Assembly (NCBI RefSeq): GCF_013817205.1
Contig: NZ_JACDDD010000007.1
Span: forward strand, 1-64,000
Direction: 5' to 3'
From: Polaromonas sp.
GTDB lineage: Bacteria; Pseudomonadota; Gammaproteobacteria; Burkholderiales; Burkholderiaceae_C
Length of the DNA: 64,000 bases
Part shown: piece by piece, positions 1 through 64,000 of the stretch
How the letters are laid out: every line of letters starts with the position of its first letter
Numbering within the stretch: the first letter of the stretch is position 1
Program-made: the position numbers and the translations under genes
Notes under the pieces: generated by a model
Databases searched by the model: none
The model's input: the letters and a program-made list of their open reading frames with translations, nothing else
What the model was told of the DNA's origin: nothing

Positions 1-102
1 TACGGACCGCGCGTTCGCGTACTTCGGGGGAAAACTTGTTTGATTTCTTCATGGCTCCATCTTCTCAAAGGTTGGAGCCTCCTCAATTCCCGGGGCGATT
101 CA
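1..102 (-). mobile_element. Terminus of an IS3-family insertion sequence, truncated by window edge; orfA N-terminus MKKSNKFSPEVRERAVR (CDS 1..52)
   Basis: Reverse strand reads ATGAAGAAATCAAACAAGTTTTCCCCCGAAGTACGCGAACGCGCGGTCCGT, a typical IS3-family OrfA start; preceded by TGAATCGCCCCGGG, an IS3-type terminal repeat, ending at 102. Confidence 0.75.
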
Positions 103-275
103 TGTTGTGCTGGCGCAAGGGGCAGCGGAACATGCGGATATGGTTCGGAGTTGGGCCAGATCAGCTTGGGTAGCGTGGACGCCCCACCATGCAGTGGTGA
201 AAGAATGGCTGGTGCGGTCTAACGTTCATAAGTGGACTCCCCCACAAGCGCAAAACTGACCGATAGTTTGGCAAC

Positions 276-530
276 TCAGCCCAACGACTCAATCAAATCC
301 ACATACTGCTGCATCGCGTCTTCCTGCGACGTGCCCTTGAGCTTGCTCCAGGCGTCCCATTTGGCGCGCGCGACCATCTCGCTGAAGCCTGGCTTTTTCT
401 CCGTGTTGTCGCCCACGCTGCCCTGTTTGTACAGCGCGTAAATCTGTAGCAGGGTAGCGTTGTCGGGGCGCTCGCTGAGGTTCTTGGAATCGGCCATGGC
501 TTTATCGAAAGCGGCTTTGAGGTCTGACAT
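276..530 (-). CDS. Acyl-CoA-binding protein (ACBP)
   Basis: MSDLKAAFDKAMADSKNLSERPDNATLLQIYALYKQGSVGDN..KWDAWSKLKGTSQEDAMQQYVDLI matches the ACBP fold signature. Confidence 0.9.
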   Translation of the reverse strand: MSDLKAAFDKAMADSKNLSERPDNATLLQIYALYKQGSVGDNTEKKPGFSEMVARAKWDAWSKLKGTSQEDAMQQYVDLIESLG

Positions 531-619
531 GAAGATGCTCCGTAGGTTGCGAAGGCCCCAGAAATTGGGGTAACTGCCCGGTATCTTAGCCACACCGTTG
601 CTATCAGAATAGACCCTTG

Positions 620-690
620 CCCCCACGCTTGTCACTGCGTGTACTGCGCTGCCCCCCGAGGGGGCGCATTTTTCTTGGGGCGGCCCTGCG
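620..690 (+). repeat. Dispersed GC-rich intergenic repeat R1, copy A (degenerate)
   Basis: gcccccacgcttgtcactgcgtgtactgcgctgccccccgagggggcgca. Confidence 0.65.
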
Positions 691-731
691 AAAAACGGGC
701 TCATCGCCTTTGATTTTTATCTGGAGTTTTC

Positions 732-2252
732 ATGGTCACACGCGTTTCGGCCCAGGCAGCGGGCAAAAAAGTCGCGAAGAATGTACAGAAAAACGTGACG
801 CGCGCGGTCTCCGGCACCCTGGGCCTGTCGGGCGAACGCATGAGCAAGGTGGACACCGCCTGGCTGCGCATGGACACCCCGTCCAACCTGATGATGATTG
901 TCGGCGTCTGGCAGCTCACGCCGGGTGTCAGCCATGCGGCGGTCTGTGAGCGCATGGAGACCAGCCTGCTCAAGTACGGGCGCTTCCGCCAGCGCGTGAT
1001 GGAAGACACCGCAGGCGCCACCTGGGTCGAGGACCGCTATTTCGACGTGAAGAACCACGTCATTGCGGAAAAGCTGCCCAAAAGCGCCAAAGGGCAGGAA
1101 CAGGAGGTACTGCAGGACCGCGTGGCCGAGCTCGCCATGCAGCCGCTGGACCGCACACGCCCGCTGTGGCAAATCCACCTGGTCGAGGACTACACCAGCC
1201 CCGACGGCGTCAAGGGCAGCGCCATGATTGTGCGCATCCACCACTGCATTGCCGATGGCATCGCACTGATCTCGGTGACCATGTCGCTGGTCGATGGCGG
1301 CGCCGCGCCGCCCGAGCGACGCAAAAAGGAAACCGGCGGCGCCGAGGACTGGATTGCCGACACCCTGCTCAAGCCCTTTACCGACCTGACCGTCAAGGCG
1401 CTGGGCGCGGCCGGTGACGGCGCGGTGCGTTCGCTGCACCTGCTGAGCGATCCGCAAAAAGGCATGGCGGGCTCGATGGACATGGCCAAGGTCGTCTTGC
1501 AGGTGCTCAAAGACGGCGCCGCGCTGGCGCTGATGCCTGACGACTCGAAAACCCGGCTCAAGGGTAAACCGGGAACGACCAAAAAAGTCGCCTGGTGTCA
1601 GCCGATTCCGCTGGAGGAAGTCAAGGCCATCGGCAAGGCGCTGAACTGCTCGATCAACGACGTGCTGCTCAGTTGCGTGGCTGGCGCCATCGGCGAATAC
1701 CTCAAGTCGCACGGCGACGATGTCAAAGGCCAGGAAATCCGCGCCATGGTGCCGGTCAACCTGCGGCCCATGGAGCAGGCCTACAAGCTGGGCAACCGCT
1801 TCGGCCTGGTGCCGCTGGTGCTACCCATCGGCGTGGACAATCCCGTAGAGCGCGTTTACGAAGTGCGCAGGCGCATGGCCGCGCTCAAGGGCAGCTACCA
1901 GCCGCTGCTGGCCTTCAGCCTGCTGGCGATCGCCGGCCTGCTGATCAAGCCGGCGCAGGACGCGATGCTGAACCTGTTCTCGAAAAAAACCACGGCCGTA
2001 ATGACCAACGTGCCGGGCCCGCGCGAAAAACTGAAGTTCTGCGGCGCCACGCTGGAGCAAAGCATGTTCTGGGTGCCGCAGTCAGGCGACGTCGGCCTGG
2101 GCGTGTCCATCCTGAGCTACGGCGGCGGCGTGCAGTTCGGCGTAATCACCGACAGCACGCTCTGCCCCGAGCCCCAGCGCATCATCGACGAGTTCATTCC
2201 CGAATTTGCCAAACTATCCATCGTGACCTTGATGCTGCCTTGGGGGGAGTGA
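732..2252 (+). CDS. Wax ester synthase/diacylglycerol acyltransferase (WS/DGAT) family
   Basis: HHCIADGIA active-site motif (HHxxxDG) and C-terminal NVPGPREKLKFCGA block typical of WS/DGAT. Confidence 0.9.
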   Translation: MVTRVSAQAAGKKVAKNVQKNVTRAVSGTLGLSGERMSKVDTAWLRMDTPSNLMMIVGVWQLTPGVSHAAVCERMETSLLKYGRFRQRVMEDTAGATWVEDRYFDVKNHVIAEKLPKSAKGQEQEVLQDRVAELAMQPLDRTRPLWQIHLVEDYTSPDGVKGSAMIVRIHHCIADGIALISVTMSLVDGGAAPPERRKKETGGAEDWIADTLLKPFTDLTVKALGAAGDGAVRSLHLLSDPQKGMAGSMDMAKVVLQVLKDGAALALMPDDSKTRLKGKPGTTKKVAWCQPIPLEEVKAIGKALNCSINDVLLSCVAGAIGEYLKSHGDDVKGQEIRAMVPVNLRPMEQAYKLGNRFGLVPLVLPIGVDNPVERVYEVRRRMAALKGSYQPLLAFSLLAIAGLLIKPAQDAMLNLFSKKTTAVMTNVPGPREKLKFCGATLEQSMFWVPQSGDVGLGVSILSYGGGVQFGVITDSTLCPEPQRIIDEFIPEFAKLSIVTLMLPWGE

Positions 2253-2266
2253 GCTGGTCTTGTAAG

Positions 2267-2322
2267 CTTTTTCGTGCTCTAGCCCACGACTGACGGGCGT
2301 AAGGAGCTATTGAATTCATAGC
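2267..2322 (-). repeat. Dispersed short intergenic repeat R2, copy
   Basis: Minus strand gctatgaattcaatagctccttacgcccgtcagtcgtgggctagagcacgaaaaa. Confidence 0.7.
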
Positions 2323-2449
2323 AACTCGTAGAGTCTGCAGGCATCGCGCTGTGGCACCGGCTTGCGGCGGGCAGTAGTTTTAACTCCCCACTCCCAACCC
2401 CCCGCCTCATTTGGCCGCGTGCGCTGCGCTCGCTTGCAAACATGACTGT

Positions 2450-2760
2450 TCGTTGGGATTCCCGCAGAAGAAGCGCTGCGCGCTTCTTCTGCTCCGGACT
2501 TTTGCCCCCGCATTAGTGTCGCCCCCACCCGTCGGGCTGGGCCGAGGAGCGGAGCCGAAAGTGGATCAGGACGGGCGATTGTCTGAGCGTAGCGAGTTCG
2601 AGCCCGGCCCCACTTTTGGCGAGCACCGGAGGTTGCCCGTAGCGAAGCGGAGGGACCCAGACCATCGGGTCGCCTTTCTTTCCGTTAGGTTTCTTTGGCG
2701 AGACAAAGAAAGGTAACTCGCCTGCCGGGGCGAGACCCGGCTTGTTCGAAGCACTCACAC
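2450..2760. repeat. Dispersed intergenic repeat (hairpin TTTCTTTG-GCGAGA-CAAAGAAA at 2690-2711)
   Basis: Overlapping spurious ORFs in both strands, perfect 8-bp stem; resembles the intergenic GTAGCGAAGCGGAGGGAC..GGTCGCCTTTCTTT..GGCGA.CAAAGAAAGT repeat seen in Burkholderiales. Confidence 0.55.
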
Positions 2761-2798
2761 AGCACGGGCTTGCAAAAAAATTCGACCTGCCTCGAGGC

Positions 2799-3572
2799 TC
2801 AGACCTCGACCGGAAACCGCCGTGAAGCAATCTCCAGCAAACCATCAAAAATAAGCCCTTCCACCAGTTCCACTTCAATGGACATGCTGGGGGCCATCTT
2901 CCACCCCGCACCACCGGTCATGATGCATTCCGGCGCCTCACCGCAATGGCGGGTGGTGTTTTCGACCATGCGCTGCACCGCGCCGGCAATGGCAAAGGTG
3001 CCGCCACTGGTCAGGGCGTCGCTGGTGTTGGTCGGGAAGTCCTTCACGTCGCCGGTCGGCACATGCAGGCCGGCCGTGCCGGACTCGAGCGCGCGCAGCA
3101 TGATGCCGTGGCCCGGCAGGATGATGCCGCCGAGGAACTTGCCCGAGGCGTCGATGACTTCGACGGTCACTGCCGTGCCCACCATCACGACCACGCAGGG
3201 CTTCTGGATCCCGCGGGCCAGCAGCCGCTGCCGCGCGCCTATCATCGCGACCCAGCGGTCGGCGCCCAGGCGTGCGGGATGGTCATAGCCATTGGTCACG
3301 CCGGCTTCCTGGGCACTCGGAATCACCCAGCGCGGCGCGACGTCCCAGAGTTCCATCTGTTCAATCACGCGGCGCTTGACCGCGTCGCCGGCGACGATGC
3401 AGCCAAGGATGTGCAAGGGGGCGGGCAGCCCGTTCCACTCATCGTCGGCGAGTTTGTCGATGTTTTCGAGAAACACAGCGCCATGGGCCAGCACCCGCGA
3501 TCCCGCAACCGGGGCCTCGTACTGGGCCCACTTCAGGCGGGTGTTGCCCACGTCAAGTGCTAGAAATGTCAT
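2799..3572 (-). CDS. coaX: Type III pantothenate kinase
   Basis: [45 protein letters not shown] motifs of CoaX. Confidence 0.95.
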
Positions 3573-3617
3573 GTGACAGGATTATGAACACTTATGTGTG
3601 CGTGTCGGCGGGAGCCG

Positions 3618-5063
3618 TCACCGCAGTGACGTGAACGGCCGGCTGAAATCCACACTGCCGCCGCGCACGGCCTCATAGGCGCGTGAAGCGCGCAGCACCA
3701 GCGCATCGCCAAACATGGGACCGACAAACTGCAGGCCGATCGGCAAGCCATCGCTGGTTAACCCACAAGGCACGGTGCTGGCGGGTTGCTGGGTCAGGTT
3801 GAAGGGGTAGGAAAACGGTGTCCATCCCAGCATGGCGACAGGGTCCATGGGCGAATGGCCGGCGGGCCGTGCCTCGAAGGCCGGCACCGCGACGCTGGGC
3901 GTGACCAGCAGGTCGAAGCGCTGCATGAACAGGCGCATCTGCGAGCCCAGCGCGCCGCGTTGCAGATGCAAGCGCTGGATGTCGAGCAGGCTGAGCTTCT
4001 CGCCCAGCAGTGCCTCGGAACGAAAATCCGGGTCGGTCAGTGCCTGCTGCGCCGGGCTCAGGGTGTTCCAGACGGTCCAGGCACCCGCAAACCACAGACC
4101 AGTGGTGATCTCCAGCGGATCGTCAAAGCCCGGGTCGATCTGTTCGACGTGGGCGCCCAGTTCCGACAAAAGAGCCACGGCCTGCGCCACAGAACGGGCC
4201 ACCTCCGGATGCACGTTTTTTGCATAACCCAGCGTGGGCGACCACGCAATGCGCAGGCCGCGTATGCCGCCGTCCAGCCCGTGCAGGTAATCGCTGCTGT
4301 CCGGCGGCAGCGAGGTCCAGTCGCGCGCGTCGGGCTTTTTGAGCACATTCATCATCAGCGCGGCATCAAACACGCTGCGGCTGTGCGGCCCCAGATGCGC
4401 CACCGAGCCAAAAGGCGACAGCGGGTAGGCGGGTACCCGCCCGAAACTCGGTTTGAGGCCAAAGTTGCCGCAGAAAGCCGCGGGGATGCGCACTGAACCG
4501 GCTCCGTCGGTGCCCACGGCCAGCGGCCCCATGCCGGAGGCAACAGCCGCCGCCGCGCCGCCGGAAGATCCCCCCGGTGTTTTCGACAGGTCCCGGGGAT
4601 TGCGCGTGATGCCGGTACGCGGCGAGTTGGTTTCGCCCTTGCAGCCGAACTCCGGCGTGCTGGTCTTGCCGACAATCACCGCGCCGGCTTCACGCAGCCG
4701 GGCCGTGACCGGCGCGTCCACGTCCCAGGGCTGATCGACATCCACCGTGTGGCTGCCGCGCAGCGTCGGCATGCCGCGCGTCAGGATGAGATCCTTGATC
4801 GAGACCGGCACGCCGTCGAGTTCGCCGCAGGGTGCACCACCCCGCCGGAATTGTTGCCAGCGGGTTTCGCTGGCTGCGGCGGCTTGCAGCGCAGACTCCT
4901 GAGCCACCAGGCAAAAGGCCTTGAGCTGTGGATTCAGCGCATCAATCCGGGCCAGCACCGCACGCGTGGCGCCCACCGGTGAGGCCTCGCCGCTTTGATA
5001 AAGCTGCAGCAACTCGGTGGCGGTGCAGTCGGCAAGATCAGCAGGGGCAGCGGAGGGCATCAT
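3618..5063 (-). CDS. Amidase (amidase signature family)
   Basis: GVPVSIKDLILTRGMPTLRGS..KTPGGSSGGAAAAVASGMGPLAVGTDGAGSVRIPAAFCG. Confidence 0.95.
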   Translation of the reverse strand: MMPSAAPADLADCTATELLQLYQSGEASPVGATRAVLARIDALNPQLKAFCLVAQESALQAAAASETRWQQFRRGGAPCGELDGVPVSIKDLILTRGMPTLRGSHTVDVDQPWDVDAPVTARLREAGAVIVGKTSTPEFGCKGETNSPRTGITRNPRDLSKTPGGSSGGAAAAVASGMGPLAVGTDGAGSVRIPAAFCGNFGLKPSFGRVPAYPLSPFGSVAHLGPHSRSVFDAALMMNVLKKPDARDWTSLPPDSSDYLHGLDGGIRGLRIAWSPTLGYAKNVHPEVARSVAQAVALLSELGAHVEQIDPGFDDPLEITTGLWFAGAWTVWNTLSPAQQALTDPDFRSEALLGEKLSLLDIQRLHLQRGALGSQMRLFMQRFDLLVTPSVAVPAFEARPAGHSPMDPVAMLGWTPFSYPFNLTQQPASTVPCGLTSDGLPIGLQFVGPMFGDALVLRASRAYEAVRGGSVDFSRPFTSLR

Positions 5064-5078
5064 CGGGTACTCCAGACA

Positions 5079-6578
5079 TCAGGGCCGGCGGCGCATGGCT
5101 TCCGGCAGGTTCTTCCACGGCAGGTCGGCCGGGTCGGCGGCCATCGGCCCTGCAGCCTTGGCCACAATGATGTCGGTTGTTGCATCGGCCACCAGCGGCG
5201 TGAAGTCGGCGCGGAAGTGGTTGGAGCTTTTGACCACAATGATTTTCATGGCTTCGGGCGTGATGCCGACCATGCGGAACAGTTCGCGGTCCAGCATCTG
5301 CATCTGCCCGCTGGCGACGGCCACGAGAATGCCGTCGATTTCGAGGCAGGCGCAAGGCCCGAGCGTGGCGGCCATGCCGGTCATCATGGCACCCCTGAGC
5401 GTCACCTGGCCGTCGCTCACAGCGCGCACCTTGAACTCGCCCTGCACCGGCGGATCGCTGTGCTGGCCGGTGAAGGTCGGCACCGCTTGCCCGAGACTGA
5501 GGGAGACGCTGGCGCCCACGCCGACGGCCCACGCGGCCTGCGCGGCAGCGGGGTCAAACAGCAGACCCAGGGCGACTTGGCCCGGGAACTGCCGGCCCGC
5601 GCCCTGCGCGAGCAGCGCATGCAACAGGCCGGTGGTGTTGCTGCTGCCGCCGGCGCCCGGGTTGTCTTGGGTGTCGGCGATGACCAGCGGCTTGTTCATC
5701 CCCGCTGCGCGGGCCAGCACATGCGCGACCGCATCCTGCGCCGGCAGGAAATCCAGCGTCCATTGCGCGGGCTCGGCGACCCGCGCATACAGATGTGCCA
5801 GCGCGTCCGGCGCACGCTCACCATGCGCCCAGACCATGGGACCGCACTCGTCGAAGTCGGAGGCTGGAAAGCCCATGCAAAAACTAAGGCGCACATCGAA
5901 CTGTTTATCGGCGGCTGCAAGCGCTTCGTACAGGCCTTGCGCAGGCGCCATCCAGGTGCTTTGGGCGTTCAGCGGAATCAGGAAAGGCAGGCGCCGGAAC
6001 TGGACATCCTCTTTGCGGCCAAGCGCCATGCGGCGCGCCAGCAGGTCGGCTGCCAGCTCACCGGTGGAGGCCATGTCGATGTGCGGGTAGGTGCGGTAGG
6101 CGACCAGTGCATCTGCCTGCGCCAGCATGGCTTCGGTCACATTCGCGTGCAGGTCCAGGCTGGCGACAATCGGCAGGTCCGGCCCCACCAGGGTGCGGAT
6201 GCGGGTGATCAGTTCACCCTCGGTGTCGGCCACATGTTCTGCCACTCCGGCGCCGTGGAGGTCTAGGTAAACGGCGTCGAAGCCGCCTTGTGCGACATCG
6301 GCCAGCACCTCGGTGCAGATGCGTTCAAAAGCCTCCTGTGTCACATAGGACGACGGCGAGGCGCCGCACCAGCTGCCGGGCAGCACCTGCCAGCCGCGCG
6401 CCTGGGCGGCGGCGATGAAACCGCCGGCCGGCAGATTGACGCCGGTGAGCTGGTGCAGCATGGTCTGGCCCTGCATGAAAGCCGGGAACACATCACCGCG
6501 ATTAAAGGCAGCCCAGTCTGCCTTGGTGGGCGCAAAGGTGTTGGTTTCGTGCTGGTAACCGGCGACAAGGATTTTCAA
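5079..6578 (-). CDS. M81-family (microcystinase MlrC-like) metallopeptidase; probable TTG start overlapping upstream stop
   Basis: LKILVAGYQHETNTFAPTKADW..DAVYLDLHGAGVAE..DLHANVT; TTGA overlap with the stop of the ABC ATPase at 6575. Confidence 0.85.
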   Translation of the reverse strand: MKILVAGYQHETNTFAPTKADWAAFNRGDVFPAFMQGQTMLHQLTGVNLPAGGFIAAAQARGWQVLPGSWCGASPSSYVTQEAFERICTEVLADVAQGGFDAVYLDLHGAGVAEHVADTEGELITRIRTLVGPDLPIVASLDLHANVTEAMLAQADALVAYRTYPHIDMASTGELAADLLARRMALGRKEDVQFRRLPFLIPLNAQSTWMAPAQGLYEALAAADKQFDVRLSFCMGFPASDFDECGPMVWAHGERAPDALAHLYARVAEPAQWTLDFLPAQDAVAHVLARAAGMNKPLVIADTQDNPGAGGSSNTTGLLHALLAQGAGRQFPGQVALGLLFDPAAAQAAWAVGVGASVSLSLGQAVPTFTGQHSDPPVQGEFKVRAVSDGQVTLRGAMMTGMAATLGPCACLEIDGILVAVASGQMQMLDRELFRMVGITPEAMKIIVVKSSNHFRADFTPLVADATTDIIVAKAAGPMAADPADLPWKNLPEAMRRRP

Positions 6579-8221
6579 AAAGTAGCTCCGGGCGCGGCGT
6601 CCAGCAGCCGGCGCGTGTAGTCGTGTTGGGGGTGGGCGTACAGCTGGGCCGTTGGCCCTTGCTCGACAATTTTTCCCTGGTGCATCACGATGACCCGGTC
6701 GCACAGTTGCGCGGCCACCCGCAGGTCATGGGTGATGAAAAGCAGGCCCAGTCCGAGTTCGGCCTGGATCTCGCGCAGCAAGGCGAGGATTTGCGCCTGC
6801 ACACTGACGTCGAGCGCGCTGACAGCTTCGTCCGCAACCAGTACGCGCGGCCGACAGGCCAGGGCGCGGGCAATCGCGATGCGCTGGCGCTGGCCACCCG
6901 AGAATTGGCTGGGGTAACGCTGCAGGCCTTCGGCCGGTAGCCGGACCTTGTCCATCAAAAGGACTGCGAGCGCCGTCGCTTCTGCGTGACTAGCTCCGAA
7001 ATTGATAGCACCCTCGATGATGGAGTCACCGACCTTGCGGCGCGGGTTCAGCGATCGATTGGGGTCCTGAAATACCACCTGGACCTGGCTGCGCAGCGGC
7101 CGGAGCTTGCCTTCGCTGAATCCGGCGACATCGATCAGCGCGCTGTCCGCGTCCTGGCCGGGCGGTCGCCACAACACATGGCCGGCGGTCGGGTCGATCA
7201 GGCGGATCAGGCAGCGCGCCAGCGTCGATTTGCCGGACCCGGACTCACCCACCACACCCACGGTTTCGCCGGCCGATACCGCCACCGACGCGGCCTGCAG
7301 CGCATGGGTCAGGCGTTGGCGGCCCAGCCAGTCGCGCGCGACATAGGTCTTGCTGACCTCTTGGCCGCGCAGCAGCGGTGTACCGAGCGGCGCCGGACGC
7401 GCAGGCGGTGGCGTCATGCCGGGCACCGCGCCGAGAAGCATTTTGGTGTAGTCGGCCTTGGGGTTGCGCAGCACCTCGTCACGGGTGCCGTACTCGACGG
7501 CCCGCCCCTGGTTCATCACCAGCACCTCGTCGGCAATGTCGGCCACCACGCCCATGTCGTGCGTGATGAACAACACGGCGCAGCGGTGGCCGCCCGACAG
7601 GCCGGCCTGCAGGTCCTCGATCAGCTTGAGAATTTCCTTTTGTGTCGTGACATCAAGCGCCGTGGTCGGCTCGTCGCAAATCAGCAGGGCCGGCTGCAGG
7701 ATCACCGCCATCGCAATCACGATGCGCTGGCGCTGGCCGCCCGAGAGCTGGTGCGGGTAGCTGCGCATCATGCGTTCGGGCTCGGGCAGCTTGACGCGTT
7801 GCAGGATGTTCAGCACCGCCTCGTTGCGGCGCTTGGCATTCCAGTCGGTGTGCTGTCTGAGCAGCTCGTCGATCTGGTCGCCGCAGCTCATCACCGGATT
7901 CAGCGCCGTCATCGGCTCCTGGAACACCATGCCCATGGCCTGGCCGCGCAAGGCGCGCAGGCGCTGCACGCTGGCATCGAGCAGGGACTCCCCCTGCAGC
8001 ACAATGCGGCCCGGACCGGGCTTGAGCTCGCGCGCCAGCAGCCCCATCACCGCCGTGGCCATGACCGACTTTCCGGAGCCGGACTCGCCGACTACACACA
8101 GGGTCTGCCCGGCGTGAATGCGCAGGCTGATGTCTTCCACCGCGTATGCACGGTCGCTGCCCGGCGGCAGGGCCACATGCAGCTTGTCAATGACGAGGAT
8201 GGGCGCGGTCTCGGTACTCAT
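6575..8221 (-). CDS. Dipeptide/oligopeptide ABC transporter, fused tandem ATP-binding protein (DppD-DppF/GsiA-like)
   Basis: Two Walker A (GESGSGKS) and two LSGGQRQR/FSGGQRQR signatures in one 548-aa ORF. Confidence 0.95.
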   Translation of the reverse strand: MSTETAPILVIDKLHVALPPGSDRAYAVEDISLRIHAGQTLCVVGESGSGKSVMATAVMGLLARELKPGPGRIVLQGESLLDASVQRLRALRGQAMGMVFQEPMTALNPVMSCGDQIDELLRQHTDWNAKRRNEAVLNILQRVKLPEPERMMRSYPHQLSGGQRQRIVIAMAVILQPALLICDEPTTALDVTTQKEILKLIEDLQAGLSGGHRCAVLFITHDMGVVADIADEVLVMNQGRAVEYGTRDEVLRNPKADYTKMLLGAVPGMTPPPARPAPLGTPLLRGQEVSKTYVARDWLGRQRLTHALQAASVAVSAGETVGVVGESGSGKSTLARCLIRLIDPTAGHVLWRPPGQDADSALIDVAGFSEGKLRPLRSQVQVVFQDPNRSLNPRRKVGDSIIEGAINFGASHAEATALAVLLMDKVRLPAEGLQRYPSQFSGGQRQRIAIARALACRPRVLVADEAVSALDVSVQAQILALLREIQAELGLGLLFITHDLRVAAQLCDRVIVMHQGKIVEQGPTAQLYAHPQHDYTRRLLDAAPGATF

Positions 8222-9105
8222 GAACCGCGTTTCGAAAATTTGGGATCAAGCACGTCGCGCAACCCGTCGCCCAGCAGGTTGATGGCCAGGACGGTGGGCA
8301 CCAGGAACAGCGCCGGAAACAGCACGTTGCCCGGGTACTGGGTGAACTGCACCCTGCCCTCGGCCATGATGTTGCCCCAGGTTGGAATATCGGCAGGCAG
8401 ACCCAGCCCCAGGAAACTCAGGATGGCCTCGGTCAGCACCGCCGACGCGGCGACAAAGGTTCCCTGAACAATCAGCGGCGCCATGGCGTTGGGCAGGATG
8501 TGCCGCCACAGGATCACCGGCGTCGGCGTCGCCAGCGCACGCGCGGCTTCCACAAACGGCTCCTCGCGCAAGGTCAGCACCATGGAACGCACCAGTCGTG
8601 TGACGCGAGGAATTTCCGGAATCGCGATGGCCACCACCACCGTCCACAGCTGTGCGCCCAGCGCCGCCACCAGCGCTATCGCCAGCAGGATGGCCGGGAT
8701 GGCCATCAGCCCGTCCATGAAACGCATCAGCACCGCGTCGACGATGCGGAAGTAACCCGCCAGCATGCCCAGCAGCGCGCCGACACCGATGGCCACCACG
8801 GCGGTGAAAGCTGCCACCAGCAGCGAGGTGCGCGTGCCGAAAAGCACGCGGCTGTAGATGTCGCGGCCGAAGTTGTCAGCGCCCATCCAGAACGTGTGTT
8901 GGACCACTGTGCCGTCGAGCTGCGCAAACTCGCCGCGCACACCTGACGCGGTGTTGATGTGCGCCGAATCCATGGCCGCCGGGTCCACCGTGCCCAGCAG
9001 CGGCGCCAGAGCAGCCACAAGCAGCAACAGACCAATCACGCTGGCGCCGAAACGAAAGGCGCTGTTGACCCAGAGCCTTCGCCAGAGAAGCTGACCAGCG
9101 CCCAT
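8218..9105 (-). CDS. Dipeptide ABC transporter permease (DppC-like)
   Basis: GADNFGRDIYSRVLFGTRTSL, LGLGLPADIPTWGNIMAEGR; 4-nt overlap with downstream ATPase. Confidence 0.93.
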   Translation of the reverse strand: MGAGQLLWRRLWVNSAFRFGASVIGLLLLVAALAPLLGTVDPAAMDSAHINTASGVRGEFAQLDGTVVQHTFWMGADNFGRDIYSRVLFGTRTSLLVAAFTAVVAIGVGALLGMLAGYFRIVDAVLMRFMDGLMAIPAILLAIALVAALGAQLWTVVVAIAIPEIPRVTRLVRSMVLTLREEPFVEAARALATPTPVILWRHILPNAMAPLIVQGTFVAASAVLTEAILSFLGLGLPADIPTWGNIMAEGRVQFTQYPGNVLFPALFLVPTVLAINLLGDGLRDVLDPKFSKRGS

Positions 9106-10073
9106 CAGTAACGAATCCTCGGGTCGAGAAACAGGTAACTCACGTCCACCAGCAGGTTGACGCCCACATACAGCAGGCTGAAAAACAGCACTAGGCCCTG
9201 GATCACCGGAAAGTCGCGGTTCAGCACTGCATCAACCGTCAGCGAACCGAGGCCGGGGATTGAGTACACCGTCTCCGTCACCACCACACCGCCGATCAGC
9301 AAAGCCACACCGATGCCGATCACGGTAACGATGGGGACTGCGGCATTGGCCAGGGCATGACGCATTAACACTGCGGATTCGGTCAGCCCCTTGGCACGCG
9401 CGGTGCGGATGTAATCCTCGGTGAGGGCCTCGGACACGCTGGCGCGCGTCACCCGCGCGATCAGCGCGACATAAATCATGGCCAGCGTAACCCAGGGCAG
9501 CACCAGTTGCCTGGCCCAGGTCCAGACACCCCCGCCGTCGCTGCCGAACAGGCGCCGGTACCCCTGCACCGGAAACCAGTCAAGCTGCACGGCAAACACG
9601 TAAATCAGCAGGTAGCCAGTGACAAAGACCGGAATGGAAAACCCGGCGACGGAAAAGCCCGACAGCACCCGGTCCAGCCAGCCGCCCATACGCCAGGCCG
9701 CGATGGTGCCCAGCGGCACCGCCACCAACACCGCCAGCACCAGCGTGCCGGCCGCAAGGCTCAACGTGGGCTCCAGGCGCTGCGCGATAAGCTCGGTCAC
9801 GGGCTTGTTCAGGTAAAAGGAATACCCAAGGTCGCCCTGCAACACACCGCTGAACCAGATCCAGAACTGGACCAGCAGCGGCTTGCTCAGGCCCAGAGTC
9901 TCCCGGATTTTCTCGATGTCTTCGTTGGTCGAGTTGTTGCCGGCAATCACGGCCGCCGGATCCCCCGGCGTGAGCCGCAGGATCAGGAACACCACGACGG
10001 CCACCACCAGCAAAACAGGGATGGTGGCGAGCAGGCGCTGCAGCAGGAATCTCAGCATGGCCGACGGCGCCAA
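9105..10073 (-). CDS. Dipeptide ABC transporter permease (DppB-like)
   Basis: MLRFLLQRLLATIPVLLVVAVVVFLILRLTPGDPA; RARVTRASVSEAL..DYIRTARAKGL. Confidence 0.93.
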   Translation of the reverse strand: MAPSAMLRFLLQRLLATIPVLLVVAVVVFLILRLTPGDPAAVIAGNNSTNEDIEKIRETLGLSKPLLVQFWIWFSGVLQGDLGYSFYLNKPVTELIAQRLEPTLSLAAGTLVLAVLVAVPLGTIAAWRMGGWLDRVLSGFSVAGFSIPVFVTGYLLIYVFAVQLDWFPVQGYRRLFGSDGGGVWTWARQLVLPWVTLAMIYVALIARVTRASVSEALTEDYIRTARAKGLTESAVLMRHALANAAVPIVTVIGIGVALLIGGVVVTETVYSIPGLGSLTVDAVLNRDFPVIQGLVLFFSLLYVGVNLLVDVSYLFLDPRIRY

Positions 10074-10098
10074 GCAACGTGGCGACCACTCTTTTTAA

Positions 10099-10187
10099 GC
10101 AGGGGCCGCGGATCTGGCTTTGCCAGTCCGCAGGCGCAGCGCCCCCTCGGGGGGCAGCGACGACACGTCAGTGCGGAGCGTGGGGGC
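10099..10187 (-). repeat. Dispersed GC-rich intergenic repeat R1, copy B
   Basis: gcaggggccgcggatctggctttgccagtccgcaggcgcagcgccccctcggggggcag..gagcgtgggggc, nearly identical to 17799-17888. Confidence 0.85.
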
Positions 10188-10188
10188 A

Positions 10189-11772
10189 CTAGTTCTTTTT
10201 GATGTTCCAGTACACCTGCGCACCGCCGGGCACGAGGCCGGAGATGTTGCTGCGCAGCGCCGCTGGATTGTTGTATTGGCCCAGATGCACATGCGTCGCG
10301 GTTTCAATCGCACGCAACTGCAACTGCTCGGCCAGCTTCTTCTTCTCGACCTCGGTGCTGGCTTGGGCAAACTTGACTTTCAAGTCCTCGATGACCTTGT
10401 CATCCTGCCAACCGAACCAGCCCTTGTCGCCAGTGGCATTGAGCATGGCCATGGTCAGCGGGTTCTGGATGTCACCGGCGGTCCAGGCCGTCATGAAGGC
10501 GTTCCAGCCGCCCTTGTCTGGTGCATCCTTCTTGGCGCGGCGAGCCAGCAGCGTGGACCAGTCCGACTGCTGCATGTCGACCTTGAAGCCAGCCGCTTCG
10601 AGCTGCTGCTTGGCAACCAGCGGCAACTTGGCAATCGAGGCCAGGTCGGTAGGCCGCATCAGCACGATGGGTTCGCCCTTGTAACCGGCCTCGGCCAGCA
10701 TCTGTTTGGCTTTGGCAGGATTGGCCATGCCGGTGTAAATGCCGGTGTTGTCACTGGCGTAGGGCGTGCCGCAGGGAAACATACTCTTGCAGTATTTGTA
10801 CATGCCGGGCGCCCCCACCTGGGTCTTGAGGAAGGCTTCCTGACCCATGGCAACCATGGCCGCCTGGCGGATCTTCACGTTGTCAAACGGCGCATGCAGG
10901 TGGTTGAAGCGGAAGATGTACTGCAGGCCGGCTGGTTGGGCGTCCACGATCTGCACGTCCTTGGCCGCCTTGAGCGAGGCGTACTGCTCAAAAGCCGGCT
11001 GCTCGACGATGTCCACCTCGCCGGCGATCAGTGCATTGAACTGGGTCTGCGGATCACGAATGATGATCCACTCCACGCGGTCCAGGTAAACGTTTTTGCC
11101 GCCTGTGGTGCCATTGGGCACTTCACTGCGCGGCTTGTATTTGTCGTTCTTGACATAAACCAGCTTTTCACCGGGCTTGTATTCCGACGTGACAAACTTG
11201 TAAGGGCCGGAGCCGATGTTTTCCTTGATCTGCTCGCTGCCCGGTGTGGCCGCGATGCGCGCCGGCATGATGAAAGGCACGTTGGAAGAAGGTTTGCCCA
11301 GGGCTTCGAGCATCACCCCGAAAGGCTGGTTGAACTTCAGAATAAAGGTTTTCGCATTGGCCGTTTCGTAACTGGCCAGGCTTTTGGCCATGACCCCGCC
11401 GAAGCTGTCACGGCTGGACCAGCGCTTGAGCGAAGCCACCACATCTTCGCTGGTGACCGGTTTGCCGTCATGAAACTCCAGGCCGTCGCGCAGGGTGAAA
11501 GTCCAGACCGTGTTGTCCTTTGAAGCCGAGTAGGTGTCGACCATCTGCGGCTTGACTTTGCCTTCCAGGTCAGTGCCAAACAGGGTGTCGTAAATCATGT
11601 AGCCGTGGTTGCGCGTCACGAAGGCCGTGGTCCAGACCGGGTCCAGGATGGTGATATTGGAGTGCGGCACCACTTTCAAGGTTTTCGCCTGGGCTTGGGC
11701 AGCGGCAGGCAGCATCAGGGAGGACACCAGCGCAGCAGAAGTGGCCAGGGCAACAAGGGATCGACGTTTCAT
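10189..11772 (-). CDS. Peptide ABC transporter substrate-binding protein (SBP_bac_5)
   Basis: Signal peptide, AKTLKVVPHSNITILDPVWTTAFVTRNHGYMIYDTLFGTD, WTFTLRDGLEFHDGKPVTSEDVVASLKRW. Confidence 0.93.
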   Translation of the reverse strand: MKRRSLVALATSAALVSSLMLPAAAQAQAKTLKVVPHSNITILDPVWTTAFVTRNHGYMIYDTLFGTDLEGKVKPQMVDTYSASKDNTVWTFTLRDGLEFHDGKPVTSEDVVASLKRWSSRDSFGGVMAKSLASYETANAKTFILKFNQPFGVMLEALGKPSSNVPFIMPARIAATPGSEQIKENIGSGPYKFVTSEYKPGEKLVYVKNDKYKPRSEVPNGTTGGKNVYLDRVEWIIIRDPQTQFNALIAGEVDIVEQPAFEQYASLKAAKDVQIVDAQPAGLQYIFRFNHLHAPFDNVKIRQAAMVAMGQEAFLKTQVGAPGMYKYCKSMFPCGTPYASDNTGIYTGMANPAKAKQMLAEAGYKGEPIVLMRPTDLASIAKLPLVAKQQLEAAGFKVDMQQSDWSTLLARRAKKDAPDKGGWNAFMTAWTAGDIQNPLTMAMLNATGDKGWFGWQDDKVIEDLKVKFAQASTEVEKKKLAEQLQLRAIETATHVHLGQYNNPAALRSNISGLVPGGAQVYWNIKKN

Positions 11773-11902
11773 GGCAAATTTTCCTTAGAAACAGGGGGTG
11801 GAGCAGTCGGGCAACAATCACACGGACTGTTTACGTAATGTAACCATAGCCGACGTGCAATATTCAAGCCACAGGGAAACACTGGATAAAACGGCACCTG
11901 CC

Positions 11903-12568
11903 TCAGATCACACCCAGCCAGCAGGCCCGCTGAATTGCCGCCATTTTGTTGTCCACCCTGAGCTTGGCCATGGCATTGGCCATGTGGTAGTTGATGGTAC
12001 GTTCGGTGCAACGCAGGCGCTCACCGGTCTGACGCGCGGTCATGCCCTCAAAGGCCAGCGCCAGGCATTCGCTTTCACGCGGGCTCAACGGACTGCTGGC
12101 CGCCGCCATGGTGCGCTTGAACAAAGGCCAGATGTTCAGGGCCGACCAGACCAGCGCCGCAGCCTCGGCGCGGTCATGGAACTGGCGCGGACTGAACATG
12201 AAACATTCAAAGGCGCGGCCGGATGGCAAGGGGAACTCGACCCGCACCACGCTCTGGAATCCGTGGGCCAGCCACAACAGGCGCCAGCGGTCAACGCCGG
12301 CGCCCGAGTTGGCGATGTGCTGCCAGGCCACCAGCGGCGCATCGGACTCCCGCCAGGGCGCCCCAAAATCCCGACTTTCGGCCAGTGAGGCGGCCGGCTC
12401 CTGCAGGCGAGGGGGATGAACCGCCACCACCACCCGGTCCTGGCGCCGACCGAAAGGATCGGGGCCCAGCACAACCACCGCCTCGACCGCATATTCACGC
12501 AAGGCAGAAATCCAGTCTGCCAGCATGCTGTCCAGCGCAACACTGTCAAAGTTGACAGGGGATGGCAT
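11903..12568 (-). CDS. LuxR-family transcriptional regulator (autoinducer-binding-type LuxR solo)
   Basis: C-terminal LSPRESECLALAFEGMTARQTGERLRCTERTINYHMANAMAKLRVDNKMAAIQRA is a LuxR HTH; about 150-aa N-terminal sensor region. Confidence 0.85.
   Translation of the reverse strand: MPSPVNFDSVALDSMLADWISALREYAVEAVVVLGPDPFGRRQDRVVVAVHPPRLQEPAASLAESRDFGAPWRESDAPLVAWQHIANSGAGVDRWRLLWLAHGFQSVVRVEFPLPSGRAFECFMFSPRQFHDRAEAAALVWSALNIWPLFKRTMAAASSPLSPRESECLALAFEGMTARQTGERLRCTERTINYHMANAMAKLRVDNKMAAIQRACWLGVI
12543..12558. promoter_or_regulatory. lux-box-like palindrome CTGTCAAAGTTGACAG (CTGT-N8-ACAG)
   Basis: Perfect 7-bp arms with 2-nt spacer, 14/16 identical to the core at 16314-16329; lies in the first codons of luxR and upstream of the divergent kinase. 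Confidence 0.55.
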
Positions 12569-12595
12569 ATTCGGTTTCTCTCCAGAACTGTGACA

Positions 12596-13975
12596 ATGTG
12601 TCGAGTGATGTTCCCAGACTTATTCATGAACTCCGGAGTACCTGCCAGGATCAAGCGCATGCTTAACGCAGTCTGGCGCTACCCGGGCCTGTCGGGACGC
12701 CTGTCGACCCGGATCAAGGCCGAGCTTCAGGAGCAGATGATGCTTATTTTGCACCCATCGCCCTGGCGCTTGCGTTGGCTGGGACTGTTCACACTGGTCG
12801 GGCACCCGTTGTTCGGGTGGATCTGGGGCCACTGGCTGCCTCAGCCGTATGAGCACCCCGGCCTGCGCACGGTGATGGGCGCCATGGGGCTGCTGCTGAT
12901 CTCCGAGAGCATCGCCAACGACCCGTCGAGCAAACTTTCTGCGCGAGTTTTTTCTCTGGTGTTCTGGATACAGCTGCCGGTTTTTTTCAGCTGGATGTAT
13001 CTTTGCAACAGCGGCAACACGGTCTGGCTCGCCAGCTTTTGCGCGATGGTGCTGATTTATTACCACCTGACCGACTGGCGAGTCGCCACGCTGGGCACCG
13101 TCAGCGGGGTATTGCTTGCCGGGACGCTGTTTCATTTTTTCGGACCATCGGTGCTACCCATGGACGAACAGCAGCAAACCATCAATGCAGTGGTCATCAT
13201 TTTCTGCTGGTCCAGCGCCCTGCTGCTGGGCATCTCGTCGGCCAACCTGCGGCGCGAACACCTGCAATACACGCTCACTACCATGGGGATCATGGCGCAC
13301 GAATTGCGTACGCCGCTGGCCACCATCTCGCTGATCGGGGACGCCGTACGCAACGAGAACCAGAACGCCGGGGAGGCAAATGGGTCCCAGCAACTTGATC
13401 AGCTGGTGGTACGGCTGCATGGCCTGGTGCGCAACATGAACCAGCAAATCGACACGCAGATCGCCAATGCAAGCCTGTTGCGCCTGCCGATGCACAGGGA
13501 GACCGTGACCGCTGCCGCGCTGCTGCGCAACGTCGTCAAGGACTATCCCTACCGCAACTCGCGCGAGCGCGAGAGTGTGACCCTGGTGCTGCGCAAGGAC
13601 TTCTCGTTCGAATCGTCATACCGGCTGTTCGCCCAGGTCATCAACAACCTGCTGAAGAACGCATTCCGTTCGCTGGCAGCCGTCAGCTCGGCACCCAAGC
13701 CCGGCGACCTGCGCATTGAAATGGGGGTGATCAACGGCGCCGGACGCATCGTCATCACCGACCAGGGTGTCGGCATCCCGCCAGAATTGCAAGCCCGCAT
13801 CTTCGAGCCCTTTTTCTCTACCGATCACGGCACCGGTCACGGCCTGGGGCTGGCCTTCTGCCGGCAGGTGGTACAGGGCGCCGGCGGAACCATTCGCGTG
13901 AAGTCCGAACCCGGTCGCGGCGCCATCTTCATCATCGAAATGGCGCCCGTTGACGAGAGCGCATTCCGGCCCTGA
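12596..13975 (+). CDS. CqsS/LqsS-type sensor histidine kinase (multi-TM sensor, HisKA, HATPase)
   Basis: Hydrophobic N-terminal TM block with LPQPYEHPGLR, GIMAHELRTPLATISL (H box), NNLLKNAFRSL, DQGVGIPPELQARIFEPFFSTD.HGLGLAFC. Start uncertain (12596, 12626 or 12659). Confidence 0.8.
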   Translation: MCRVMFPDLFMNSGVPARIKRMLNAVWRYPGLSGRLSTRIKAELQEQMMLILHPSPWRLRWLGLFTLVGHPLFGWIWGHWLPQPYEHPGLRTVMGAMGLLLISESIANDPSSKLSARVFSLVFWIQLPVFFSWMYLCNSGNTVWLASFCAMVLIYYHLTDWRVATLGTVSGVLLAGTLFHFFGPSVLPMDEQQQTINAVVIIFCWSSALLLGISSANLRREHLQYTLTTMGIMAHELRTPLATISLIGDAVRNENQNAGEANGSQQLDQLVVRLHGLVRNMNQQIDTQIANASLLRLPMHRETVTAAALLRNVVKDYPYRNSRERESVTLVLRKDFSFESSYRLFAQVINNLLKNAFRSLAAVSSAPKPGDLRIEMGVINGAGRIVITDQGVGIPPELQARIFEPFFSTDHGTGHGLGLAFCRQVVQGAGGTIRVKSEPGRGAIFIIEMAPVDESAFRP

Positions 13976-13993
13976 CTACTATCCAGGCACCCC

Positions 13994-14971
13994 ATGAGTT
14001 TTCCACTGTTTCGCCGCCCCGGTGCCATCGTTTTTCTCGACGATGACCCCGACTATCTTGAGATGCTGGCCATGGTGTTGCCCCGGCAATGGCACATCAA
14101 ACTCTACCTGCGGCCGCAAACCTGCATCCACCAGTTGCAGCAAGAGCCGCCCCTGTGGGAAGCTGATGCCTGGGCGCAGCAGGAAATCATCGACAACTGG
14201 CGCGCTGGCAGCCCGCTGATCCCGCAAATCCTGCAGTACTGGGCAGCCCAGGGGCAGCGCTACGACCTCAGCCAAGTTTGCGTCTTTGACTACGCGATGC
14301 CCGGCATGGACGGGCTGCAAGCCCTGTCCGAACTCACGGACTGGTCCGGTGGCCGCATCCTCCTTACCGGTCAGGCGGACGAGCATGTGGCGGTCAGCGC
14401 TTTCAACCGGGGACTGATTGACCAGTTCATTGCCAAACAGACACCCGACATTTCGCAACACCTGATCTCGGTGGTACAGCGCATGCTGGACCGGCCCCAG
14501 TTGCGGCACTCCCAGACCTGGCGGGCCGCGCTGACACAACCGCAACATGCATTGCTGCAGGTGCCGTCGGTGGCCCGGCAACTGAGCGCGCTGGCAGCCA
14601 ACCACTGGGTAGAACATGTGGTGATCGGGCAGCCTTTCGGCATCCTCGGCATGGAAGCCGGTGGCGGTGTCAGCTGGCTGCAGCTGGAGTCTGCTTCCGG
14701 GCTGGTCGAGCTGGCCGAGCTGGCCGAGTCACAAGGCGTCGATGCCAAAGCGGCGGCCGGCATCCGGGAGGGGCGTCATCTGGTGGACCTGGAACTTCAG
14801 CAGGCGCTGGGGCGCAGCGATGGCCCACGACTGCTGCCGGCGTTTTCCATCGGGCACGAGGGCGCGGTGCTGGCGGCGCTGTTTCCGCTGGACATTCCAG
14901 CCAGTCAGCGCGGCTGGGTTGGCTACAAACACTGGCTCAAAAAAACAGGGCCACGCAAGGTGCAGGATTAG
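13994..14971 (+). CDS. LqsR-like response regulator (receiver with extended insertion plus C-terminal domain)
   Basis: IVFLDDDPDYLEML, VCVFDYAMPGMDGLQAL, ILLTGQAD, FIAKQ; non-HTH C-terminal region; immediately follows the kinase. Confidence 0.75.
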   Translation: MSFPLFRRPGAIVFLDDDPDYLEMLAMVLPRQWHIKLYLRPQTCIHQLQQEPPLWEADAWAQQEIIDNWRAGSPLIPQILQYWAAQGQRYDLSQVCVFDYAMPGMDGLQALSELTDWSGGRILLTGQADEHVAVSAFNRGLIDQFIAKQTPDISQHLISVVQRMLDRPQLRHSQTWRAALTQPQHALLQVPSVARQLSALAANHWVEHVVIGQPFGILGMEAGGGVSWLQLESASGLVELAELAESQGVDAKAAAGIREGRHLVDLELQQALGRSDGPRLLPAFSIGHEGAVLAALFPLDIPASQRGWVGYKHWLKKTGPRKVQD

Positions 14972-14979
14972 GGAAGCGC

Positions 14980-16248
14980 CTAATAGGCGCCCATCGCCTG
15001 GGCCGCGCGCGCACGCCGTGCAATCGGCCAGTCCCACGGTTTGACCAGCGGCGCCACCGCGCGCGCCACGCCTTCCACATGATTGAGTTCGGCCTCGGTC
15101 AGCGCGGCATGCAGGGTCAGCCGCACCATGGCACGATTGCGGCTGGTGGCCGGCGCACAAAATACCGCACCGAAAACGCCTCGTTCCTCCAGGTGGTCGC
15201 GCAGCACCATAGTGTCTGGCTCGGTCCCGGCCTCCAGAGAAATGATCTGCTCCGTCCCCTGGTGGATCGGGTAACCCATGTCAGACAGGCTGCTGCGCAG
15301 CCGCAAGGTGTGGGCCTGCAGGCGCTGGCGTTGTTCGTCGCGTTTTCGGATCACCGCGAGAGTGGCGCCGAGACCGGCGATCTCGTGAGGCAGCAGGCAG
15401 GAACTGAAGATGTTGGGAAAGCTGGAACTCAGGATGTAGTAGCGCAATTCCGCCGGCGCCGTGAAAAAGCCGCCGCGGCCGGCAAAGGCCTTGGCCAGGC
15501 TGGCTGTGATGAAGTGCACCCTGTCGGTCAGCCCGAGCTCCGCGCACAGGCCGGTCCCGCCGGGCCCGTGTGTGCCGAGCGAATGCGACTCGTCCACCAG
15601 CATCATGCAGCCGTGGCGCTCAGCTACTTCCACCATTTCGCGCAAGGGGCACAAGGCGCCGGTGGTGCTGTAAACCGAATCCACCACGACCACGCCCGGG
15701 CCGTGGCGCGACAACATCCGGTCCAGGTGGGCCGGGTCGTTGTGGCGAAACGGATGCGCCGGCGCGCGCGCCGCGTGTGCCCCTTCCCATAGCGACGTGT
15801 GCGCCAGGGTGTCGAGGTATACCGGCGTTTGGGGGTCGGCAATCGCCTGCAGCAAGCCGACGTTGGCCGCATAGCCGGACTGGCACACAAACCCGTCTTC
15901 CTTGCCTACCCACCGGGCGAGATTTTTCTCGAGAGTACGCGCAGGGTGCTCGCCGTGGACAAACACCCCTGACTGGATCACGAAGTCCCTGTCGCACTGC
16001 AAGGCCGTCACCTGCGCACGAACGATGTCCGGGTGACCGGTCAGGCTGAGGTAATCGTTGCCGTCCAGTCGGACGGCATCGGGACCGGCAGCCCGGCCGT
16101 GCAGCACGAACTTGCCGCCCCATTGCCCTTCCCAGCGCGGCTTGAAATCACGCGCGATGCGTTGCTGCAAATGCATGGACAGGACGGGGTTGGCGAGAGA
16201 TTTTGTTACCGGCGGCGCCCGTGGAACCTCAAGAGGGTATGCAAGCAT
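14980..16248 (-). CDS. CqsA/LqsA-family alpha-hydroxyketone autoinducer synthase (PLP-dependent, AONS-like fold)
   Basis: NDYLSLTGHPD, VDESHSLGTHGPGGTGLCAELGLTDRVHFITASLAKAFAGRGGFF (PLP-Lys), next to CqsS/LqsS-type kinase; AAGG ribosome-binding site 5' of ATG 16248. Confidence 0.8.
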   Translation of the reverse strand: MLAYPLEVPRAPPVTKSLANPVLSMHLQQRIARDFKPRWEGQWGGKFVLHGRAAGPDAVRLDGNDYLSLTGHPDIVRAQVTALQCDRDFVIQSGVFVHGEHPARTLEKNLARWVGKEDGFVCQSGYAANVGLLQAIADPQTPVYLDTLAHTSLWEGAHAARAPAHPFRHNDPAHLDRMLSRHGPGVVVVDSVYSTTGALCPLREMVEVAERHGCMMLVDESHSLGTHGPGGTGLCAELGLTDRVHFITASLAKAFAGRGGFFTAPAELRYYILSSSFPNIFSSCLLPHEIAGLGATLAVIRKRDEQRQRLQAHTLRLRSSLSDMGYPIHQGTEQIISLEAGTEPDTMVLRDHLEERGVFGAVFCAPATSRNRAMVRLTLHAALTEAELNHVEGVARAVAPLVKPWDWPIARRARAAQAMGAY

Positions 16249-16310
16249 GGTGGTTACCTTGTGAAAAAGTACCCCCATTGAAGATGAATCCGGTTAAGTT
16301 GGAGCCGCTG

Positions 16311-16332
16311 CCCCTGTCAACATTGACAGGGG
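16311..16332. promoter_or_regulatory. lux-box-like palindrome CCCCTGTCAACATTGACAGGGG upstream of the CqsA-like gene
   Basis: Perfect 10-bp inverted arms with 2-nt spacer, CTGT-N8-ACAG core, 63 bp 5' of the CqsA start. Confidence 0.6.
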
Positions 16333-16402
16333 TAAGACTCCGAAAAAGACTCGTTGTGGTGTCGTCCACAAAAATCGAATCCTTTTGTACTAATCGGCAC
16401 GC

Positions 16403-17707
16403 CTACCGACTCCCGCCCGTGAGACTCAGTGCGGCCAGGGCCATGATCTTGGCACTGTCCACCAATTCCTGAATGCCCACGTATTCGTCGGGCTGATGGG
16501 CTAGATCCAGAATGCCGGGGCCATAGGCAATGCAGGCATCGAGCTTTCCGGTGCGCACGATGTGTTTTTGGTCGTACGTGCCGGGGCTGGAAATGTAGCT
16601 GGCCTCACGCCCCAGCACGCGGGCGATGGCACGGGCGGTGGCCAGCACTACTGGTGCGTCCCGTGGCGTGGCCGTCGGCACAAAACTCATGATGTCACGC
16701 ACGCCGTAGTCAAACCCTGGCCGGCTGCGCTTGAGCTCCTCAAGCATGGCGACGATTTCAGCCTTGACGGCCTCAAGGTTCTCCTCGGCAATGAAGCGCC
16801 GGTCCAGCACTGCGCGGCAGGAATGTGCCACCACCGGCGACGGTAGATCGCCGGTCGGCCGGTTCAGCGCGTCCATGGAGAACATCTGTTCGACCTGACC
16901 GCCGTGCAGGCTGTTGATGTTCAGCGTGCTGACCCGCGCGCCGGGCGGCTCCACCGGCTCAGCTGTGTGGCGCTGCAACAGGCGCGGCTGCAATTGGGTT
17001 TCCAGCAGGTGGATGAAGGCACTCATGTGGTTGATGGCGCTGTCCCCCAGGAAAGGCATGGAGCCATGGGCAATGCGACCCCGGGTTTCGACCTCGCCCC
17101 ACCAGACGCCGCGGTGACCGAGGCAGATGCGGTCCACGCCCAGCGGCTCGGGAATGATCACGTGGTGCACGCGCGGCCGGGTGAAATAACCGCGCTCGGC
17201 CAGGTAGCCCACGCCGGCAAAACCACCCGATTCTTCATCGACAGTGCCCGAAATTTCCAGCGCGCCTGCAAACGGTACGCCTTCTTCGAGAATGGCTTCG
17301 CAGGCGATCACGCTGGAAGCCAACCCGCCCTTCATGTCGCAGGTGCCGCGGCCGTAAACCTTGCCGTCCCGGACCTCGCCGCCGAAGGGCTCGGTGGTCC
17401 AGCCGGAGCCGGCTTCGACCACGTCGATGTGGCTGTTGAAGTGCACACACTCCCCGCCGGTCTGGCCTTCGTAGCGCGCGACGACGTTGATGCGAGGGTG
17501 CGAATCGCGGTCGCCCGGCGCGCCGGTAGCGCGTATGTATTCCACCGCAAACCCGCGTTTTGCCAGCCGCTCGCCCAGCAGGCGGGCACAGGCTTCGTAA
17601 GCATCGCCGGGTGGATTGGTCGTGGGGATGCGTACCAGGGCTTGTGTCAACGCGATCACCTCGTCGCGTTTGGATTCGATGCGTTTGAGCAGGCTGTCGT
17701 GGTTCAT
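16403..17707 (-). CDS. M20-family peptidase/deacylase (ArgE/DapE/acetylornithine deacetylase-like)
   Basis: VHFNSHIDVVEAG, GRGTCDMKGGLASS, DEESGG motifs. Confidence 0.9.
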   Translation of the reverse strand: MNHDSLLKRIESKRDEVIALTQALVRIPTTNPPGDAYEACARLLGERLAKRGFAVEYIRATGAPGDRDSHPRINVVARYEGQTGGECVHFNSHIDVVEAGSGWTTEPFGGEVRDGKVYGRGTCDMKGGLASSVIACEAILEEGVPFAGALEISGTVDEESGGFAGVGYLAERGYFTRPRVHHVIIPEPLGVDRICLGHRGVWWGEVETRGRIAHGSMPFLGDSAINHMSAFIHLLETQLQPRLLQRHTAEPVEPPGARVSTLNINSLHGGQVEQMFSMDALNRPTGDLPSPVVAHSCRAVLDRRFIAEENLEAVKAEIVAMLEELKRSRPGFDYGVRDIMSFVPTATPRDAPVVLATARAIARVLGREASYISSPGTYDQKHIVRTGKLDACIAYGPGILDLAHQPDEYVGIQELVDSAKIMALAALSLTGGSR

Positions 17708-17798
17708 GGGGGCAGTTTATGTGAACCGTGCCGCGCTGTCTCTTGGTCCGTTCACTGCAGCAGACGGCGGAACGAGCGCAAACTCCCAGTATTCACCA

Positions 17799-17888
17799 GC
17801 AGGGGCCGCGGATCTGGCTTTGCCAGTCCGCAGGCGCAGCGCCCCCTTGGGGGGCAGAGAGATACACGCAGTGAGCGAACGTGGGGGC
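17799..17888 (-). repeat. Dispersed GC-rich intergenic repeat R1, copy C
   Basis: Near-identical to 10099-10187. Confidence 0.85.
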
Positions 17889-17889
17889 C

Positions 17890-19011
17890 TTAATGCTGTC
17901 GCCACGGCAACCCGCGAAAACGCCAGCCGCCGCGCGCGCCGCGGTGCGCATCGGCATCCGGATCACCCTCAAACCCTTCGAGGATGTTGTAGGCCTCCAG
18001 GCCCAATTCTGTCGCGCGTCTGGCAGCCGTTATCGAGCGCACCCCGCTGCGGCACAACAACACCGCCCTGCCGCCGGCCGGCACTGCGGCCTTCACCGCT
18101 TCGTCAAACTGCGGATTCATTGCCATGCCCGGCCACTGCTTCCAGGCCAGCGCGACCGCACCCGGCACAAAGCCAACCCAGTCACGCTCGGCATCGGTAC
18201 GCACGTCAATCAACACCGCGTGCCCGGCCTGCCACCACTGGCAGGCGAGTTCGGGCGACACATTGCCGGCATAACCGTCGGCGGTCTGGACCTCCAGCAG
18301 AGTCGCACCGTCGGCGTCCTGGCGGCCCCCACCCAAGCCCGAGTTCTGGTTCGCCGGCAGGGCCTCGTCCATGCGCGCCGGCCGCGGCAAGCCGAGCTGG
18401 TCCATGGTGGCAACAAACTCCACCAGGCTTTTCCCGGCGATGCGCGTATTGCCGGCCTTCTCGGCGCCAATAGTGGAATGGGTGCGGCCCTGGTCGTCGT
18501 GCCCGGGCCAGACCACGGTGTCGTCCGGCAAGGTGAACAGCCGCTGCGTGATGCTGTGGTACAGCGCCTCTGCGCTACCCGACTGGAAATCGGTGCGGCC
18601 GCAGCCATCGATCAGCAAGGCGTCGCCAGTAAATACATGCTTGCGCCACAGGTAGCTCACGCTGCCGGCCGTGTGACCGGGCGTGTGAATGACGCGAACC
18701 TGTTCGCCACCGAACTGCAGCACATCGCCGTCACCAAGCTGGGTGGCAGCGGTCGCGATGCCGCAGCCCTCTGGTGCCGCCGTCCGGGCGCCCGTATGTT
18801 CAACCAGCTGCCCGCCACTGGTAATGTGGTCGGCGTGCGCATGGGTTTCCACGGTCCACACCAGTTTGAGAGCGTGGTCGCGAAGCAGCGCCAGGTCACG
18901 TTCGAGCCAGCTGTCCACCGGATCGATGAAAAGCGCATCGCGCGTAGCGGGGTCAAACAACACGTAGCTGTAGGTGCTGGAAGCAGGATCAAACAGTTGT
19001 AGCGGTGTCAT
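17890..19011 (-). CDS. Persulfide dioxygenase (ETHE1-like MBL fold) fused to C-terminal rhodanese domain
   Basis: THAHADHITSGG MBL motif, GDALLIDGCGRTDFQ of ETHE1 type; VLIDVRTDAERDWVGFVPGAV..LLCRSGVRS rhodanese. Confidence 0.9.
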   Translation of the reverse strand: MTPLQLFDPASSTYSYVLFDPATRDALFIDPVDSWLERDLALLRDHALKLVWTVETHAHADHITSGGQLVEHTGARTAAPEGCGIATAATQLGDGDVLQFGGEQVRVIHTPGHTAGSVSYLWRKHVFTGDALLIDGCGRTDFQSGSAEALYHSITQRLFTLPDDTVVWPGHDDQGRTHSTIGAEKAGNTRIAGKSLVEFVATMDQLGLPRPARMDEALPANQNSGLGGGRQDADGATLLEVQTADGYAGNVSPELACQWWQAGHAVLIDVRTDAERDWVGFVPGAVALAWKQWPGMAMNPQFDEAVKAAVPAGGRAVLLCRSGVRSITAARRATELGLEAYNILEGFEGDPDADAHRGARGGWRFRGLPWRQH

Positions 19012-19116
19012 GGCATGTTCATGTTGGCAAGTGAGACGGACACACCCAAGTTTAGGCGGGCGGGCGCCGGCCGTGTTGCAAAAGCCCGCACGGCGTCTGG
19101 CCCATACGCATCACGT

Positions 19117-19170
19117 GCTATCACTTTTATAGCTGTTTGTGCTTGTCCCGCAAGGGCTGGAGGCCAAAAA
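19117..19170 (+). repeat. Dispersed short intergenic repeat R2 (GCTAT-n-ATAGCTG..GGGCTGGAGGCCAA), copy
   Basis: gctatcacttttatagctgtttgtgcttgtcccgcaagggctggaggccaaaaa; matches copies listed in findings. Confidence 0.75.
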
Positions 19171-19346
19171 CACCGTCAACGCGCTTGGTCGCGCTGAACC
19201 TTCAGACGGACTTCCTGAGCCGGCCCGTGGTTCCCGGCCTTTCGGCCTGGGGCTGCCGCAGCTGCTGTACAAATAAGCAGCCGGACCGGCGGATTTTCAC
19301 CCCGGGGCGCGCAAGCGCTCCATTTTTGTTGGCAAAGGCGCTAAGA

Positions 19347-19368
19347 TTGACGTTTACGTAAACGTCAA
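19347..19368. promoter_or_regulatory. Perfect 22-bp palindrome TTGACGTTTACGTAAACGTCAA, operator of the ppk2-icmF transcription unit (LiuR/MerR-like by inference)
   Basis: Perfect dyad, 29 bp upstream of the PPK2 ATG. Confidence 0.75.
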
Positions 19369-19397
19369 CAACCGCAGCGCCGACCTGGAGACAACAC

Positions 19398-20240
<843 letters not shown>

Positions 20241-20285
20241 TCTCCCCGCATCGCAGCCACAAGACAACCTCCAGAGAGCGCCGCC

Positions 20286-23200
20286 ATGACCGACCTGTCC
20301 GCTGAATACAAGGCCCTTGCCAGCTACCGCCCCACCCACAAGGTGCGTTTTGTCACCGCCGCCTCGCTGTTTGACGGGCACGACGCCGCCATCAACATCA
20401 TGCGGCGCATCCTGCAGGGCATGGGCGCCGAGGTCATTCACCTGGGCCACAACCGCAGCGTTGACGAGGTCGTGACCGCAGCGCTGCAGGAAGACGCGCA
20501 GGGCATTGCCATCAGTTCTTACCAGGGCGGCCATGTCGAGTACTTCAAGTACATGGTGGATCTGCTCAAAAGCCGCGGCGGCGAGCATATCCAAGTGTTT
20601 GGTGGCGGCGGCGGCGTGATTGTGCCGCCGGAAATCCGCGAGCTGCAGGCCTACGGCGTGACGCGTATCTACAGCCCCGAGGACGGTCAGAAAATGGGCC
20701 TGGCCGGCATGATCGGCGAGATGGTCATGCGCTGCGACAAGGACCTGACCGGCTTCTCCCCTGCGGACTCCCAGGCCATCGAAGGTCACGGCGAAATGGC
20801 CTGGCGGGCGCTGGCCCAGTTGATCACGGCGCTTGAAAACGAAAAGGCGGATGCCGCTCTGGTGCAAACTTTGCGAACGCAGGCAGAAGGCAAAAAGATA
20901 CCTGTACTGGGCATCACCGGCACAGGCGGCGCCGGCAAGTCCTCGCTGACCGACGAGCTGATACGCCGTCTGCGCCTGGACCAGAATGACCAGCTGCGTG
21001 TGGCCATCATCAGCATTGACCCATCGCGGCGCAAGAGCGGCGGCGCCCTGCTCGGCGACCGCATCCGTATGAACGCGATCAACCCCTGGACCGTTCCCCA
21101 GGTCGGTCAGATGACCAGCGACAGCGGCCAGCGTGTGTTCATGCGCAGCCTGGCCACGCGTGACTTCGGCTCCGAAATCAGCAAGGCCCTGCCCGACGTG
21201 ATTGCCGCATGCAAGGTCGCGGACTTCGACCTGATCGTGGTCGAGACCTCGGGTATCGGCCAGGGCGACGCGGCCATCGTGCCGCATGTGGATGTGCCCC
21301 TGTATGTGATGACACCGGAGTTTGGCGCGGCCAGCCAGCTCGAAAAAATCGACATGCTGGACTTTGCCGAGTTCATCGCTATCAACAAGTTTGACCGCAA
21401 GGGATCGCTCGACGCGTTGCGCGACGTTGCCAAGCAGGTGCAGCGCAACAAGGAAGCCTGGACCACGCCGGCCGATCAGATGCCGGTGTTCGGCACCATG
21501 GCCGCTCGCTTTAACGACGACGGCGTCACCGCGCTGTACCAGGCGCTCAAGCCGCGCCTGGCCGGGCTGGGGCTGACCCTGTCCGAAGGCACACTGCCGA
21601 AGACCGGGGTACGCCACAGCACCAACCAGACCCCGGTGGTCCCGGCAGCCCGCACACGTTACCTGGCCGAGATCAGCGACACGGTGCGTGGCTACAAGAA
21701 GCGCGCCCGCGCCCAGGCCCAGCTCGCACGCGAAGTGCAGCAGCTCAAGGCCGCCGCCGCGATGCTCAAGATCGACAAGCCGGACCGTGCCCCGGCCGCC
21801 GAAGCCGCGCTGGATCTGGCGGCTCACCGCAAGGCACGCATCGATGCCGACGCCCGCGCCCTGCTGGCGCAGTGGCCCGACATGCAGCAGGCTTACGCCG
21901 GCGACGAGTACGTGGTGAAGATTCGCGACAAGGAGATCCGCACCGCCCTGACAAGCAAGTCGCTGTCGGGCACGACCATCCGCAAGGTCGCGCTGCCGCA
22001 GTACGAAGACCACGGCGAAATCCTCAAGTGGCTGATGCTGGACAACGTGCCCGGCAGCTACCCCTACACCGCCGGCACCTTCGCCTTCAAGCGCGAGGGC
22101 GAGGATCCGACGCGCATGTTCGCCGGTGAAGGCGACGCCTTCCGTACCAACACGCGGTTCAAGCTGCTGTCCGAAGGCATGGCCGCCAAACGCCTGTCCA
22201 CCGCGTTTGACTCGGTCACGCTTTACGGCAACGACCCGGCGCTGCGCCCTGACATCTACGGCAAGGTCGGCAACAGCGGCGTCAGCATTGCCACCCTGGA
22301 CGACATGAAGGTGCTCTATGACGGCTTCGACCTGTGCAGCCCGAGCACATCAGTCAGCATGACCATCAACGGTCCGGCGCCAACGATTCTCGCGATGTTC
22401 ATGAACACCGCCATCGACCAGAACATAGCCAAGTTCAACAAGGACAACGGCCGCGATCCGACCCCGACCGAGACCGAAAAAATCCGCGAGTGGGTGCAGG
22501 AAAACGTACGCGGCACGGTACAGGCCGATATCCTCAAGGAAGACCAGGGCCAGAACACCTGCATCTTCTCGACCGAGTTCAGCCTCAAGGTCATGGGCGA
22601 CATCGCCCAGTATTTTGTGCACCACAAAGTGCGCAACTTCTACAGCGTGTCGATCAGCGGCTACCACATCGCCGAAGCCGGCGCCAACCCGATCAGCCAG
22701 CTGGCCTTCACGCTGTCAAACGGCTTTACCTTTGTCGAAGCCTACCTGGCACGCGGCATGCACATCGACGACTTTGCGCCCAACCTGAGCTTTTTCTTCA
22801 GCAACGGCATGGACCCCGAATACACCGTGATGGGCCGCGTTGCGCGCCGCATCTGGGCCGTGGCCATGAAGGAGAAATACGGCGCCAACGAACGTAGCCA
22901 GAAACTGAAGTACCACATCCAGACCAGCGGCCGCAGCCTGCACGCGCAGGAGATCCAGTTCAATGACATCCGCACGACACTGCAGGCGCTGATTGCGATT
23001 TATGACAACTGCAACTCGCTGCATACCAACGCCTTCGACGAGGCCATCACCACGCCGACCGAAGAGTCCGTACGCCGCGCGATGGCCATCCAGCTCATCA
23101 TCAACCGCGAGTGGGGGCTGGCGAAAAACGAGAACCCGTCACAGGGCGCCTTCATCATCGAGGAGCTGACCGAGCTGCTGGAAGAAGCCGTGCTGCTGGA

Positions 23201-23609
23201 GTTCGAGCGCATCGCCGAGCGCGGCGGCGTGCTGGGTGCGATGGAAACCGGCTACCAGCGCGGCCGCATCCAGGACGAGTCTATGCATTACGAAATGCTC
23301 AAACACACCGGAGAGCTGCCCATCATCGGCGTCAACACCTTCCGCAATCCCCATGGTGATGCGGTGCAGGACAAGCTGGAACTGGCGCGCTCCACCGATG
23401 AGGAAAAGCAGAACCAGCTCAGGCGCCTGAACGACTTCCACGCCTGCCACGCCGCAGAATCCCCCGCCATGCTCCAACGCCTGCAGCAGGCGGTGATCAA
23501 CAACGCCAACGTGTTTGAAGTGCTCATGGACGCGGTGCGCGTCTGCTCGCTGGGGCAGATCACGAATGCCCTGTTTGAAGTGGGTGGGCAGTACCGCCGG
23601 AATATGTAG
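20286..23609 (+). CDS. icmF: Fused isobutyryl-CoA mutase IcmF (B12-binding, G-protein chaperone, mutase)
   Basis: N-terminal [30 protein letters not shown], Walker [19 protein letters not shown]-terminal methylmalonyl-CoA-mutase-like region; 1107 aa. Confidence 0.95.
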
Positions 23610-23611
23610 CT

Positions 23612-23668
23612 GCTATTTATTTGATAGCTGCTTACGTCCGCTGTACATGGGCTGATGGCACTTTTTAC
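23612..23668 (+). repeat. Dispersed short intergenic repeat R2, copy
   Basis: gctatttatttgatagctgcttacgtccgctgtacatgggctgatggcacttttt, 2 nt after icmF stop. Confidence 0.75.
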
Positions 23669-23864
23669 TGTGAACTCAGCATCGCGCTGCGTCCCCGGTC
23701 CGCCTGGCGAGCCAAGCCATACGCGTTATCCAACATGGATCATGGATCCCAAACCAAGTCGGGGATGACACAGTCAGTTTGATAAGCATTACAACGCGGT
23801 CTACAACAACAAACCATTCGGCACCCGGCCACGCCACAGGCGCGGGCCGCCAGCGCGCAGCAAA

Positions 23865-23885
23865 AAGCCCCGAAGGACGGGGCTT
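23865..23885 (-). terminator. Intrinsic terminator on minus strand
   Basis: AAGCCCCG-TCCTT-CGGGGCTTTTTG read on minus strand, downstream of the 54-aa ORF at 23941-24105. Confidence 0.75.
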
Positions 23886-23940
23886 GCTGCAAAAACACTC
23901 CCATCCGTGAATCACGATGGCAGCGGGTGCACCTGAGGGC

Positions 23941-24105
23941 TTAACCGCCTTTGTGCGGGCGCTTGCCGGGGTTCTTCTTGCTGCGGGTCCAGGTTCCACG
24001 CTCCAGGCTGACCTTCTGGCCACGGCCGGCGGTGCGGGTCATGCCGGGTGCAGGAACGGGTTTGGGGGCGCAGATGTCGGCTTCGACGCGGATTTTTTTG
24101 GGCAT
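23941..24105 (-). CDS. Small basic hypothetical protein (54 aa), below the ORF-track size cutoff
   Basis: MPKKIRVEADICAPKPVPAPGMTRTAGRGQKVSLERGTWTRSKKNPGKRPHKGG*, followed by a strong terminator. Confidence 0.55.
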   Translation of the reverse strand: MPKKIRVEADICAPKPVPAPGMTRTAGRGQKVSLERGTWTRSKKNPGKRPHKGG

Positions 24106-24196
24106 GGAGGGCTCCGGGTTGGAAAAATGGCAGAACCCGATATTTTAAGCTACTGGATGGCCGGCCCGCCGAGAGGCTGGAAACAGGCCATGGACG

Positions 24197-25258
24197 TCAC
24201 ACCGACGCGCGCAACGGCAGGTTGACCAGCAGGTTCTGCGGCTTGAGCCGGAGCACGCGTTCGGCATTCATCATCAGGCCCAGGTACACCGGCTTGCCGG
24301 CCACGTCGGCGCGCATTTCCTGCGGATCGGCAAAGTCCAGCCGGAACAGACTGACCAGGCGCTGCATGCGCTCGGGTTCGACCTCGCGGCCTTCGTACAG
24401 GTCGTTGAGCAGCGCTGTCGAATCAAGGTCCAGCCCCACATGCCAGCGCCAGGCTTCGTCGTCGACCTTCTGCAGCGGCCGGATCGTGACGGCCACGCCA
24501 AGGAAGTGCTGCACCCACTTTTCAAGCACACGCGCCAGCGCCTTCAAGCCCGAGCGCGCGCGGGTCATGGTGAACACCAGGCCATGACTCAGGTCGTTGC
24601 TGACCTCATGCCTGAGGTCGAGCAGGAAGTTGTGGCGCTCGCTGTCCTGCCAGTAGTCGGGGGCATTGCTGTCTGACAGCACCTGCATCTCGATACTGCG
24701 CAGCGGGGCCTTGGCCTCTGCCAGAAAACGCCCGAAGTCACCGAGTCCGCCGTGGTCATTGAGCATGTCGAGCCGCTCGTGGTCGCCGGCCAGCACCTGG
24801 CCAACTTCGGTGGAGATGCGCTGCGGGCGAAACAGCATCTCGGCCGCACGCACTTCGTAGGCATCTGTCGCGTCGTCGAGCAGGTTGCGAACGACCGCCT
24901 GGGCCAGCAGGTCAATGAACAGCGGCGGGATGCTGATGCTGCCGGCGCGGAACAGGCCCAGGTAATACGCCTCCAGCGTGCCGGCGTCGAGCAAGCCGTC
25001 GCGAAAGCGCAGGAACAGGCCATAACTCTCGCGTGCGTCGGGGTCGTTCAGAGCCTGCAGTTCAGCCTCACTCACCGGCCTGGAGGGCGCGGCCTGCAAG
25101 GCGGCATGCAGGGCTTGTTCGGCCGCACACGACTCCGGCAGCAGCGCCAGCTCGGGCCGGTCGAGGAACAGGCGCAGGTAGTCGTCGGTGGGCAGCAGCC
25201 AGCCGCGCGGATTGCGCTGGAGCCGGCTGAAACCGCTGGAAGGCCAGAAATCTTGCAT
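24197..25258 (-). CDS. Conserved hypothetical protein (DUF6352-like)
   Basis: MQDFWPSSGFSRLQRNPRGWLLPTDDYLRLFLDRPELALLPESCAAE..; long single ORF. Confidence 0.7.
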   Translation of the reverse strand: MQDFWPSSGFSRLQRNPRGWLLPTDDYLRLFLDRPELALLPESCAAEQALHAALQAAPSRPVSEAELQALNDPDARESYGLFLRFRDGLLDAGTLEAYYLGLFRAGSISIPPLFIDLLAQAVVRNLLDDATDAYEVRAAEMLFRPQRISTEVGQVLAGDHERLDMLNDHGGLGDFGRFLAEAKAPLRSIEMQVLSDSNAPDYWQDSERHNFLLDLRHEVSNDLSHGLVFTMTRARSGLKALARVLEKWVQHFLGVAVTIRPLQKVDDEAWRWHVGLDLDSTALLNDLYEGREVEPERMQRLVSLFRLDFADPQEMRADVAGKPVYLGLMMNAERVLRLKPQNLLVNLPLRASV

Positions 25259-25294
25259 GGGGACCATCCTCTCACATCGCCGGCAGTACCTGTT

Positions 25295-25354
25295 TGCTCT
25301 GTTTTTGATAGCTGACTGCGCATATCCGATAAGGGCTAGAAGCCAATTTGATGC
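25295..25354 (+). repeat. Dispersed short intergenic repeat R2, copy
   Basis: tgctctgtttttgatagctgactgcgcatatccgataagggctagaagccaatttg. Confidence 0.75.
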
Positions 25355-25466
25355 ATTAACTTCTGGCGCAAGCGGCAAGCCCGGAAACTCGCCCCACAAC
25401 CAGTGTTTTCTCGTTTTGCGTACAGTGGAGCAACATGCGCTTCGCTGCGCGAGATGGAGACAAGCC

Positions 25467-25988
25467 ATGCACCCTGCCCCGAACATCAATCGCCAGACCT
25501 TTGCCGCCCTGCTGCTCGCCTGCCTGTGCGCAGGCGTGCTGCCGCCGGCCTATGCGCAGTTGCCGACTGTCACCACCCGCACCGAAATCTGGATCGGCAA
25601 CGGCCAGCCCATCGATCTCGACGCGCATGACCGCGCGCAGTGGGAATACTGGCAGATGCAGCGCGAACAACAACGCCGCCAGCTGGAGTTGACGCGCCAG
25701 CAGGACGCGCAATTGCGGCAGAGCCAGGAATCGATAGGCGAGCGAGCGCTGCGCGAGCAGGCGCAGCGCAACGGAACCTGGGTGCCCGCACCCCCTGGCC
25801 TCAGCGACCAGGAGCGTATCTGGCGCGACCAGCAGCAGATGCAACGCGAGGCATGGCGCCAGCAGCGCGCGCAGACGCGCCACGACAATCAGCGCATCCG
25901 CCAGGAGAGCGAGACCTTTGGCCAGCGCGCGCTGCGCGAGCAGGCGCAGAACCGGCGCGAGCAGGGCCGCATGACAACGTCCCCCTAA
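25467..25988 (+). CDS. Secreted Q/R-rich repeat protein, hypothetical
   Basis: Signal peptide (TFAALLLACLCAGVLPPAYAQ) followed by two diverged repeats ending in ..GERALREQAQRN / ..GQRALREQAQNR. Confidence 0.6.
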   Translation: MHPAPNINRQTFAALLLACLCAGVLPPAYAQLPTVTTRTEIWIGNGQPIDLDAHDRAQWEYWQMQREQQRRQLELTRQQDAQLRQSQESIGERALREQAQRNGTWVPAPPGLSDQERIWRDQQQMQREAWRQQRAQTRHDNQRIRQESETFGQRALREQAQNRREQGRMTTSP

Positions 25989-26896
25989 GCAACGGGCGCA
26001 GCGCTCCGGTACAGCAGCGCCTCTTGCTCCAGCCAAGTGCGAAACAGCGCCAGCGCCGTGTTGTCCGACTTCTGCTCCGGGTAGATCAGGTAATAACGTC
26101 GGTCGCTGACAAATTCATGTTTGACCAGTTCAACCAGCCGGCCCTGCTTCAAATCGTCCTCAATCAGAAAACGCGGGATCAGCGCCAGCCCCTGCCCGTG
26201 GATGGCCGCCTCGGTGGTGATGGAAAACAACTCCATGCGCGCGCCGGCCAGGTCGCCCTCGACCACCAGCCCTAGCGAGGCGAACCAATGCCGCCAGGCA
26301 TAAGGCCGGGTGCTCATCTGCAGCAGTGGCATGCCGTCCAGGTCGGCGGCTTTCAGGGTGCGCTTTGGTCTAACCAGCGCCGGGCTGCCAACGGCGACGA
26401 TGCTTTCGTCCATCAGGAAGCAGGACTCGGTGCCGGGCCAGCCGGCCTCCACCGCGCAAATCGCCGCGTCCAGCGCGGTATCGGCAAACAGAAAAGGGCG
26501 GGTGCGCGAGGACAGGTGCACGGTGATATCAGAATGCAGCTTGTGAAAACCCGCCAGCCGCGGCACCAGCCAGCGGGCTGCAAAGGTCGGCACCACGCCG
26601 AGCTCGAGCGCGCCGCCGGCGCCGCCGCGCGCCATCATGTCCAGCGTGTCGCGCTCCACATCGTCGAGCCGGGAGCGCACGCTGCGGGCATAACTGGCAC
26701 CAGCTTCGGTCAGCAACACGCCACGTTTGGTGCGCCGGAACAGCTTGACGCTGAGGAAGTCTTCCAGCCCGGCGATCTGGCGGCACACCGCGCTTTGCGT
26801 CACCGAATGCTCCTCGGCGGCCTGGGTGAAACTCTGGTGGCGCGCGGCGGACTCAAACAGTGCCAGCGCCGTGGTAGAAGGAATGTTGCGTCGCAT
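25985..26896 (-). CDS. LysR-family transcriptional regulator (GcvA-like), divergent from gcdH
   Basis: N-terminal winged [56 protein letters not shown]. Confidence 0.92.
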
Positions 26897-27065
26897 GTCG
26901 GCACCTGACAGATTTCGGAGTTCCTTTTTAGCACAGATGTGTGACAAAACATGGTTTGCGCGGGTGGCTGACACCGCGTATGCTCACGGATACCGCCGAA
27001 ATTTCACCCGCCTGGATTGCGATTTTCGCACACAGAGCCTCTTCCCCCTTTTCCTGGAGACCTTC

Positions 27066-28256
27066 ATGAGCACTTCCACCAAAAAAGCCAGCTTCCACTG
27101 GGCCGACCCGCTGTTGCTGGACCAGCAGCTGAGCGACGACGAACGCATGGTGCGTGACTCGGCGGCCGCCTATTGCCAGGACAAACTTGCGCCGCGTGTG
27201 CTGGAAGCCTTCCGCCACGAAAAAACCGACACCGCGATTTTTCGCGAGATGGGCGCACTCGGCCTGCTGGGCGCGACGATTCCGGAAGAATACGGCGGCG
27301 CCGGCCTGAACTACGTCTGTTACGGCCTGGTGGCGCGCGAGGTGGAACGCGTGGACTCCGGCTACCGCTCGATGATGAGCGTGCAGTCCTCGCTGGTCAT
27401 GGTGCCGATCAACGAATTCGGCAATGAAGCCACCAAGCAAAAATACCTGCCCAAGTTGGCCAGCGGCGAATGGATAGGCTGCTTCGGCCTGACAGAGCCG
27501 AATCACGGATCCGATCCCGGCAGCATGATCACACGCGCCAAAAAAGTGGCGGGCGGTTACGCGCTGACCGGCAGCAAGATGTGGATCACCAACAGCCCGA
27601 TCGCCGACGTGTTTGTGGTCTGGGCCAAGGACGACGAGGGCTCTATCCGCGGTTTTGTGCTCGACAAGGGTAGCAAGGGCCTGAGCACGCCGGCCATCCA
27701 CAGCAAGGTCGGCCTGCGCGCTTCCATCACCGGCGAAATCGTCATGGACGAGGTGTTTTGCCCGGAGGAAAACGCATTTCCAGAAGTGCGCGGCCTCAAG
27801 GGCCCGTTCACCTGTCTGAACTCTGCCCGCTACGGCATTGCCTGGGGCGCGCTGGGTGCGGCCGAAGACTGCTTCGACAAGGCGCGCCAGTACACGCTGG
27901 ACCGCAAGCAGTTCGGCCGCCCACTGGCGGCGAACCAGCTGATCCAGAAAAAACTCGCCGACATGCAGACCGAAATCGCACTCGGCCTGCAGGGCTGCTT
28001 GCGCCTGGGACGCATGAAGGACGAAGGCACGGCAGCGGTCGAGATTACTTCGATCATGAAACGCAACTCCTGCGGCAAGGCGCTGGACATCGCGCGCATG
28101 GCGCGTGACATGCTGGGCGGCAACGGCATCAGCGACGAGTTCGGCGTGGCGCGACACCTGGTCAACCTGGAAGTCGTCAACACCTACGAAGGCACGCACG
28201 ATGTGCACGCGCTGATCCTCGGCCGGGCCATCACCGGCATTGCCGCCTTCTCCTGA
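27066..28256 (+). CDS. gcdH: Glutaryl-CoA dehydrogenase
   Basis: Acyl-CoA dehydrogenase with [35 protein letters not shown]. Confidence 0.92.
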
Positions 28257-28260
28257 AGTC

Positions 28261-29475
28261 ATGAACAGTGCTGCTGAGATGCGCCCGCCGCCGCTGACCG
28301 GTGTGCGGGTGTTGGACCTGTCGCGCGTGCTCGCCGGTCCCTGGGCCGGCCAGTTGCTGGCCGACCTGGGCGCCGACGTGGTCAAGGTCGAAAAGCCGGG
28401 CAGCGGTGACGACACCCGCGCCTGGGGGCCGCCTTATTTGAAAGATGCTTCCGGGCGCGACACCACAGCGGCCACTTACTTTCTCTGCGCCAACCGCAAC
28501 AAACGTTCCGTCGCCATCGACATCGCCACACCGCAAGGCCAGGCGCAGGTGCACGCGCTGGCGCAGCAGGCCGACGTACTGCTGGAAAACTTCAAGGTCG
28601 GCGGGCTTAAACGTTACGGGCTGGATTACGCCAGCCTGAAGGAAGGCAACCCGCGGCTGGTCTATTGCTCCATCACCGGTTTCGGCCAGACCGGGCCCTA
28701 TGCCGCGCGCGCCGGTTATGACTTTTTGATCCAGGGCATGGGCGGGCTGATGAGTGTGACCGGCCAGCCCGATGGTGAGCCCGGTGCCGGGCCGCAAAAA
28801 GTCGGCGTGGCGCTGACCGACATCATGACCGGCCTGTACGCCACGATCGCGGTGCAGGCAGCGCTGGCCGAGCGAGAGAAGTCCGACCTCGGACAACACA
28901 TCGACCTGGCCCTGCTGGACGTGCAGATCGCCTGCCTGGCCAACCAGGCTTCCAACTACCTGGCGGGTGGCATGGTGCCGCGCCGCATGGGCAATGCGCA
29001 CCCCAACATCGTTCCCTACCAGGCTTTTCCGACAGCCGACGGCGACATCATCCTGGCGGTCGGCAACGACGGCCAGTTTGCGAAATTCTGCACCGTGGCT
29101 GGCCACCCGGAATGGTCTGGCGACGAGCGCTTCTCAAGCAACGCCCAGCGCGTGGCGAACCGCGCCGTGCTGGTGCCGCTGCTGCGTCAGGCGACGGTGA
29201 TGCGCACCTCCGCCGACTGGATCGCAGCGCTGGAGGCCGCAGGTGTACCCTGCGGCCCGATCAACCGCATCGACGAGGTGTTTGCGGATCCGCAGGTGAT
29301 CGCGCGCGGCCTGCAGATTCACCTGCCGCATCCGCTGGCCGGCAGCGTGCCGCTGGTGGCAAACCCCATACGCCTCTCGGGATCACCGGTGGCTTACCAG
29401 CGCCCGCCGCCGCTGCTCGGGGAACACACCGAGGAAGTGTTGGCGCAGTGGCTGGGGTCCGCCGCTGCTGCCTGA
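28261..29475 (+). CDS. CaiB/BaiF-family CoA transferase (candidate succinyl-CoA:glutarate CoA-transferase)
   Basis: GVRVLDLSRVLAGPWAGQLLADLGADVVKVEKPGSGDDTR; adjacent to gcdH. Confidence 0.9.
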   Translation: MNSAAEMRPPPLTGVRVLDLSRVLAGPWAGQLLADLGADVVKVEKPGSGDDTRAWGPPYLKDASGRDTTAATYFLCANRNKRSVAIDIATPQGQAQVHALAQQADVLLENFKVGGLKRYGLDYASLKEGNPRLVYCSITGFGQTGPYAARAGYDFLIQGMGGLMSVTGQPDGEPGAGPQKVGVALTDIMTGLYATIAVQAALAEREKSDLGQHIDLALLDVQIACLANQASNYLAGGMVPRRMGNAHPNIVPYQAFPTADGDIILAVGNDGQFAKFCTVAGHPEWSGDERFSSNAQRVANRAVLVPLLRQATVMRTSADWIAALEAAGVPCGPINRIDEVFADPQVIARGLQIHLPHPLAGSVPLVANPIRLSGSPVAYQRPPPLLGEHTEEVLAQWLGSAAAA

Positions 29476-29565
29476 CGTCTGGCATCAGGGTCTGGCGCCT
29501 CTTTGCAAGTAAAAACTGGGGAAATATGTACGTAACACACCCAAGACAAATGGGTGATGACAAAG

Positions 29566-29597
29566 ACAAAAAGCCAGCGTTAATTGCTGGCTTTTTT
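29566..29597 (-). terminator. Intrinsic terminator AAGCCAGC-AATTAAC-GCTGGCTTTTT inside the transposon left end
   Basis: 8-bp perfect stem with T-tract on both strands; contains the stop codon of the 42-aa ORF. Confidence 0.8.
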
Positions 29598-29708
29598 CTT
29601 GGCTGGTTGCGGCGCCTTCTTGGGCTGCGGTGGCGTGGACAACATGCGACGAAGCACGTCATCAAAGCCCGGTGCAGGCTGTTCAGGGCTTGGTGTTTTC
29701 GACATCAT
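29580..29708 (-). CDS. 42-aa micro-ORF, third passenger of the transposon operon
   Basis: MMSKTPSPEQPAPGFDDVLRRMLSTPPQPKKAPQPAKKKASN*; ATGATG start overlaps the 3' end of the PIN gene, ends in the terminator. Confidence 0.55.
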   Translation of the reverse strand: MMSKTPSPEQPAPGFDDVLRRMLSTPPQPKKAPQPAKKKASN

Positions 29709-30243
29709 CAATATTGATTTGCTGATTTTTGACGGGCGGCCTGCAAATTATCAGTGGGTACTTATTGGCGATATTGCCGGACAAATTGGTGAGGGCCAGA
29801 TCATTGCCCTTCGCTTTATTTTCTGAATCGAATGTAATTAAGCTTATAGGGGTCTTGAGCTGCTTTTGGGCTGTGATGGCGGAAGCAACGTGAATAGCAT
29901 CAGGAGCCGAAGGATAAAGCCCAACCCCGTTCACGTTTACTTTGTTGATCTTGTAATAACTTCTTATCTCGCTTGCCAAATGACATATCGGTGTACTGGC
30001 ATCAACAAAATGAAAGTTGGTCCGCGAATACATGTCACGGAAAAAATCAACTTGGTCATTGTTCAATCTAGCCTCGAAAACCTCTGTTAAGGCTATCGAT
30101 GAAGTTGTGATTCCGACAAGGCCCATCCCGAATTTGCGAACTTGATCATTGACGTATTGCACTTCGCCAGGACGGTGCGTTTCTTTTTGCAAGAAAGCAA
30201 GGAATATGCAGCTATCCCAGTATTCGAATTCAATGCCATCCAT
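29683..30243 (-). CDS. PIN-domain (VapC-like) putative ribonuclease
   Basis: FEYWDSCIFLAFL, DAIHVASAITAQ, LITFDSENKAKGND: acidic-residue pattern of PIN domains. Confidence 0.75.
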   Translation of the reverse strand: MDGIEFEYWDSCIFLAFLQKETHRPGEVQYVNDQVRKFGMGLVGITTSSIALTEVFEARLNNDQVDFFRDMYSRTNFHFVDASTPICHLASEIRSYYKINKVNVNGVGLYPSAPDAIHVASAITAQKQLKTPISLITFDSENKAKGNDLALTNLSGNIANKYPLIICRPPVKNQQINIDDVENTKP

Positions 30244-31045
30244 TGCGCAAATTCTTTATAAATTCGACCGAACTTTTCCCATCCGTGGCATCTTCAGAGC
30301 TTTGGAAGCTCGAAAGGTCGCCCAAGGGTTTATTTGGGGGTAGTACTTCAATCGAATCTACAAATACTTCATAAGGAGAGAAGTCTCCTTCTTGGTATTT
30401 CAGAATCCCGTGAACGATGACGTTCTGCTCCACTGCCCCCGACGCTTTTTCTAAGAGCGAGTCTTCAAAAATACATTTCACACGCGCGCCAATGGCTGGA
30501 TAAATGTGAAAAGACTTTTGTTCAGACTGCCCGTTATATTTTTTTATCGCGCCCTTTATAGAGCCTATCGACGTATAGTTTTTTGCAAGCAACTTTTCTA
30601 GATTTACTACGGTCTCAGAAGTCACATTGGCAACTACTTCGCCTCGAAAACTGAGCCACATATTGGAATAGTTTTTCCCCATGCCGCCAATTAATTCTTT
30701 CAGGCATTCGAGCAAGTAATGATTTGCTGTAGCTCGATAAACGCCTTGAGTGATCGATGCGACCACTTGGGAAAAGTGCAGAAAAATTTCTTGCTGATGC
30801 TCTTCGAAATTCTTTATGGGTTGCGTTCTTAACGATATGGCCGTGGGGCTGCTATGCGTCAAGTTCGAGACCAAAAAATCAACGGTATTCTTGTCCAGCC
30901 CGTACAAATATTTATCAGTCGCTTGGAGCGATCTGCGCAAAGAATCCATCTTGTCCGACAAAACGCCCAAGCGCACGTCTCCAGCATCGGATGGAAGTCC
31001 ATCCATATGCAGGGTTAGCGTTTCTTGAGTCTGCTTTTCGTCCAT
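30230..31045 (-). CDS. Uncharacterised 271-aa protein, operon partner of the PIN protein
   Basis: ORF overlaps PIN start by 14 nt and begins 1 nt after the transposase stop. Confidence 0.75.
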   Translation of the reverse strand: MDEKQTQETLTLHMDGLPSDAGDVRLGVLSDKMDSLRRSLQATDKYLYGLDKNTVDFLVSNLTHSSPTAISLRTQPIKNFEEHQQEIFLHFSQVVASITQGVYRATANHYLLECLKELIGGMGKNYSNMWLSFRGEVVANVTSETVVNLEKLLAKNYTSIGSIKGAIKKYNGQSEQKSFHIYPAIGARVKCIFEDSLLEKASGAVEQNVIVHGILKYQEGDFSPYEVFVDSIEVLPPNKPLGDLSSFQSSEDATDGKSSVEFIKNLRNGWH

Positions 31046-31046
31046 T

Positions 31047-32015
31047 TCAGTTTTGCATTAGGGTCCGTGGTGAATCCCGGTATGTCAGGCGCTTACCGCC
31101 AATACCCTTAAGCGCCAGCATCGCACGCTCAGTATCGTTGAATCCTAGAGATTGACGGGTGTTGTACCTAAAGTCAAATTCATTAACGTAGCGCTGCAAA
31201 TGTTGTGCGCCGACATGGTGAAACGTACCAATCAAACCACGTTTCAGGATAGAGAAGTAACCCTCAACCGTATTGGTAGTTACGTGACCACGGGCATACT
31301 CCTGACGGCTGTGATTCACCGTCTCATGCGTTGCATATTCTTTGCCGGGCTTCTTGTAAATCACCGATTGGTCGGTCATCAGGTTGGCATCTTTGGATAT
31401 GTTTTTGTCCATAACGGACTTGAGCGATTTAGAGGTCACTTCGGTCACATGGAAAGAGCGAACACCGCCGCCACGCTGGACCAAAGAAACGATTTTCTCT
31501 TTATGGGAACCGCCACGGATACCCGCATAAGCTTTGCCCACTTTGCTTTGATGGCTGTTACCCCAATAGGTTTCATCCACTTCGACAGTGCCACCGCCAG
31601 AACCCATCAAGCCGCCTTGATTGTTGGTCATTGCCTCACGAATGCGGTGAGACATAAACCATGCGGTTTTGTAGGTAACACCAAGCATGCGTTCCAACTG
31701 TTTCGAGGAAATGCCCTTCTTGCTTGCGCAAATGAGATGCACCGCTTGCAACCAAATGTGAAGCTTGATCTTGCTGCGCTCAAAGACCGTACCCACAGTC
31801 ACCGTGAACTGATCACGGCAGCTAGAGCATTTGTACAGACCGGGGCGGTGCGATTTTCCCTCAAGGGCGTAGTGGTTGCCAATGGTGCCGCAGTGTGGGC
31901 AGATCACCCCGTTAGCCCAGCGAACGGACTCAAGGTATTCACGCGCCTTGTCAGCGTCTTGGAATTGGGGGAGATTTAGTACGGCGGCCATTTGATTTCT
32001 TTCGGTGTGGCTCAA
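31047..32015 (-). CDS. IS1595-family transposase (zinc ribbon plus ISXO2-like DD(N)K catalytic domain)
   Basis: CPHCGTIGNHYAL..YKCSSCRDQFTVTVGTVFERSKI; VEVDETYWG; TDQSVIYK; HVTTNTVEGYFSILKRGLIGTFHHV. Confidence 0.93.
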   Translation of the reverse strand: MSHTERNQMAAVLNLPQFQDADKAREYLESVRWANGVICPHCGTIGNHYALEGKSHRPGLYKCSSCRDQFTVTVGTVFERSKIKLHIWLQAVHLICASKKGISSKQLERMLGVTYKTAWFMSHRIREAMTNNQGGLMGSGGGTVEVDETYWGNSHQSKVGKAYAGIRGGSHKEKIVSLVQRGGGVRSFHVTEVTSKSLKSVMDKNISKDANLMTDQSVIYKKPGKEYATHETVNHSRQEYARGHVTTNTVEGYFSILKRGLIGTFHHVGAQHLQRYVNEFDFRYNTRQSLGFNDTERAMLALKGIGGKRLTYRDSPRTLMQN

Positions 32016-32056
32016 TTATGCGTACTTTAGTCGGGTGTGTCAAGTATATATTTCCC

Positions 32057-32112
32057 AAAAACTGCCTCAAGCCCCCGTCGGACGGGCGGAACCAGCTATC
32101 TATTTGATAGCA
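32057..32112 (-). repeat. Dispersed short intergenic repeat R2, copy interrupted at its 3' end by the transposon and supplying the stop codon of the upstream gene
   Basis: Minus strand: gctatcaaatagatagctggttccgcccgtccgacgggggcttgaggcagttttt. Confidence 0.8.
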
Positions 32113-35100
32113 TTCGAACGTGCTCGGGCCACCGTGGCTGGCAGATCTTCCCACGCACCCCGCCCCGGCGCGTAACGGACGCGCATGTAGGCCGCAAGTT
32201 CCGCAATCTGCGCATCACTGAGGCTGTGGCGGAAGGCCGGCATGAAGCCGACCTGGGCCGACACCGGCTCACGGATGCCGTCCAGGATCACCCGCACCAG
32301 GTTGTCAGGCCGCGCGCTGTGCATCTTGCTGTTCAGCGCCAGCGGCACATTGGCGCCCAGCAGGGTCGGGCCGTCACCGTCGTGGTGGCAGGATGCACAG
32401 GCGCCGTTGAACAGGCGCTGGCCGGGGCCAGGCAGCGTCAAGCTTGTTTGCTGCGCGGCCAGCACCGCCTGGCTGGCGCGTGCGGCGCTCTCTGCCTCTG
32501 GCAGCGGCTGGTTGTACGAAGCGAGGTGCACAGCCATGGCGCGGACGTCTGCGTCCGGCAGCGCGGCCAGCTCTTTGACCACCGGCGCCATCGGCCCGGC
32601 GGCGGTACCGTGTTGCGGTGAATGCCCGGTACGCAAATAGTTGTAGAGCTGCTCACTTGTCCACGGCACCGGCGCGCGGGACAACGCGGTCAGCGCGGGC
32701 GCTTCCCAGCCCTCTACCATGGCGCCGCTCAGGAAGGCCTTGCCGCCGCGCTCGGCGCCCAAGGCATTGCGCGGCGTGTGGCAGGCGCCGCAGTGGCCGA
32801 GACCGTTGACCAGGTAGGCGCCGCGGTTCCACTCGACGCTTTGGGTGACGTCCGGCTGATAGGCCGCGGCTTCATGGAACAACGCATTCCATCCGGCCAT
32901 CAGCGGGCGCACGCTGAAGGGGAATGCCAGCGTTGTTGCAGGCACTTCCGAGCGCACCGCCGGCTGCGCCATCAAATACGCATACAGCGCTGTCAGGTCC
33001 TCGTCGCTGGTTTTGGCGAATGCTGTGTAGGGAAACGCCGGGTAGAGATGGTGGCCGTCGCGCGAAATCCCCTCGCGCATGGCACGCTGGAAAGCACTGA
33101 AGGACCACAGGCCAATGCCGGTCTGGGCATCGGGTGTGATGTTGGTGGTCACGACCTGGCCAAAAGGCGTGTCCATGGCTAGGCCCCCAGCATTGGGCGC
33201 GCCGCCGGGCGCCGTGTGGCAAACCACACAGTCACCCGCTGCAGCGAGCTGGCGGCCGCGTTCAATGGTGGCAGCGGTGTAAATGCCCGCGCTGCTGCTG
33301 GCCACGGGAGCAATCGCAGGTCGCCAGCCGAGCAAGGCCGCCGCGATGCCGAACACGCTGGCCAGGACGGCTCCGCCGCGCCCCCAGGCCTTGCGGTTTT
33401 TCGGCCAGCTTGCAGTTACGGGCAAAGGATCGCCGGCAGGTTCAGGAGTCGATGGCAGGCGTGCGGGTTCGCTGTCGGGCGCCGGGTTCAACGCTGTACG
33501 TATCACTTCGGGCGTGAACGGCGGCTGGCGAAAACGCACACCGGTCGCATCAAAAATCGCATTGGCGATCGCCGCAGTGCCGGGCACCGATGCCGACTCG
33601 CCGGCGCCGAGCGGTGGCTCGCTTGGGCGCGCCATTGTCACCACCTCGATCATCGGCACATCGCGAAAACTCAGGATCGGATAGGCACCCCATTCGAGCG
33701 CGGCCACGGTGTTGTTGACGGGGTTCAAGGCCACCTGCTCGGTCAGGGCCCGGCTGGTGGTTTGCACCACATTGCCGTGGATCTGGTGCTGCACGCCGGC
33801 CGGGTTGATCAGCGTGCCGGCGTCATGGCCCACCACCACGCGGCGCACATGAACCTCGCCGGTCTTGCGGTTGACCTCCACATCAGCCACCCACGCCGCC
33901 CAGGCCGCGCCAAAACCCGGCCACTTGCTGTGCACATAACGCGCATAGGCCACGCCCTGGCCGTGCACAATGTCCTGCGCGCCGGCCTTGTCAGGTGCCT
34001 GCTGCTGCGGCTGCGTGTGCGGCTTCCAGCCCGCGCGCTCGGCGGTGGCGCGCACCAGTTCGGCGGCACGCGGCTCGCTCAGGTAACGCAAGCGGAACTC
34101 GACCGGATCCACACCGGCGGCAGTCGCCAGCTCGTCGATGTAGGACTCGTGCGCAAAGGCGTTGGGCAGCGCCGAGACGCCGCGCAGCCAGGACGCACGC
34201 AACATGGGCGCCATGTCGTTGACGCTGATGCGCAGGTTGTCGTAGTCGTAAGGCGGGCGGGCGCTGCGGTCACCCATCTCGTAAGCCTGGGCCACTGGTT
34301 CGATGGTTCGCGTCAACAGCAGCGCCAGGGTCGGCGAGCCGTTCGAGGGGTAAGACGTCTGAAAATCGTAGGCTGCGACCGAGCCGTCGGTATTCAGCCC
34401 GCCGCGCACCTGCATCAGCTGTGCCGCGCCCTTGGGCTCCCAGGCATGCTCCTGTTCGCGCGTGAGCTGCACCCGCACCGGCGCACCGACGGCGCGGGAG
34501 AGCAGCGCTGCATCGGCCGCCACATCGTCGGCGCAGTTGCGGCCATAACAACCCGCCGCTTCCATGCGGACAACGTCGATGGCGACATCGGCCAGGCCCA
34601 TGAGGCGCGACAGGTCGGCGCGCAGTACATGCGGGTTCTGCGTGCCGGCCCAGACCGTGAGGGACTCTCCAAGCCAATCGGCGACGGCGCAGGATGGTCC
34701 GATGGAGCCATGCATCTGGTAAGGCCAGACATAGTTGCGCGCCATGGCCTGCGCCGCACCGGCAATGGCTGCGTCTACATCACCTTCATCTACCAGCCTG
34801 CGCTGCGTTGAGGGGTTGTCGCGGATGGCCTGCTCCAGATCGTCCAGCTTCTGCAGGCCCGGCCAGTCCTTCCACGTCACTTTGAGTTCGCGCAAGGCCT
34901 GCTCGGCGAACTCCTCACGCTCGGCGACGACGCCGACAAAATCGCGGATCACCACCACCGCGCGCAGGCCGGGGATGTGCGCAATGGAAGATTCGTCCAC
35001 CGATTCCAGCGTGTTGCCGATGAAGTCGCCATGGTCCGCGCCGGCGTATGGCGGGCGCACGACGCGGCCATGCAACATGCCGGGCACCCGCATGTCATGC

Positions 35101-35744
35101 ACAAAAGTCAACTCGCCGGTGACCTTGGCAGGGATATCCACGCGCGGCTGGGGGGTGCCGACGATGCGGTAGTCGACTGCGGGTTTCAGCGCTGTGTCGA
35201 GTGCCAGTGACAGTTCGACATGCTGGTTGCTAACCAACGCGCCGTAACCCACTGAGCGGCTTGCATCGTCGCGCACGCTGGCCAGGCCATCGCGCATGTC
35301 CACGGCACCTGCCTCGACGCCCAGCCGGGCGGCAGCCTGTCCCAGCAGCCAGGCGCGCGCCTGGGCTGCCGCAGCACGCAGCGGCGCCGCATGGATCTGG
35401 ATGGAGGCGCTGGCGATGGTCGCGCCCTGGTTGGGCGCGCAGGCGGTGTCGCCCAACACCATCTTGATGCTGCCCATGTCCAGTTCGAGCTCTTCCGCCA
35501 CGATCTGGCTCAACGCCGTCCGGATGCCGGTGCCCAGGTCCACGTGGCCGTTCAACGCCGTCACACTGCCGTCGTCCCACACCGCCAGCAGGATTTCCAC
35601 ACCTTCCAGCGGGTTCGCCGTGACCAGCGCGGGCTGGCCCGGCGCGGGCGGCGGTGGTGGTGGCGGTTCGCGCGTGACCAGCAACACGCCGGTTGCCGCA
35701 TGAAAGCCGGCGCGCGTCAGTGGCCTGTCGGCGCGCCGTGTCAT
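32100..35744 (-). CDS. NicB-like molybdopterin hydroxylase large subunit with C-terminal three-heme cytochrome c fusion (putative nicotinate dehydrogenase)
   Basis: Xanthine dehydrogenase/IorB-type domains plus CVVCH, CGACH and CASCH motifs; ATGA overlap with the 2Fe-2S subunit. Confidence 0.85.
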   Translation of the reverse strand: MTRRADRPLTRAGFHAATGVLLVTREPPPPPPPAPGQPALVTANPLEGVEILLAVWDDGSVTALNGHVDLGTGIRTALSQIVAEELELDMGSIKMVLGDTACAPNQGATIASASIQIHAAPLRAAAAQARAWLLGQAAARLGVEAGAVDMRDGLASVRDDASRSVGYGALVSNQHVELSLALDTALKPAVDYRIVGTPQPRVDIPAKVTGELTFVHDMRVPGMLHGRVVRPPYAGADHGDFIGNTLESVDESSIAHIPGLRAVVVIRDFVGVVAEREEFAEQALRELKVTWKDWPGLQKLDDLEQAIRDNPSTQRRLVDEGDVDAAIAGAAQAMARNYVWPYQMHGSIGPSCAVADWLGESLTVWAGTQNPHVLRADLSRLMGLADVAIDVVRMEAAGCYGRNCADDVAADAALLSRAVGAPVRVQLTREQEHAWEPKGAAQLMQVRGGLNTDGSVAAYDFQTSYPSNGSPTLALLLTRTIEPVAQAYEMGDRSARPPYDYDNLRISVNDMAPMLRASWLRGVSALPNAFAHESYIDELATAAGVDPVEFRLRYLSEPRAAELVRATAERAGWKPHTQPQQQAPDKAGAQDIVHGQGVAYARYVHSKWPGFGAAWAAWVADVEVNRKTGEVHVRRVVVGHDAGTLINPAGVQHQIHGNVVQTTSRALTEQVALNPVNNTVAALEWGAYPILSFRDVPMIEVVTMARPSEPPLGAGESASVPGTAAIANAIFDATGVRFRQPPFTPEVIRTALNPAPDSEPARLPSTPEPAGDPLPVTASWPKNRKAWGRGGAVLASVFGIAAALLGWRPAIAPVASSSAGIYTAATIERGRQLAAAGDCVVCHTAPGGAPNAGGLAMDTPFGQVVTTNITPDAQTGIGLWSFSAFQRAMREGISRDGHHLYPAFPYTAFAKTSDEDLTALYAYLMAQPAVRSEVPATTLAFPFSVRPLMAGWNALFHEAAAYQPDVTQSVEWNRGAYLVNGLGHCGACHTPRNALGAERGGKAFLSGAMVEGWEAPALTALSRAPVPWTSEQLYNYLRTGHSPQHGTAAGPMAPVVKELAALPDADVRAMAVHLASYNQPLPEAESAARASQAVLAAQQTSLTLPGPGQRLFNGACASCHHDGDGPTLLGANVPLALNSKMHSARPDNLVRVILDGIREPVSAQVGFMPAFRHSLSDAQIAELAAYMRVRYAPGRGAWEDLPATVARARSNAIK

Positions 35745-36232
35745 GAGCACGCCTCGCCCGCGTTCCGCATCAATTCGGCGGCACGCCGCACCGCCTTGAG
35801 GATTTCCAGGTGGGTGCCGCAGCGGCACAGATTGCCGGACAGCTCGCGGCGTATCTCTTCATCGGTCGGGTCGGGCTTGCGGGCCAGCAACGCAGCGGTC
35901 ATCATGATCATGCCGCTCAGGCAGTAGCCACACTGGGCCGCCTGCTCGTCAATAAAACCCTGCTGCACCGGATGCAGTGTGCCCGGCGAACCCAGGCCTT
36001 CGAGGGTGGTGATGGCCCGGCCGCCCGCGTGCACGGCCGGAATCACGCAGGCCCTCGCTGCCACACCATCAACCAGCACCGTGCAGGCGCCGCATTCACC
36101 GAGGCCGCAGCCGTACTTGGGGCTGTTCAGGCACAGGTCGTTGCGCAGCACGGTGAGCAGGCTGGCCTGCGCTGATACGGGCACGGCCCGCTGCGCCCCG
36201 TTGATGCTGAAGCTGACCACCTGCAAGCTCAT
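35741..36232 (-). CDS. NicA-like 2Fe-2S small subunit
   Basis: CGLGECGACTVLVDG, QCGYCLSGMIMMTAALL, NLCRCGTHLEILKAV. Confidence 0.9.
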   Translation of the reverse strand: MSLQVVSFSINGAQRAVPVSAQASLLTVLRNDLCLNSPKYGCGLGECGACTVLVDGVAARACVIPAVHAGGRAITTLEGLGSPGTLHPVQQGFIDEQAAQCGYCLSGMIMMTAALLARKPDPTDEEIRRELSGNLCRCGTHLEILKAVRRAAELMRNAGEACS

Positions 36233-36382
36233 GATTACGCGCGCCTGTCGCCGGGATTCAAGCCAAAGTCAAGGCTGCGGCGAAGCCGGGAGTCTGTGAG
36301 CAAGACTTCCGGCAGGATTCTTCGCAGGGCGGTGGCGCATGAGGCTATCTCCTGAAAGGATGGGACGCCGGAACCCAGCGCG

Positions 36383-37123
36383 CTACACACTGAGGTAGGC
36401 CCGTCTGACTTCTTCATTGGCCGCCAGTTCGGCCATGGCTCCCTCATAGCGGATCTGGCCCTTTTCCAGCACATAAGCCCGGTCCGACACCAGCTCCGCA
36501 AAATGCATGTTCTGCTCGGACAGCAGAATGCTGACGCCCTGCGACTTGAGCTCGACGATCATCTGCGCCATCTGCTCGACGATCACCGGTGCCACACCTT
36601 CAGACGGCTCATCCAGCAGCACGAGATAGGGGTTGCCCATCAGCGAGCGCGCTACCGTCAGCATCTGCTGCTCGCCGCCACTCATGCGGCCACCCTGGCG
36701 GTCGGGCATCTCGCCGAGGTTGGGGAAAAGCTTGAACAGGCGCTCGGGCGTCCAGAACGGAGCCTGGCTGCCATCCGGCCAGCGGCGCGGCGGCTGTCGC
36801 CCCACTTCCAGGTTCTCCATCACCGTCAGGTCGGTGAATATGCGCCTGTCTTCCGGCACAAACCCAAGCCCCATGCGCGCCGCATGGTGCGGTTCGCTTT
36901 TTGAAATATCGGTACCAAGAAACGAAACACTGCCGCGCCGCTTGTCCAGCATGCCGATCAGCGTTTTGAGCGTTGTGGACTTTCCGGCGCCATTGCGGCC
37001 CATCAGCGCCACCACCTCGCCGCGCCGCACTTCAATGCCCACGTCGTAGAGAATCTGTGCCGCCCCGTACCAGGCACACAAGCCTTTGGCCTCCAGCAAA
37101 ATTCCTTCTTTGGCAGTGCTCAT
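36383..37123 (-). CDS. livF: Branched-chain amino acid-type ABC transporter ATP-binding protein (LivF)
   Basis: GRNGAGKSTTLKTLIG, MSGGEQQMLTVARSLMGNP, LLDEPSEG. Confidence 0.93.
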   Translation of the reverse strand: MSTAKEGILLEAKGLCAWYGAAQILYDVGIEVRRGEVVALMGRNGAGKSTTLKTLIGMLDKRRGSVSFLGTDISKSEPHHAARMGLGFVPEDRRIFTDLTVMENLEVGRQPPRRWPDGSQAPFWTPERLFKLFPNLGEMPDRQGGRMSGGEQQMLTVARSLMGNPYLVLLDEPSEGVAPVIVEQMAQMIVELKSQGVSILLSEQNMHFAELVSDRAYVLEKGQIRYEGAMAELAANEEVRRAYLSV

Positions 37124-37902
37124 GATGCGGCGTCCTTTTCCAGCGTCTTTTTCTCGAAAGTCTTGCCGCTGCCGAAATAAACTTCCTGCACCTTGGGATG
37201 ATCGCGGATCTCCATCGGTTTTCCTTCTGCAATCAACCGGCCCCGCGCCAGCACGATCATGCGGTCGGCGTAGGCAAACACCACATCCATGCTGTGCTCC
37301 GTGAACAGCACGGCCATGCCACGGTTTATGACCAGCTGTTTGGTCAAGGCCATCAGGTCATTGCGCTCCCTGGGCGCCATGCCCGCAGTGGGCTCGTCCA
37401 TCAGCAGCAACTTGGGGTTGTTGGCCATGGCCATGGCGAGTTCCACCCGCTTGATGTCGCCGTAGGCCAGCACGCTGCAGGGCCGGTCCGCCTGGCCCTT
37501 CATGTGGACTTGGTCGAGCAGCACCAGCGCTTCTTCGCGCTTGTGATCGGCCGCCCGGCGCCACATGGAGAACAGTTTGCGGTCCGACGACAGCAGGGCC
37601 ATCTGGACATTTTCCACGACCGTCAGCGACGAAAACGTCTCTGCGATCTGGAAGGTGCGGCTGACACCCAGCCGCCAGATGTCCCGCGGAGCCAGTCCCG
37701 TCAATTCCTGGCCGTCCAGTTCGATGGAGCCGGCATCGGCCCGCAGTTGGCCATTGACCATGTTGAAGGTGGTTGACTTGCCCGCACCGTTGGGACCAAT
37801 CAGCGCCAGCAGCTCGCCGGCGGCCAGCTCGAAGCTGATGCCGTCGACGGCCCTGACGCCGCCAAATGATTTGCCGAGACCGGCTACCTTGAGCAAACTC
37901 AT
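37120..37902 (-). CDS. livG: Branched-chain amino acid-type ABC transporter ATP-binding protein (LivG)
   Basis: GPNGAGKSTTFNMVNG, MDEPTAGMAPRE; 4-nt overlaps both sides. Confidence 0.93.
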   Translation of the reverse strand: MSLLKVAGLGKSFGGVRAVDGISFELAAGELLALIGPNGAGKSTTFNMVNGQLRADAGSIELDGQELTGLAPRDIWRLGVSRTFQIAETFSSLTVVENVQMALLSSDRKLFSMWRRAADHKREEALVLLDQVHMKGQADRPCSVLAYGDIKRVELAMAMANNPKLLLMDEPTAGMAPRERNDLMALTKQLVINRGMAVLFTEHSMDVVFAYADRMIVLARGRLIAEGKPMEIRDHPKVQEVYFGSGKTFEKKTLEKDAAS

Positions 37903-39797
37903 GATTGCCCCTCTTTCGCGCCGCGCAGGCGCAGCAGCAGCTGTTTGGCAAAACCTGCGATGCCTTGCGGAAACAGCAGCACCAGAATCAGGATGATGGC
38001 CCCGAGCATGGCGCGCCAATAGTCGGTGTTGCGCGCCACTGTGTCATGCAGCCAGGTGAAAGTAACGGCGCCGACAATCGGGCCCACCAGCGTCTGGACA
38101 CCGCCCAGGAGAACCATGACCAGTCCGTCGATGGATTTGCCGACATGCAGACTTTCCGGGGAAATGCTTCCTTTGGAGAATGCATACAGCGCGCCCGCCA
38201 GTCCCGCGAAGGTGCCGGCGATGACAAAAGCCACCCATTGGATGCGTTTGACGTCGATACCGATGGCGTCGGAGCGAAGCACCGAATCGCGCGCAGCACG
38301 CATGCCGTAGCCGAAAGGGGAATAAAGCATGCGATGCATCAACAACACTGTGCCTGCGACCAGCGCGAGCGTCAGGTAGTAATACATCTTCTTGTCAGCC
38401 AGCCACTCCGACGGCCAGACACCGGTGAGCCCGTTGCTGCCACCGGTAAACGCATCCCACTGGTAGCAGATGGCCCAGGTGATCTGCGCAAACGCCAGGG
38501 TCAGCATGGCCAGGTACACACCCGAGAGGCGCACACAGAACCAGCCGTAAATGAGCGCACCGATGGCGGCCAGTGCAGGTGCGACGACCAGCGCCATCCC
38601 CATCGGCAGGTCCAGGCTGCGCACCAGCAGGGCGGCCCCGTAGGCCCCCAAGCCGAAATAGGCCGCGTGACCGAAGGAATGCATGCCGGCCGGGCCCATG
38701 ATGAAATGCAGGCTGGCCGCAAACAGCACGGCCACCAGCAAATCAATCAGCAGAACCGTGACATAAGGCGACTGCGCGGTCAGCACAGGCATCAGGGCAA
38801 GCAGGGCCAGCAGGGCCGCGCCGCCCCAGGTGTAGAGGCGATCAGGCGGCCGCAGCGGCTCCTCGGCCGTTCCGGCATGGCGGCTGGGCGCCTGTGGCCG
38901 GCCGAACAATCCCCAGGGCCTGGCCACCAGAACCACGGCCATCACGAGGAACTCCACCACCAGCGTCAGTTTGGAAAATGAAATGCTGACGCCCCAGATT
39001 TCAATCAAGCCCAGCCAGATGCAGATCGCCTTCAGCTCGGCGATGAGCAGGGCAGCCACATAAGCGCCGGGAATCGACCCCATGCCACCGACCACCACCA
39101 CGACAAAGGCGGCTCCGATGATGTGGAGATCCATGTCCAGGTTGGCCGGCTCACGCGGCAGCTGCAAGGCCCCGCCCAGCCCAGCCAGCAGCGCACCCAG
39201 GGCAAATACCGCTGTGAACAGCCAGGCCTGGTTGACTCCGAGCGCGCTGACCATCTCCCGGTCTTGTGTGGCAGCGCGCACCAGCGTGCCCCATCGGGTT
39301 TTGGTCAGCAGCAGCCAGAGCAGGCCAAGCACCACCGGACCGGCAACGATCAGGAACAGGTCGTATGCGGGGAATTGCCGACCCAGGATGGCGACCGAGC
39401 CTGTCAGCCCGGGTGCCCGCGGGCCCAGCAACTCTTCAGGCCCCCAGAACCACAACACGCCGTCCTTGATGACCAGGCCCAGTGCAAATGTCGCCAGCAA
39501 CTGGAACAGCTCGGGGGCGCGGTAAATCCTGCGCAGCAGCAGGACTTCCACCAGCGCACCGAGCACCCCTACCGCGAGCGCAGCAAGCAACAGGGCCGGC
39601 CAGAATCCGATGATCCCGCCAAGGTTGGCCACCAGGGAATAGGCCACATAAATGCCGACCATGAAAAACGAGCCGTGTGCAAAGTTGACGATACGGGTGA
39701 CACCGAAAATCAGCGACAGTCCTGCGGCCACCAGAAACAGCGACGATGCTCCGGCCAAGCCATTAAGCAACTGGACGACAAAACCTGAAAAGCTCAT
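37899..39797 (-). CDS. Fused LivH-LivM permease
   Basis: Single 632-aa ORF: LivH block (SLIFGVTRIVNFAHGSFFMVGIY) followed by LivM block (FIMGPAGMHSFGHAAYFGLGAYGAALL). Confidence 0.9.
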   Translation of the reverse strand: MSFSGFVVQLLNGLAGASSLFLVAAGLSLIFGVTRIVNFAHGSFFMVGIYVAYSLVANLGGIIGFWPALLLAALAVGVLGALVEVLLLRRIYRAPELFQLLATFALGLVIKDGVLWFWGPEELLGPRAPGLTGSVAILGRQFPAYDLFLIVAGPVVLGLLWLLLTKTRWGTLVRAATQDREMVSALGVNQAWLFTAVFALGALLAGLGGALQLPREPANLDMDLHIIGAAFVVVVVGGMGSIPGAYVAALLIAELKAICIWLGLIEIWGVSISFSKLTLVVEFLVMAVVLVARPWGLFGRPQAPSRHAGTAEEPLRPPDRLYTWGGAALLALLALMPVLTAQSPYVTVLLIDLLVAVLFAASLHFIMGPAGMHSFGHAAYFGLGAYGAALLVRSLDLPMGMALVVAPALAAIGALIYGWFCVRLSGVYLAMLTLAFAQITWAICYQWDAFTGGSNGLTGVWPSEWLADKKMYYYLTLALVAGTVLLMHRMLYSPFGYGMRAARDSVLRSDAIGIDVKRIQWVAFVIAGTFAGLAGALYAFSKGSISPESLHVGKSIDGLVMVLLGGVQTLVGPIVGAVTFTWLHDTVARNTDYWRAMLGAIILILVLLFPQGIAGFAKQLLLRLRGAKEGQS

Positions 39798-39946
39798 GAG
39801 CTACCCTTTGTATGCGGGAGGAAAGCCACTGGCAGACGCTTGCGCAGGCCAACGGCCTGTTGCCAACACCCACCGCTTGCAAAGCCCGGCCGGCACCCGC
39901 GCGCATGGCACGGGACCGAACTGGGCTCGGCCGTACGCCAGCCTGC

Positions 39947-41152
39947 TTAATCGGCGGGACGCAGCTTCTTGACTTCTGCGGCCGTCGGCTGGAACTTCGC
40001 GCCATCCATGTAGCGGTAGTCGACCATCACGCCTTTGCCGCCATCGTTTTTTGTGCGCCCGACATAAGCGCCCATGGTGGACTGGTGGTCTTCGGTCCGG
40101 TAGACGACGGGGCCAAAAGGCGTGGTGACTTTCAGGCCGCGGAAGGCGGCAATCATTTTTTCCGTGTCAGTGGACTTGGCCTTCTTCATGCCCTCGGCCA
40201 GCGAGATGATGGCGCTGTACCCCACGACCGAACCGAGGCGTGGATAGTCCTTGTACTTGCCGTGGTAAGCGAGGAAAAAGGCCTTGTGCTCAGGCGTCTG
40301 GACACCGTACCACGGGTAGCCGGTCACAAGCCAGCCGTTGGGCGTCTCGTCTTTCAGCGGATCCAGGTACTCGGGCTCACCGGTCAGCAGGCTGACGACT
40401 TCCCGCCCCTGAAACAGCCCGCGCGTATTTCCCTCACGCACAAACTTGGAGAGGTCGGCGCCGAAAAGCACGTTGAAGATCGCATCTGGTTTGGCATCGG
40501 CCAGGGCCTGCACCACGCTGCCGGAGTCCACCTTCCCCAGCGGGGGCGCCTGTTCGGCCACAAACTCCACATCAGGCTGCGCCTCCTTGAGCAGCTTCTT
40601 GAAGCTGGCTGCGGCGGACTGGCCATACTCGTAGTTGGGATACACCACAGCCCAGCGCTTTTTCTTCATGGCCGCAGCATCGGGCACCAGCATGGCCACC
40701 TGCATGTAGGTCGAAGCGCGCAGGCGGAAGGTGTAGCGGTTGCCGTTTTGCCAGACGATCTTGTCGGTCAGCGGCTCTGCGGCGAGGAAGAAGAATTTTT
40801 TCTGCTTTGCGAAATCCGTCAGCGCCAGCCCGATGTGCGAGAGGAAGGAGCCCGTCAGGACATCCACCTTTTCACGTGAGACCAGCTCTTCAGCGGCCCG
40901 CACCGCATCGCCAGGGTTGGCATTGTCGTCGCGAACGATCAGTTCGATTTTTTTGCCGTTGACGCCGCCGGCCGCATTGATTTCCTCAACCGCCAGCTCC
41001 ATGCCTTTTTTGTAGGGTTCGAGGAAGGCGGGTTGCGCTTTGTAGCTGTTGATCTCGCCAATCTTGATGACCCCCTGCGCATGGGCCACCCCCATCGAGG
41101 CGACCAGACCCAGAACAGTCATGCTGCCCAGTATTTTGTATTGCATCTTCAT
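39947..41152 (-). CDS. ABC transporter substrate-binding protein (LivK-type, periplasmic binding protein type 1)
   Basis: Signal peptide then VIKIGEINSYKAQPAFLEPYKKGMELAVEEINAAGGVNGKKIELIVRDDNANPG. Confidence 0.92.
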   Translation of the reverse strand: MKMQYKILGSMTVLGLVASMGVAHAQGVIKIGEINSYKAQPAFLEPYKKGMELAVEEINAAGGVNGKKIELIVRDDNANPGDAVRAAEELVSREKVDVLTGSFLSHIGLALTDFAKQKKFFFLAAEPLTDKIVWQNGNRYTFRLRASTYMQVAMLVPDAAAMKKKRWAVVYPNYEYGQSAAASFKKLLKEAQPDVEFVAEQAPPLGKVDSGSVVQALADAKPDAIFNVLFGADLSKFVREGNTRGLFQGREVVSLLTGEPEYLDPLKDETPNGWLVTGYPWYGVQTPEHKAFFLAYHGKYKDYPRLGSVVGYSAIISLAEGMKKAKSTDTEKMIAAFRGLKVTTPFGPVVYRTEDHQSTMGAYVGRTKNDGGKGVMVDYRYMDGAKFQPTAAEVKKLRPAD

Positions 41153-41200
41153 AAGAACTCCTGCTTGTCGTGGACCGGAAAGGGTGGTGAAGCGGCCCGT

Positions 41201-41785
41201 CTAGCGGAGCCCGTCTTCACCCTGGATTTCGTGGAGCTGCAAGCCGCCCACGCGCGGCAAAGGTCGGCCGCTGTCTGTCACAACAACAGCGACCACAATC
41301 TCATTGGCCCGGGGCGCATCCGCCACACGGGCTTCCATCGCATCGAAATGGCTGCGCACAAAAGCCGCGTCCTTGTGCCCAAGCGGCACATCAATCGCAG
41401 TGCCCAGTCCACCGCGCTTTTTACTTGAGGGCACCAGGGCCGCGCCTTTTTCGACAGCCAGACGCAGCGGCGCGCCCAGCTTGGGGTGCAGAATGGCCGC
41501 AGCATGCTCGATCTCGCCGGCCTCGCCAACAATGGCGGCCTTGCCGTAACTCTGTGCTTGGCCGGGGGCGATGCCCAGGGCCTGCACGCATTTCTGGCCC
41601 AGCAACGCACCCAGTTCTTCGCCGATGGCGATCAACTCGTCCAGGTTCTCCTGGTAAACGCCGGCAAACGGGTTGGCGATGACAGCCATGGCCAGCGCCC
41701 GGCGTGTCGGCGGATTGACCCGCTGGCCCATTTCCATGTGGGTTTCGTCGACCTGGACGATGATCTTGCGAATGTTTGCTGTCAT
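41201..41785 (-). CDS. Amino acid synthesis family protein (DUF1185), paralogue 1
   Basis: VIANPFAGVYQENLDEL..SYGKAAIVGEAGEIEHAAAILHPKLG..VRSHFDAMEARV. Confidence 0.8.
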   Translation of the reverse strand: MTANIRKIIVQVDETHMEMGQRVNPPTRRALAMAVIANPFAGVYQENLDELIAIGEELGALLGQKCVQALGIAPGQAQSYGKAAIVGEAGEIEHAAAILHPKLGAPLRLAVEKGAALVPSSKKRGGLGTAIDVPLGHKDAAFVRSHFDAMEARVADAPRANEIVVAVVVTDSGRPLPRVGGLQLHEIQGEDGLR

Positions 41786-41819
41786 GTGTTTTCCTTGTAC
41801 ATCTTGCGGCGCCGCCGCT

Positions 41820-42461
41820 TCAGCGCAGGCCGTCCCACTTGCTGATTGCGCCCGCAGCGAGGCCGCCAACCCGGGCGTGGACGCGCGGGCCGGTGCTCAT
41901 CGCCAGGATAAAAACGATTTCATCAGCCAGCGGTGCACCTGGAACGCGGACTTCGATGGCGTCAAAATGGCTGCGCACGTAGGCGGCATTGATGTGGGTC
42001 ATGGGCACGTCCAGCGCCGCCCCGGGGCCGCCCACCTTTTTGGTCGAAGGCACGATGGACAGGGCATTGCCAGGGCGGCCGGATTTCCCCTCGCCCTGCC
42101 CCTTGGCATAGGCAGCGGCATCGCCCTTCCAGCCCAGCAGCTCACGCATGGCGTAGCCTCCCGGTACATGCCACAGCGCGCCGTGTTCGAGTTCACCGGC
42201 GGCACCAATGATGGCCCCTTTGCCGTAGCCCTCGATGCGTTCGGTGGGCACATCCATGGCCGCGAGCAGCTTGCGCGCCATCGCCAGCCCAACCGGATCC
42301 AGCGCCGCCATCATCGGCAGGATCTCGGGCTCATAACGACCGGCAAAGGGATTGGTCAGCACCACACCGACCGCACCGCGCAGCAGGGGCAGGGCAGCCA
42401 CCGGCCCGAATTCGTGCCGGATCTGCTCCACGTGCGTGAAGATGCGTCGTATTTCAATCAT
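41820..42461 (-). CDS. Amino acid synthesis family protein (DUF1185), paralogue 2
   Basis: VLTNPFAGRYEPEI..GYGKGAIIGAAGELEHGALWH..YVRSHFDAIEVRV; clearly homologous to 41201-41785. Confidence 0.8.
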   Translation of the reverse strand: MIEIRRIFTHVEQIRHEFGPVAALPLLRGAVGVVLTNPFAGRYEPEILPMMAALDPVGLAMARKLLAAMDVPTERIEGYGKGAIIGAAGELEHGALWHVPGGYAMRELLGWKGDAAAYAKGQGEGKSGRPGNALSIVPSTKKVGGPGAALDVPMTHINAAYVRSHFDAIEVRVPGAPLADEIVFILAMSTGPRVHARVGGLAAGAISKWDGLR

Positions 42462-42483
42462 CGCTGTGTGCCCATCTGTTTCA

Positions 42484-43392
42484 TTAAGCAAATACCGAAC
42501 CAAGTTGCTGGCTGCTGCAGTGATTTTCTGGTGTTCCCATGGCCGCAGTATCGGTGCTGGCAATCTGATTCTGACAAATCAGCACAGCCGACCAGATCAG
42601 ACCGGCTGCGCGCAGCGTCTGCGCACGCTTGAGACCCGCGCGCAAGGCCTGCTGCACCAGCACCGGCTCCAGTGGTGGAACCTCTACCGTGACCAGCAAG
42701 TCACCCAGGTCGGAGTCGTCCTTCAACTGACACGCTGGACGGCGCTGGATTCGGGGATCAGCCAGGTTGACGGCATTGGCAATGACAGTGGCGGCCGCGT
42801 CGGCTTCAGACGCCGTGCCGGCCAGCACCGTCACGCTGTCGGCAATGCCCAGTGAGAAGCTCCTACCACGCCAGCCGCTGGTGGCCACACCGCGCACCGG
42901 CAGCTGGTTGGAAATTTCAAACTGTCCATCCGTACAGATGCCGCCGCGCAACTCGTCGACATCCAGTCGCGCCAGATCGGCATACAGGCCGACCCGCACC
43001 GATTGCGAAGGTGCCAAGTGCAGCGCAATGTCTCCGCCGTTGTTGACCCAGGCCCGCGCCACGCCGGCGGTGCAATAGCAGGCTATCAGTTCCTGCGCCA
43101 CGGCGCCGGCCACCGCAGCCATCGGAGTGATGAAACTGTTCTTGTACGGCTGGCAGGCTCGCCACATGCGTCGCGCAACCGGGCCGCGTAGTGGACAGCC
43201 GCCCTGCACCGGAAGCCGAAGGAGCGGAAGTTCTTCCACGAGCTCGCCCAGAATGCCGCGAAAACGCAGCCACGCATCTTCATGGGCTTCTTCTACGGAC
43301 GCAGGGGCTCCACTGGCACCAAGCACCACATCCATAGGACCGTGCTGCAGATGCCAGCGGCCATCAGGCAAACGTGTGCGTTGGGCGTCCAT
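42484..43392 (-). CDS. UPF0280 (ApbE-like fold) family protein
   Basis: ITPMAAVAGAVAQELIACY..ARAWVNNGGDIALHLAP typical of UPF0280. Confidence 0.75.
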   Translation of the reverse strand: MDAQRTRLPDGRWHLQHGPMDVVLGASGAPASVEEAHEDAWLRFRGILGELVEELPLLRLPVQGGCPLRGPVARRMWRACQPYKNSFITPMAAVAGAVAQELIACYCTAGVARAWVNNGGDIALHLAPSQSVRVGLYADLARLDVDELRGGICTDGQFEISNQLPVRGVATSGWRGRSFSLGIADSVTVLAGTASEADAAATVIANAVNLADPRIQRRPACQLKDDSDLGDLLVTVEVPPLEPVLVQQALRAGLKRAQTLRAAGLIWSAVLICQNQIASTDTAAMGTPENHCSSQQLGSVFA

Positions 43393-43400
43393 GCGGATCA

Positions 43401-45017
43401 CTAACCGAGGAGGGGTTGACGCGCCAGCGGCCAGGGGTTGGCGGCAGGCCGTGCTGACCACTGCAGTGACGATGGCGCGCCTTCGTTGTGCCAGGCACCG
43501 CGGGACAAGGCCTCTTCCAGCGTGCGCACATGATCCATGTGACCACCCAGCGCGCGGTAGTCCTCCAGCTTCATGCTGAATTCGATTGGCGCGACCACGG
43601 CCGGCGTGGGTACGGTGCCAAAACTGTTGTCCGGCATGCGCATGACATCGACCATGATGGTGATGCCTCCGCCCGGCCAGACATAGGCCGGCGCGCCGCC
43701 GCAGGTGACATTGACCAGCGCACTCTTGATGGCCCGCGTCAGCAGCACCGGATTTTCTGTCACGCCCGCGCGCAGGCTGCCGCCCGCGCCACCGAGGAAC
43801 AGCACGGTGGACAGCGAAGGCTCGCAGTTTTCACCGATACGCTCGACGACCAGTCGAACCTCGTCAGGCATGTCCTGCTCGACGGGCACCAGCTCTTCAT
43901 TGAGCACATACCAGTTCGCATGCTCGCCGGTGGTGGACGTCATCAGCAGGCGCAGGCCGGGCCAGGCGCCATCGGTGTCCCAGCCCTCGATGATCGACAA
44001 GGGATCGGCAATGTCGGTGCCGCCCCAGCCGGTTCCCGGATTGGCCACCTGAAAGTAGCGGCCTGGTGTCGATTTGCGGCCACGCATCCGGATGCCCGAG
44101 GCGCGCATGTCCAGGCAGCGGCCCGCCTGATGCTCGGTCAGCACGCCCGTGATGTGATCGTCCACCACCACCACTTCGTCGGCTTTGCCGAACAGCTGTT
44201 TCGCAAAAATGCCTATGGTGGCGGAGCCGCAACCCACACGCATGCGTTGCTCCTCGACCCCGTTGACGATGGGCGCGCGGCCAGCCTGGATGACGATCTG
44301 CGAGCCCCCGTCAATGGTGAACTCCACCGCCTTCTTGTTGCCCAGCGATTGCATCATGTCCATGGTGACGCGGCCTTCCTTCTTGCTGCCGCCGGTCAGG
44401 TGGTGCACACCCCCCAGTGACAGCATCTGCGAGCCGTATTCCGCCGTCGTCACATGGCCGACCACCTCGCCCTTGCAGCGCACATTGGCCTGTTCGGCAC
44501 CCAGGAACCGGTCGGTGTCTATCTTCACCTTGAGGCTGCAGTAGCTGAAGATGCCTTCGGTCACCACCGTGACCATGTCGACGCCGTCCACCTTCGAGCA
44601 CACGATAAAGGGCGCGGGCTTGTAGTCGGGGTAGGTGGTGGAGGAGCCGACCCCTGTCACAAACACCTCGTCCGCCAGCAACAGATCGCCGCTCCATGAT
44701 GACGGGGCGGGCTGAATTTCGGGGCCATTAGCAAGCGCCGGCCGGCCGGCGAAGGCCACCACCTTGGCTTCGGTTTTCAACAGACTGCGGCGCAGCAACA
44801 ACACCGGATCGGTACGGACCAGGGCGCCGCCGCTGTTGGCGTAGCGATCACAGGCACCGGTGCGGCCATCGGAAATCTGGCACAACACCGGGCAGGCGTT
44901 GCACTCGACTTTTTCACCGTTCATGCGCTCGTTGCGCGGCCTGGCCTTTTCCAGCACCTGTGCAAAGGCCGGCGCATCCATGCCCGGCAGGCCATCCGTC
45001 TTGGTATGTTCCGTCAT
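43401..45017 (-). CDS. hnr: 6-hydroxynicotinate reductase
   Basis: VECNACPVLCQISDGRTGACDRYANSGGALVRTDP N-terminal cysteine cluster; long MAPAB-like body; context with nicotinate hydroxylase and enamidase. Confidence 0.8.
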   Translation of the reverse strand: MTEHTKTDGLPGMDAPAFAQVLEKARPRNERMNGEKVECNACPVLCQISDGRTGACDRYANSGGALVRTDPVLLLRRSLLKTEAKVVAFAGRPALANGPEIQPAPSSWSGDLLLADEVFVTGVGSSTTYPDYKPAPFIVCSKVDGVDMVTVVTEGIFSYCSLKVKIDTDRFLGAEQANVRCKGEVVGHVTTAEYGSQMLSLGGVHHLTGGSKKEGRVTMDMMQSLGNKKAVEFTIDGGSQIVIQAGRAPIVNGVEEQRMRVGCGSATIGIFAKQLFGKADEVVVVDDHITGVLTEHQAGRCLDMRASGIRMRGRKSTPGRYFQVANPGTGWGGTDIADPLSIIEGWDTDGAWPGLRLLMTSTTGEHANWYVLNEELVPVEQDMPDEVRLVVERIGENCEPSLSTVLFLGGAGGSLRAGVTENPVLLTRAIKSALVNVTCGGAPAYVWPGGGITIMVDVMRMPDNSFGTVPTPAVVAPIEFSMKLEDYRALGGHMDHVRTLEEALSRGAWHNEGAPSSLQWSARPAANPWPLARQPLLG

Positions 45018-45088
45018 CGTGTTCGCCTCTTGTCGCGTCAGACTCGCCATCGTGGTGCATCAACACCAATGTAGTGCGCGCTTAATTT

Positions 45089-45222
45089 AAATGTTGTATT
45101 TGCTACATTTGAAGTCAATGTAGCGCAGGGAAATTTGCAAAGCAATAGTATTTGCACGCTTGCCTGAATATTTATTTCAATGATGTTGCAATCACTTAAT
45201 TTTCATGTTGCATTTGCTACAT
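45089..45222. promoter_or_regulatory. Duplicated operator ATGTTGYATTTGCTACAT (45091-45108 and 45205-45222) in divergent promoter region
   Basis: Two 18-bp sites 17/18 identical, each an ATGT-N10-ACAT dyad, in an AT-rich intergenic region between hnr and the ferredoxin reductase. Confidence 0.65.
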
Positions 45223-45501
45223 CAATATGGCACATTTGCATCTGCCCGGCCGTTGTCGCTGCCGGCCGCACCGCTAAAAGGACCCACGTGACCCCTGTCA
45301 TGACCGCCTCCTGCATCCACCCCAAATACCCGGATGGTGTCGACTCCGGCACTCTCCTGAAACCCGGCATCCGACCGCTGCGGGCCGCTACCCTTGTCGC
45401 AGAGGCGGCACAATGGCGGGGTAAACCCGGCAAGCGGAGGGTCCTGGATCCCGCGCTGCCGGCTCATCACAACTGATTGCAACTTTCCAACCTTCATCAC
45501 C

Positions 45502-46275
45502 ATGAGCGCCTTCAACGAAGAAACCGTCTTGTCCGTCCACCACTGGACCGACAAGCTGTTCACGTTCACCACCACCCGCGACACTTCGCTGCGCTTTAGC
45601 AACGGCCACTTCACCATGATCGGTCTGCGCGTCAATGACAAGCCCCTGCTGCGCGCCTACAGCATCGTCAGTCCCAATCACGAGGAACACCTGGAGTTCC
45701 TCAGCATCAAGGTGCCCGACGGCCCGCTGACCTCCCGCCTGCAGCACATTCAGGTCGGCGACAAGATCATCGTCGGGCGCAAACCCACCGGCACACTAGT
45801 GATCGACTACCTGCTGCCCGGCAAACGGCTGTACCTGCTGTCTACCGGGACTGGCCTGGCGCCCTTCATGAGCATCATCCGCGACCCGGAAACCTACGAG
45901 CGTTTCGAGCAGGTGGTGCTGGTCCACGGTGTGCGCCAAGCTGACGAGCTGGCCTACCACGACTTGGTGGTGGAGCACCTGCCCCAGCATGAGTTTTTGG
46001 GTGAGCTGATTTCAAAACAGCTGCTTTATTACCCCACGGTCACGCGCGAAAGCTACCGCAACATGGGCAGGGTCACCGACTTGATGGAAAGCGGCAAGAT
46101 GTTTGAAGACCTGAAACTGCCGGCGCTGGACTCGGGCAGCGACCGTGTGATGATTTGCGGCAGTCCGGCCATGCTGAAGGACCTGAAACACATGCTGGAG
46201 AAAAAAGGTTTCCATGAGGGCAACACTTCCAAACCCGGCGACTTCGTCATTGAACGAGCTTTCGCAGATCAGTGA
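45502..46275 (+). CDS. fpr: Ferredoxin--NADP reductase
   Basis: RAYSIVSPNHEEHLEFLSIKVPDGPLTSRLQHI, LLSTGTGLAPFMSIIRDPETYERF. Confidence 0.93.
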   Translation: MSAFNEETVLSVHHWTDKLFTFTTTRDTSLRFSNGHFTMIGLRVNDKPLLRAYSIVSPNHEEHLEFLSIKVPDGPLTSRLQHIQVGDKIIVGRKPTGTLVIDYLLPGKRLYLLSTGTGLAPFMSIIRDPETYERFEQVVLVHGVRQADELAYHDLVVEHLPQHEFLGELISKQLLYYPTVTRESYRNMGRVTDLMESGKMFEDLKLPALDSGSDRVMICGSPAMLKDLKHMLEKKGFHEGNTSKPGDFVIERAFADQ

Positions 46276-46329
46276 CTATGGCCCCAACGCTCGTCGCTAC
46301 TTGTGCCTTCGGCGTTTTTAGCTGACACC

Positions 46330-47019
46330 ATGGTTGCCAAAGCCACGAAGTCCCGTGCAGCAACCACACGCGTTGCGGTGGGCAAGCGACCAGGTGTGCG
46401 TGAGCAGGCAGCACAAACCACACGCGACAACATACTGCGGGCCGCCACCAAGGTGTTCGCGCGTTATGGCTACGACGGCGGCAGCGTGGAAAAAATCTCC
46501 CAGTCGGCCAAGTCCTTCGACCGGATGATCTACTACTATTTCGGCAGCAAGGAAGGCCTGTTCATCGAGGTGCTGGAAGACATGTACCGCCGCATGAATG
46601 ATGCCGAACTGGAGCTGACCCTGGATCTGGCGCAACCCGTGGAGTCGCTCAAGGACGTGATCAATTTTGTTGTGAGCTATTACAGCAAGAACCCCGAATT
46701 CATCACGCTGTTGAACACCGAAAACCTGCACCGCGGCAAGCATATCTCCAAGTCGTCCCGGGCCCGGGACTACTCCTCTCCGGCGATCGCCATCATCCGC
46801 CAGCTGCTCGAAAGCGGCGCGGCCCAAGGGATTTTCCGCGCCGATGTTTCCGCGCGCAATGTCTACCTGCTGATTGCGGCAACCGCCTATTTCTACATCT
46901 CCAACCGCCACACCCTGTCAGCTTTCCTCGGTGAGGACCTGCAAACACCGCAAGCGCTGGCGCAGTGGCAGGCCTTCATCATCAGCACCGTGCTGCGCAC
47001 CGTGATGCTGAACCCCTGA
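46330..47019 (+). CDS. TetR-family transcriptional regulator
   Basis: TRDNILRAATKVFARYGYDGGSVEKISQSAKSFDRMIYYYFGSKEGLFIEVL. Confidence 0.93.
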   Translation: MVAKATKSRAATTRVAVGKRPGVREQAAQTTRDNILRAATKVFARYGYDGGSVEKISQSAKSFDRMIYYYFGSKEGLFIEVLEDMYRRMNDAELELTLDLAQPVESLKDVINFVVSYYSKNPEFITLLNTENLHRGKHISKSSRARDYSSPAIAIIRQLLESGAAQGIFRADVSARNVYLLIAATAYFYISNRHTLSAFLGEDLQTPQALAQWQAFIISTVLRTVMLNP

Positions 47020-47038
47020 CCCTTTCGAAAGTTACCCC

Positions 47039-48241
47039 ATGGCAGAAGCAGCAGCAAGCGGCAAGTCAGGCAAAGTGGTCATCACCAACATCGGCTTGCT
47101 GCTGTCGGGCGACATCGACCATCCCATACTTGACGCCGATACCATCGTCGTCAACGACGGCCTGATCGTCGCCGTCGGCAAGGCCAAGGATTGCGACACG
47201 GCGCGCGCCCACACCACCATAGACGCACACCAGACCTGTGTCGCACCTGGCCTGATCGACAGCCATGTGCACCCGGTCTTCGGCGACTGGACGCCGCGGC
47301 AAAACCAGATCGGCTGGATCGATTCGACCATGCACGGCGGTGTGACCACCATGATCTCGGCTGGCGAGGTGCACCTGCCGGGCCGGCCCAAGGACATCGT
47401 TGGCCTGAAGGCCCTGGCCATCACCGCGCAGCGTGCCTTCGACAACTTCCGCCCCGGCGGCGTCAAGGTGCTGGCTGGCGCGCCCATCCTTGAAAAGGGC
47501 ATGGTCGAGCAGGACTTCAAGGAGCTGGCCGAGGCCGGCGTGGGCCTGCTTGGTGAAGTTGGCCTGGGTTCGGTCAAGGCTGGCTACGAAGCCAAGGAGA
47601 TGGTGGCCTGGGCGCGCAAGTACGGTATCCAGAGCACCATCCACACCGGCGGACCGTCGATTCCGGGCTCAGGCCTGATCGACAAGGACGTGGTGCTGGA
47701 AGCCGATGCCGATGTGATCGGCCACATCAATGGCGGGCACACCGCGCTGTCCGAGCAACATGTCTGTGAACTCTGCGAAAAATCCTCGCGCGCGATTGAA
47801 ATCGTGCATAACGGCAATGAGAAGGTGGCGATTGCGGCGGCGCAGGCCGCGCTGCAGCTCAAATGCCCGCACCGCGTGATTCTGGGTACCGACGGGCCCG
47901 CCGGCTCGGGCGTGCAGCCGCTGGGCATGCTCAGGCTGATCTCCCTGCTGTCCGGCCTGGGCAACATCCCGGCCGAACTGGCCTTTTGTTTTGCCACCGG
48001 CAACACCGCACGGATCCGCAAGCTCAACTGCGGCCTGATCGAGGTCGGGCGTGATGCCGACTTCGTGTTCATGGACCGGGCACAACACACGGCCGGCCGC
48101 GACCTGCTCGACAGCGTGCAGCTCGGTGACATTCCCGGCGTGGGCATGGTGATGATTGACGGTATCGTGCGCTGCGGACGCAGCCGCAACACGCCACCGG
48201 CCACCACCATCCCCAGCGTGGTCGACACCGCCCTGCACTGA
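47039..48241 (+). CDS. Amidohydrolase, enamidase-like (nicotinate pathway)
   Basis: GLIDSHVHPVFGDWTPRQNQIGWIDSTMHGGVTTMISAGEVHLPGRP; similarity in type to enamidase of the 6-hydroxynicotinate reductase pathway; locus context. Confidence 0.78.
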   Translation: MAEAAASGKSGKVVITNIGLLLSGDIDHPILDADTIVVNDGLIVAVGKAKDCDTARAHTTIDAHQTCVAPGLIDSHVHPVFGDWTPRQNQIGWIDSTMHGGVTTMISAGEVHLPGRPKDIVGLKALAITAQRAFDNFRPGGVKVLAGAPILEKGMVEQDFKELAEAGVGLLGEVGLGSVKAGYEAKEMVAWARKYGIQSTIHTGGPSIPGSGLIDKDVVLEADADVIGHINGGHTALSEQHVCELCEKSSRAIEIVHNGNEKVAIAAAQAALQLKCPHRVILGTDGPAGSGVQPLGMLRLISLLSGLGNIPAELAFCFATGNTARIRKLNCGLIEVGRDADFVFMDRAQHTAGRDLLDSVQLGDIPGVGMVMIDGIVRCGRSRNTPPATTIPSVVDTALH

Positions 48242-48242
48242 C

Positions 48243-48842
48243 ATGCCGCAATTCGCCTCGCCGACCCGCGACGAGCTCGCGTTGCTCGAGCCGCTGGAGC
48301 GTCTGGGCTTGACCGACATCGTGCTGGTCGCCACCGCTGGGCAGGCCGAAGACGCCTGGAAGTTCCTGTCGGGCTGCAGCGCACTCGGTTTCGACACCGA
48401 ATCCAAGCCCACTTTTTTTCGCGACCAGGTGTCGGAGGGTCCGCATGTGGTCCAGCTGTCCACTCTGGACAAGGCATGGGTGTTCCAGCTCTTCGATGCG
48501 CGTTGCCGCGAGGTCGTTGCTGCCCTGCTGGAGGCAGAACACATCGTCAAGGTCGGCTTCGGCCTGGCCGGTGACCACACGCAGATCCGCCGCACACTGG
48601 GCGTGGAGCCGCGCAATGTGCTGGACCTGAACCTTGTCTTCCGTAAAAAGGGCTATGCGAAGGAGATCGGCGTGCGCGGTGCGGTCGCGGTGCTGTTCAA
48701 TCGCCGCTTCATGAAATCAAAAAAGGCCACAACATCCAACTGGGCCAATCGCCAGCTCAGCGAGAGCCAGCTGGTCTATGCGGCCAACGACGCCTGGGCG
48801 GCGATGCGGGTGTTTGACGCGCTGGATTTGCAGCAGCCCTAA
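48243..48842 (+). CDS. 3'-5' exonuclease domain protein (DEDD, WRN/RNase D-like)
   Basis: GFDTESKPTF, VKVGFGLAGDHTQIRR, DLNLVFR, YAANDAWAAMRVF. Confidence 0.85.
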   Translation: MPQFASPTRDELALLEPLERLGLTDIVLVATAGQAEDAWKFLSGCSALGFDTESKPTFFRDQVSEGPHVVQLSTLDKAWVFQLFDARCREVVAALLEAEHIVKVGFGLAGDHTQIRRTLGVEPRNVLDLNLVFRKKGYAKEIGVRGAVAVLFNRRFMKSKKATTSNWANRQLSESQLVYAANDAWAAMRVFDALDLQQP

Positions 48843-49153
48843 AAGCTCTCTTCCAGGCCAAAGCGCTGCCCGAAGGCCGCGCAAAAAGACGCGTTACCGC
48901 TGATGCACAGGGTCAGCACATGCCAAGGCGGTGATGCACCATCAACCCGCTCATGCAGGTCGACATCCCATTCGCCGCCGTCGTCGAGCGGCCCGCGCTG
49001 TCCGGAAAACGTGGTTTCGGCCCATTCCAGCACCTCAGCGATTTCAGCACGCAGCGCTGCCAGTTGCGCCGGCCGCACCGAGGCCATGGCATCAAAGCTT
49101 CCGCTGCCCTGGGGATCCTCGCTGTAATCGAATTCGAGGAACTGCAGGCTCAT
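48839..49153 (-). CDS. Conserved hypothetical protein (104 aa)
   Basis: MSLQFLEFDYSEDPQGSGSFDAMASV..; 4-nt overlap with the upstream gene. Confidence 0.65.
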   Translation of the reverse strand: MSLQFLEFDYSEDPQGSGSFDAMASVRPAQLAALRAEIAEVLEWAETTFSGQRGPLDDGGEWDVDLHERVDGASPPWHVLTLCISGNASFCAAFGQRFGLEESF

Positions 49154-49497
49154 TCGCCGGGTTCGGGATCCTGCGGGGACGCCTCGCCGCCACTCTCCGC
49201 TTCCAACAGACGCGGGCGGTGCGTGCGCCGGCCCTCTTTGGCCAGCAACTCGAGGTAAAACGCATCAGCACCCTCTTTGGCGGCGGCATCGACCAGCGGC
49301 AGGATGGTCGCGAAGTGCACCACCGTGGCTGTCTCCTCGCTGGCGCCGAAGCGGCAGTCGAAGTCCCAGAAATCCACGCCCTCGGGCAACGCTACGCGGC
49401 GTTGCCGCTTGACGTATTTGCGGATGTCGTGTTTGACCGCGTCCAGCACGCGGTCGCGGTTTTTTCCTTCGATGTTGAGCTTGAATGTCTTTTTCAC
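49150..49497 (-). CDS. DUF6172-like small protein, probable GTG start
   Basis: (V)KKTFKLNIEGKNRDRVLDAVKHDIRKYVKRQRRVALPEGVDFWDFDCRFG. Confidence 0.65.
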   Translation of the reverse strand: MKKTFKLNIEGKNRDRVLDAVKHDIRKYVKRQRRVALPEGVDFWDFDCRFGASEETATVVHFATILPLVDAAAKEGADAFYLELLAKEGRRTHRPRLLEAESGGEASPQDPEPGE

Positions 49498-49653
49498 GGA
49501 TGCCTTGAAGTCGGTCGGCGCCTGCCCCTGAAAAGAGCCGGATCGCCATGTGTCGATTATGCGGCTTGCCCTGCCGGACCCCGGGCTGAGGGGCTTAAAC
49601 TGCAGGGCTGCAGTGTCTGAACCCAATCACTGCCCTCCCTTAAAGCCCTGTTC

Positions 49654-50910
49654 ATGCCATTTTCCTCTCTGGGGCTGTCCCCCGCCCTGCTGCGCGCCGT
49701 CGACGCCCGGGCTTACCTGGCCCCCACGGCCATCCAGGCGGTCGCAATTCCAGCCGTGCTGCAAGGCCGCGATGTGTTGGCCTCGGCGCAGACCGGCTCG
49801 GGCAAAACAGCTGCCTTTGCCCTGCCGCTGCTGCAGCTGCTGCAGCAAGCGAACAGCGAGAAGCCACGTCGTGTGCGCCTGCTCGTGCTGGTGCCTACGC
49901 GCGAGCTGGCAGCGCAGGTCGGCGAGGAAATCCGCAGCCTGGGCCAGCATTTGCCGCAGGCGCAGAAGGTGGCCATTGTTTTTGGCGGTGTGTCCATCAA
50001 CCCGCAGATGATGAATTTGCGCGGCGGTGCCGACATCGTGGTGGCCACGCCGGGCCGGCTGCTGGACCTGGCTGACCACAACGCGGTGGTGCTGTCGCAC
50101 GTGGCGGCGCTGGTGCTCGACGAGGCCGACCGCCTGCTGGACTTGGGCTTTGCCGATGAGCTGGGCCGCATTCTCGCGTTGCTTCCCGCGCGGCGGCAAA
50201 ACCTGTTTTTCTCGGCAACCTTTCCACCCGCCGTGCAGGCGCTGGCCAATGAGTTGCTGCGCGACCCCGTGCACATCGATGCGCCGGCGGAGCCGGAGGG
50301 CGAACCCGACATCACGCAGCGCGCCATCGCGGTTGATGCGGGCAGGCGCACGCAGTTGCTCAGGCACCTGATCACGCAAAACGCCTGGCGCCGGGTGCTG
50401 GTGTTTGTCGCGACCAAACATGCCGCTGAAATTGTTGCTGACAAGTTGCGCAAGGCCAGGATTTATGCCGAGCCCTTTCATGGCGAGCTGAGCCAGGGCA
50501 AACGTACGCAAGTGCTGGCCGACTTCAAGGCGTCTCGGCTCAAGGTGGTGGTCGCCACCGACGTGGCCTCGCGCGGCATTGACATCGCGCAGTTGCCGGT
50601 GGTCGTCAACTACGACCTGCCGCGCTCGGCGCAAGACTACATCCACCGAATTGGCCGCACCGGCCGCGCCGGTGAAAGCGGCCTAGCCCTGAGTTTTGTC
50701 AGCACGAATACAGAAGCGCATTTCCGCCTGATCGAAAAACGCCAAGGCGTGAGCCTGCCGCTGGAGCAGGTCGAGGGTTTTGAGCCGCTGCAAACCGCCC
50801 CCGGTACGCCCGCAGAGCCGGTTGCACCGTCCACTGGCGGCATCAAGGGCAAACGCCCCAGCAAGAAGGACAAGCTGCGCGCCGCAGCGGCAGACAGCAG
50901 CCAAGACTGA
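49654..50910 (+). CDS. DEAD-box RNA helicase, RhlE-like
   Basis: AQTGSGKTAAF, PTRELA, DEADRLLD, HRIGRTGRAG. Confidence 0.95.
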   Translation: MPFSSLGLSPALLRAVDARAYLAPTAIQAVAIPAVLQGRDVLASAQTGSGKTAAFALPLLQLLQQANSEKPRRVRLLVLVPTRELAAQVGEEIRSLGQHLPQAQKVAIVFGGVSINPQMMNLRGGADIVVATPGRLLDLADHNAVVLSHVAALVLDEADRLLDLGFADELGRILALLPARRQNLFFSATFPPAVQALANELLRDPVHIDAPAEPEGEPDITQRAIAVDAGRRTQLLRHLITQNAWRRVLVFVATKHAAEIVADKLRKARIYAEPFHGELSQGKRTQVLADFKASRLKVVVATDVASRGIDIAQLPVVVNYDLPRSAQDYIHRIGRTGRAGESGLALSFVSTNTEAHFRLIEKRQGVSLPLEQVEGFEPLQTAPGTPAEPVAPSTGGIKGKRPSKKDKLRAAAADSSQD

Positions 50911-50916
50911 GAGTGC

Positions 50917-51159
50917 TCAGTCGCCGGCGTCCACCCGGGCGTTCACGCTGGTGATGGCATAACCTTTCTCGTTGATCTGCTGCTCCAGCTTGGCAATCGC
51001 GTATTTGTCCATCTGTTCGGCTTGGGCGCCGCCTTCCAGTCCGCGCGCCTCTGTCTCCCAGTCGGTGTTGGTCGCCTCCTCGGGGATCACCCGGCCTTCG
51101 GGAACGGCCAGATAGGAAAAACGGTGGCCCGATTCGGCCCGGCGGTAAATATCCACTCG
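50917..51159 (-). CDS. Conserved hypothetical protein (DUF6139-like)
   Basis: MRVDIYRRAESGHRFSYLAVPEGRVIPEEATNTDWE.. Confidence 0.65.
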   Translation of the reverse strand, partial: RVDIYRRAESGHRFSYLAVPEGRVIPEEATNTDWETEARGLEGGAQAEQMDKYAIAKLEQQINEKGYAITSVNARVDAGD

Positions 51160-51275
51160 CATGCTTGCTCCTTTACGCTTGCTGGACACCCCACCTTAAC
51201 GCGGTGCGACAGCAGCGCTGTAGGAGAAACCCGCATTCGCGACTGTCCGCTGCAGCAGGGTGGCACTGCCCGAAA

Positions 51276-51330
51276 TGCTCTCGTTTTGATAGCTACTCTC
51301 GCATAAAGAGCAAGGGCTACTGGCCTTTTT
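51276..51330 (+). repeat. Dispersed short intergenic repeat R2, copy
   Basis: tgctctcgttttgatagctactctcgcataaagagcaagggctactggccttttt. Confidence 0.75.
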
Positions 51331-51470
51331 CTTAACTATTTTGCGGGCATCCCGCACGATAGACCGGCACGCTGCCCCCAGACACGCAGGTGACCGGCCG
51401 GCCGGTCCATCCACGCTAAGCTGCGCCGCATCGGGCTGACATCTGGCCTCACATTCCCAGGAGCACACCC

Positions 51471-52235
51471 ATGCAAGATCTCTTTTCCCTGAAGGGCCGC
51501 ACCGCGCTGATCACCGGCGGCTCGCGCGGCATAGGCCGCATGATTGCTGCCGGGTTTCTGGCGCAGGGCGCGCGGGTTTACATTTCGGCACGAAAAGCCG
51601 CAGCCTGCGACCAGACTGCCAAAGAACTTGCCAGCTTGGGGCATTGCGTCTCTTTGCCGGCCGACGTGTCCACGCCTGAAGGCATTGCCGGGCTGGTCAA
51701 CGCATTTTCAAAACATGAAAGCCAGTTGGACATCCTGGTCAACAACGCCGGCGCAGCCTGGGGTGCGCCCTTTGACGAGTTCCCGGAAAACGGCTGGGAC
51801 AAGGTGGTGGACCTGAACCTCAAGACACCCTTCTTCCTGACCCAGGCGCTGGCCCCGCTGCTGCGCAAAGGCGCGGCACAGCGACCGGCCAAAGTCATCA
51901 ACATCGCCTCCATCGACGGTATTTCGGTCAACCCGATGGAAACCTACTCCTACGCGGCCAGCAAGGCCGGCCTGATTCAGTTGACACGCCGCATGGCGCT
52001 GCGCCTGATCGAGGACAACATCGTCGTGACGGCGATTGCACCGGGTGCTTTCGCCTCTGACATGAACAAAGACGCGCGCGATCACGAGGAGGCGGTGGCC
52101 GCACGCGTGCCGGCCGGGCGTGTGGGTGAAGACGCCGACATGGCCGGCGCTGCAATTTACCTGGCGTCCCGCGCCGGCGACTACGTCGTCGGCTCCACAT
52201 TGGTGGTCGATGGCGGTGTCACGCACGCGCGCTGA
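51471..52235 (+). CDS. SDR-family oxidoreductase (3-oxoacyl reductase/RhlG-like)
   Basis: ALITGGSRGIGRMIA, NNAGAAWG, YAASKAGLIQLTRRMA. Confidence 0.93.
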   Translation: MQDLFSLKGRTALITGGSRGIGRMIAAGFLAQGARVYISARKAAACDQTAKELASLGHCVSLPADVSTPEGIAGLVNAFSKHESQLDILVNNAGAAWGAPFDEFPENGWDKVVDLNLKTPFFLTQALAPLLRKGAAQRPAKVINIASIDGISVNPMETYSYAASKAGLIQLTRRMALRLIEDNIVVTAIAPGAFASDMNKDARDHEEAVAARVPAGRVGEDADMAGAAIYLASRAGDYVVGSTLVVDGGVTHAR

Positions 52236-52448
52236 GACATACTGGCCGGCGCAAATGGCTGGTCCTTACCTTTTTTGACATCTGGCGGTGTCAACTTGCG
52301 GTGCAAAGTGAGCGGAGAAAACACATCCGCCCACACTGCAGCGTATTGATCAAACGGGACGTAGGGCGGCACGTAAAACTACCTAAGTCCTAACCCGCTC
52401 ACGTCGAGCAAGGCGACTCGATAGCATCAGTCCTTCTCGCGGACGGGC

Positions 52449-53261
52449 TTGCGCTTGTCCGTTCAACGACAGCAGCCGGAGATCAATTTGTCAGCGGAGT
52501 TCATTCTTGAAACGCAGGGTTTGACCAAGGAATTCAAGGGATTCGTGGCTGTCAACCAGGTGGACCTGAAAGTCCAGCGCGGACACATCCACGCGCTGAT
52601 CGGTCCCAACGGTGCCGGCAAGACCACCTTCTTCAACCTGTTGACCAAATTCCTGCACCCGACCACGGGCACGATTCTTTTCAATGGCACTGACATCACA
52701 ACCGAGCAGCCGGCCCAGACCGCGCGGCGCGGCATCGTGCGCTCTTTCCAGATTTCGGCCGTATTCCCTCACATGACCGTCCTCGAGAACGTGCGCGCTG
52801 CGTTGCAGCGCAACCTCGGCACCTCATTTCATTTCTGGAAGGCCGAAAGCACGCTGTTTCACCTGCACGAGCGCGCCCGCCAGTTGCTGGCCGAGGTGGA
52901 TCTGCAGGATTTTGCCGAGGAACTGACCGTCAACCTGCCCTACGGCCGCAAGCGCGCGCTGGAGTTGGCCACCACGCTGGCGCTGGAACCCGAGCTCATG
53001 CTGCTCGACGAGCCGACCCAGGGCATGGGTCACGAAGACGTGGACCGCGTGACACAACTGATCAAGCAGGTCTCTGCCGGTCGCACCATCCTGATGGTGG
53101 AGCACAACATGAACGTGGTGGCCTCGATCGCCGACCGCATCACAGTGCTGCAGCGCGGCGCCATCATCGCCGACGGCCCCTATGCCGAGGTGTCGAAAAA
53201 CCCGCTCGTCATCGAAGCCTACATGGGCAGTGCCAACACCGAGTTGCAGGGAGCGCACTGA
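52449..53261 (+). CDS. ABC transporter ATP-binding protein (LivG-type, second Liv cluster)
   Basis: GPNGAGKTTFFNLLTKFLHPTTG; LLDEPTQGMG. Start uncertain (TTG at about 52488 also possible). Confidence 0.9.
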   Translation: MRLSVQRQQPEINLSAEFILETQGLTKEFKGFVAVNQVDLKVQRGHIHALIGPNGAGKTTFFNLLTKFLHPTTGTILFNGTDITTEQPAQTARRGIVRSFQISAVFPHMTVLENVRAALQRNLGTSFHFWKAESTLFHLHERARQLLAEVDLQDFAEELTVNLPYGRKRALELATTLALEPELMLLDEPTQGMGHEDVDRVTQLIKQVSAGRTILMVEHNMNVVASIADRITVLQRGAIIADGPYAEVSKNPLVIEAYMGSANTELQGAH

Positions 53262-53965
53262 TGACCAAAGAATTTTTGAAAATCGAGGACCTGCATGCCT
53301 GGTACGGCGAGTCGCATGTGCTGCACGGCGTCAACCTGACGGTGCACGAGGGTGAAGTGGTCACGCTGCTGGGCCGCAACGGCGCGGGCCGCACCACCAC
53401 CATGCGCGCCATCGTCGGACTTACCGGCACGCGCAAGGGCTCGATCCGCATCCAGGGCGAGGAAACCATCAAGCTGGCACCGCACAAGGTGGCGCGCCTG
53501 GGCGTCGGTTATTGCCCGGAAGAACGCGGCATCTTCGCCAGCCTGACAGCCGAGGAAAACCTGATGCTGCCGCCGACCATAGCCCCGGGCGGCATGAGCC
53601 TGGACGAGATCTACGACATGTTCCCCAATCTGAAGGAGCGCGCGTCCAGCCCCGGCACGCGGCTATCAGGCGGCGAGCAGCAGATGCTGGCGGTCGCACG
53701 CATTTTGCGCACCGGCGCCCGCCTGCTGCTGCTCGACGAAATTTCCGAAGGCCTGGCGCCCGTGATTGTGCAAAAACTCGGCGAAATGATCCTCGCGCTC
53801 AAGGCCAGGGGTTACACCATCGTCCTGGTCGAGCAGAACTTTCGCTTTGCTGCGCCACTGGCCGACCGCTTTTACGTGATGGAGCACGGCACCATCGTCA
53901 AGCAGTTTGCCCAGAACGAGCTGACCCAGAACATGGGCATGCTTCAGGAATACCTCGGCGTCTGA
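53261..53965 (+). CDS. ABC transporter ATP-binding protein (LivF-type) with Walker A Lys replaced by Arg
   Basis: LLGRNGAGRTTTMRAIVGL; LSGGEQQMLAVARIL; LLLLDEISEGLAP; 1-nt stop/start overlap with LivG. Confidence 0.92.
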   Translation: MTKEFLKIEDLHAWYGESHVLHGVNLTVHEGEVVTLLGRNGAGRTTTMRAIVGLTGTRKGSIRIQGEETIKLAPHKVARLGVGYCPEERGIFASLTAEENLMLPPTIAPGGMSLDEIYDMFPNLKERASSPGTRLSGGEQQMLAVARILRTGARLLLLDEISEGLAPVIVQKLGEMILALKARGYTIVLVEQNFRFAAPLADRFYVMEHGTIVKQFAQNELTQNMGMLQEYLGV

Positions 53966-54027
53966 CAGGCGCCTGGCCATCCACAAAAGAATTTTTACCG
54001 CTTTCGACCACAACCCAAGGAGACCCC

Positions 54028-55227
54028 ATGAAACTCAACATCCTAGTCGCCGCGATGGCCCTCGGCCTCGGTAGCATCGCAGCCGTCGCCCAGACGAACA
54101 CCGGCCCCGTGAAGATCGGCTTCATCACAGACATGTCCAGCCTGTATGCCGACATCGACGGCCCGGCTGGCGGCGAAATGATCAAGTGGGCGGTGCAGGA
54201 CTTCGGCGGCAAAGTGCTGAATCGACCGATCGAAGTGCTGACCGCCGACCACCAGAACAAGGCCGACGTGGCCAGCTCCAAGGCCCGCGAATGGATCGAC
54301 AAAGACGGCTTGTCCATGCTCATCGGCGGCACCAGCTCCGGCACCGCGCTGGCCATGGCCCAGGTAGCGCTGGAAAAGAAACGCCCCTTCATCGTGGTCG
54401 GCGCTGGCTCGGCACGCCTGACCAATGAAGCCTGCTCGCCTTACACAGTCCACTACGCCTACGACACCGTCGCGCTTGCGAAGGTCGCCGGCACCGCCCT
54501 GGTTCAGGCTGGCAACAAGAACTGGTTCTTCCTGACGGCCGACTACGCTTTCGGACACTCGCTGGAAAGCGATTCATCCAATGTGGTCAAGGCCAACGGC
54601 GGCACCGTGGCTGGCGCGGTACGGCATCCGCTGAACGCGTCTGACTTCTCCTCCTTCCTGCTGCAGGCCCAGTCGTCCAAGGCCCAAATCCTCGGTCTGG
54701 CGAACGCCGGCGGCGACTTCACCAACTCGATGAAGGCGGCCAAGGAATTCGGCATCAACAAAACCATGAAGATCGCCGGTCTGCTGGTGTTTATCAACGA
54801 CGTGCACAGCCTTGGCCTGTCCAACACCGAAGGCCTGCAACTGGCCGATAGCTGGTACTGGAACCAGGACGACGCATCCCGTGCCTTCGCCAAGCGGTTC
54901 TTCGACAAATACAAGCGCATGCCTTCGAGCCTGCAGGCGGCTGACTATTCTGCCGCGACGACCTACCTGAACGCGGTGAAGACCGTCGGCTCGACCGACG
55001 CCGACAAGGTCATGGCGGAGATGAAGAAAACCGGCGCCAATGATTTCTACAGCAAAGGCAAGATCCGCGCCGACGGCCGCATGATCCACGACATGTATTT
55101 GTTTCAGGTCAAGGGCAGCAAGGAATCGACCACACCGTGGGACTACTACAAGATGGTGGCCAAGGTTCCCGGCGCGCAAGCCTTCACCACGGTTGCCGAG
55201 TCCAAGTGCTCGCTGATCAAGAAGTAA
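54028..55227 (+). CDS. ABC transporter substrate-binding protein (type 1 periplasmic binding)
   Basis: Signal peptide MKLNILVAAMALGLGSIAAVAQ; VKIGFITDMSSLYADIDGPAGGEMIKWAVQDFGG. Confidence 0.92.
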   Translation: MKLNILVAAMALGLGSIAAVAQTNTGPVKIGFITDMSSLYADIDGPAGGEMIKWAVQDFGGKVLNRPIEVLTADHQNKADVASSKAREWIDKDGLSMLIGGTSSGTALAMAQVALEKKRPFIVVGAGSARLTNEACSPYTVHYAYDTVALAKVAGTALVQAGNKNWFFLTADYAFGHSLESDSSNVVKANGGTVAGAVRHPLNASDFSSFLLQAQSSKAQILGLANAGGDFTNSMKAAKEFGINKTMKIAGLLVFINDVHSLGLSNTEGLQLADSWYWNQDDASRAFAKRFFDKYKRMPSSLQAADYSAATTYLNAVKTVGSTDADKVMAEMKKTGANDFYSKGKIRADGRMIHDMYLFQVKGSKESTTPWDYYKMVAKVPGAQAFTTVAESKCSLIKK

Positions 55228-55292
55228 TCACAACGAGGTGACAGGCAGCCGGCCGGTGGCCGGCTGCAACGCAGGCAAGAACAACGACTCTC

Positions 55293-56177
55293 ATGGAAAT
55301 ATTCGGCATTCCCCATCAAGCCTTCCTCGGCCAGCTCATGCTGGGCCTGGTCAACGGCGCGTTTTACGCCATGCTCAGCCTCGGCCTGGCGGTCATTTTC
55401 GGCCTGCTGGACGTCGTCAACTTCGCGCATGGCGCACTGTACATGCTGGGCGCGTTCGCCGCCTGGATCATGCTCGACAAATGGGCCGTGAATTTCTGGT
55501 TCGCTCTGATCCTTGCCCCGCTCGCCGTTGGCGTCCTCGGCGTGGTCATCGAGCGGCTTTTTCTCAAGCACCTGTACGGGCTGGACCCGCTGTACGGCCT
55601 GCTGCTGACCTTCGGTCTGGCGCTGATCTTTGAAGGCGTGTTGCGCGAACAGTACGGCGTGTCCGGCCAGTCCTACCCGGTGCCCGACCTGCTGTCAGGC
55701 GCCACCAACCTCGGCTTCATGGTCCTGCCGAACTACCGCGCCTTTGTCGTGCTGGCGTCGCTGGTGGTCTGCCTGGGAACCTGGTATCTGATCGAGCGCA
55801 CCCGGCTGGGGGCCTATCTCCGGGCCGGCACCGAAAACGCCAAGCTGGTGCAGGCCTTTGGTGTCAACGTGCCGCTGATGGTGATGTTGACCTACGGCGC
55901 CGGCGCCGCACTGGCCGGATTGGCGGGTGTGCTGGCCGCACCCATCATCCAGGTCAATCCACTGATGGGCTCCAACCTGATTATCGTGGTCTTCGCGGTG
56001 GTGGTCATCGGCGGCATGGGCTCCATCCTGGGATCTGTGATCACCGGACTGGGCCTGGGTGTGGTCGAAGGGCTGACGCGTGTTTTTTACCCCGAGGCAT
56101 CCAGCATCGTGGTCTTTATCATCATGGTCATCGTGCTGATGCTGCGACCGGCAGGCCTGTTCGGCAAAGAAGCATGA
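55293..56177 (+). CDS. ABC transporter permease (LivH-type)
   Basis: LGLAVIFGLLDVVNFAHGALYMLGAF; VVIGGMGSILGSVITGL. Confidence 0.93.
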   Translation: MEIFGIPHQAFLGQLMLGLVNGAFYAMLSLGLAVIFGLLDVVNFAHGALYMLGAFAAWIMLDKWAVNFWFALILAPLAVGVLGVVIERLFLKHLYGLDPLYGLLLTFGLALIFEGVLREQYGVSGQSYPVPDLLSGATNLGFMVLPNYRAFVVLASLVVCLGTWYLIERTRLGAYLRAGTENAKLVQAFGVNVPLMVMLTYGAGAALAGLAGVLAAPIIQVNPLMGSNLIIVVFAVVVIGGMGSILGSVITGLGLGVVEGLTRVFYPEASSIVVFIIMVIVLMLRPAGLFGKEA

Positions 56178-56179
56178 CA

Positions 56180-56272
56180 GCCCCCACGCTCCCCACTTCG
56201 TGTGGTTCGCTGCCCCCCGAGGGGGCGCTGCGCCTGCGGCCTGGCAAAGCCAGTTCCGCGGCCCCGGCTTGC
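56180..56272 (+). repeat. Dispersed GC-rich intergenic repeat R1, copy D, lying between livH and livM
   Basis: gcccccacgctccccacttcgtgtggttcgctgccccccgagggggcgctgcgcctgcggcctggcaaagccagttccgcggccccggc. Confidence 0.85.
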
Positions 56273-56304
56273 AAATACTCCCCGTCGCTCGCAGGCTCGT
56301 AAAA

Positions 56305-57267
56305 ATGAATAGCAACAACAAACTGACCCGTTTCACCTACCTGGCCATCCTGGTCCTGCTGCTGGTTTCGCCGCTGATGGGGCTGTACCCGGTGTTTGTG
56401 ATGAAGCTGCTGTGCTTCGCACTGTTCGCTTGCGCCTTCAACCTGCTGCTGGGCTTCACCGGTCTGCTGTCTTTCGGGCATGCGGCTTTCTTCGGCTTCG
56501 CGGCCTATGTCACTGGCTGGTTCATCAAGGCCATGAGCTGGTCGCCAGAACTGGGCATCCTCGCCGGTGTGGTGTCGGCGGTGCTGCTGGGCCTGGTATT
56601 CGGCGCGATCGCGATCCGGCGCCAGGGCATCTACTTCGCCATGATCACGCTGGCGCTGGCCCAGATGGTGTTTTTCCTGTGCCTGCAGGCGCCTTTCACC
56701 GGTGGTGAGGACGGCTTGCAGGGGGTGCAGCGCGGTAGCCTGTTCGGCCTGCTGCCCCTGGCCTCGGACACCAGCATGTACTACTTCGTGCTCGCGGTGG
56801 TGGTGGGCTGTTTTCTCGGAATCTCGCGCATCGTGACCTCGCCTTTCGGGCAGGTGCTCAAGATGATCCGCGAAAACGAGCCTCGCGCAATTTCCCTGGG
56901 CTACAACGTGGACCGCTACAAGCTGCTGGCCTTTGTGCTGTCAGCAGGACTGACCGGTCTGGCGGGTTCACTGAAAACGCTGGTTATGGGTTTCGCCACT
57001 CTGTCGGACGTGCACTGGTCCATGTCGGGCGAGGTGATCCTGATGACGCTGTTGGGCGGCGTCGGCACCTTCTTCGGTCCGGTGTTCGGCGCGGGCATCG
57101 TGATCTCACTGCAGAACCTGCTGGCTGACAAGGTCGGCTCCTGGGTCACGGTCATCATCGGCGTGATTTTTGTGATCTGCGTGCTTTCCTTCCGCAAAGG
57201 CGTGGTTGGTGAAGTGCAGGCTTACATAGAGCGGCGCCGGCGCACTGCGGCAGCGCCCGAAAACTAA
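56305..57267 (+). CDS. ABC transporter permease (LivM-type)
   Basis: NLLLGFTGLLSFGHAAFFGFAAYVTGW; VILMTLLGGVGTFFGPVFGA. Confidence 0.93.
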   Translation: MNSNNKLTRFTYLAILVLLLVSPLMGLYPVFVMKLLCFALFACAFNLLLGFTGLLSFGHAAFFGFAAYVTGWFIKAMSWSPELGILAGVVSAVLLGLVFGAIAIRRQGIYFAMITLALAQMVFFLCLQAPFTGGEDGLQGVQRGSLFGLLPLASDTSMYYFVLAVVVGCFLGISRIVTSPFGQVLKMIRENEPRAISLGYNVDRYKLLAFVLSAGLTGLAGSLKTLVMGFATLSDVHWSMSGEVILMTLLGGVGTFFGPVFGAGIVISLQNLLADKVGSWVTVIIGVIFVICVLSFRKGVVGEVQAYIERRRRTAAAPEN

Positions 57268-57283
57268 AGCGGGCTCCGAGCGT

Positions 57284-57368
57284 GGCCTTGCGCAGCGCAG
57301 GGCCGCCCCAATCAGCACAGCCCCCTCGGGGGGCAGCGAGCTACACGCCAGTGAGCGAGCGTGGGGGC
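57284..57368 (-). repeat. Dispersed GC-rich intergenic repeat R1, copy E
   Basis: cagccccctcggggggcagcgagctacacgccagtgagcgagcgtgggggc. Confidence 0.75.
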
Positions 57369-57369
57369 A

Positions 57370-58242
57370 TTAATCTTCAATGCCCGCGGTAGAGAGGGCA
57401 TCAGTGACGTGTTCCGGCAGCACCAGGTTGCCGCTGTCATCCGGCAGGGCCTCGATGCTGATCACTGGCGCCGAGGAGCTGACGCCACCGAACATGGTGG
57501 CGAACGCTGCGGATGCGGCATCCTGGCCAGTGGCAAAACGCACAAAACCCATCGGAATCGCCGTGCCTGAAGGGTCGAACATATACCAGCGGTGACCTAC
57601 ATACACCTCGACATAGGCGTGGAAGTCGGTCGGACCCAAAGCGGGGTCCGCGCCGTAATCGATACCGCTGACAAAACGTGCAGGGATGTTGACCGCGCGG
57701 CAAAGCGCAATCATGAGGTGCGCAAAATCGCGGCAAACGCCGGCCTCGTCGATCAGCGTGTCCACTGCGGTGGTGTAGCCGGTCGAGCTGTTGGAGGTGA
57801 AGGTCACACGCTGGTTGACCCAGTCGCGAATCGCCTGCACCCGGCTGTAACCCTGGCGCAGGTGGCCGAACTCCTTGACTGCGAGGCGGTGCAGCCTGTC
57901 CGACTGGCAATACCGGCTGGGGTACAGGTAAGACAGCACCTGACCGGGCAGTTGCAGCACGTTGATCTCTGGCAGGTTGTCGGGCAACTCGCGGAAGTGG
58001 TGCACGTCCACTGTCGCGGCGTAATTTACCGTCAGCGGGCCCGGTGCGGCGTGAAGCCGCAGGTAGCGGTTGTGGTTTGTCGCGTCGGTGTAAATATCGG
58101 GCTGCAAAACCTGGCTGATACCCAGGGTTTCGTGCAGCACGGTCTGCTGGCGCGTCTGCGCGGCGTGGATGTTGAACACAAAATCGCAGCCAGTATCGGC
58201 CACCTGGTAAGCGAGTTCAATTGAAAATTTAAGCCTGACCAT
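57370..58242 (-). CDS. Transglutaminase-like family protein
   Basis: AGVCRDFAHLMIALCRAVNIPARFVSGIDYG..DFHAYVEVYVGHRWYMFDPSG (Cys-His-Asp triad). Confidence 0.92.
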   Translation of the reverse strand: MVRLKFSIELAYQVADTGCDFVFNIHAAQTRQQTVLHETLGISQVLQPDIYTDATNHNRYLRLHAAPGPLTVNYAATVDVHHFRELPDNLPEINVLQLPGQVLSYLYPSRYCQSDRLHRLAVKEFGHLRQGYSRVQAIRDWVNQRVTFTSNSSTGYTTAVDTLIDEAGVCRDFAHLMIALCRAVNIPARFVSGIDYGADPALGPTDFHAYVEVYVGHRWYMFDPSGTAIPMGFVRFATGQDAASAAFATMFGGVSSSAPVISIEALPDDSGNLVLPEHVTDALSTAGIED

Positions 58243-58483
58243 GATGGTGTCCTGAAAGGGTGCTGCAGCCGGCGGACGCAGGCTGCGAAAACTGAAAGGG
58301 GTAAGGCGTGGGAGCAGGGGTCCTGCATGCGAAGCCGGGCATCACCCGCCATCGTGGATTGTGAAGACTTCCAAAGACCCTGCATGCAACTCGCGGCAGT
58401 GCCCCATGATCAGCCGCCGCCCAACCTGACACGCACGCAGCACATCCACCTACAGACAGAGCTTCAAACCCGCGGGACCTCGA

Positions 58484-58539
58484 TTGCTCCTCTTTCGATA
58501 GCTGTATGCACCCGTCCAGTATGGGCTGAGGCCCAATTT
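58484..58539 (+). repeat. Dispersed short intergenic repeat R2, copy
   Basis: tgctcctctttcgatagctgtatgcacccgtccagtatgggctgaggcccaattt. Confidence 0.75.
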
Positions 58540-58555
58540 CGTGCTCAAACGTGGA

Positions 58556-59995
58556 TCAAGCCTCGTCCATGAAACGCACCTTGACACTTTTACCCTTGAC
58601 ACCGCCATTGGCCAGCTTTTGCTGCGCCTGGCTGGCAATCATGCGGTCCACGGCGACATAGGTGGAGAACTCGTTGACATTGATCTTGCCGACCTGCTCT
58701 CGCGTGAAGGGCGGCACATTGCCGGCAGCGCCGGTCAGCGCGCCCAGCACGTCGCCGGCGCGGATTTTTTCCTTGCGGCCACCGACGATCTGCAGCGTCA
58801 CCATGGGCGGCAGCAACGGTTCGTTGCTGGCCGGCGTGAGCTCGCTGAGCTTGTGCCATTCGGACTCGGCTTTCTGCAGCACCTCGATCTTGCCGACGTA
58901 ACCCATTTCGTCCATGCTGGCCAGGCTGATGGCCCAGCCCTCTTCATCAGCGCGGCCAGTGCGGCCTATGCGGTGGATGTGCACTTCGGCGTCAGGCGTC
59001 ACGTCCACATTGATCACCATGGCGAGCTGCGCGATGTCCAGGCCGCGTGCCGCCACATCGGTGGCTACCAGCACCGAACAACTGCGATTGGCAAACTGCA
59101 CCAGCACCTGGTCGCGCTCGCGCTGCTCCAGCTCACCAAACAGTGCCAGCGCACTGAAACCCTGTTCTTTCAGATAGGCCACGAGTGCGCGGCACTGCGA
59201 CTTGGTGTTGCAAAACGCCAGCGTGCTGGCCGGGCGGAAGTGACGCAGCACCTGCGCCACGGCGCCGAGTCGGGCCTCGTCATGCTCGCTGTCGGGCACC
59301 TGGTACCAGCGCTGCTGGATCTTGGTTTTTTCATGCTGCGCCTGGACCGTGATGGTTTGCGGGCTCTTCATGAACTGCTGGCTGATTTTCGCAATGCCTT
59401 CCGGGTAAGTCGCCGAAAACAGCAGGGTCTGCCGCTCTTTCGGGCACTGTTTGGCCACGGTAACAATGTCCTCGAAAAAGCCCATGTCCAGCATGCGGTC
59501 GGCTTCGTCCAGCACCAGCGTATTCAGGGCCTCCAGCGTCAGGTGGCCGCGGGCCAGATGATCCATGATGCGGCCGGGCGTGCCCACCACGATATGCGCG
59601 CCGTTTTCCAGGCTGGCGGTCTGGTTGCGCAGCGGCACACCACCGCACAGCACCACCACCTTGATGTTTTCTTCGGCCCGCGCCAGGCGGCGGATTTCGG
59701 TAGCCACCTGATCGGCCAGCTCGCGTGTCGGGCACAGCGCCATGGCCTGCACCGCAAAACGCCGCGCGTTGAGATTTGCCAGCAGGGGAATGGCAAACGC
59801 AGCGGTCTTGCCGCTGCCGGTTTTGGCCTGCGCGATGATGTCCTTGCCGGCCAGTGCCAGCGGCAGGCTGGCCGCCTGGATCGGCGTCATGGCCAGGTAA
59901 CCGAGGGTTTTGAGATTGGCCTGCATCGCAGGATTCAGCGGCAGCGAGCTGAAGTCAGCGCTTGCTGCGCCGGAGGTCGGGGGGGAAGAAGTCAT
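58556..59995 (-). CDS. dbpA: ATP-dependent RNA helicase DbpA
   Basis: AKTGSGKTAAFAIPLL, DEADRMLDMGF, HRIGRTGRADEEGW, C-terminal DbpA RNA-binding region. Confidence 0.93.
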   Translation of the reverse strand: MTSSPPTSGAASADFSSLPLNPAMQANLKTLGYLAMTPIQAASLPLALAGKDIIAQAKTGSGKTAAFAIPLLANLNARRFAVQAMALCPTRELADQVATEIRRLARAEENIKVVVLCGGVPLRNQTASLENGAHIVVGTPGRIMDHLARGHLTLEALNTLVLDEADRMLDMGFFEDIVTVAKQCPKERQTLLFSATYPEGIAKISQQFMKSPQTITVQAQHEKTKIQQRWYQVPDSEHDEARLGAVAQVLRHFRPASTLAFCNTKSQCRALVAYLKEQGFSALALFGELEQRERDQVLVQFANRSCSVLVATDVAARGLDIAQLAMVINVDVTPDAEVHIHRIGRTGRADEEGWAISLASMDEMGYVGKIEVLQKAESEWHKLSELTPASNEPLLPPMVTLQIVGGRKEKIRAGDVLGALTGAAGNVPPFTREQVGKINVNEFSTYVAVDRMIASQAQQKLANGGVKGKSVKVRFMDEA

Positions 59996-60097
59996 GGGGT
60001 GATTATCGGCGCTGGGTCGCTTCAGACAGGTCGGCGCCTGCCGCAAGGCCCAGGTGGGTGCAGGCGGCGTGCCGCCGGTGATTCCGGGAAATATGAA

Positions 60098-60154
60098 TCA
60101 AATGAGCACCCAGCTCCCGTCCTGCATGGACAGACAGCTACTTTATTGATAGCA
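60098..60154 (-). repeat. Dispersed short intergenic repeat R2, copy
   Basis: Minus strand gctatcaataaagtagctgtctgtccatgcaggacgggagctgggtgctcattt. Confidence 0.6.
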
Positions 60155-60230
60155 AATCTCCTGATCGACAACTCGCCATCGCTGCCTGACGGGATCGGCG
60201 AGGCGCACAGGCCTTAAGCTGGGTGCCACC

Positions 60231-61061
60231 ATGCCCACCACCGATTTTTCCGCCGCGCTGGTCCAGACCCTGGGCGCCCACGCCCTGCTGCTGTTTGCCG
60301 TGCTTCTGGTCCTGCTGATGCCATGGGTCACCACCCTGTGGTGGCTGGCGCAGCGGTATGCACTGCCGCGCGAGACCAGCCCCCTGGGCCCCGGGGTTTA
60401 CCTGCTGATCCGCCTGGTAGCAGGGTTTGCAGCGCTGGTGGCCGGCGCCGCATTGTTTGCCGGCATCGCCGAGAAGCTGGGCGACGGTGCACGCGTCGGT
60501 CAACTCGATCAGTTTTTCTCGGATGCGGTGCGTGAACACACGCCCGCTTGGGCACTGCAGGCCTTTGCCTGGATCACCCGGCTCGGTGATACCGCCACAC
60601 TGAGCGTGGTGTGCATCGTCGTCGCGGCCCTGCTGCTGCTGCACGGGCGGCGCTGGCTGGCGCTAGCCTGGGTGCTCACCATCAGCGGCAACGCCCTGCT
60701 CAACACCACACTCAAGGCAGTGTTTGCCCGGACCCGGCCGCTGCACGAGGACGGACCGGTCCAGGCCGGGGGCTGGAGCTTCCCGAGCGGCCACAGCTCG
60801 GGCGCCGTCGTGCTTTACGGCATGCTGGCCTATGTGCTGCTGCGCAGCCTGCCACCGGCGCTGGCCCGGCGGGCCAGCCTGCCGCTGGTGCTGCTGGCCG
60901 CAGCCACGGCCTTCAGCGTGGGCTGCAGCCGGATCTTTTTGCAGGTGCATTTCGCCACCGATGTGCTGGCCGGTTTTGCATCGGGCACGGCCTGGCTGGC
61001 CATCTGTGTGGCCAGCGCCGAATGGGCCAGCCACTACCGTCAATCCCGGCCAGGGAGATAG
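60231..61061 (+). CDS. PAP2-family phosphatase
   Basis: KAVFARTRPLHED, SFPSGHSSGAVVLYG, SRIFLQVHFATDVLAG. Confidence 0.93.
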   Translation: MPTTDFSAALVQTLGAHALLLFAVLLVLLMPWVTTLWWLAQRYALPRETSPLGPGVYLLIRLVAGFAALVAGAALFAGIAEKLGDGARVGQLDQFFSDAVREHTPAWALQAFAWITRLGDTATLSVVCIVVAALLLLHGRRWLALAWVLTISGNALLNTTLKAVFARTRPLHEDGPVQAGGWSFPSGHSSGAVVLYGMLAYVLLRSLPPALARRASLPLVLLAAATAFSVGCSRIFLQVHFATDVLAGFASGTAWLAICVASAEWASHYRQSRPGR

Positions 61062-61978
61062 GGCGACAACTCGGCCGGCCCCCAGCGCAATGGCAACACA
61101 CCCTCGACGCGCCGCATCGACAGCACCTGCGTGCGGAGCAGGCGCTGGGCGCCTTCAAATTCCCGCAGGTCGGGGCCGTCCCAAATGATGCTCGCTGCGA
61201 CCGCGAGGTACAACAGGTCGCCCTTCTCAAAATCTATAAACAGCAGGCCGGCGCGCGGATCGACTGCGATATTGCCCAGGGTGTTGAAGAAATAGTTGCC
61301 AACGTAGTCCGGCACCGTCAGCACAGCGTTCCCGTCCAGCTGCACAAAGCCGGGCTTGCCCCCGCGGTGCGACACATCGACCCCACCGGCATGCCACGCC
61401 TTCGCGCTGTCGCCGGCATAGGCAGTGGCGATGAAAAACGTATCTGCGGCAGTGATGATGCGGCGCGCCGCCTCGTCCAGTTGCCGCGACTCGTGCATTA
61501 CCGGCGCAGCGCCGTCGCCTTGCAGGTACACCGGCTCACGCGCCTGGATGTACTTGGGGCAATTGCCAAAACTCTGGCTGACTTCCACCGAAAAGCCCGA
61601 AGCCTTCACATGACGAACGCTGCCGTTCATGCGATTGCGCCGCCGCGTGTGCGGCTCCAGCCCCAGCAAGCCGATAGGCGCGCCCTCAGCCAGTGTCACT
61701 TCCAGCGGATCGCCGGGCAGCGGCGTTGTCTTGACGTCCAGACGCTGCGGATGCGGCGAATGCAAAAAGCCTGGCGGCCGGGCCAGCACCGACGCCCAGG
61801 GCTGGCCCTGCGCATCCACCGTGCCGGCAATCACAAAAGGCAGTTGCGCGAAAAACTCGCGGTGCTGCTCCGGCATGAAGTCGCGGATCACGCGTGGGCC
61901 GAGCTGCGTCATGCGGGCCTCTACGCCGGCACGCGCCTGCAGGGCGCGTTCGCCTTCGTGAAAAACGGGGGAGGTCAT
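61040..61978 (-). CDS. Pyridoxamine 5'-phosphate oxidase-family (flavin-binding) protein
   Basis: FAQLPFVIAGTVDAQGQPWASVLARPPGFL; GNYFFNTLGNIAVDPRAGLLFIDFEKGDLL. Confidence 0.85.
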   Translation of the reverse strand: MTSPVFHEGERALQARAGVEARMTQLGPRVIRDFMPEQHREFFAQLPFVIAGTVDAQGQPWASVLARPPGFLHSPHPQRLDVKTTPLPGDPLEVTLAEGAPIGLLGLEPHTRRRNRMNGSVRHVKASGFSVEVSQSFGNCPKYIQAREPVYLQGDGAAPVMHESRQLDEAARRIITAADTFFIATAYAGDSAKAWHAGGVDVSHRGGKPGFVQLDGNAVLTVPDYVGNYFFNTLGNIAVDPRAGLLFIDFEKGDLLYLAVAASIIWDGPDLREFEGAQRLLRTQVLSMRRVEGVLPLRWGPAELSPYLPGRD

Positions 61979-62640
61979 GCCGCTGGCGCCGACAAACCCA
62001 CCGGCGTTTGAACCATGGGTACAAAACCGGGCAGGGCCTCCATACGTGCCAGCCAGGCGCGCAACTGGGGATAGGGCTCCAGCGACACCCGGCCCTCCGG
62101 CGCACGCGCGACATAGCTGTAGTTGGCGATGTCGGCCAGGGTCGGCGTGGCGCCGGCCAGGAAGTGGGAAGTTGCCAGATGCTGCTCCATCACCGCGAAC
62201 AGCGCATGTGAACGCTCAATCGCGTCCGGACTGGCCGGCCGCTTGAACAGCTCGCCCACCCGGGCAAGCGAGGGCCCGAAAGCCAGGGGGCCGGCGGCCA
62301 CCGACAGCCAGCGCTGCACGCGCGCTGCGGCCAACGGGTCGCTCGGCAGCCAGCTGTCCGGCTCAGGCGCATAACGGCCGGCCAGGTACACCAGGATGGC
62401 ATTGGAGTCGGCCAGCAGAATGTCGCCATCTGCCATCACCGGAACCTGGCCGAAAGGATTCATGGCGAGGAACCCCGGCGTCTTGTGCTCCTTCGCCACC
62501 AGATCGATGTCAATGGCCTCGAAGGGAAGGCCCAGCAATGAAAGAAACAGTGCCACGCGGTGGGAATGGCCCGAGATGGCAGCACCGTAAAGCTTGATGG
62601 GCTGCGCGGGAAAAGCAGCGGGGACGGTTCCTGAGTTCAT
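61975..62640 (-). CDS. Glutathione S-transferase family protein
   Basis: IKLYGAAISGHSHRVALFLSLLGLPFEAIDID..MNPFGQVPVMADGDILLADSNAILVYLA. Confidence 0.93.
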   Translation of the reverse strand: MNSGTVPAAFPAQPIKLYGAAISGHSHRVALFLSLLGLPFEAIDIDLVAKEHKTPGFLAMNPFGQVPVMADGDILLADSNAILVYLAGRYAPEPDSWLPSDPLAAARVQRWLSVAAGPLAFGPSLARVGELFKRPASPDAIERSHALFAVMEQHLATSHFLAGATPTLADIANYSYVARAPEGRVSLEPYPQLRAWLARMEALPGFVPMVQTPVGLSAPAA

Positions 62641-62760
62641 GCGGGGGCTTTCGAAGTTGTGAAGAAGCCCTGAATTTTGTTTGATTCGATATCCTGAATA
62701 AATACCTCAAGATGGATTTAACTCTTCCACTTAACGGATGAGTTGGTTTACCATGCAGCC

Positions 62761-63651
62761 ATGGACAAACTGCGCGCCATGCAGGCCTTCATCCACATCG
62801 CCGACGAAGGCAGCCTGACCGCTGCGGCCCGGGTCATGGAATCTTCACTGCCCGCAATGGTGCGCATTCTCGCTGGCTACGAGGCGCAGTTGGGTGTGCG
62901 CCTGTTCAACCGCACCACCCGCCGCATTTCGCTGACCGATGAGGGCCGACGGCACCTGGCCAGTTGCCGGCAGATACTGGCCGCGCTGGATGACGCGGAA
63001 TCGGCCCTGTCGGCAGACTCTGCAGAGCCGGCCGGCCAGCTCACCATTACCGCGCCCATGCTGTTCGGGCAAATGCATGTGGCGCCCGCCGTCACACGTT
63101 TTGTCCAGAAGTACGACAAGATGCGCTGCAGCGTGGTGCTGCTGGACCGCGTGGTCAACCTGCTCGAGGAAGGCATCGACGTCGGCATACGCATAGGTAC
63201 GCTCGACGATTCCACGCTGGTGGCGCAGCCGGTAGGCCAGATCCGGCGTGTGGTGGTGGCCAGCCCCGCTTGGCTCAAACGCCACGGTGAACCGCAGCAT
63301 CCGAAAGATTTGCTCAAGGCCAATTGCGTGCGCGTCAGCGACCACGCGCCAAGCTGGGGGCCGTTCATGGACCACGGCAAACCGCTGCGCCTGAGCGTCA
63401 ACGGCAACCTGGAATTCAATCAGAACGCGCCGGCGGTGGCGGCCTGCGCCGCCGGCGCGGGTGTTGGCATGTTCTTCTGCTACCAGGTCGCGCCCTTCCT
63501 GAAGACCCGACAGTTGCGCATCGTGCTCGAAAGTTTCGAGCCGCCGACCAGGCCCATCCATGTGGTCTACCCGCATGCCCGGCTGCTGCCCATGCGCACA
63601 CGGGTCTTCATCGACTGGATCAAGCAGGAACTTCGGGAGTCCCGGAGCTGA
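62761..63651 (+). CDS. LysR-family transcriptional regulator
   Basis: MDKLRAMQAFIHIADEGSLTAAARVMESSLPAMVRILAGYEAQLGVRLFNRTTRRISLTDEG; divergent from GST. Confidence 0.93.
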   Translation: MDKLRAMQAFIHIADEGSLTAAARVMESSLPAMVRILAGYEAQLGVRLFNRTTRRISLTDEGRRHLASCRQILAALDDAESALSADSAEPAGQLTITAPMLFGQMHVAPAVTRFVQKYDKMRCSVVLLDRVVNLLEEGIDVGIRIGTLDDSTLVAQPVGQIRRVVVASPAWLKRHGEPQHPKDLLKANCVRVSDHAPSWGPFMDHGKPLRLSVNGNLEFNQNAPAVAACAAGAGVGMFFCYQVAPFLKTRQLRIVLESFEPPTRPIHVVYPHARLLPMRTRVFIDWIKQELRESRS

Positions 63652-63662
63652 GCCTTACCGGC

Positions 63663-64000
63663 TCAGGGCAGGGTCATGGCCTCCAGCTGGTGCATCAGGG
63701 GCACAGCAACAAGCCGCAAAAAACCGGCCTCGTGTTCTGCAATGGCGAGCGCCCCAGGGTTGGCGTGGGCCAGCCAGCCGTAGTGCCGCCCGTCGGAGTG
63801 AAGCAGCTGAACGCCGCAAAACCCCCGGAAGTGCGCGCGGCCAGGGTGTTGGCAACTGCGTTCATCGCGCAGGCCATCGGCGGTGACAAACACCGGCTCG
63901 GTCAGCATGAAGTTAAAAAAAGTTTGCTCCACAGGCACCCGCTCGCGGCTCGGAATGTAAAGGAGCTCCCGGTCATGGACCAGCACGCGCCGCGCAAACG
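63663..64000 (-). CDS. Hypothetical protein, truncated by window end
   Basis: Open frame FARRVLVHDRELLYIPSRERVPVEQTFFNFMLTEPVFVTADGL.. running off the edge. Confidence 0.4.
   Translation of the reverse strand, partial: FARRVLVHDRELLYIPSRERVPVEQTFFNFMLTEPVFVTADGLRDERSCQHPGRAHFRGFCGVQLLHSDGRHYGWLAHANPGALAIAEHEAGFLRLVAVPLMHQLEAMTLP

Follow-up and report, generated by a model that had tools for sequence, protein, structure and literature searches.

An alpha-hydroxyketone quorum-sensing locus with a dedicated LuxR-family regulator as its likely DNA-binding output in Comamonadaceae

Polaromonas is among the Betaproteobacteria in which the alpha-hydroxyketone (AHK) trio of autoinducer synthase, membrane kinase and response regulator has previously been reported (PMC3376566, PMC10653808). 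The closest described systems are Lqs of Legionella pneumophila (LqsA/LqsS/LqsR), Jqs of Janthinobacterium/Duganella (JqsA/JqsS/JqsR; PMC3566124, PMC5080296), and CqsA/CqsS of Vibrio, which signals via LuxU/LuxO/Qrr/HapR and whose cluster has no LqsR-type regulator (PMC3566124). The route from Lqs and Jqs AHK signals to promoters is an open point in the field. No DNA-binding domain is known for the LqsR family (PMC3376566, PMC10653808), so some other DNA-binding output is required, and the protein acting at the Janthinobacterium promoter motif is unnamed in the Jqs paper. We analysed a 64,000-nucleotide stretch of Polaromonas sp. DNA (the window) and consider it likely that positions 11903-16332 hold a complete AHK locus of the Lqs/Jqs type, with a dedicated LuxR as DNA-binding, autoregulatory output in Comamonadaceae, although there are no binding or expression data. 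The new part is the LuxR coupling, not the AHK trio.

The locus begins with luxR, encoding a LuxR-family regulator of 221 aa (11903..12568, minus strand), followed on the plus strand by a JqsS-like membrane histidine kinase gene of the LqsS/CqsS type (12608..13975) and the gene for an LqsR-type response regulator of 325 aa (13994..14971), and closes with a CqsA/LqsA/JqsA-type AHK autoinducer synthase gene (14980..16248, minus strand) convergent with the regulator gene. The start codon of the kinase is inferred: its reading frame is open further 5', and 12608 is the most probable start. Kinase and regulator genes are separated by 18 bp and are predicted to form an operon. For the synthase, a start at 16248 is likelier than one at 16278 because AAGGT stands before 16248. 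This four-gene order, including an ortholog of luxR, is found again in almost all of 79 Comamonadaceae loci; given that the outer flanks (DppA, M20 peptidase) vary and the order is kept, the cassette is a unit. A sigma-70 scan of 12400-16500 gave no signal above chance.

The synthase scored 578 bits against the NCBIfam model NF005526, 'alpha-hydroxyketone-type quorum-sensing autoinducer synthase' (cutoff 428), and stayed under the cutoff of every bioF, KBL, SPT and ALAS model. Its top relatives in the PDB were CqsA structures (3hqt/2wk8, ~351 bits), with the next family at 144 bits. Curated cutoff and PDB relatives thus show a CqsA/LqsA-type PLP-dependent AHK synthase, and AHK production itself is inferred; an assignment as AONS, KBL or SPT was ruled out on the same profile cutoffs and best PDB relative. 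These results bear on an earlier sequence-only reading, which had named the four open reading frames as luxR, kinase, LqsR-like regulator and AHK synthase. All four were present as stated, and the synthase call held, the HMM and structure check favouring CqsA. Its refuting conditions did not hold: the enzyme is an AHK synthase by curated cutoff rather than a biotin-type or 2-amino-3-ketobutyrate ligase, and its linkage to the kinase is conserved in nearly all of the 79 loci. It had stated that Lqs-like clusters occur in some environmental proteobacteria; the correction is that the trio itself was already known in Polaromonas and other Betaproteobacteria.

The kinase carried a HATPase_c domain (6.3e-24) and the H-box HELRTPL. 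Its N-terminal domain is hydrophobic and contains a receptor motif (P67, W73, PQ.YE, LR, N134, W140, S143), two features also present in 17 kinases from other families whose genes are linked to AHK synthases. From the kinase domains and this common motif, without direct alignment to CqsS, we identify it as an LqsS/CqsS-type membrane receptor; its response to AHK is inferred. In the regulator, the receiver residues D16/D17, D99, T125 and K148 were invariant, and the AF2 model (pLDDT 91.6) had Legionella LqsR (6sy9) as its best Foldseek match over the full length (E 3.8e-19, TM 0.69/0.73). The predicted fold and the invariant residues indicate an LqsR-type regulator with a special output domain. 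LqsR-type output domains resemble a degenerate diguanylate cyclase (PMC10653808).

Lux-box-like palindromes of the form (C)CTGTCA-N4-TGACAG(G) stand at both promoters. The palindrome CTGTCAAAGTTGACAG (12543..12558) lies within luxR codons 4-9 with its centre ~57 bp upstream of the kinase start, and CTGTCAACATTGACAG (16314..16329) is centred ~73 bp upstream of the synthase start. The CTGT-N8-ACAG geometry is that of a canonical lux box. Both are perfect CTGTCAN4TGACAG matches, and the 3.77 Mb genome has no other perfect site beyond the locus. With up to 2 mismatches, the synthase-upstream box was found in 72/76 loci, compared with ~0.5% of shuffled upstream regions, and its information content drops to about zero outside the flanking C/G bases. 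The box at the luxR start, upstream of the kinase, was found under the same threshold in 75/77 loci. The codons beneath it are CCT in 73/75 (background usage 9%) and TTT in 74/74 (background 37%); because rare synonymous codons are fixed, a mere by-product of protein conservation was ruled out. Across 32 relatives there were 89 strict sites and a single match to the reversed control pattern. A degraded synthase box despite the presence of luxR was seen in six Polaromonas loci of one clade (e.g., L053, L055, L060), and one Variovorax locus and one betaproteobacterial locus (L036, L029) were also without a good synthase box.

The right arm of the synthase box contains TTGACA, a possible -35 element. 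The locus end given in the sequence-only reading, 16332, corresponds to the end of the conserved synthase-upstream palindrome. The JAI-1 motif TTGAN6/7TCAA was considered as operator and rejected: it stands between synthase and kinase only in a probable Jqs-type locus (L130), where TTGAN6TCAA motifs are present and a LuxR of the Comamonadaceae type is absent, and the box at the Comamonadaceae loci is a different palindrome.

LuxR, synthase and boxes occur together. Within the genus, LuxR and synthase were both found in 17/17 synthase-positive genomes and neither in 23/24 others (Fisher p 1e-10, uncorrected for phylogeny), and 18 genomes with LuxR held 39 sites versus 14 in 23 genomes without it (p 5e-4, uncorrected for phylogeny or completeness). 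Polaromonas OV174 kept the trio, had no LuxR ortholog genome-wide, and lacked the box at both positions; this co-loss rests on a single genome. The AHK trios compared outside Comamonadaceae had neither a LuxR ortholog nor boxes. Relatives also showed recurrent distant box-bearing targets, for example a type I secretion transporter; HemJ and GH5 genes are also among the genes with a box at their promoters. One relative (G415) had boxes, one of them upstream of a type I secretion gene, but its 91%-complete assembly yielded no LuxR or synthase. In the genome studied here, the promoter of the orthologous transporter has only a half-broken box, and a degenerate third site near a contig end (C63:274) has no clear target.

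The LuxR protein combines an autoinducer-binding-like N-domain with a GerE HTH at residues 160-214 (PF00196, 3.1e-15). PF00196 was found in 48/48 members, and the autoinducer-binding domain PF03472 in 0/48, even at E<=1. The AF2 model (pLDDT 88.5) had QscR, TraR, RhlR and SdiA as top Foldseek matches, and GAF domains (3hcy) also matched the N-domain; an attempted profile alignment of this domain to AHL receptors was discarded, as only the HTH aligned. Mean column identity over the protein was 77%. With the TraR contacts W57/Y61/D70/W85 mapped by eye, without structural superposition, residues 45-67 have no conserved W or Y, and W82 and the upstream D67 are near-invariant. Aromatic and polar pocket candidates, nearly invariant, are W72, D76, W82 and F112. 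The LuxR-family label of the sequence-only reading therefore held on HTH and fold, with the correction that Pfam does not recognise the protein as an AHL receptor. The same reading had noted no luxI; PF00765 was unmatched in the whole genome, but control genomes likewise gave no match, so absence is not formally shown. Its claim of physical and regulatory integration with LuxR is strongly supported by synteny, the two boxes, co-occurrence and co-loss, still without binding or expression data, and its 'hybrid circuit' is supported as LuxR-AHK coupling, with the way the AHK signal reaches LuxR left undecided.

In the circuit we propose, the synthase would make an AHK that the LqsS-like kinase would sense, signalling via the LqsR-like regulator, as inferred from family membership. 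LuxR would bind both CTGTCA-N4-TGACAG boxes and set transcription of the synthase, the kinase-regulator operon and luxR itself, in a self-reinforcing or self-limiting loop. It may also control a few distant, lineage-specific genes, such as the type I secretion transporter. Occupancy of the boxes by LuxR, the direction of its regulatory effect and the route of AHK status to LuxR are all inferred; AHK status may reach LuxR as a direct ligand, via LqsR, or through expression alone.

Two versions of this last step can be weighed. LuxR could be a second, cytoplasmic receptor for the AHK or its amino precursor, so that one signal is sensed twice, by the kinase at the membrane and by LuxR inside. In favour are the N-domain fold of the AHL-receptor class, the conserved pocket candidates, and the absence of the W/Y lactone contacts (by-eye mapping), as in PluR/PauR solos with non-AHL ligands from adjacent synthases (PMC10134790); moreover, a locus of another family (L127) has an unrelated LuxR solo, whose autoinducer-binding domain is recognised by Pfam, beside an lqsR-like gene, a second independent pairing. 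However, no member matches PF03472, GAF domains fit the N-domain too, there are no ligand data, and the membrane receptor already accounts for sensing, so that AHK sensing by LuxR is possible, less likely than not, and unproven. Alternatively, a ligand-free LuxR could be the transcriptional executor, with the LqsS-LqsR branch controlling its abundance or oligomeric state through protein contact, c-di-GMP-like signalling or expression. The LqsR-type output, like a degenerate diguanylate cyclase and without a DNA-binding domain (PMC10653808), and the box within the luxR start, which suggests autoregulation at the expression level, speak for this version; strong conservation of an N-domain with a ligand-binding fold would then need another cause, and we lean slightly against it.

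Two further explanations would remove LuxR or quorum sensing from the picture. The boxes could belong to an unrelated global regulator, with luxR a syntenic passenger: the palindrome holds TTGACA-like -35 sequences, regulators of other HTH families can recognise palindromes of this kind, and boxes occur in G415, where no luxR was detected. We regard this as unlikely in view of the lux-box geometry, the position of one box inside luxR, the site number that follows LuxR presence in the genus, and the co-loss in OV174 (L042). A housekeeping AONS/KBL/SPT role for the synthase, with no quorum-sensing function for the cluster, draws on the common PLP fold family and weaker matches to bioF and SPT models. 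It is all but excluded, as the AHK-synthase equivalog cutoff is exceeded by 150 bits with the other models below theirs, CqsA is by far the closest solved relative, and the gene is linked to LqsS/LqsR homologs.

If LuxR is the output, two quorum-sensing families usually held separate appear joined in one circuit. The locus supplies an obvious DNA-binding candidate whose site is sharply defined, so the AHK output step can be tested directly, and it is carried by culturable environmental genera from water and soil (Polaromonas, Hydrogenophaga, Ramlibacter). CTGTCAN4TGACAG can serve as a search motif for AHK regulons in bacteria of freshwater, glaciers and groundwater. Should LuxR prove to bind AHK, this would be the first LuxR circuit on an AHK signal, common to whole Comamonadaceae genera, with LuxR acting in feedback on the synthase, the kinase and its own gene.

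The locus shares its three protein families with Legionella Lqs, including the full-length LqsR fold match, and differs in having no hdeD, another gene order, and an extra LuxR gene with lux-box-like sites. Vibrio CqsA is homologous to the synthase described here and both systems use a membrane kinase receptor, whereas no GerE-type LuxR gene is described in the Vibrio cluster. Jqs is likewise a betaproteobacterial AHK trio in which a palindromic promoter motif controls regulon genes, but the published motif is TTGAN6/7TCAA rather than CTGTCAN4TGACAG, and its cluster is not described as containing a LuxR (PMC3566124, PMC5080296). We found no precedent in the literature searched for a LuxR paired with an AHK synthase that has its own two-component receptor. 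The nearest parallel on the LuxR side is PluR/PauR, where a LuxR-type regulator with altered lactone-contact residues also adjoins a non-LuxI signal synthase (PMC10134790); in the locus described here, by comparison, that synthase is an AHK synthase with its own two-component receptor.

The four-gene set at 11903-16278 comprised luxR (-), a histidine kinase gene (+), a receiver protein gene (+) starting 18 bp downstream of the kinase gene, and a PLP enzyme gene (-) convergent with the receiver protein gene. It comes from a draft genome of 3.77 Mb, and its closest relatives in the GTDB locus search were Polaromonas loci. The PLP enzyme scored 150 bits over the NCBIfam equivalog cutoff for alpha-hydroxyketone (AHK) autoinducer synthases, the AONS, KBL, SPT and ALAS models each remained below their own cutoffs, and CqsA structures were its best solved relatives (~351 bits vs. 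144 for the next family). The receiver protein model, built on a 41-sequence alignment (pLDDT 91.6), matched Legionella LqsR (6sy9) from end to end, with other structures at least thirteen orders of magnitude worse, and the receiver residues D16/D17, D99, T125, and K148 were invariant. The kinase had a HELRTPL box, a hydrophobic N-domain, and a motif (P67, W73, PQ.YE, LR, N134, W140, S143) common to 17 AHK-synthase-linked kinases from other families. Given the synthase identity, the LqsR fold and residues, and the kinase motif, we are confident that this is an Lqs/Jqs-type locus. The sequence-only reading had claimed a Cqs/Lqs-type quorum-sensing locus coupled to a LuxR-family solo at 11903-16332, and its assignment of the synthase to the CqsA/LqsA rather than the KBL/AONS/SPT side held.

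Directly beside luxR was an oligopeptide/dipeptide-type ABC transporter operon (6575-11772, -), which also adjoins the locus in the closest Polaromonas and is mostly absent there in other genera. GC-rich repeats, 63-86 nt in length and 86-97% alike, lay dispersed within or adjoining intergenic regions (10092-10160, 17788-17873, 56194-56279), two in the same orientation and one inverted; they might be repeat/terminator elements common in Comamonadaceae.

The order synthase/regulator/kinase/luxR and the orientations were retained in nearly all of 79 GTDB loci with varying outer neighbors, down to 62% synthase identity, in Polaromonas, Hydrogenophaga, Ramlibacter, Caenimonas, and Variovorax. The synteny check in Comamonadaceae proposed with the sequence-only reading was thus met, the exceptions being L042 (Polaromonas OV174, luxR missing), L018 (truncated inside the kinase), and L064 (no kinase or regulator, luxR frameshifted). 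Among 41 genus genomes, LuxR was present in 17/17 synthase-positive ones, and neither gene in 23 of the 24 others; the sole exception, G414, had luxR, kinase, regulator, and only the last 21 synthase codons.

Several loci merit separate mention. In G414, a Polaromonas MAG, these codons sit behind a box-like palindrome (L271, G414:C194, local 5015-5241), so that the locus could be receiver-only and blind to the signal, or the assembly could have a gap there. L064/L273 (G410:C183) retained the synthase with a good upstream box and may be a producer-only remnant. L272 (G422:C1, local 2231-5950) had a diverged second LuxR copy (52% identical) near a broken LqsR-like copy, with a transposase-like ORF between them and no synthase. 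The L016 contig, assigned to a Brevundimonas MAG, carried a Polaromonas-type locus (97% identical, same DppA and M20 flanks) and was likely mis-binned.

The genome contained exactly two copies of the palindrome CTGTCA-N4-TGACAG, one at the luxR start (12543-12558) and one upstream of the synthase (16314-16329). CTGT-N8-ACAG is the geometry of lux boxes. With up to two mismatches, the synthase-upstream box was found in 72/76 loci vs. ~0.5% of dinucleotide-shuffled upstream regions, and information content was high only over C-CTGTCA-N4-TGACAG-GG and near zero outside. In 75/77 loci, the luxR box covered positions +10 to +25 of the gene. Its center was ~57 bp ahead of the probable start of the kinase gene, and its codons were constrained beyond the amino acids: CCT encoded 73/75 prolines (9% elsewhere in the gene), TTT all 74 phenylalanines (37% elsewhere), and GAC was used in 74/74. 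Polaromonas OV174 has the trio of synthase, kinase, and regulator, with a different gene in the luxR place; no LuxR ortholog was found anywhere in this genome (best hit 29 bits, HTH only), and the box was absent at both sites.

The sequence-only reading had also suggested a hybrid circuit with LuxR. Gene identities, conserved cassette and boxes, LuxR-synthase co-occurrence, and one co-loss are shown; LuxR binding and AHK relay are inferred. The kinase would detect AHK from the synthase and pass the signal on to the LqsR-type protein, and LuxR would bind the boxes, feeding back on the synthase, the kinase operon, and itself, with a positive or a negative sign. At the synthase, the right arm of the box may double as a -35 element, leaving both activation and repression possible, and the box just past the luxR start favors repression or road-blocking of luxR itself. 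AHK could be coupled to LuxR through direct ligand binding by LuxR or, alternatively, through relay or expression via LqsR; we regard each route as possible.

All LuxR members had a GerE HTH, and none matched PF03472. The top 32 Foldseek matches of the LuxR model (pLDDT 88.5) were AHL-type receptors (QscR, TraR, RhlR, LasR, SdiA, CviR). Their TM-scores were modest, at 0.3-0.5, which probably reflects domain orientation and the diverged N-domain. D67 and W82 were near-invariant, and no conserved W or Y was found within residues 45-67, where, by a correspondence judged by eye, AHL receptors have W57/Y61. Loss of AHL lactone contacts is known in LuxR solos answering non-AHL signals (PMC10134790).

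Across 32 relatives, the strict box pattern gave 89 sites vs. 1 for the reversed pattern. Recurrent site neighbors were a type I secretion permease/ATPase (seven Polaromonas genomes; Pfam-identified, HlyB-like but below the subfamily cutoff) and a HemJ/UPF0093 gene (six Hydrogenophaga-type genomes). Four Polaromonas genomes had a GH5 cellulase-family gene next to a site, and a universal stress protein/divergent gene pair and a phosphonate-type binding protein recurred in three genomes each. These neighbors suggest a regulon that is small, specific to the lineage, and connected with secretion and surface biology. The genome studied here retains the transporter (68% identical), with only a broken box before it. 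Five box sites were present in a 91% complete Polaromonas assembly (G415, L170), including one ahead of the type I secretion gene; neither LuxR nor synthase was found in this assembly.

The AHK trio itself is already known, as Lqs/Jqs-type loci were reported for Polaromonas (PMC3376566) and Janthinobacterium (PMC3566124, PMC5080296) and are widespread in Alpha-, Beta-, and Gammaproteobacteria (PMC10653808). In the open literature, subscription journals being outside our search, no such trio was found to include a LuxR of its own with defined operator sites; as far as that literature shows, the LuxR coupling is likely the new element. Outside the family, neither the 16 AHK loci of the order search nor the seven of the class search (six genomes), some on short contigs, had an ortholog of this LuxR, and the 16 had no box at synthase or kinase. 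One of these, L127, belongs to a different family of Burkholderiales and carries, next to its lqsR-like gene, a LuxR unrelated to this one (4657-5391, -) in which Pfam recognizes an autoinducer-binding domain, so pairing of LuxR with AHK systems may have arisen more than once. The box described here also differs from the Jqs motif TTGAN6/7TCAA, which was present between the synthase and kinase genes of L130, a probable Jqs locus.
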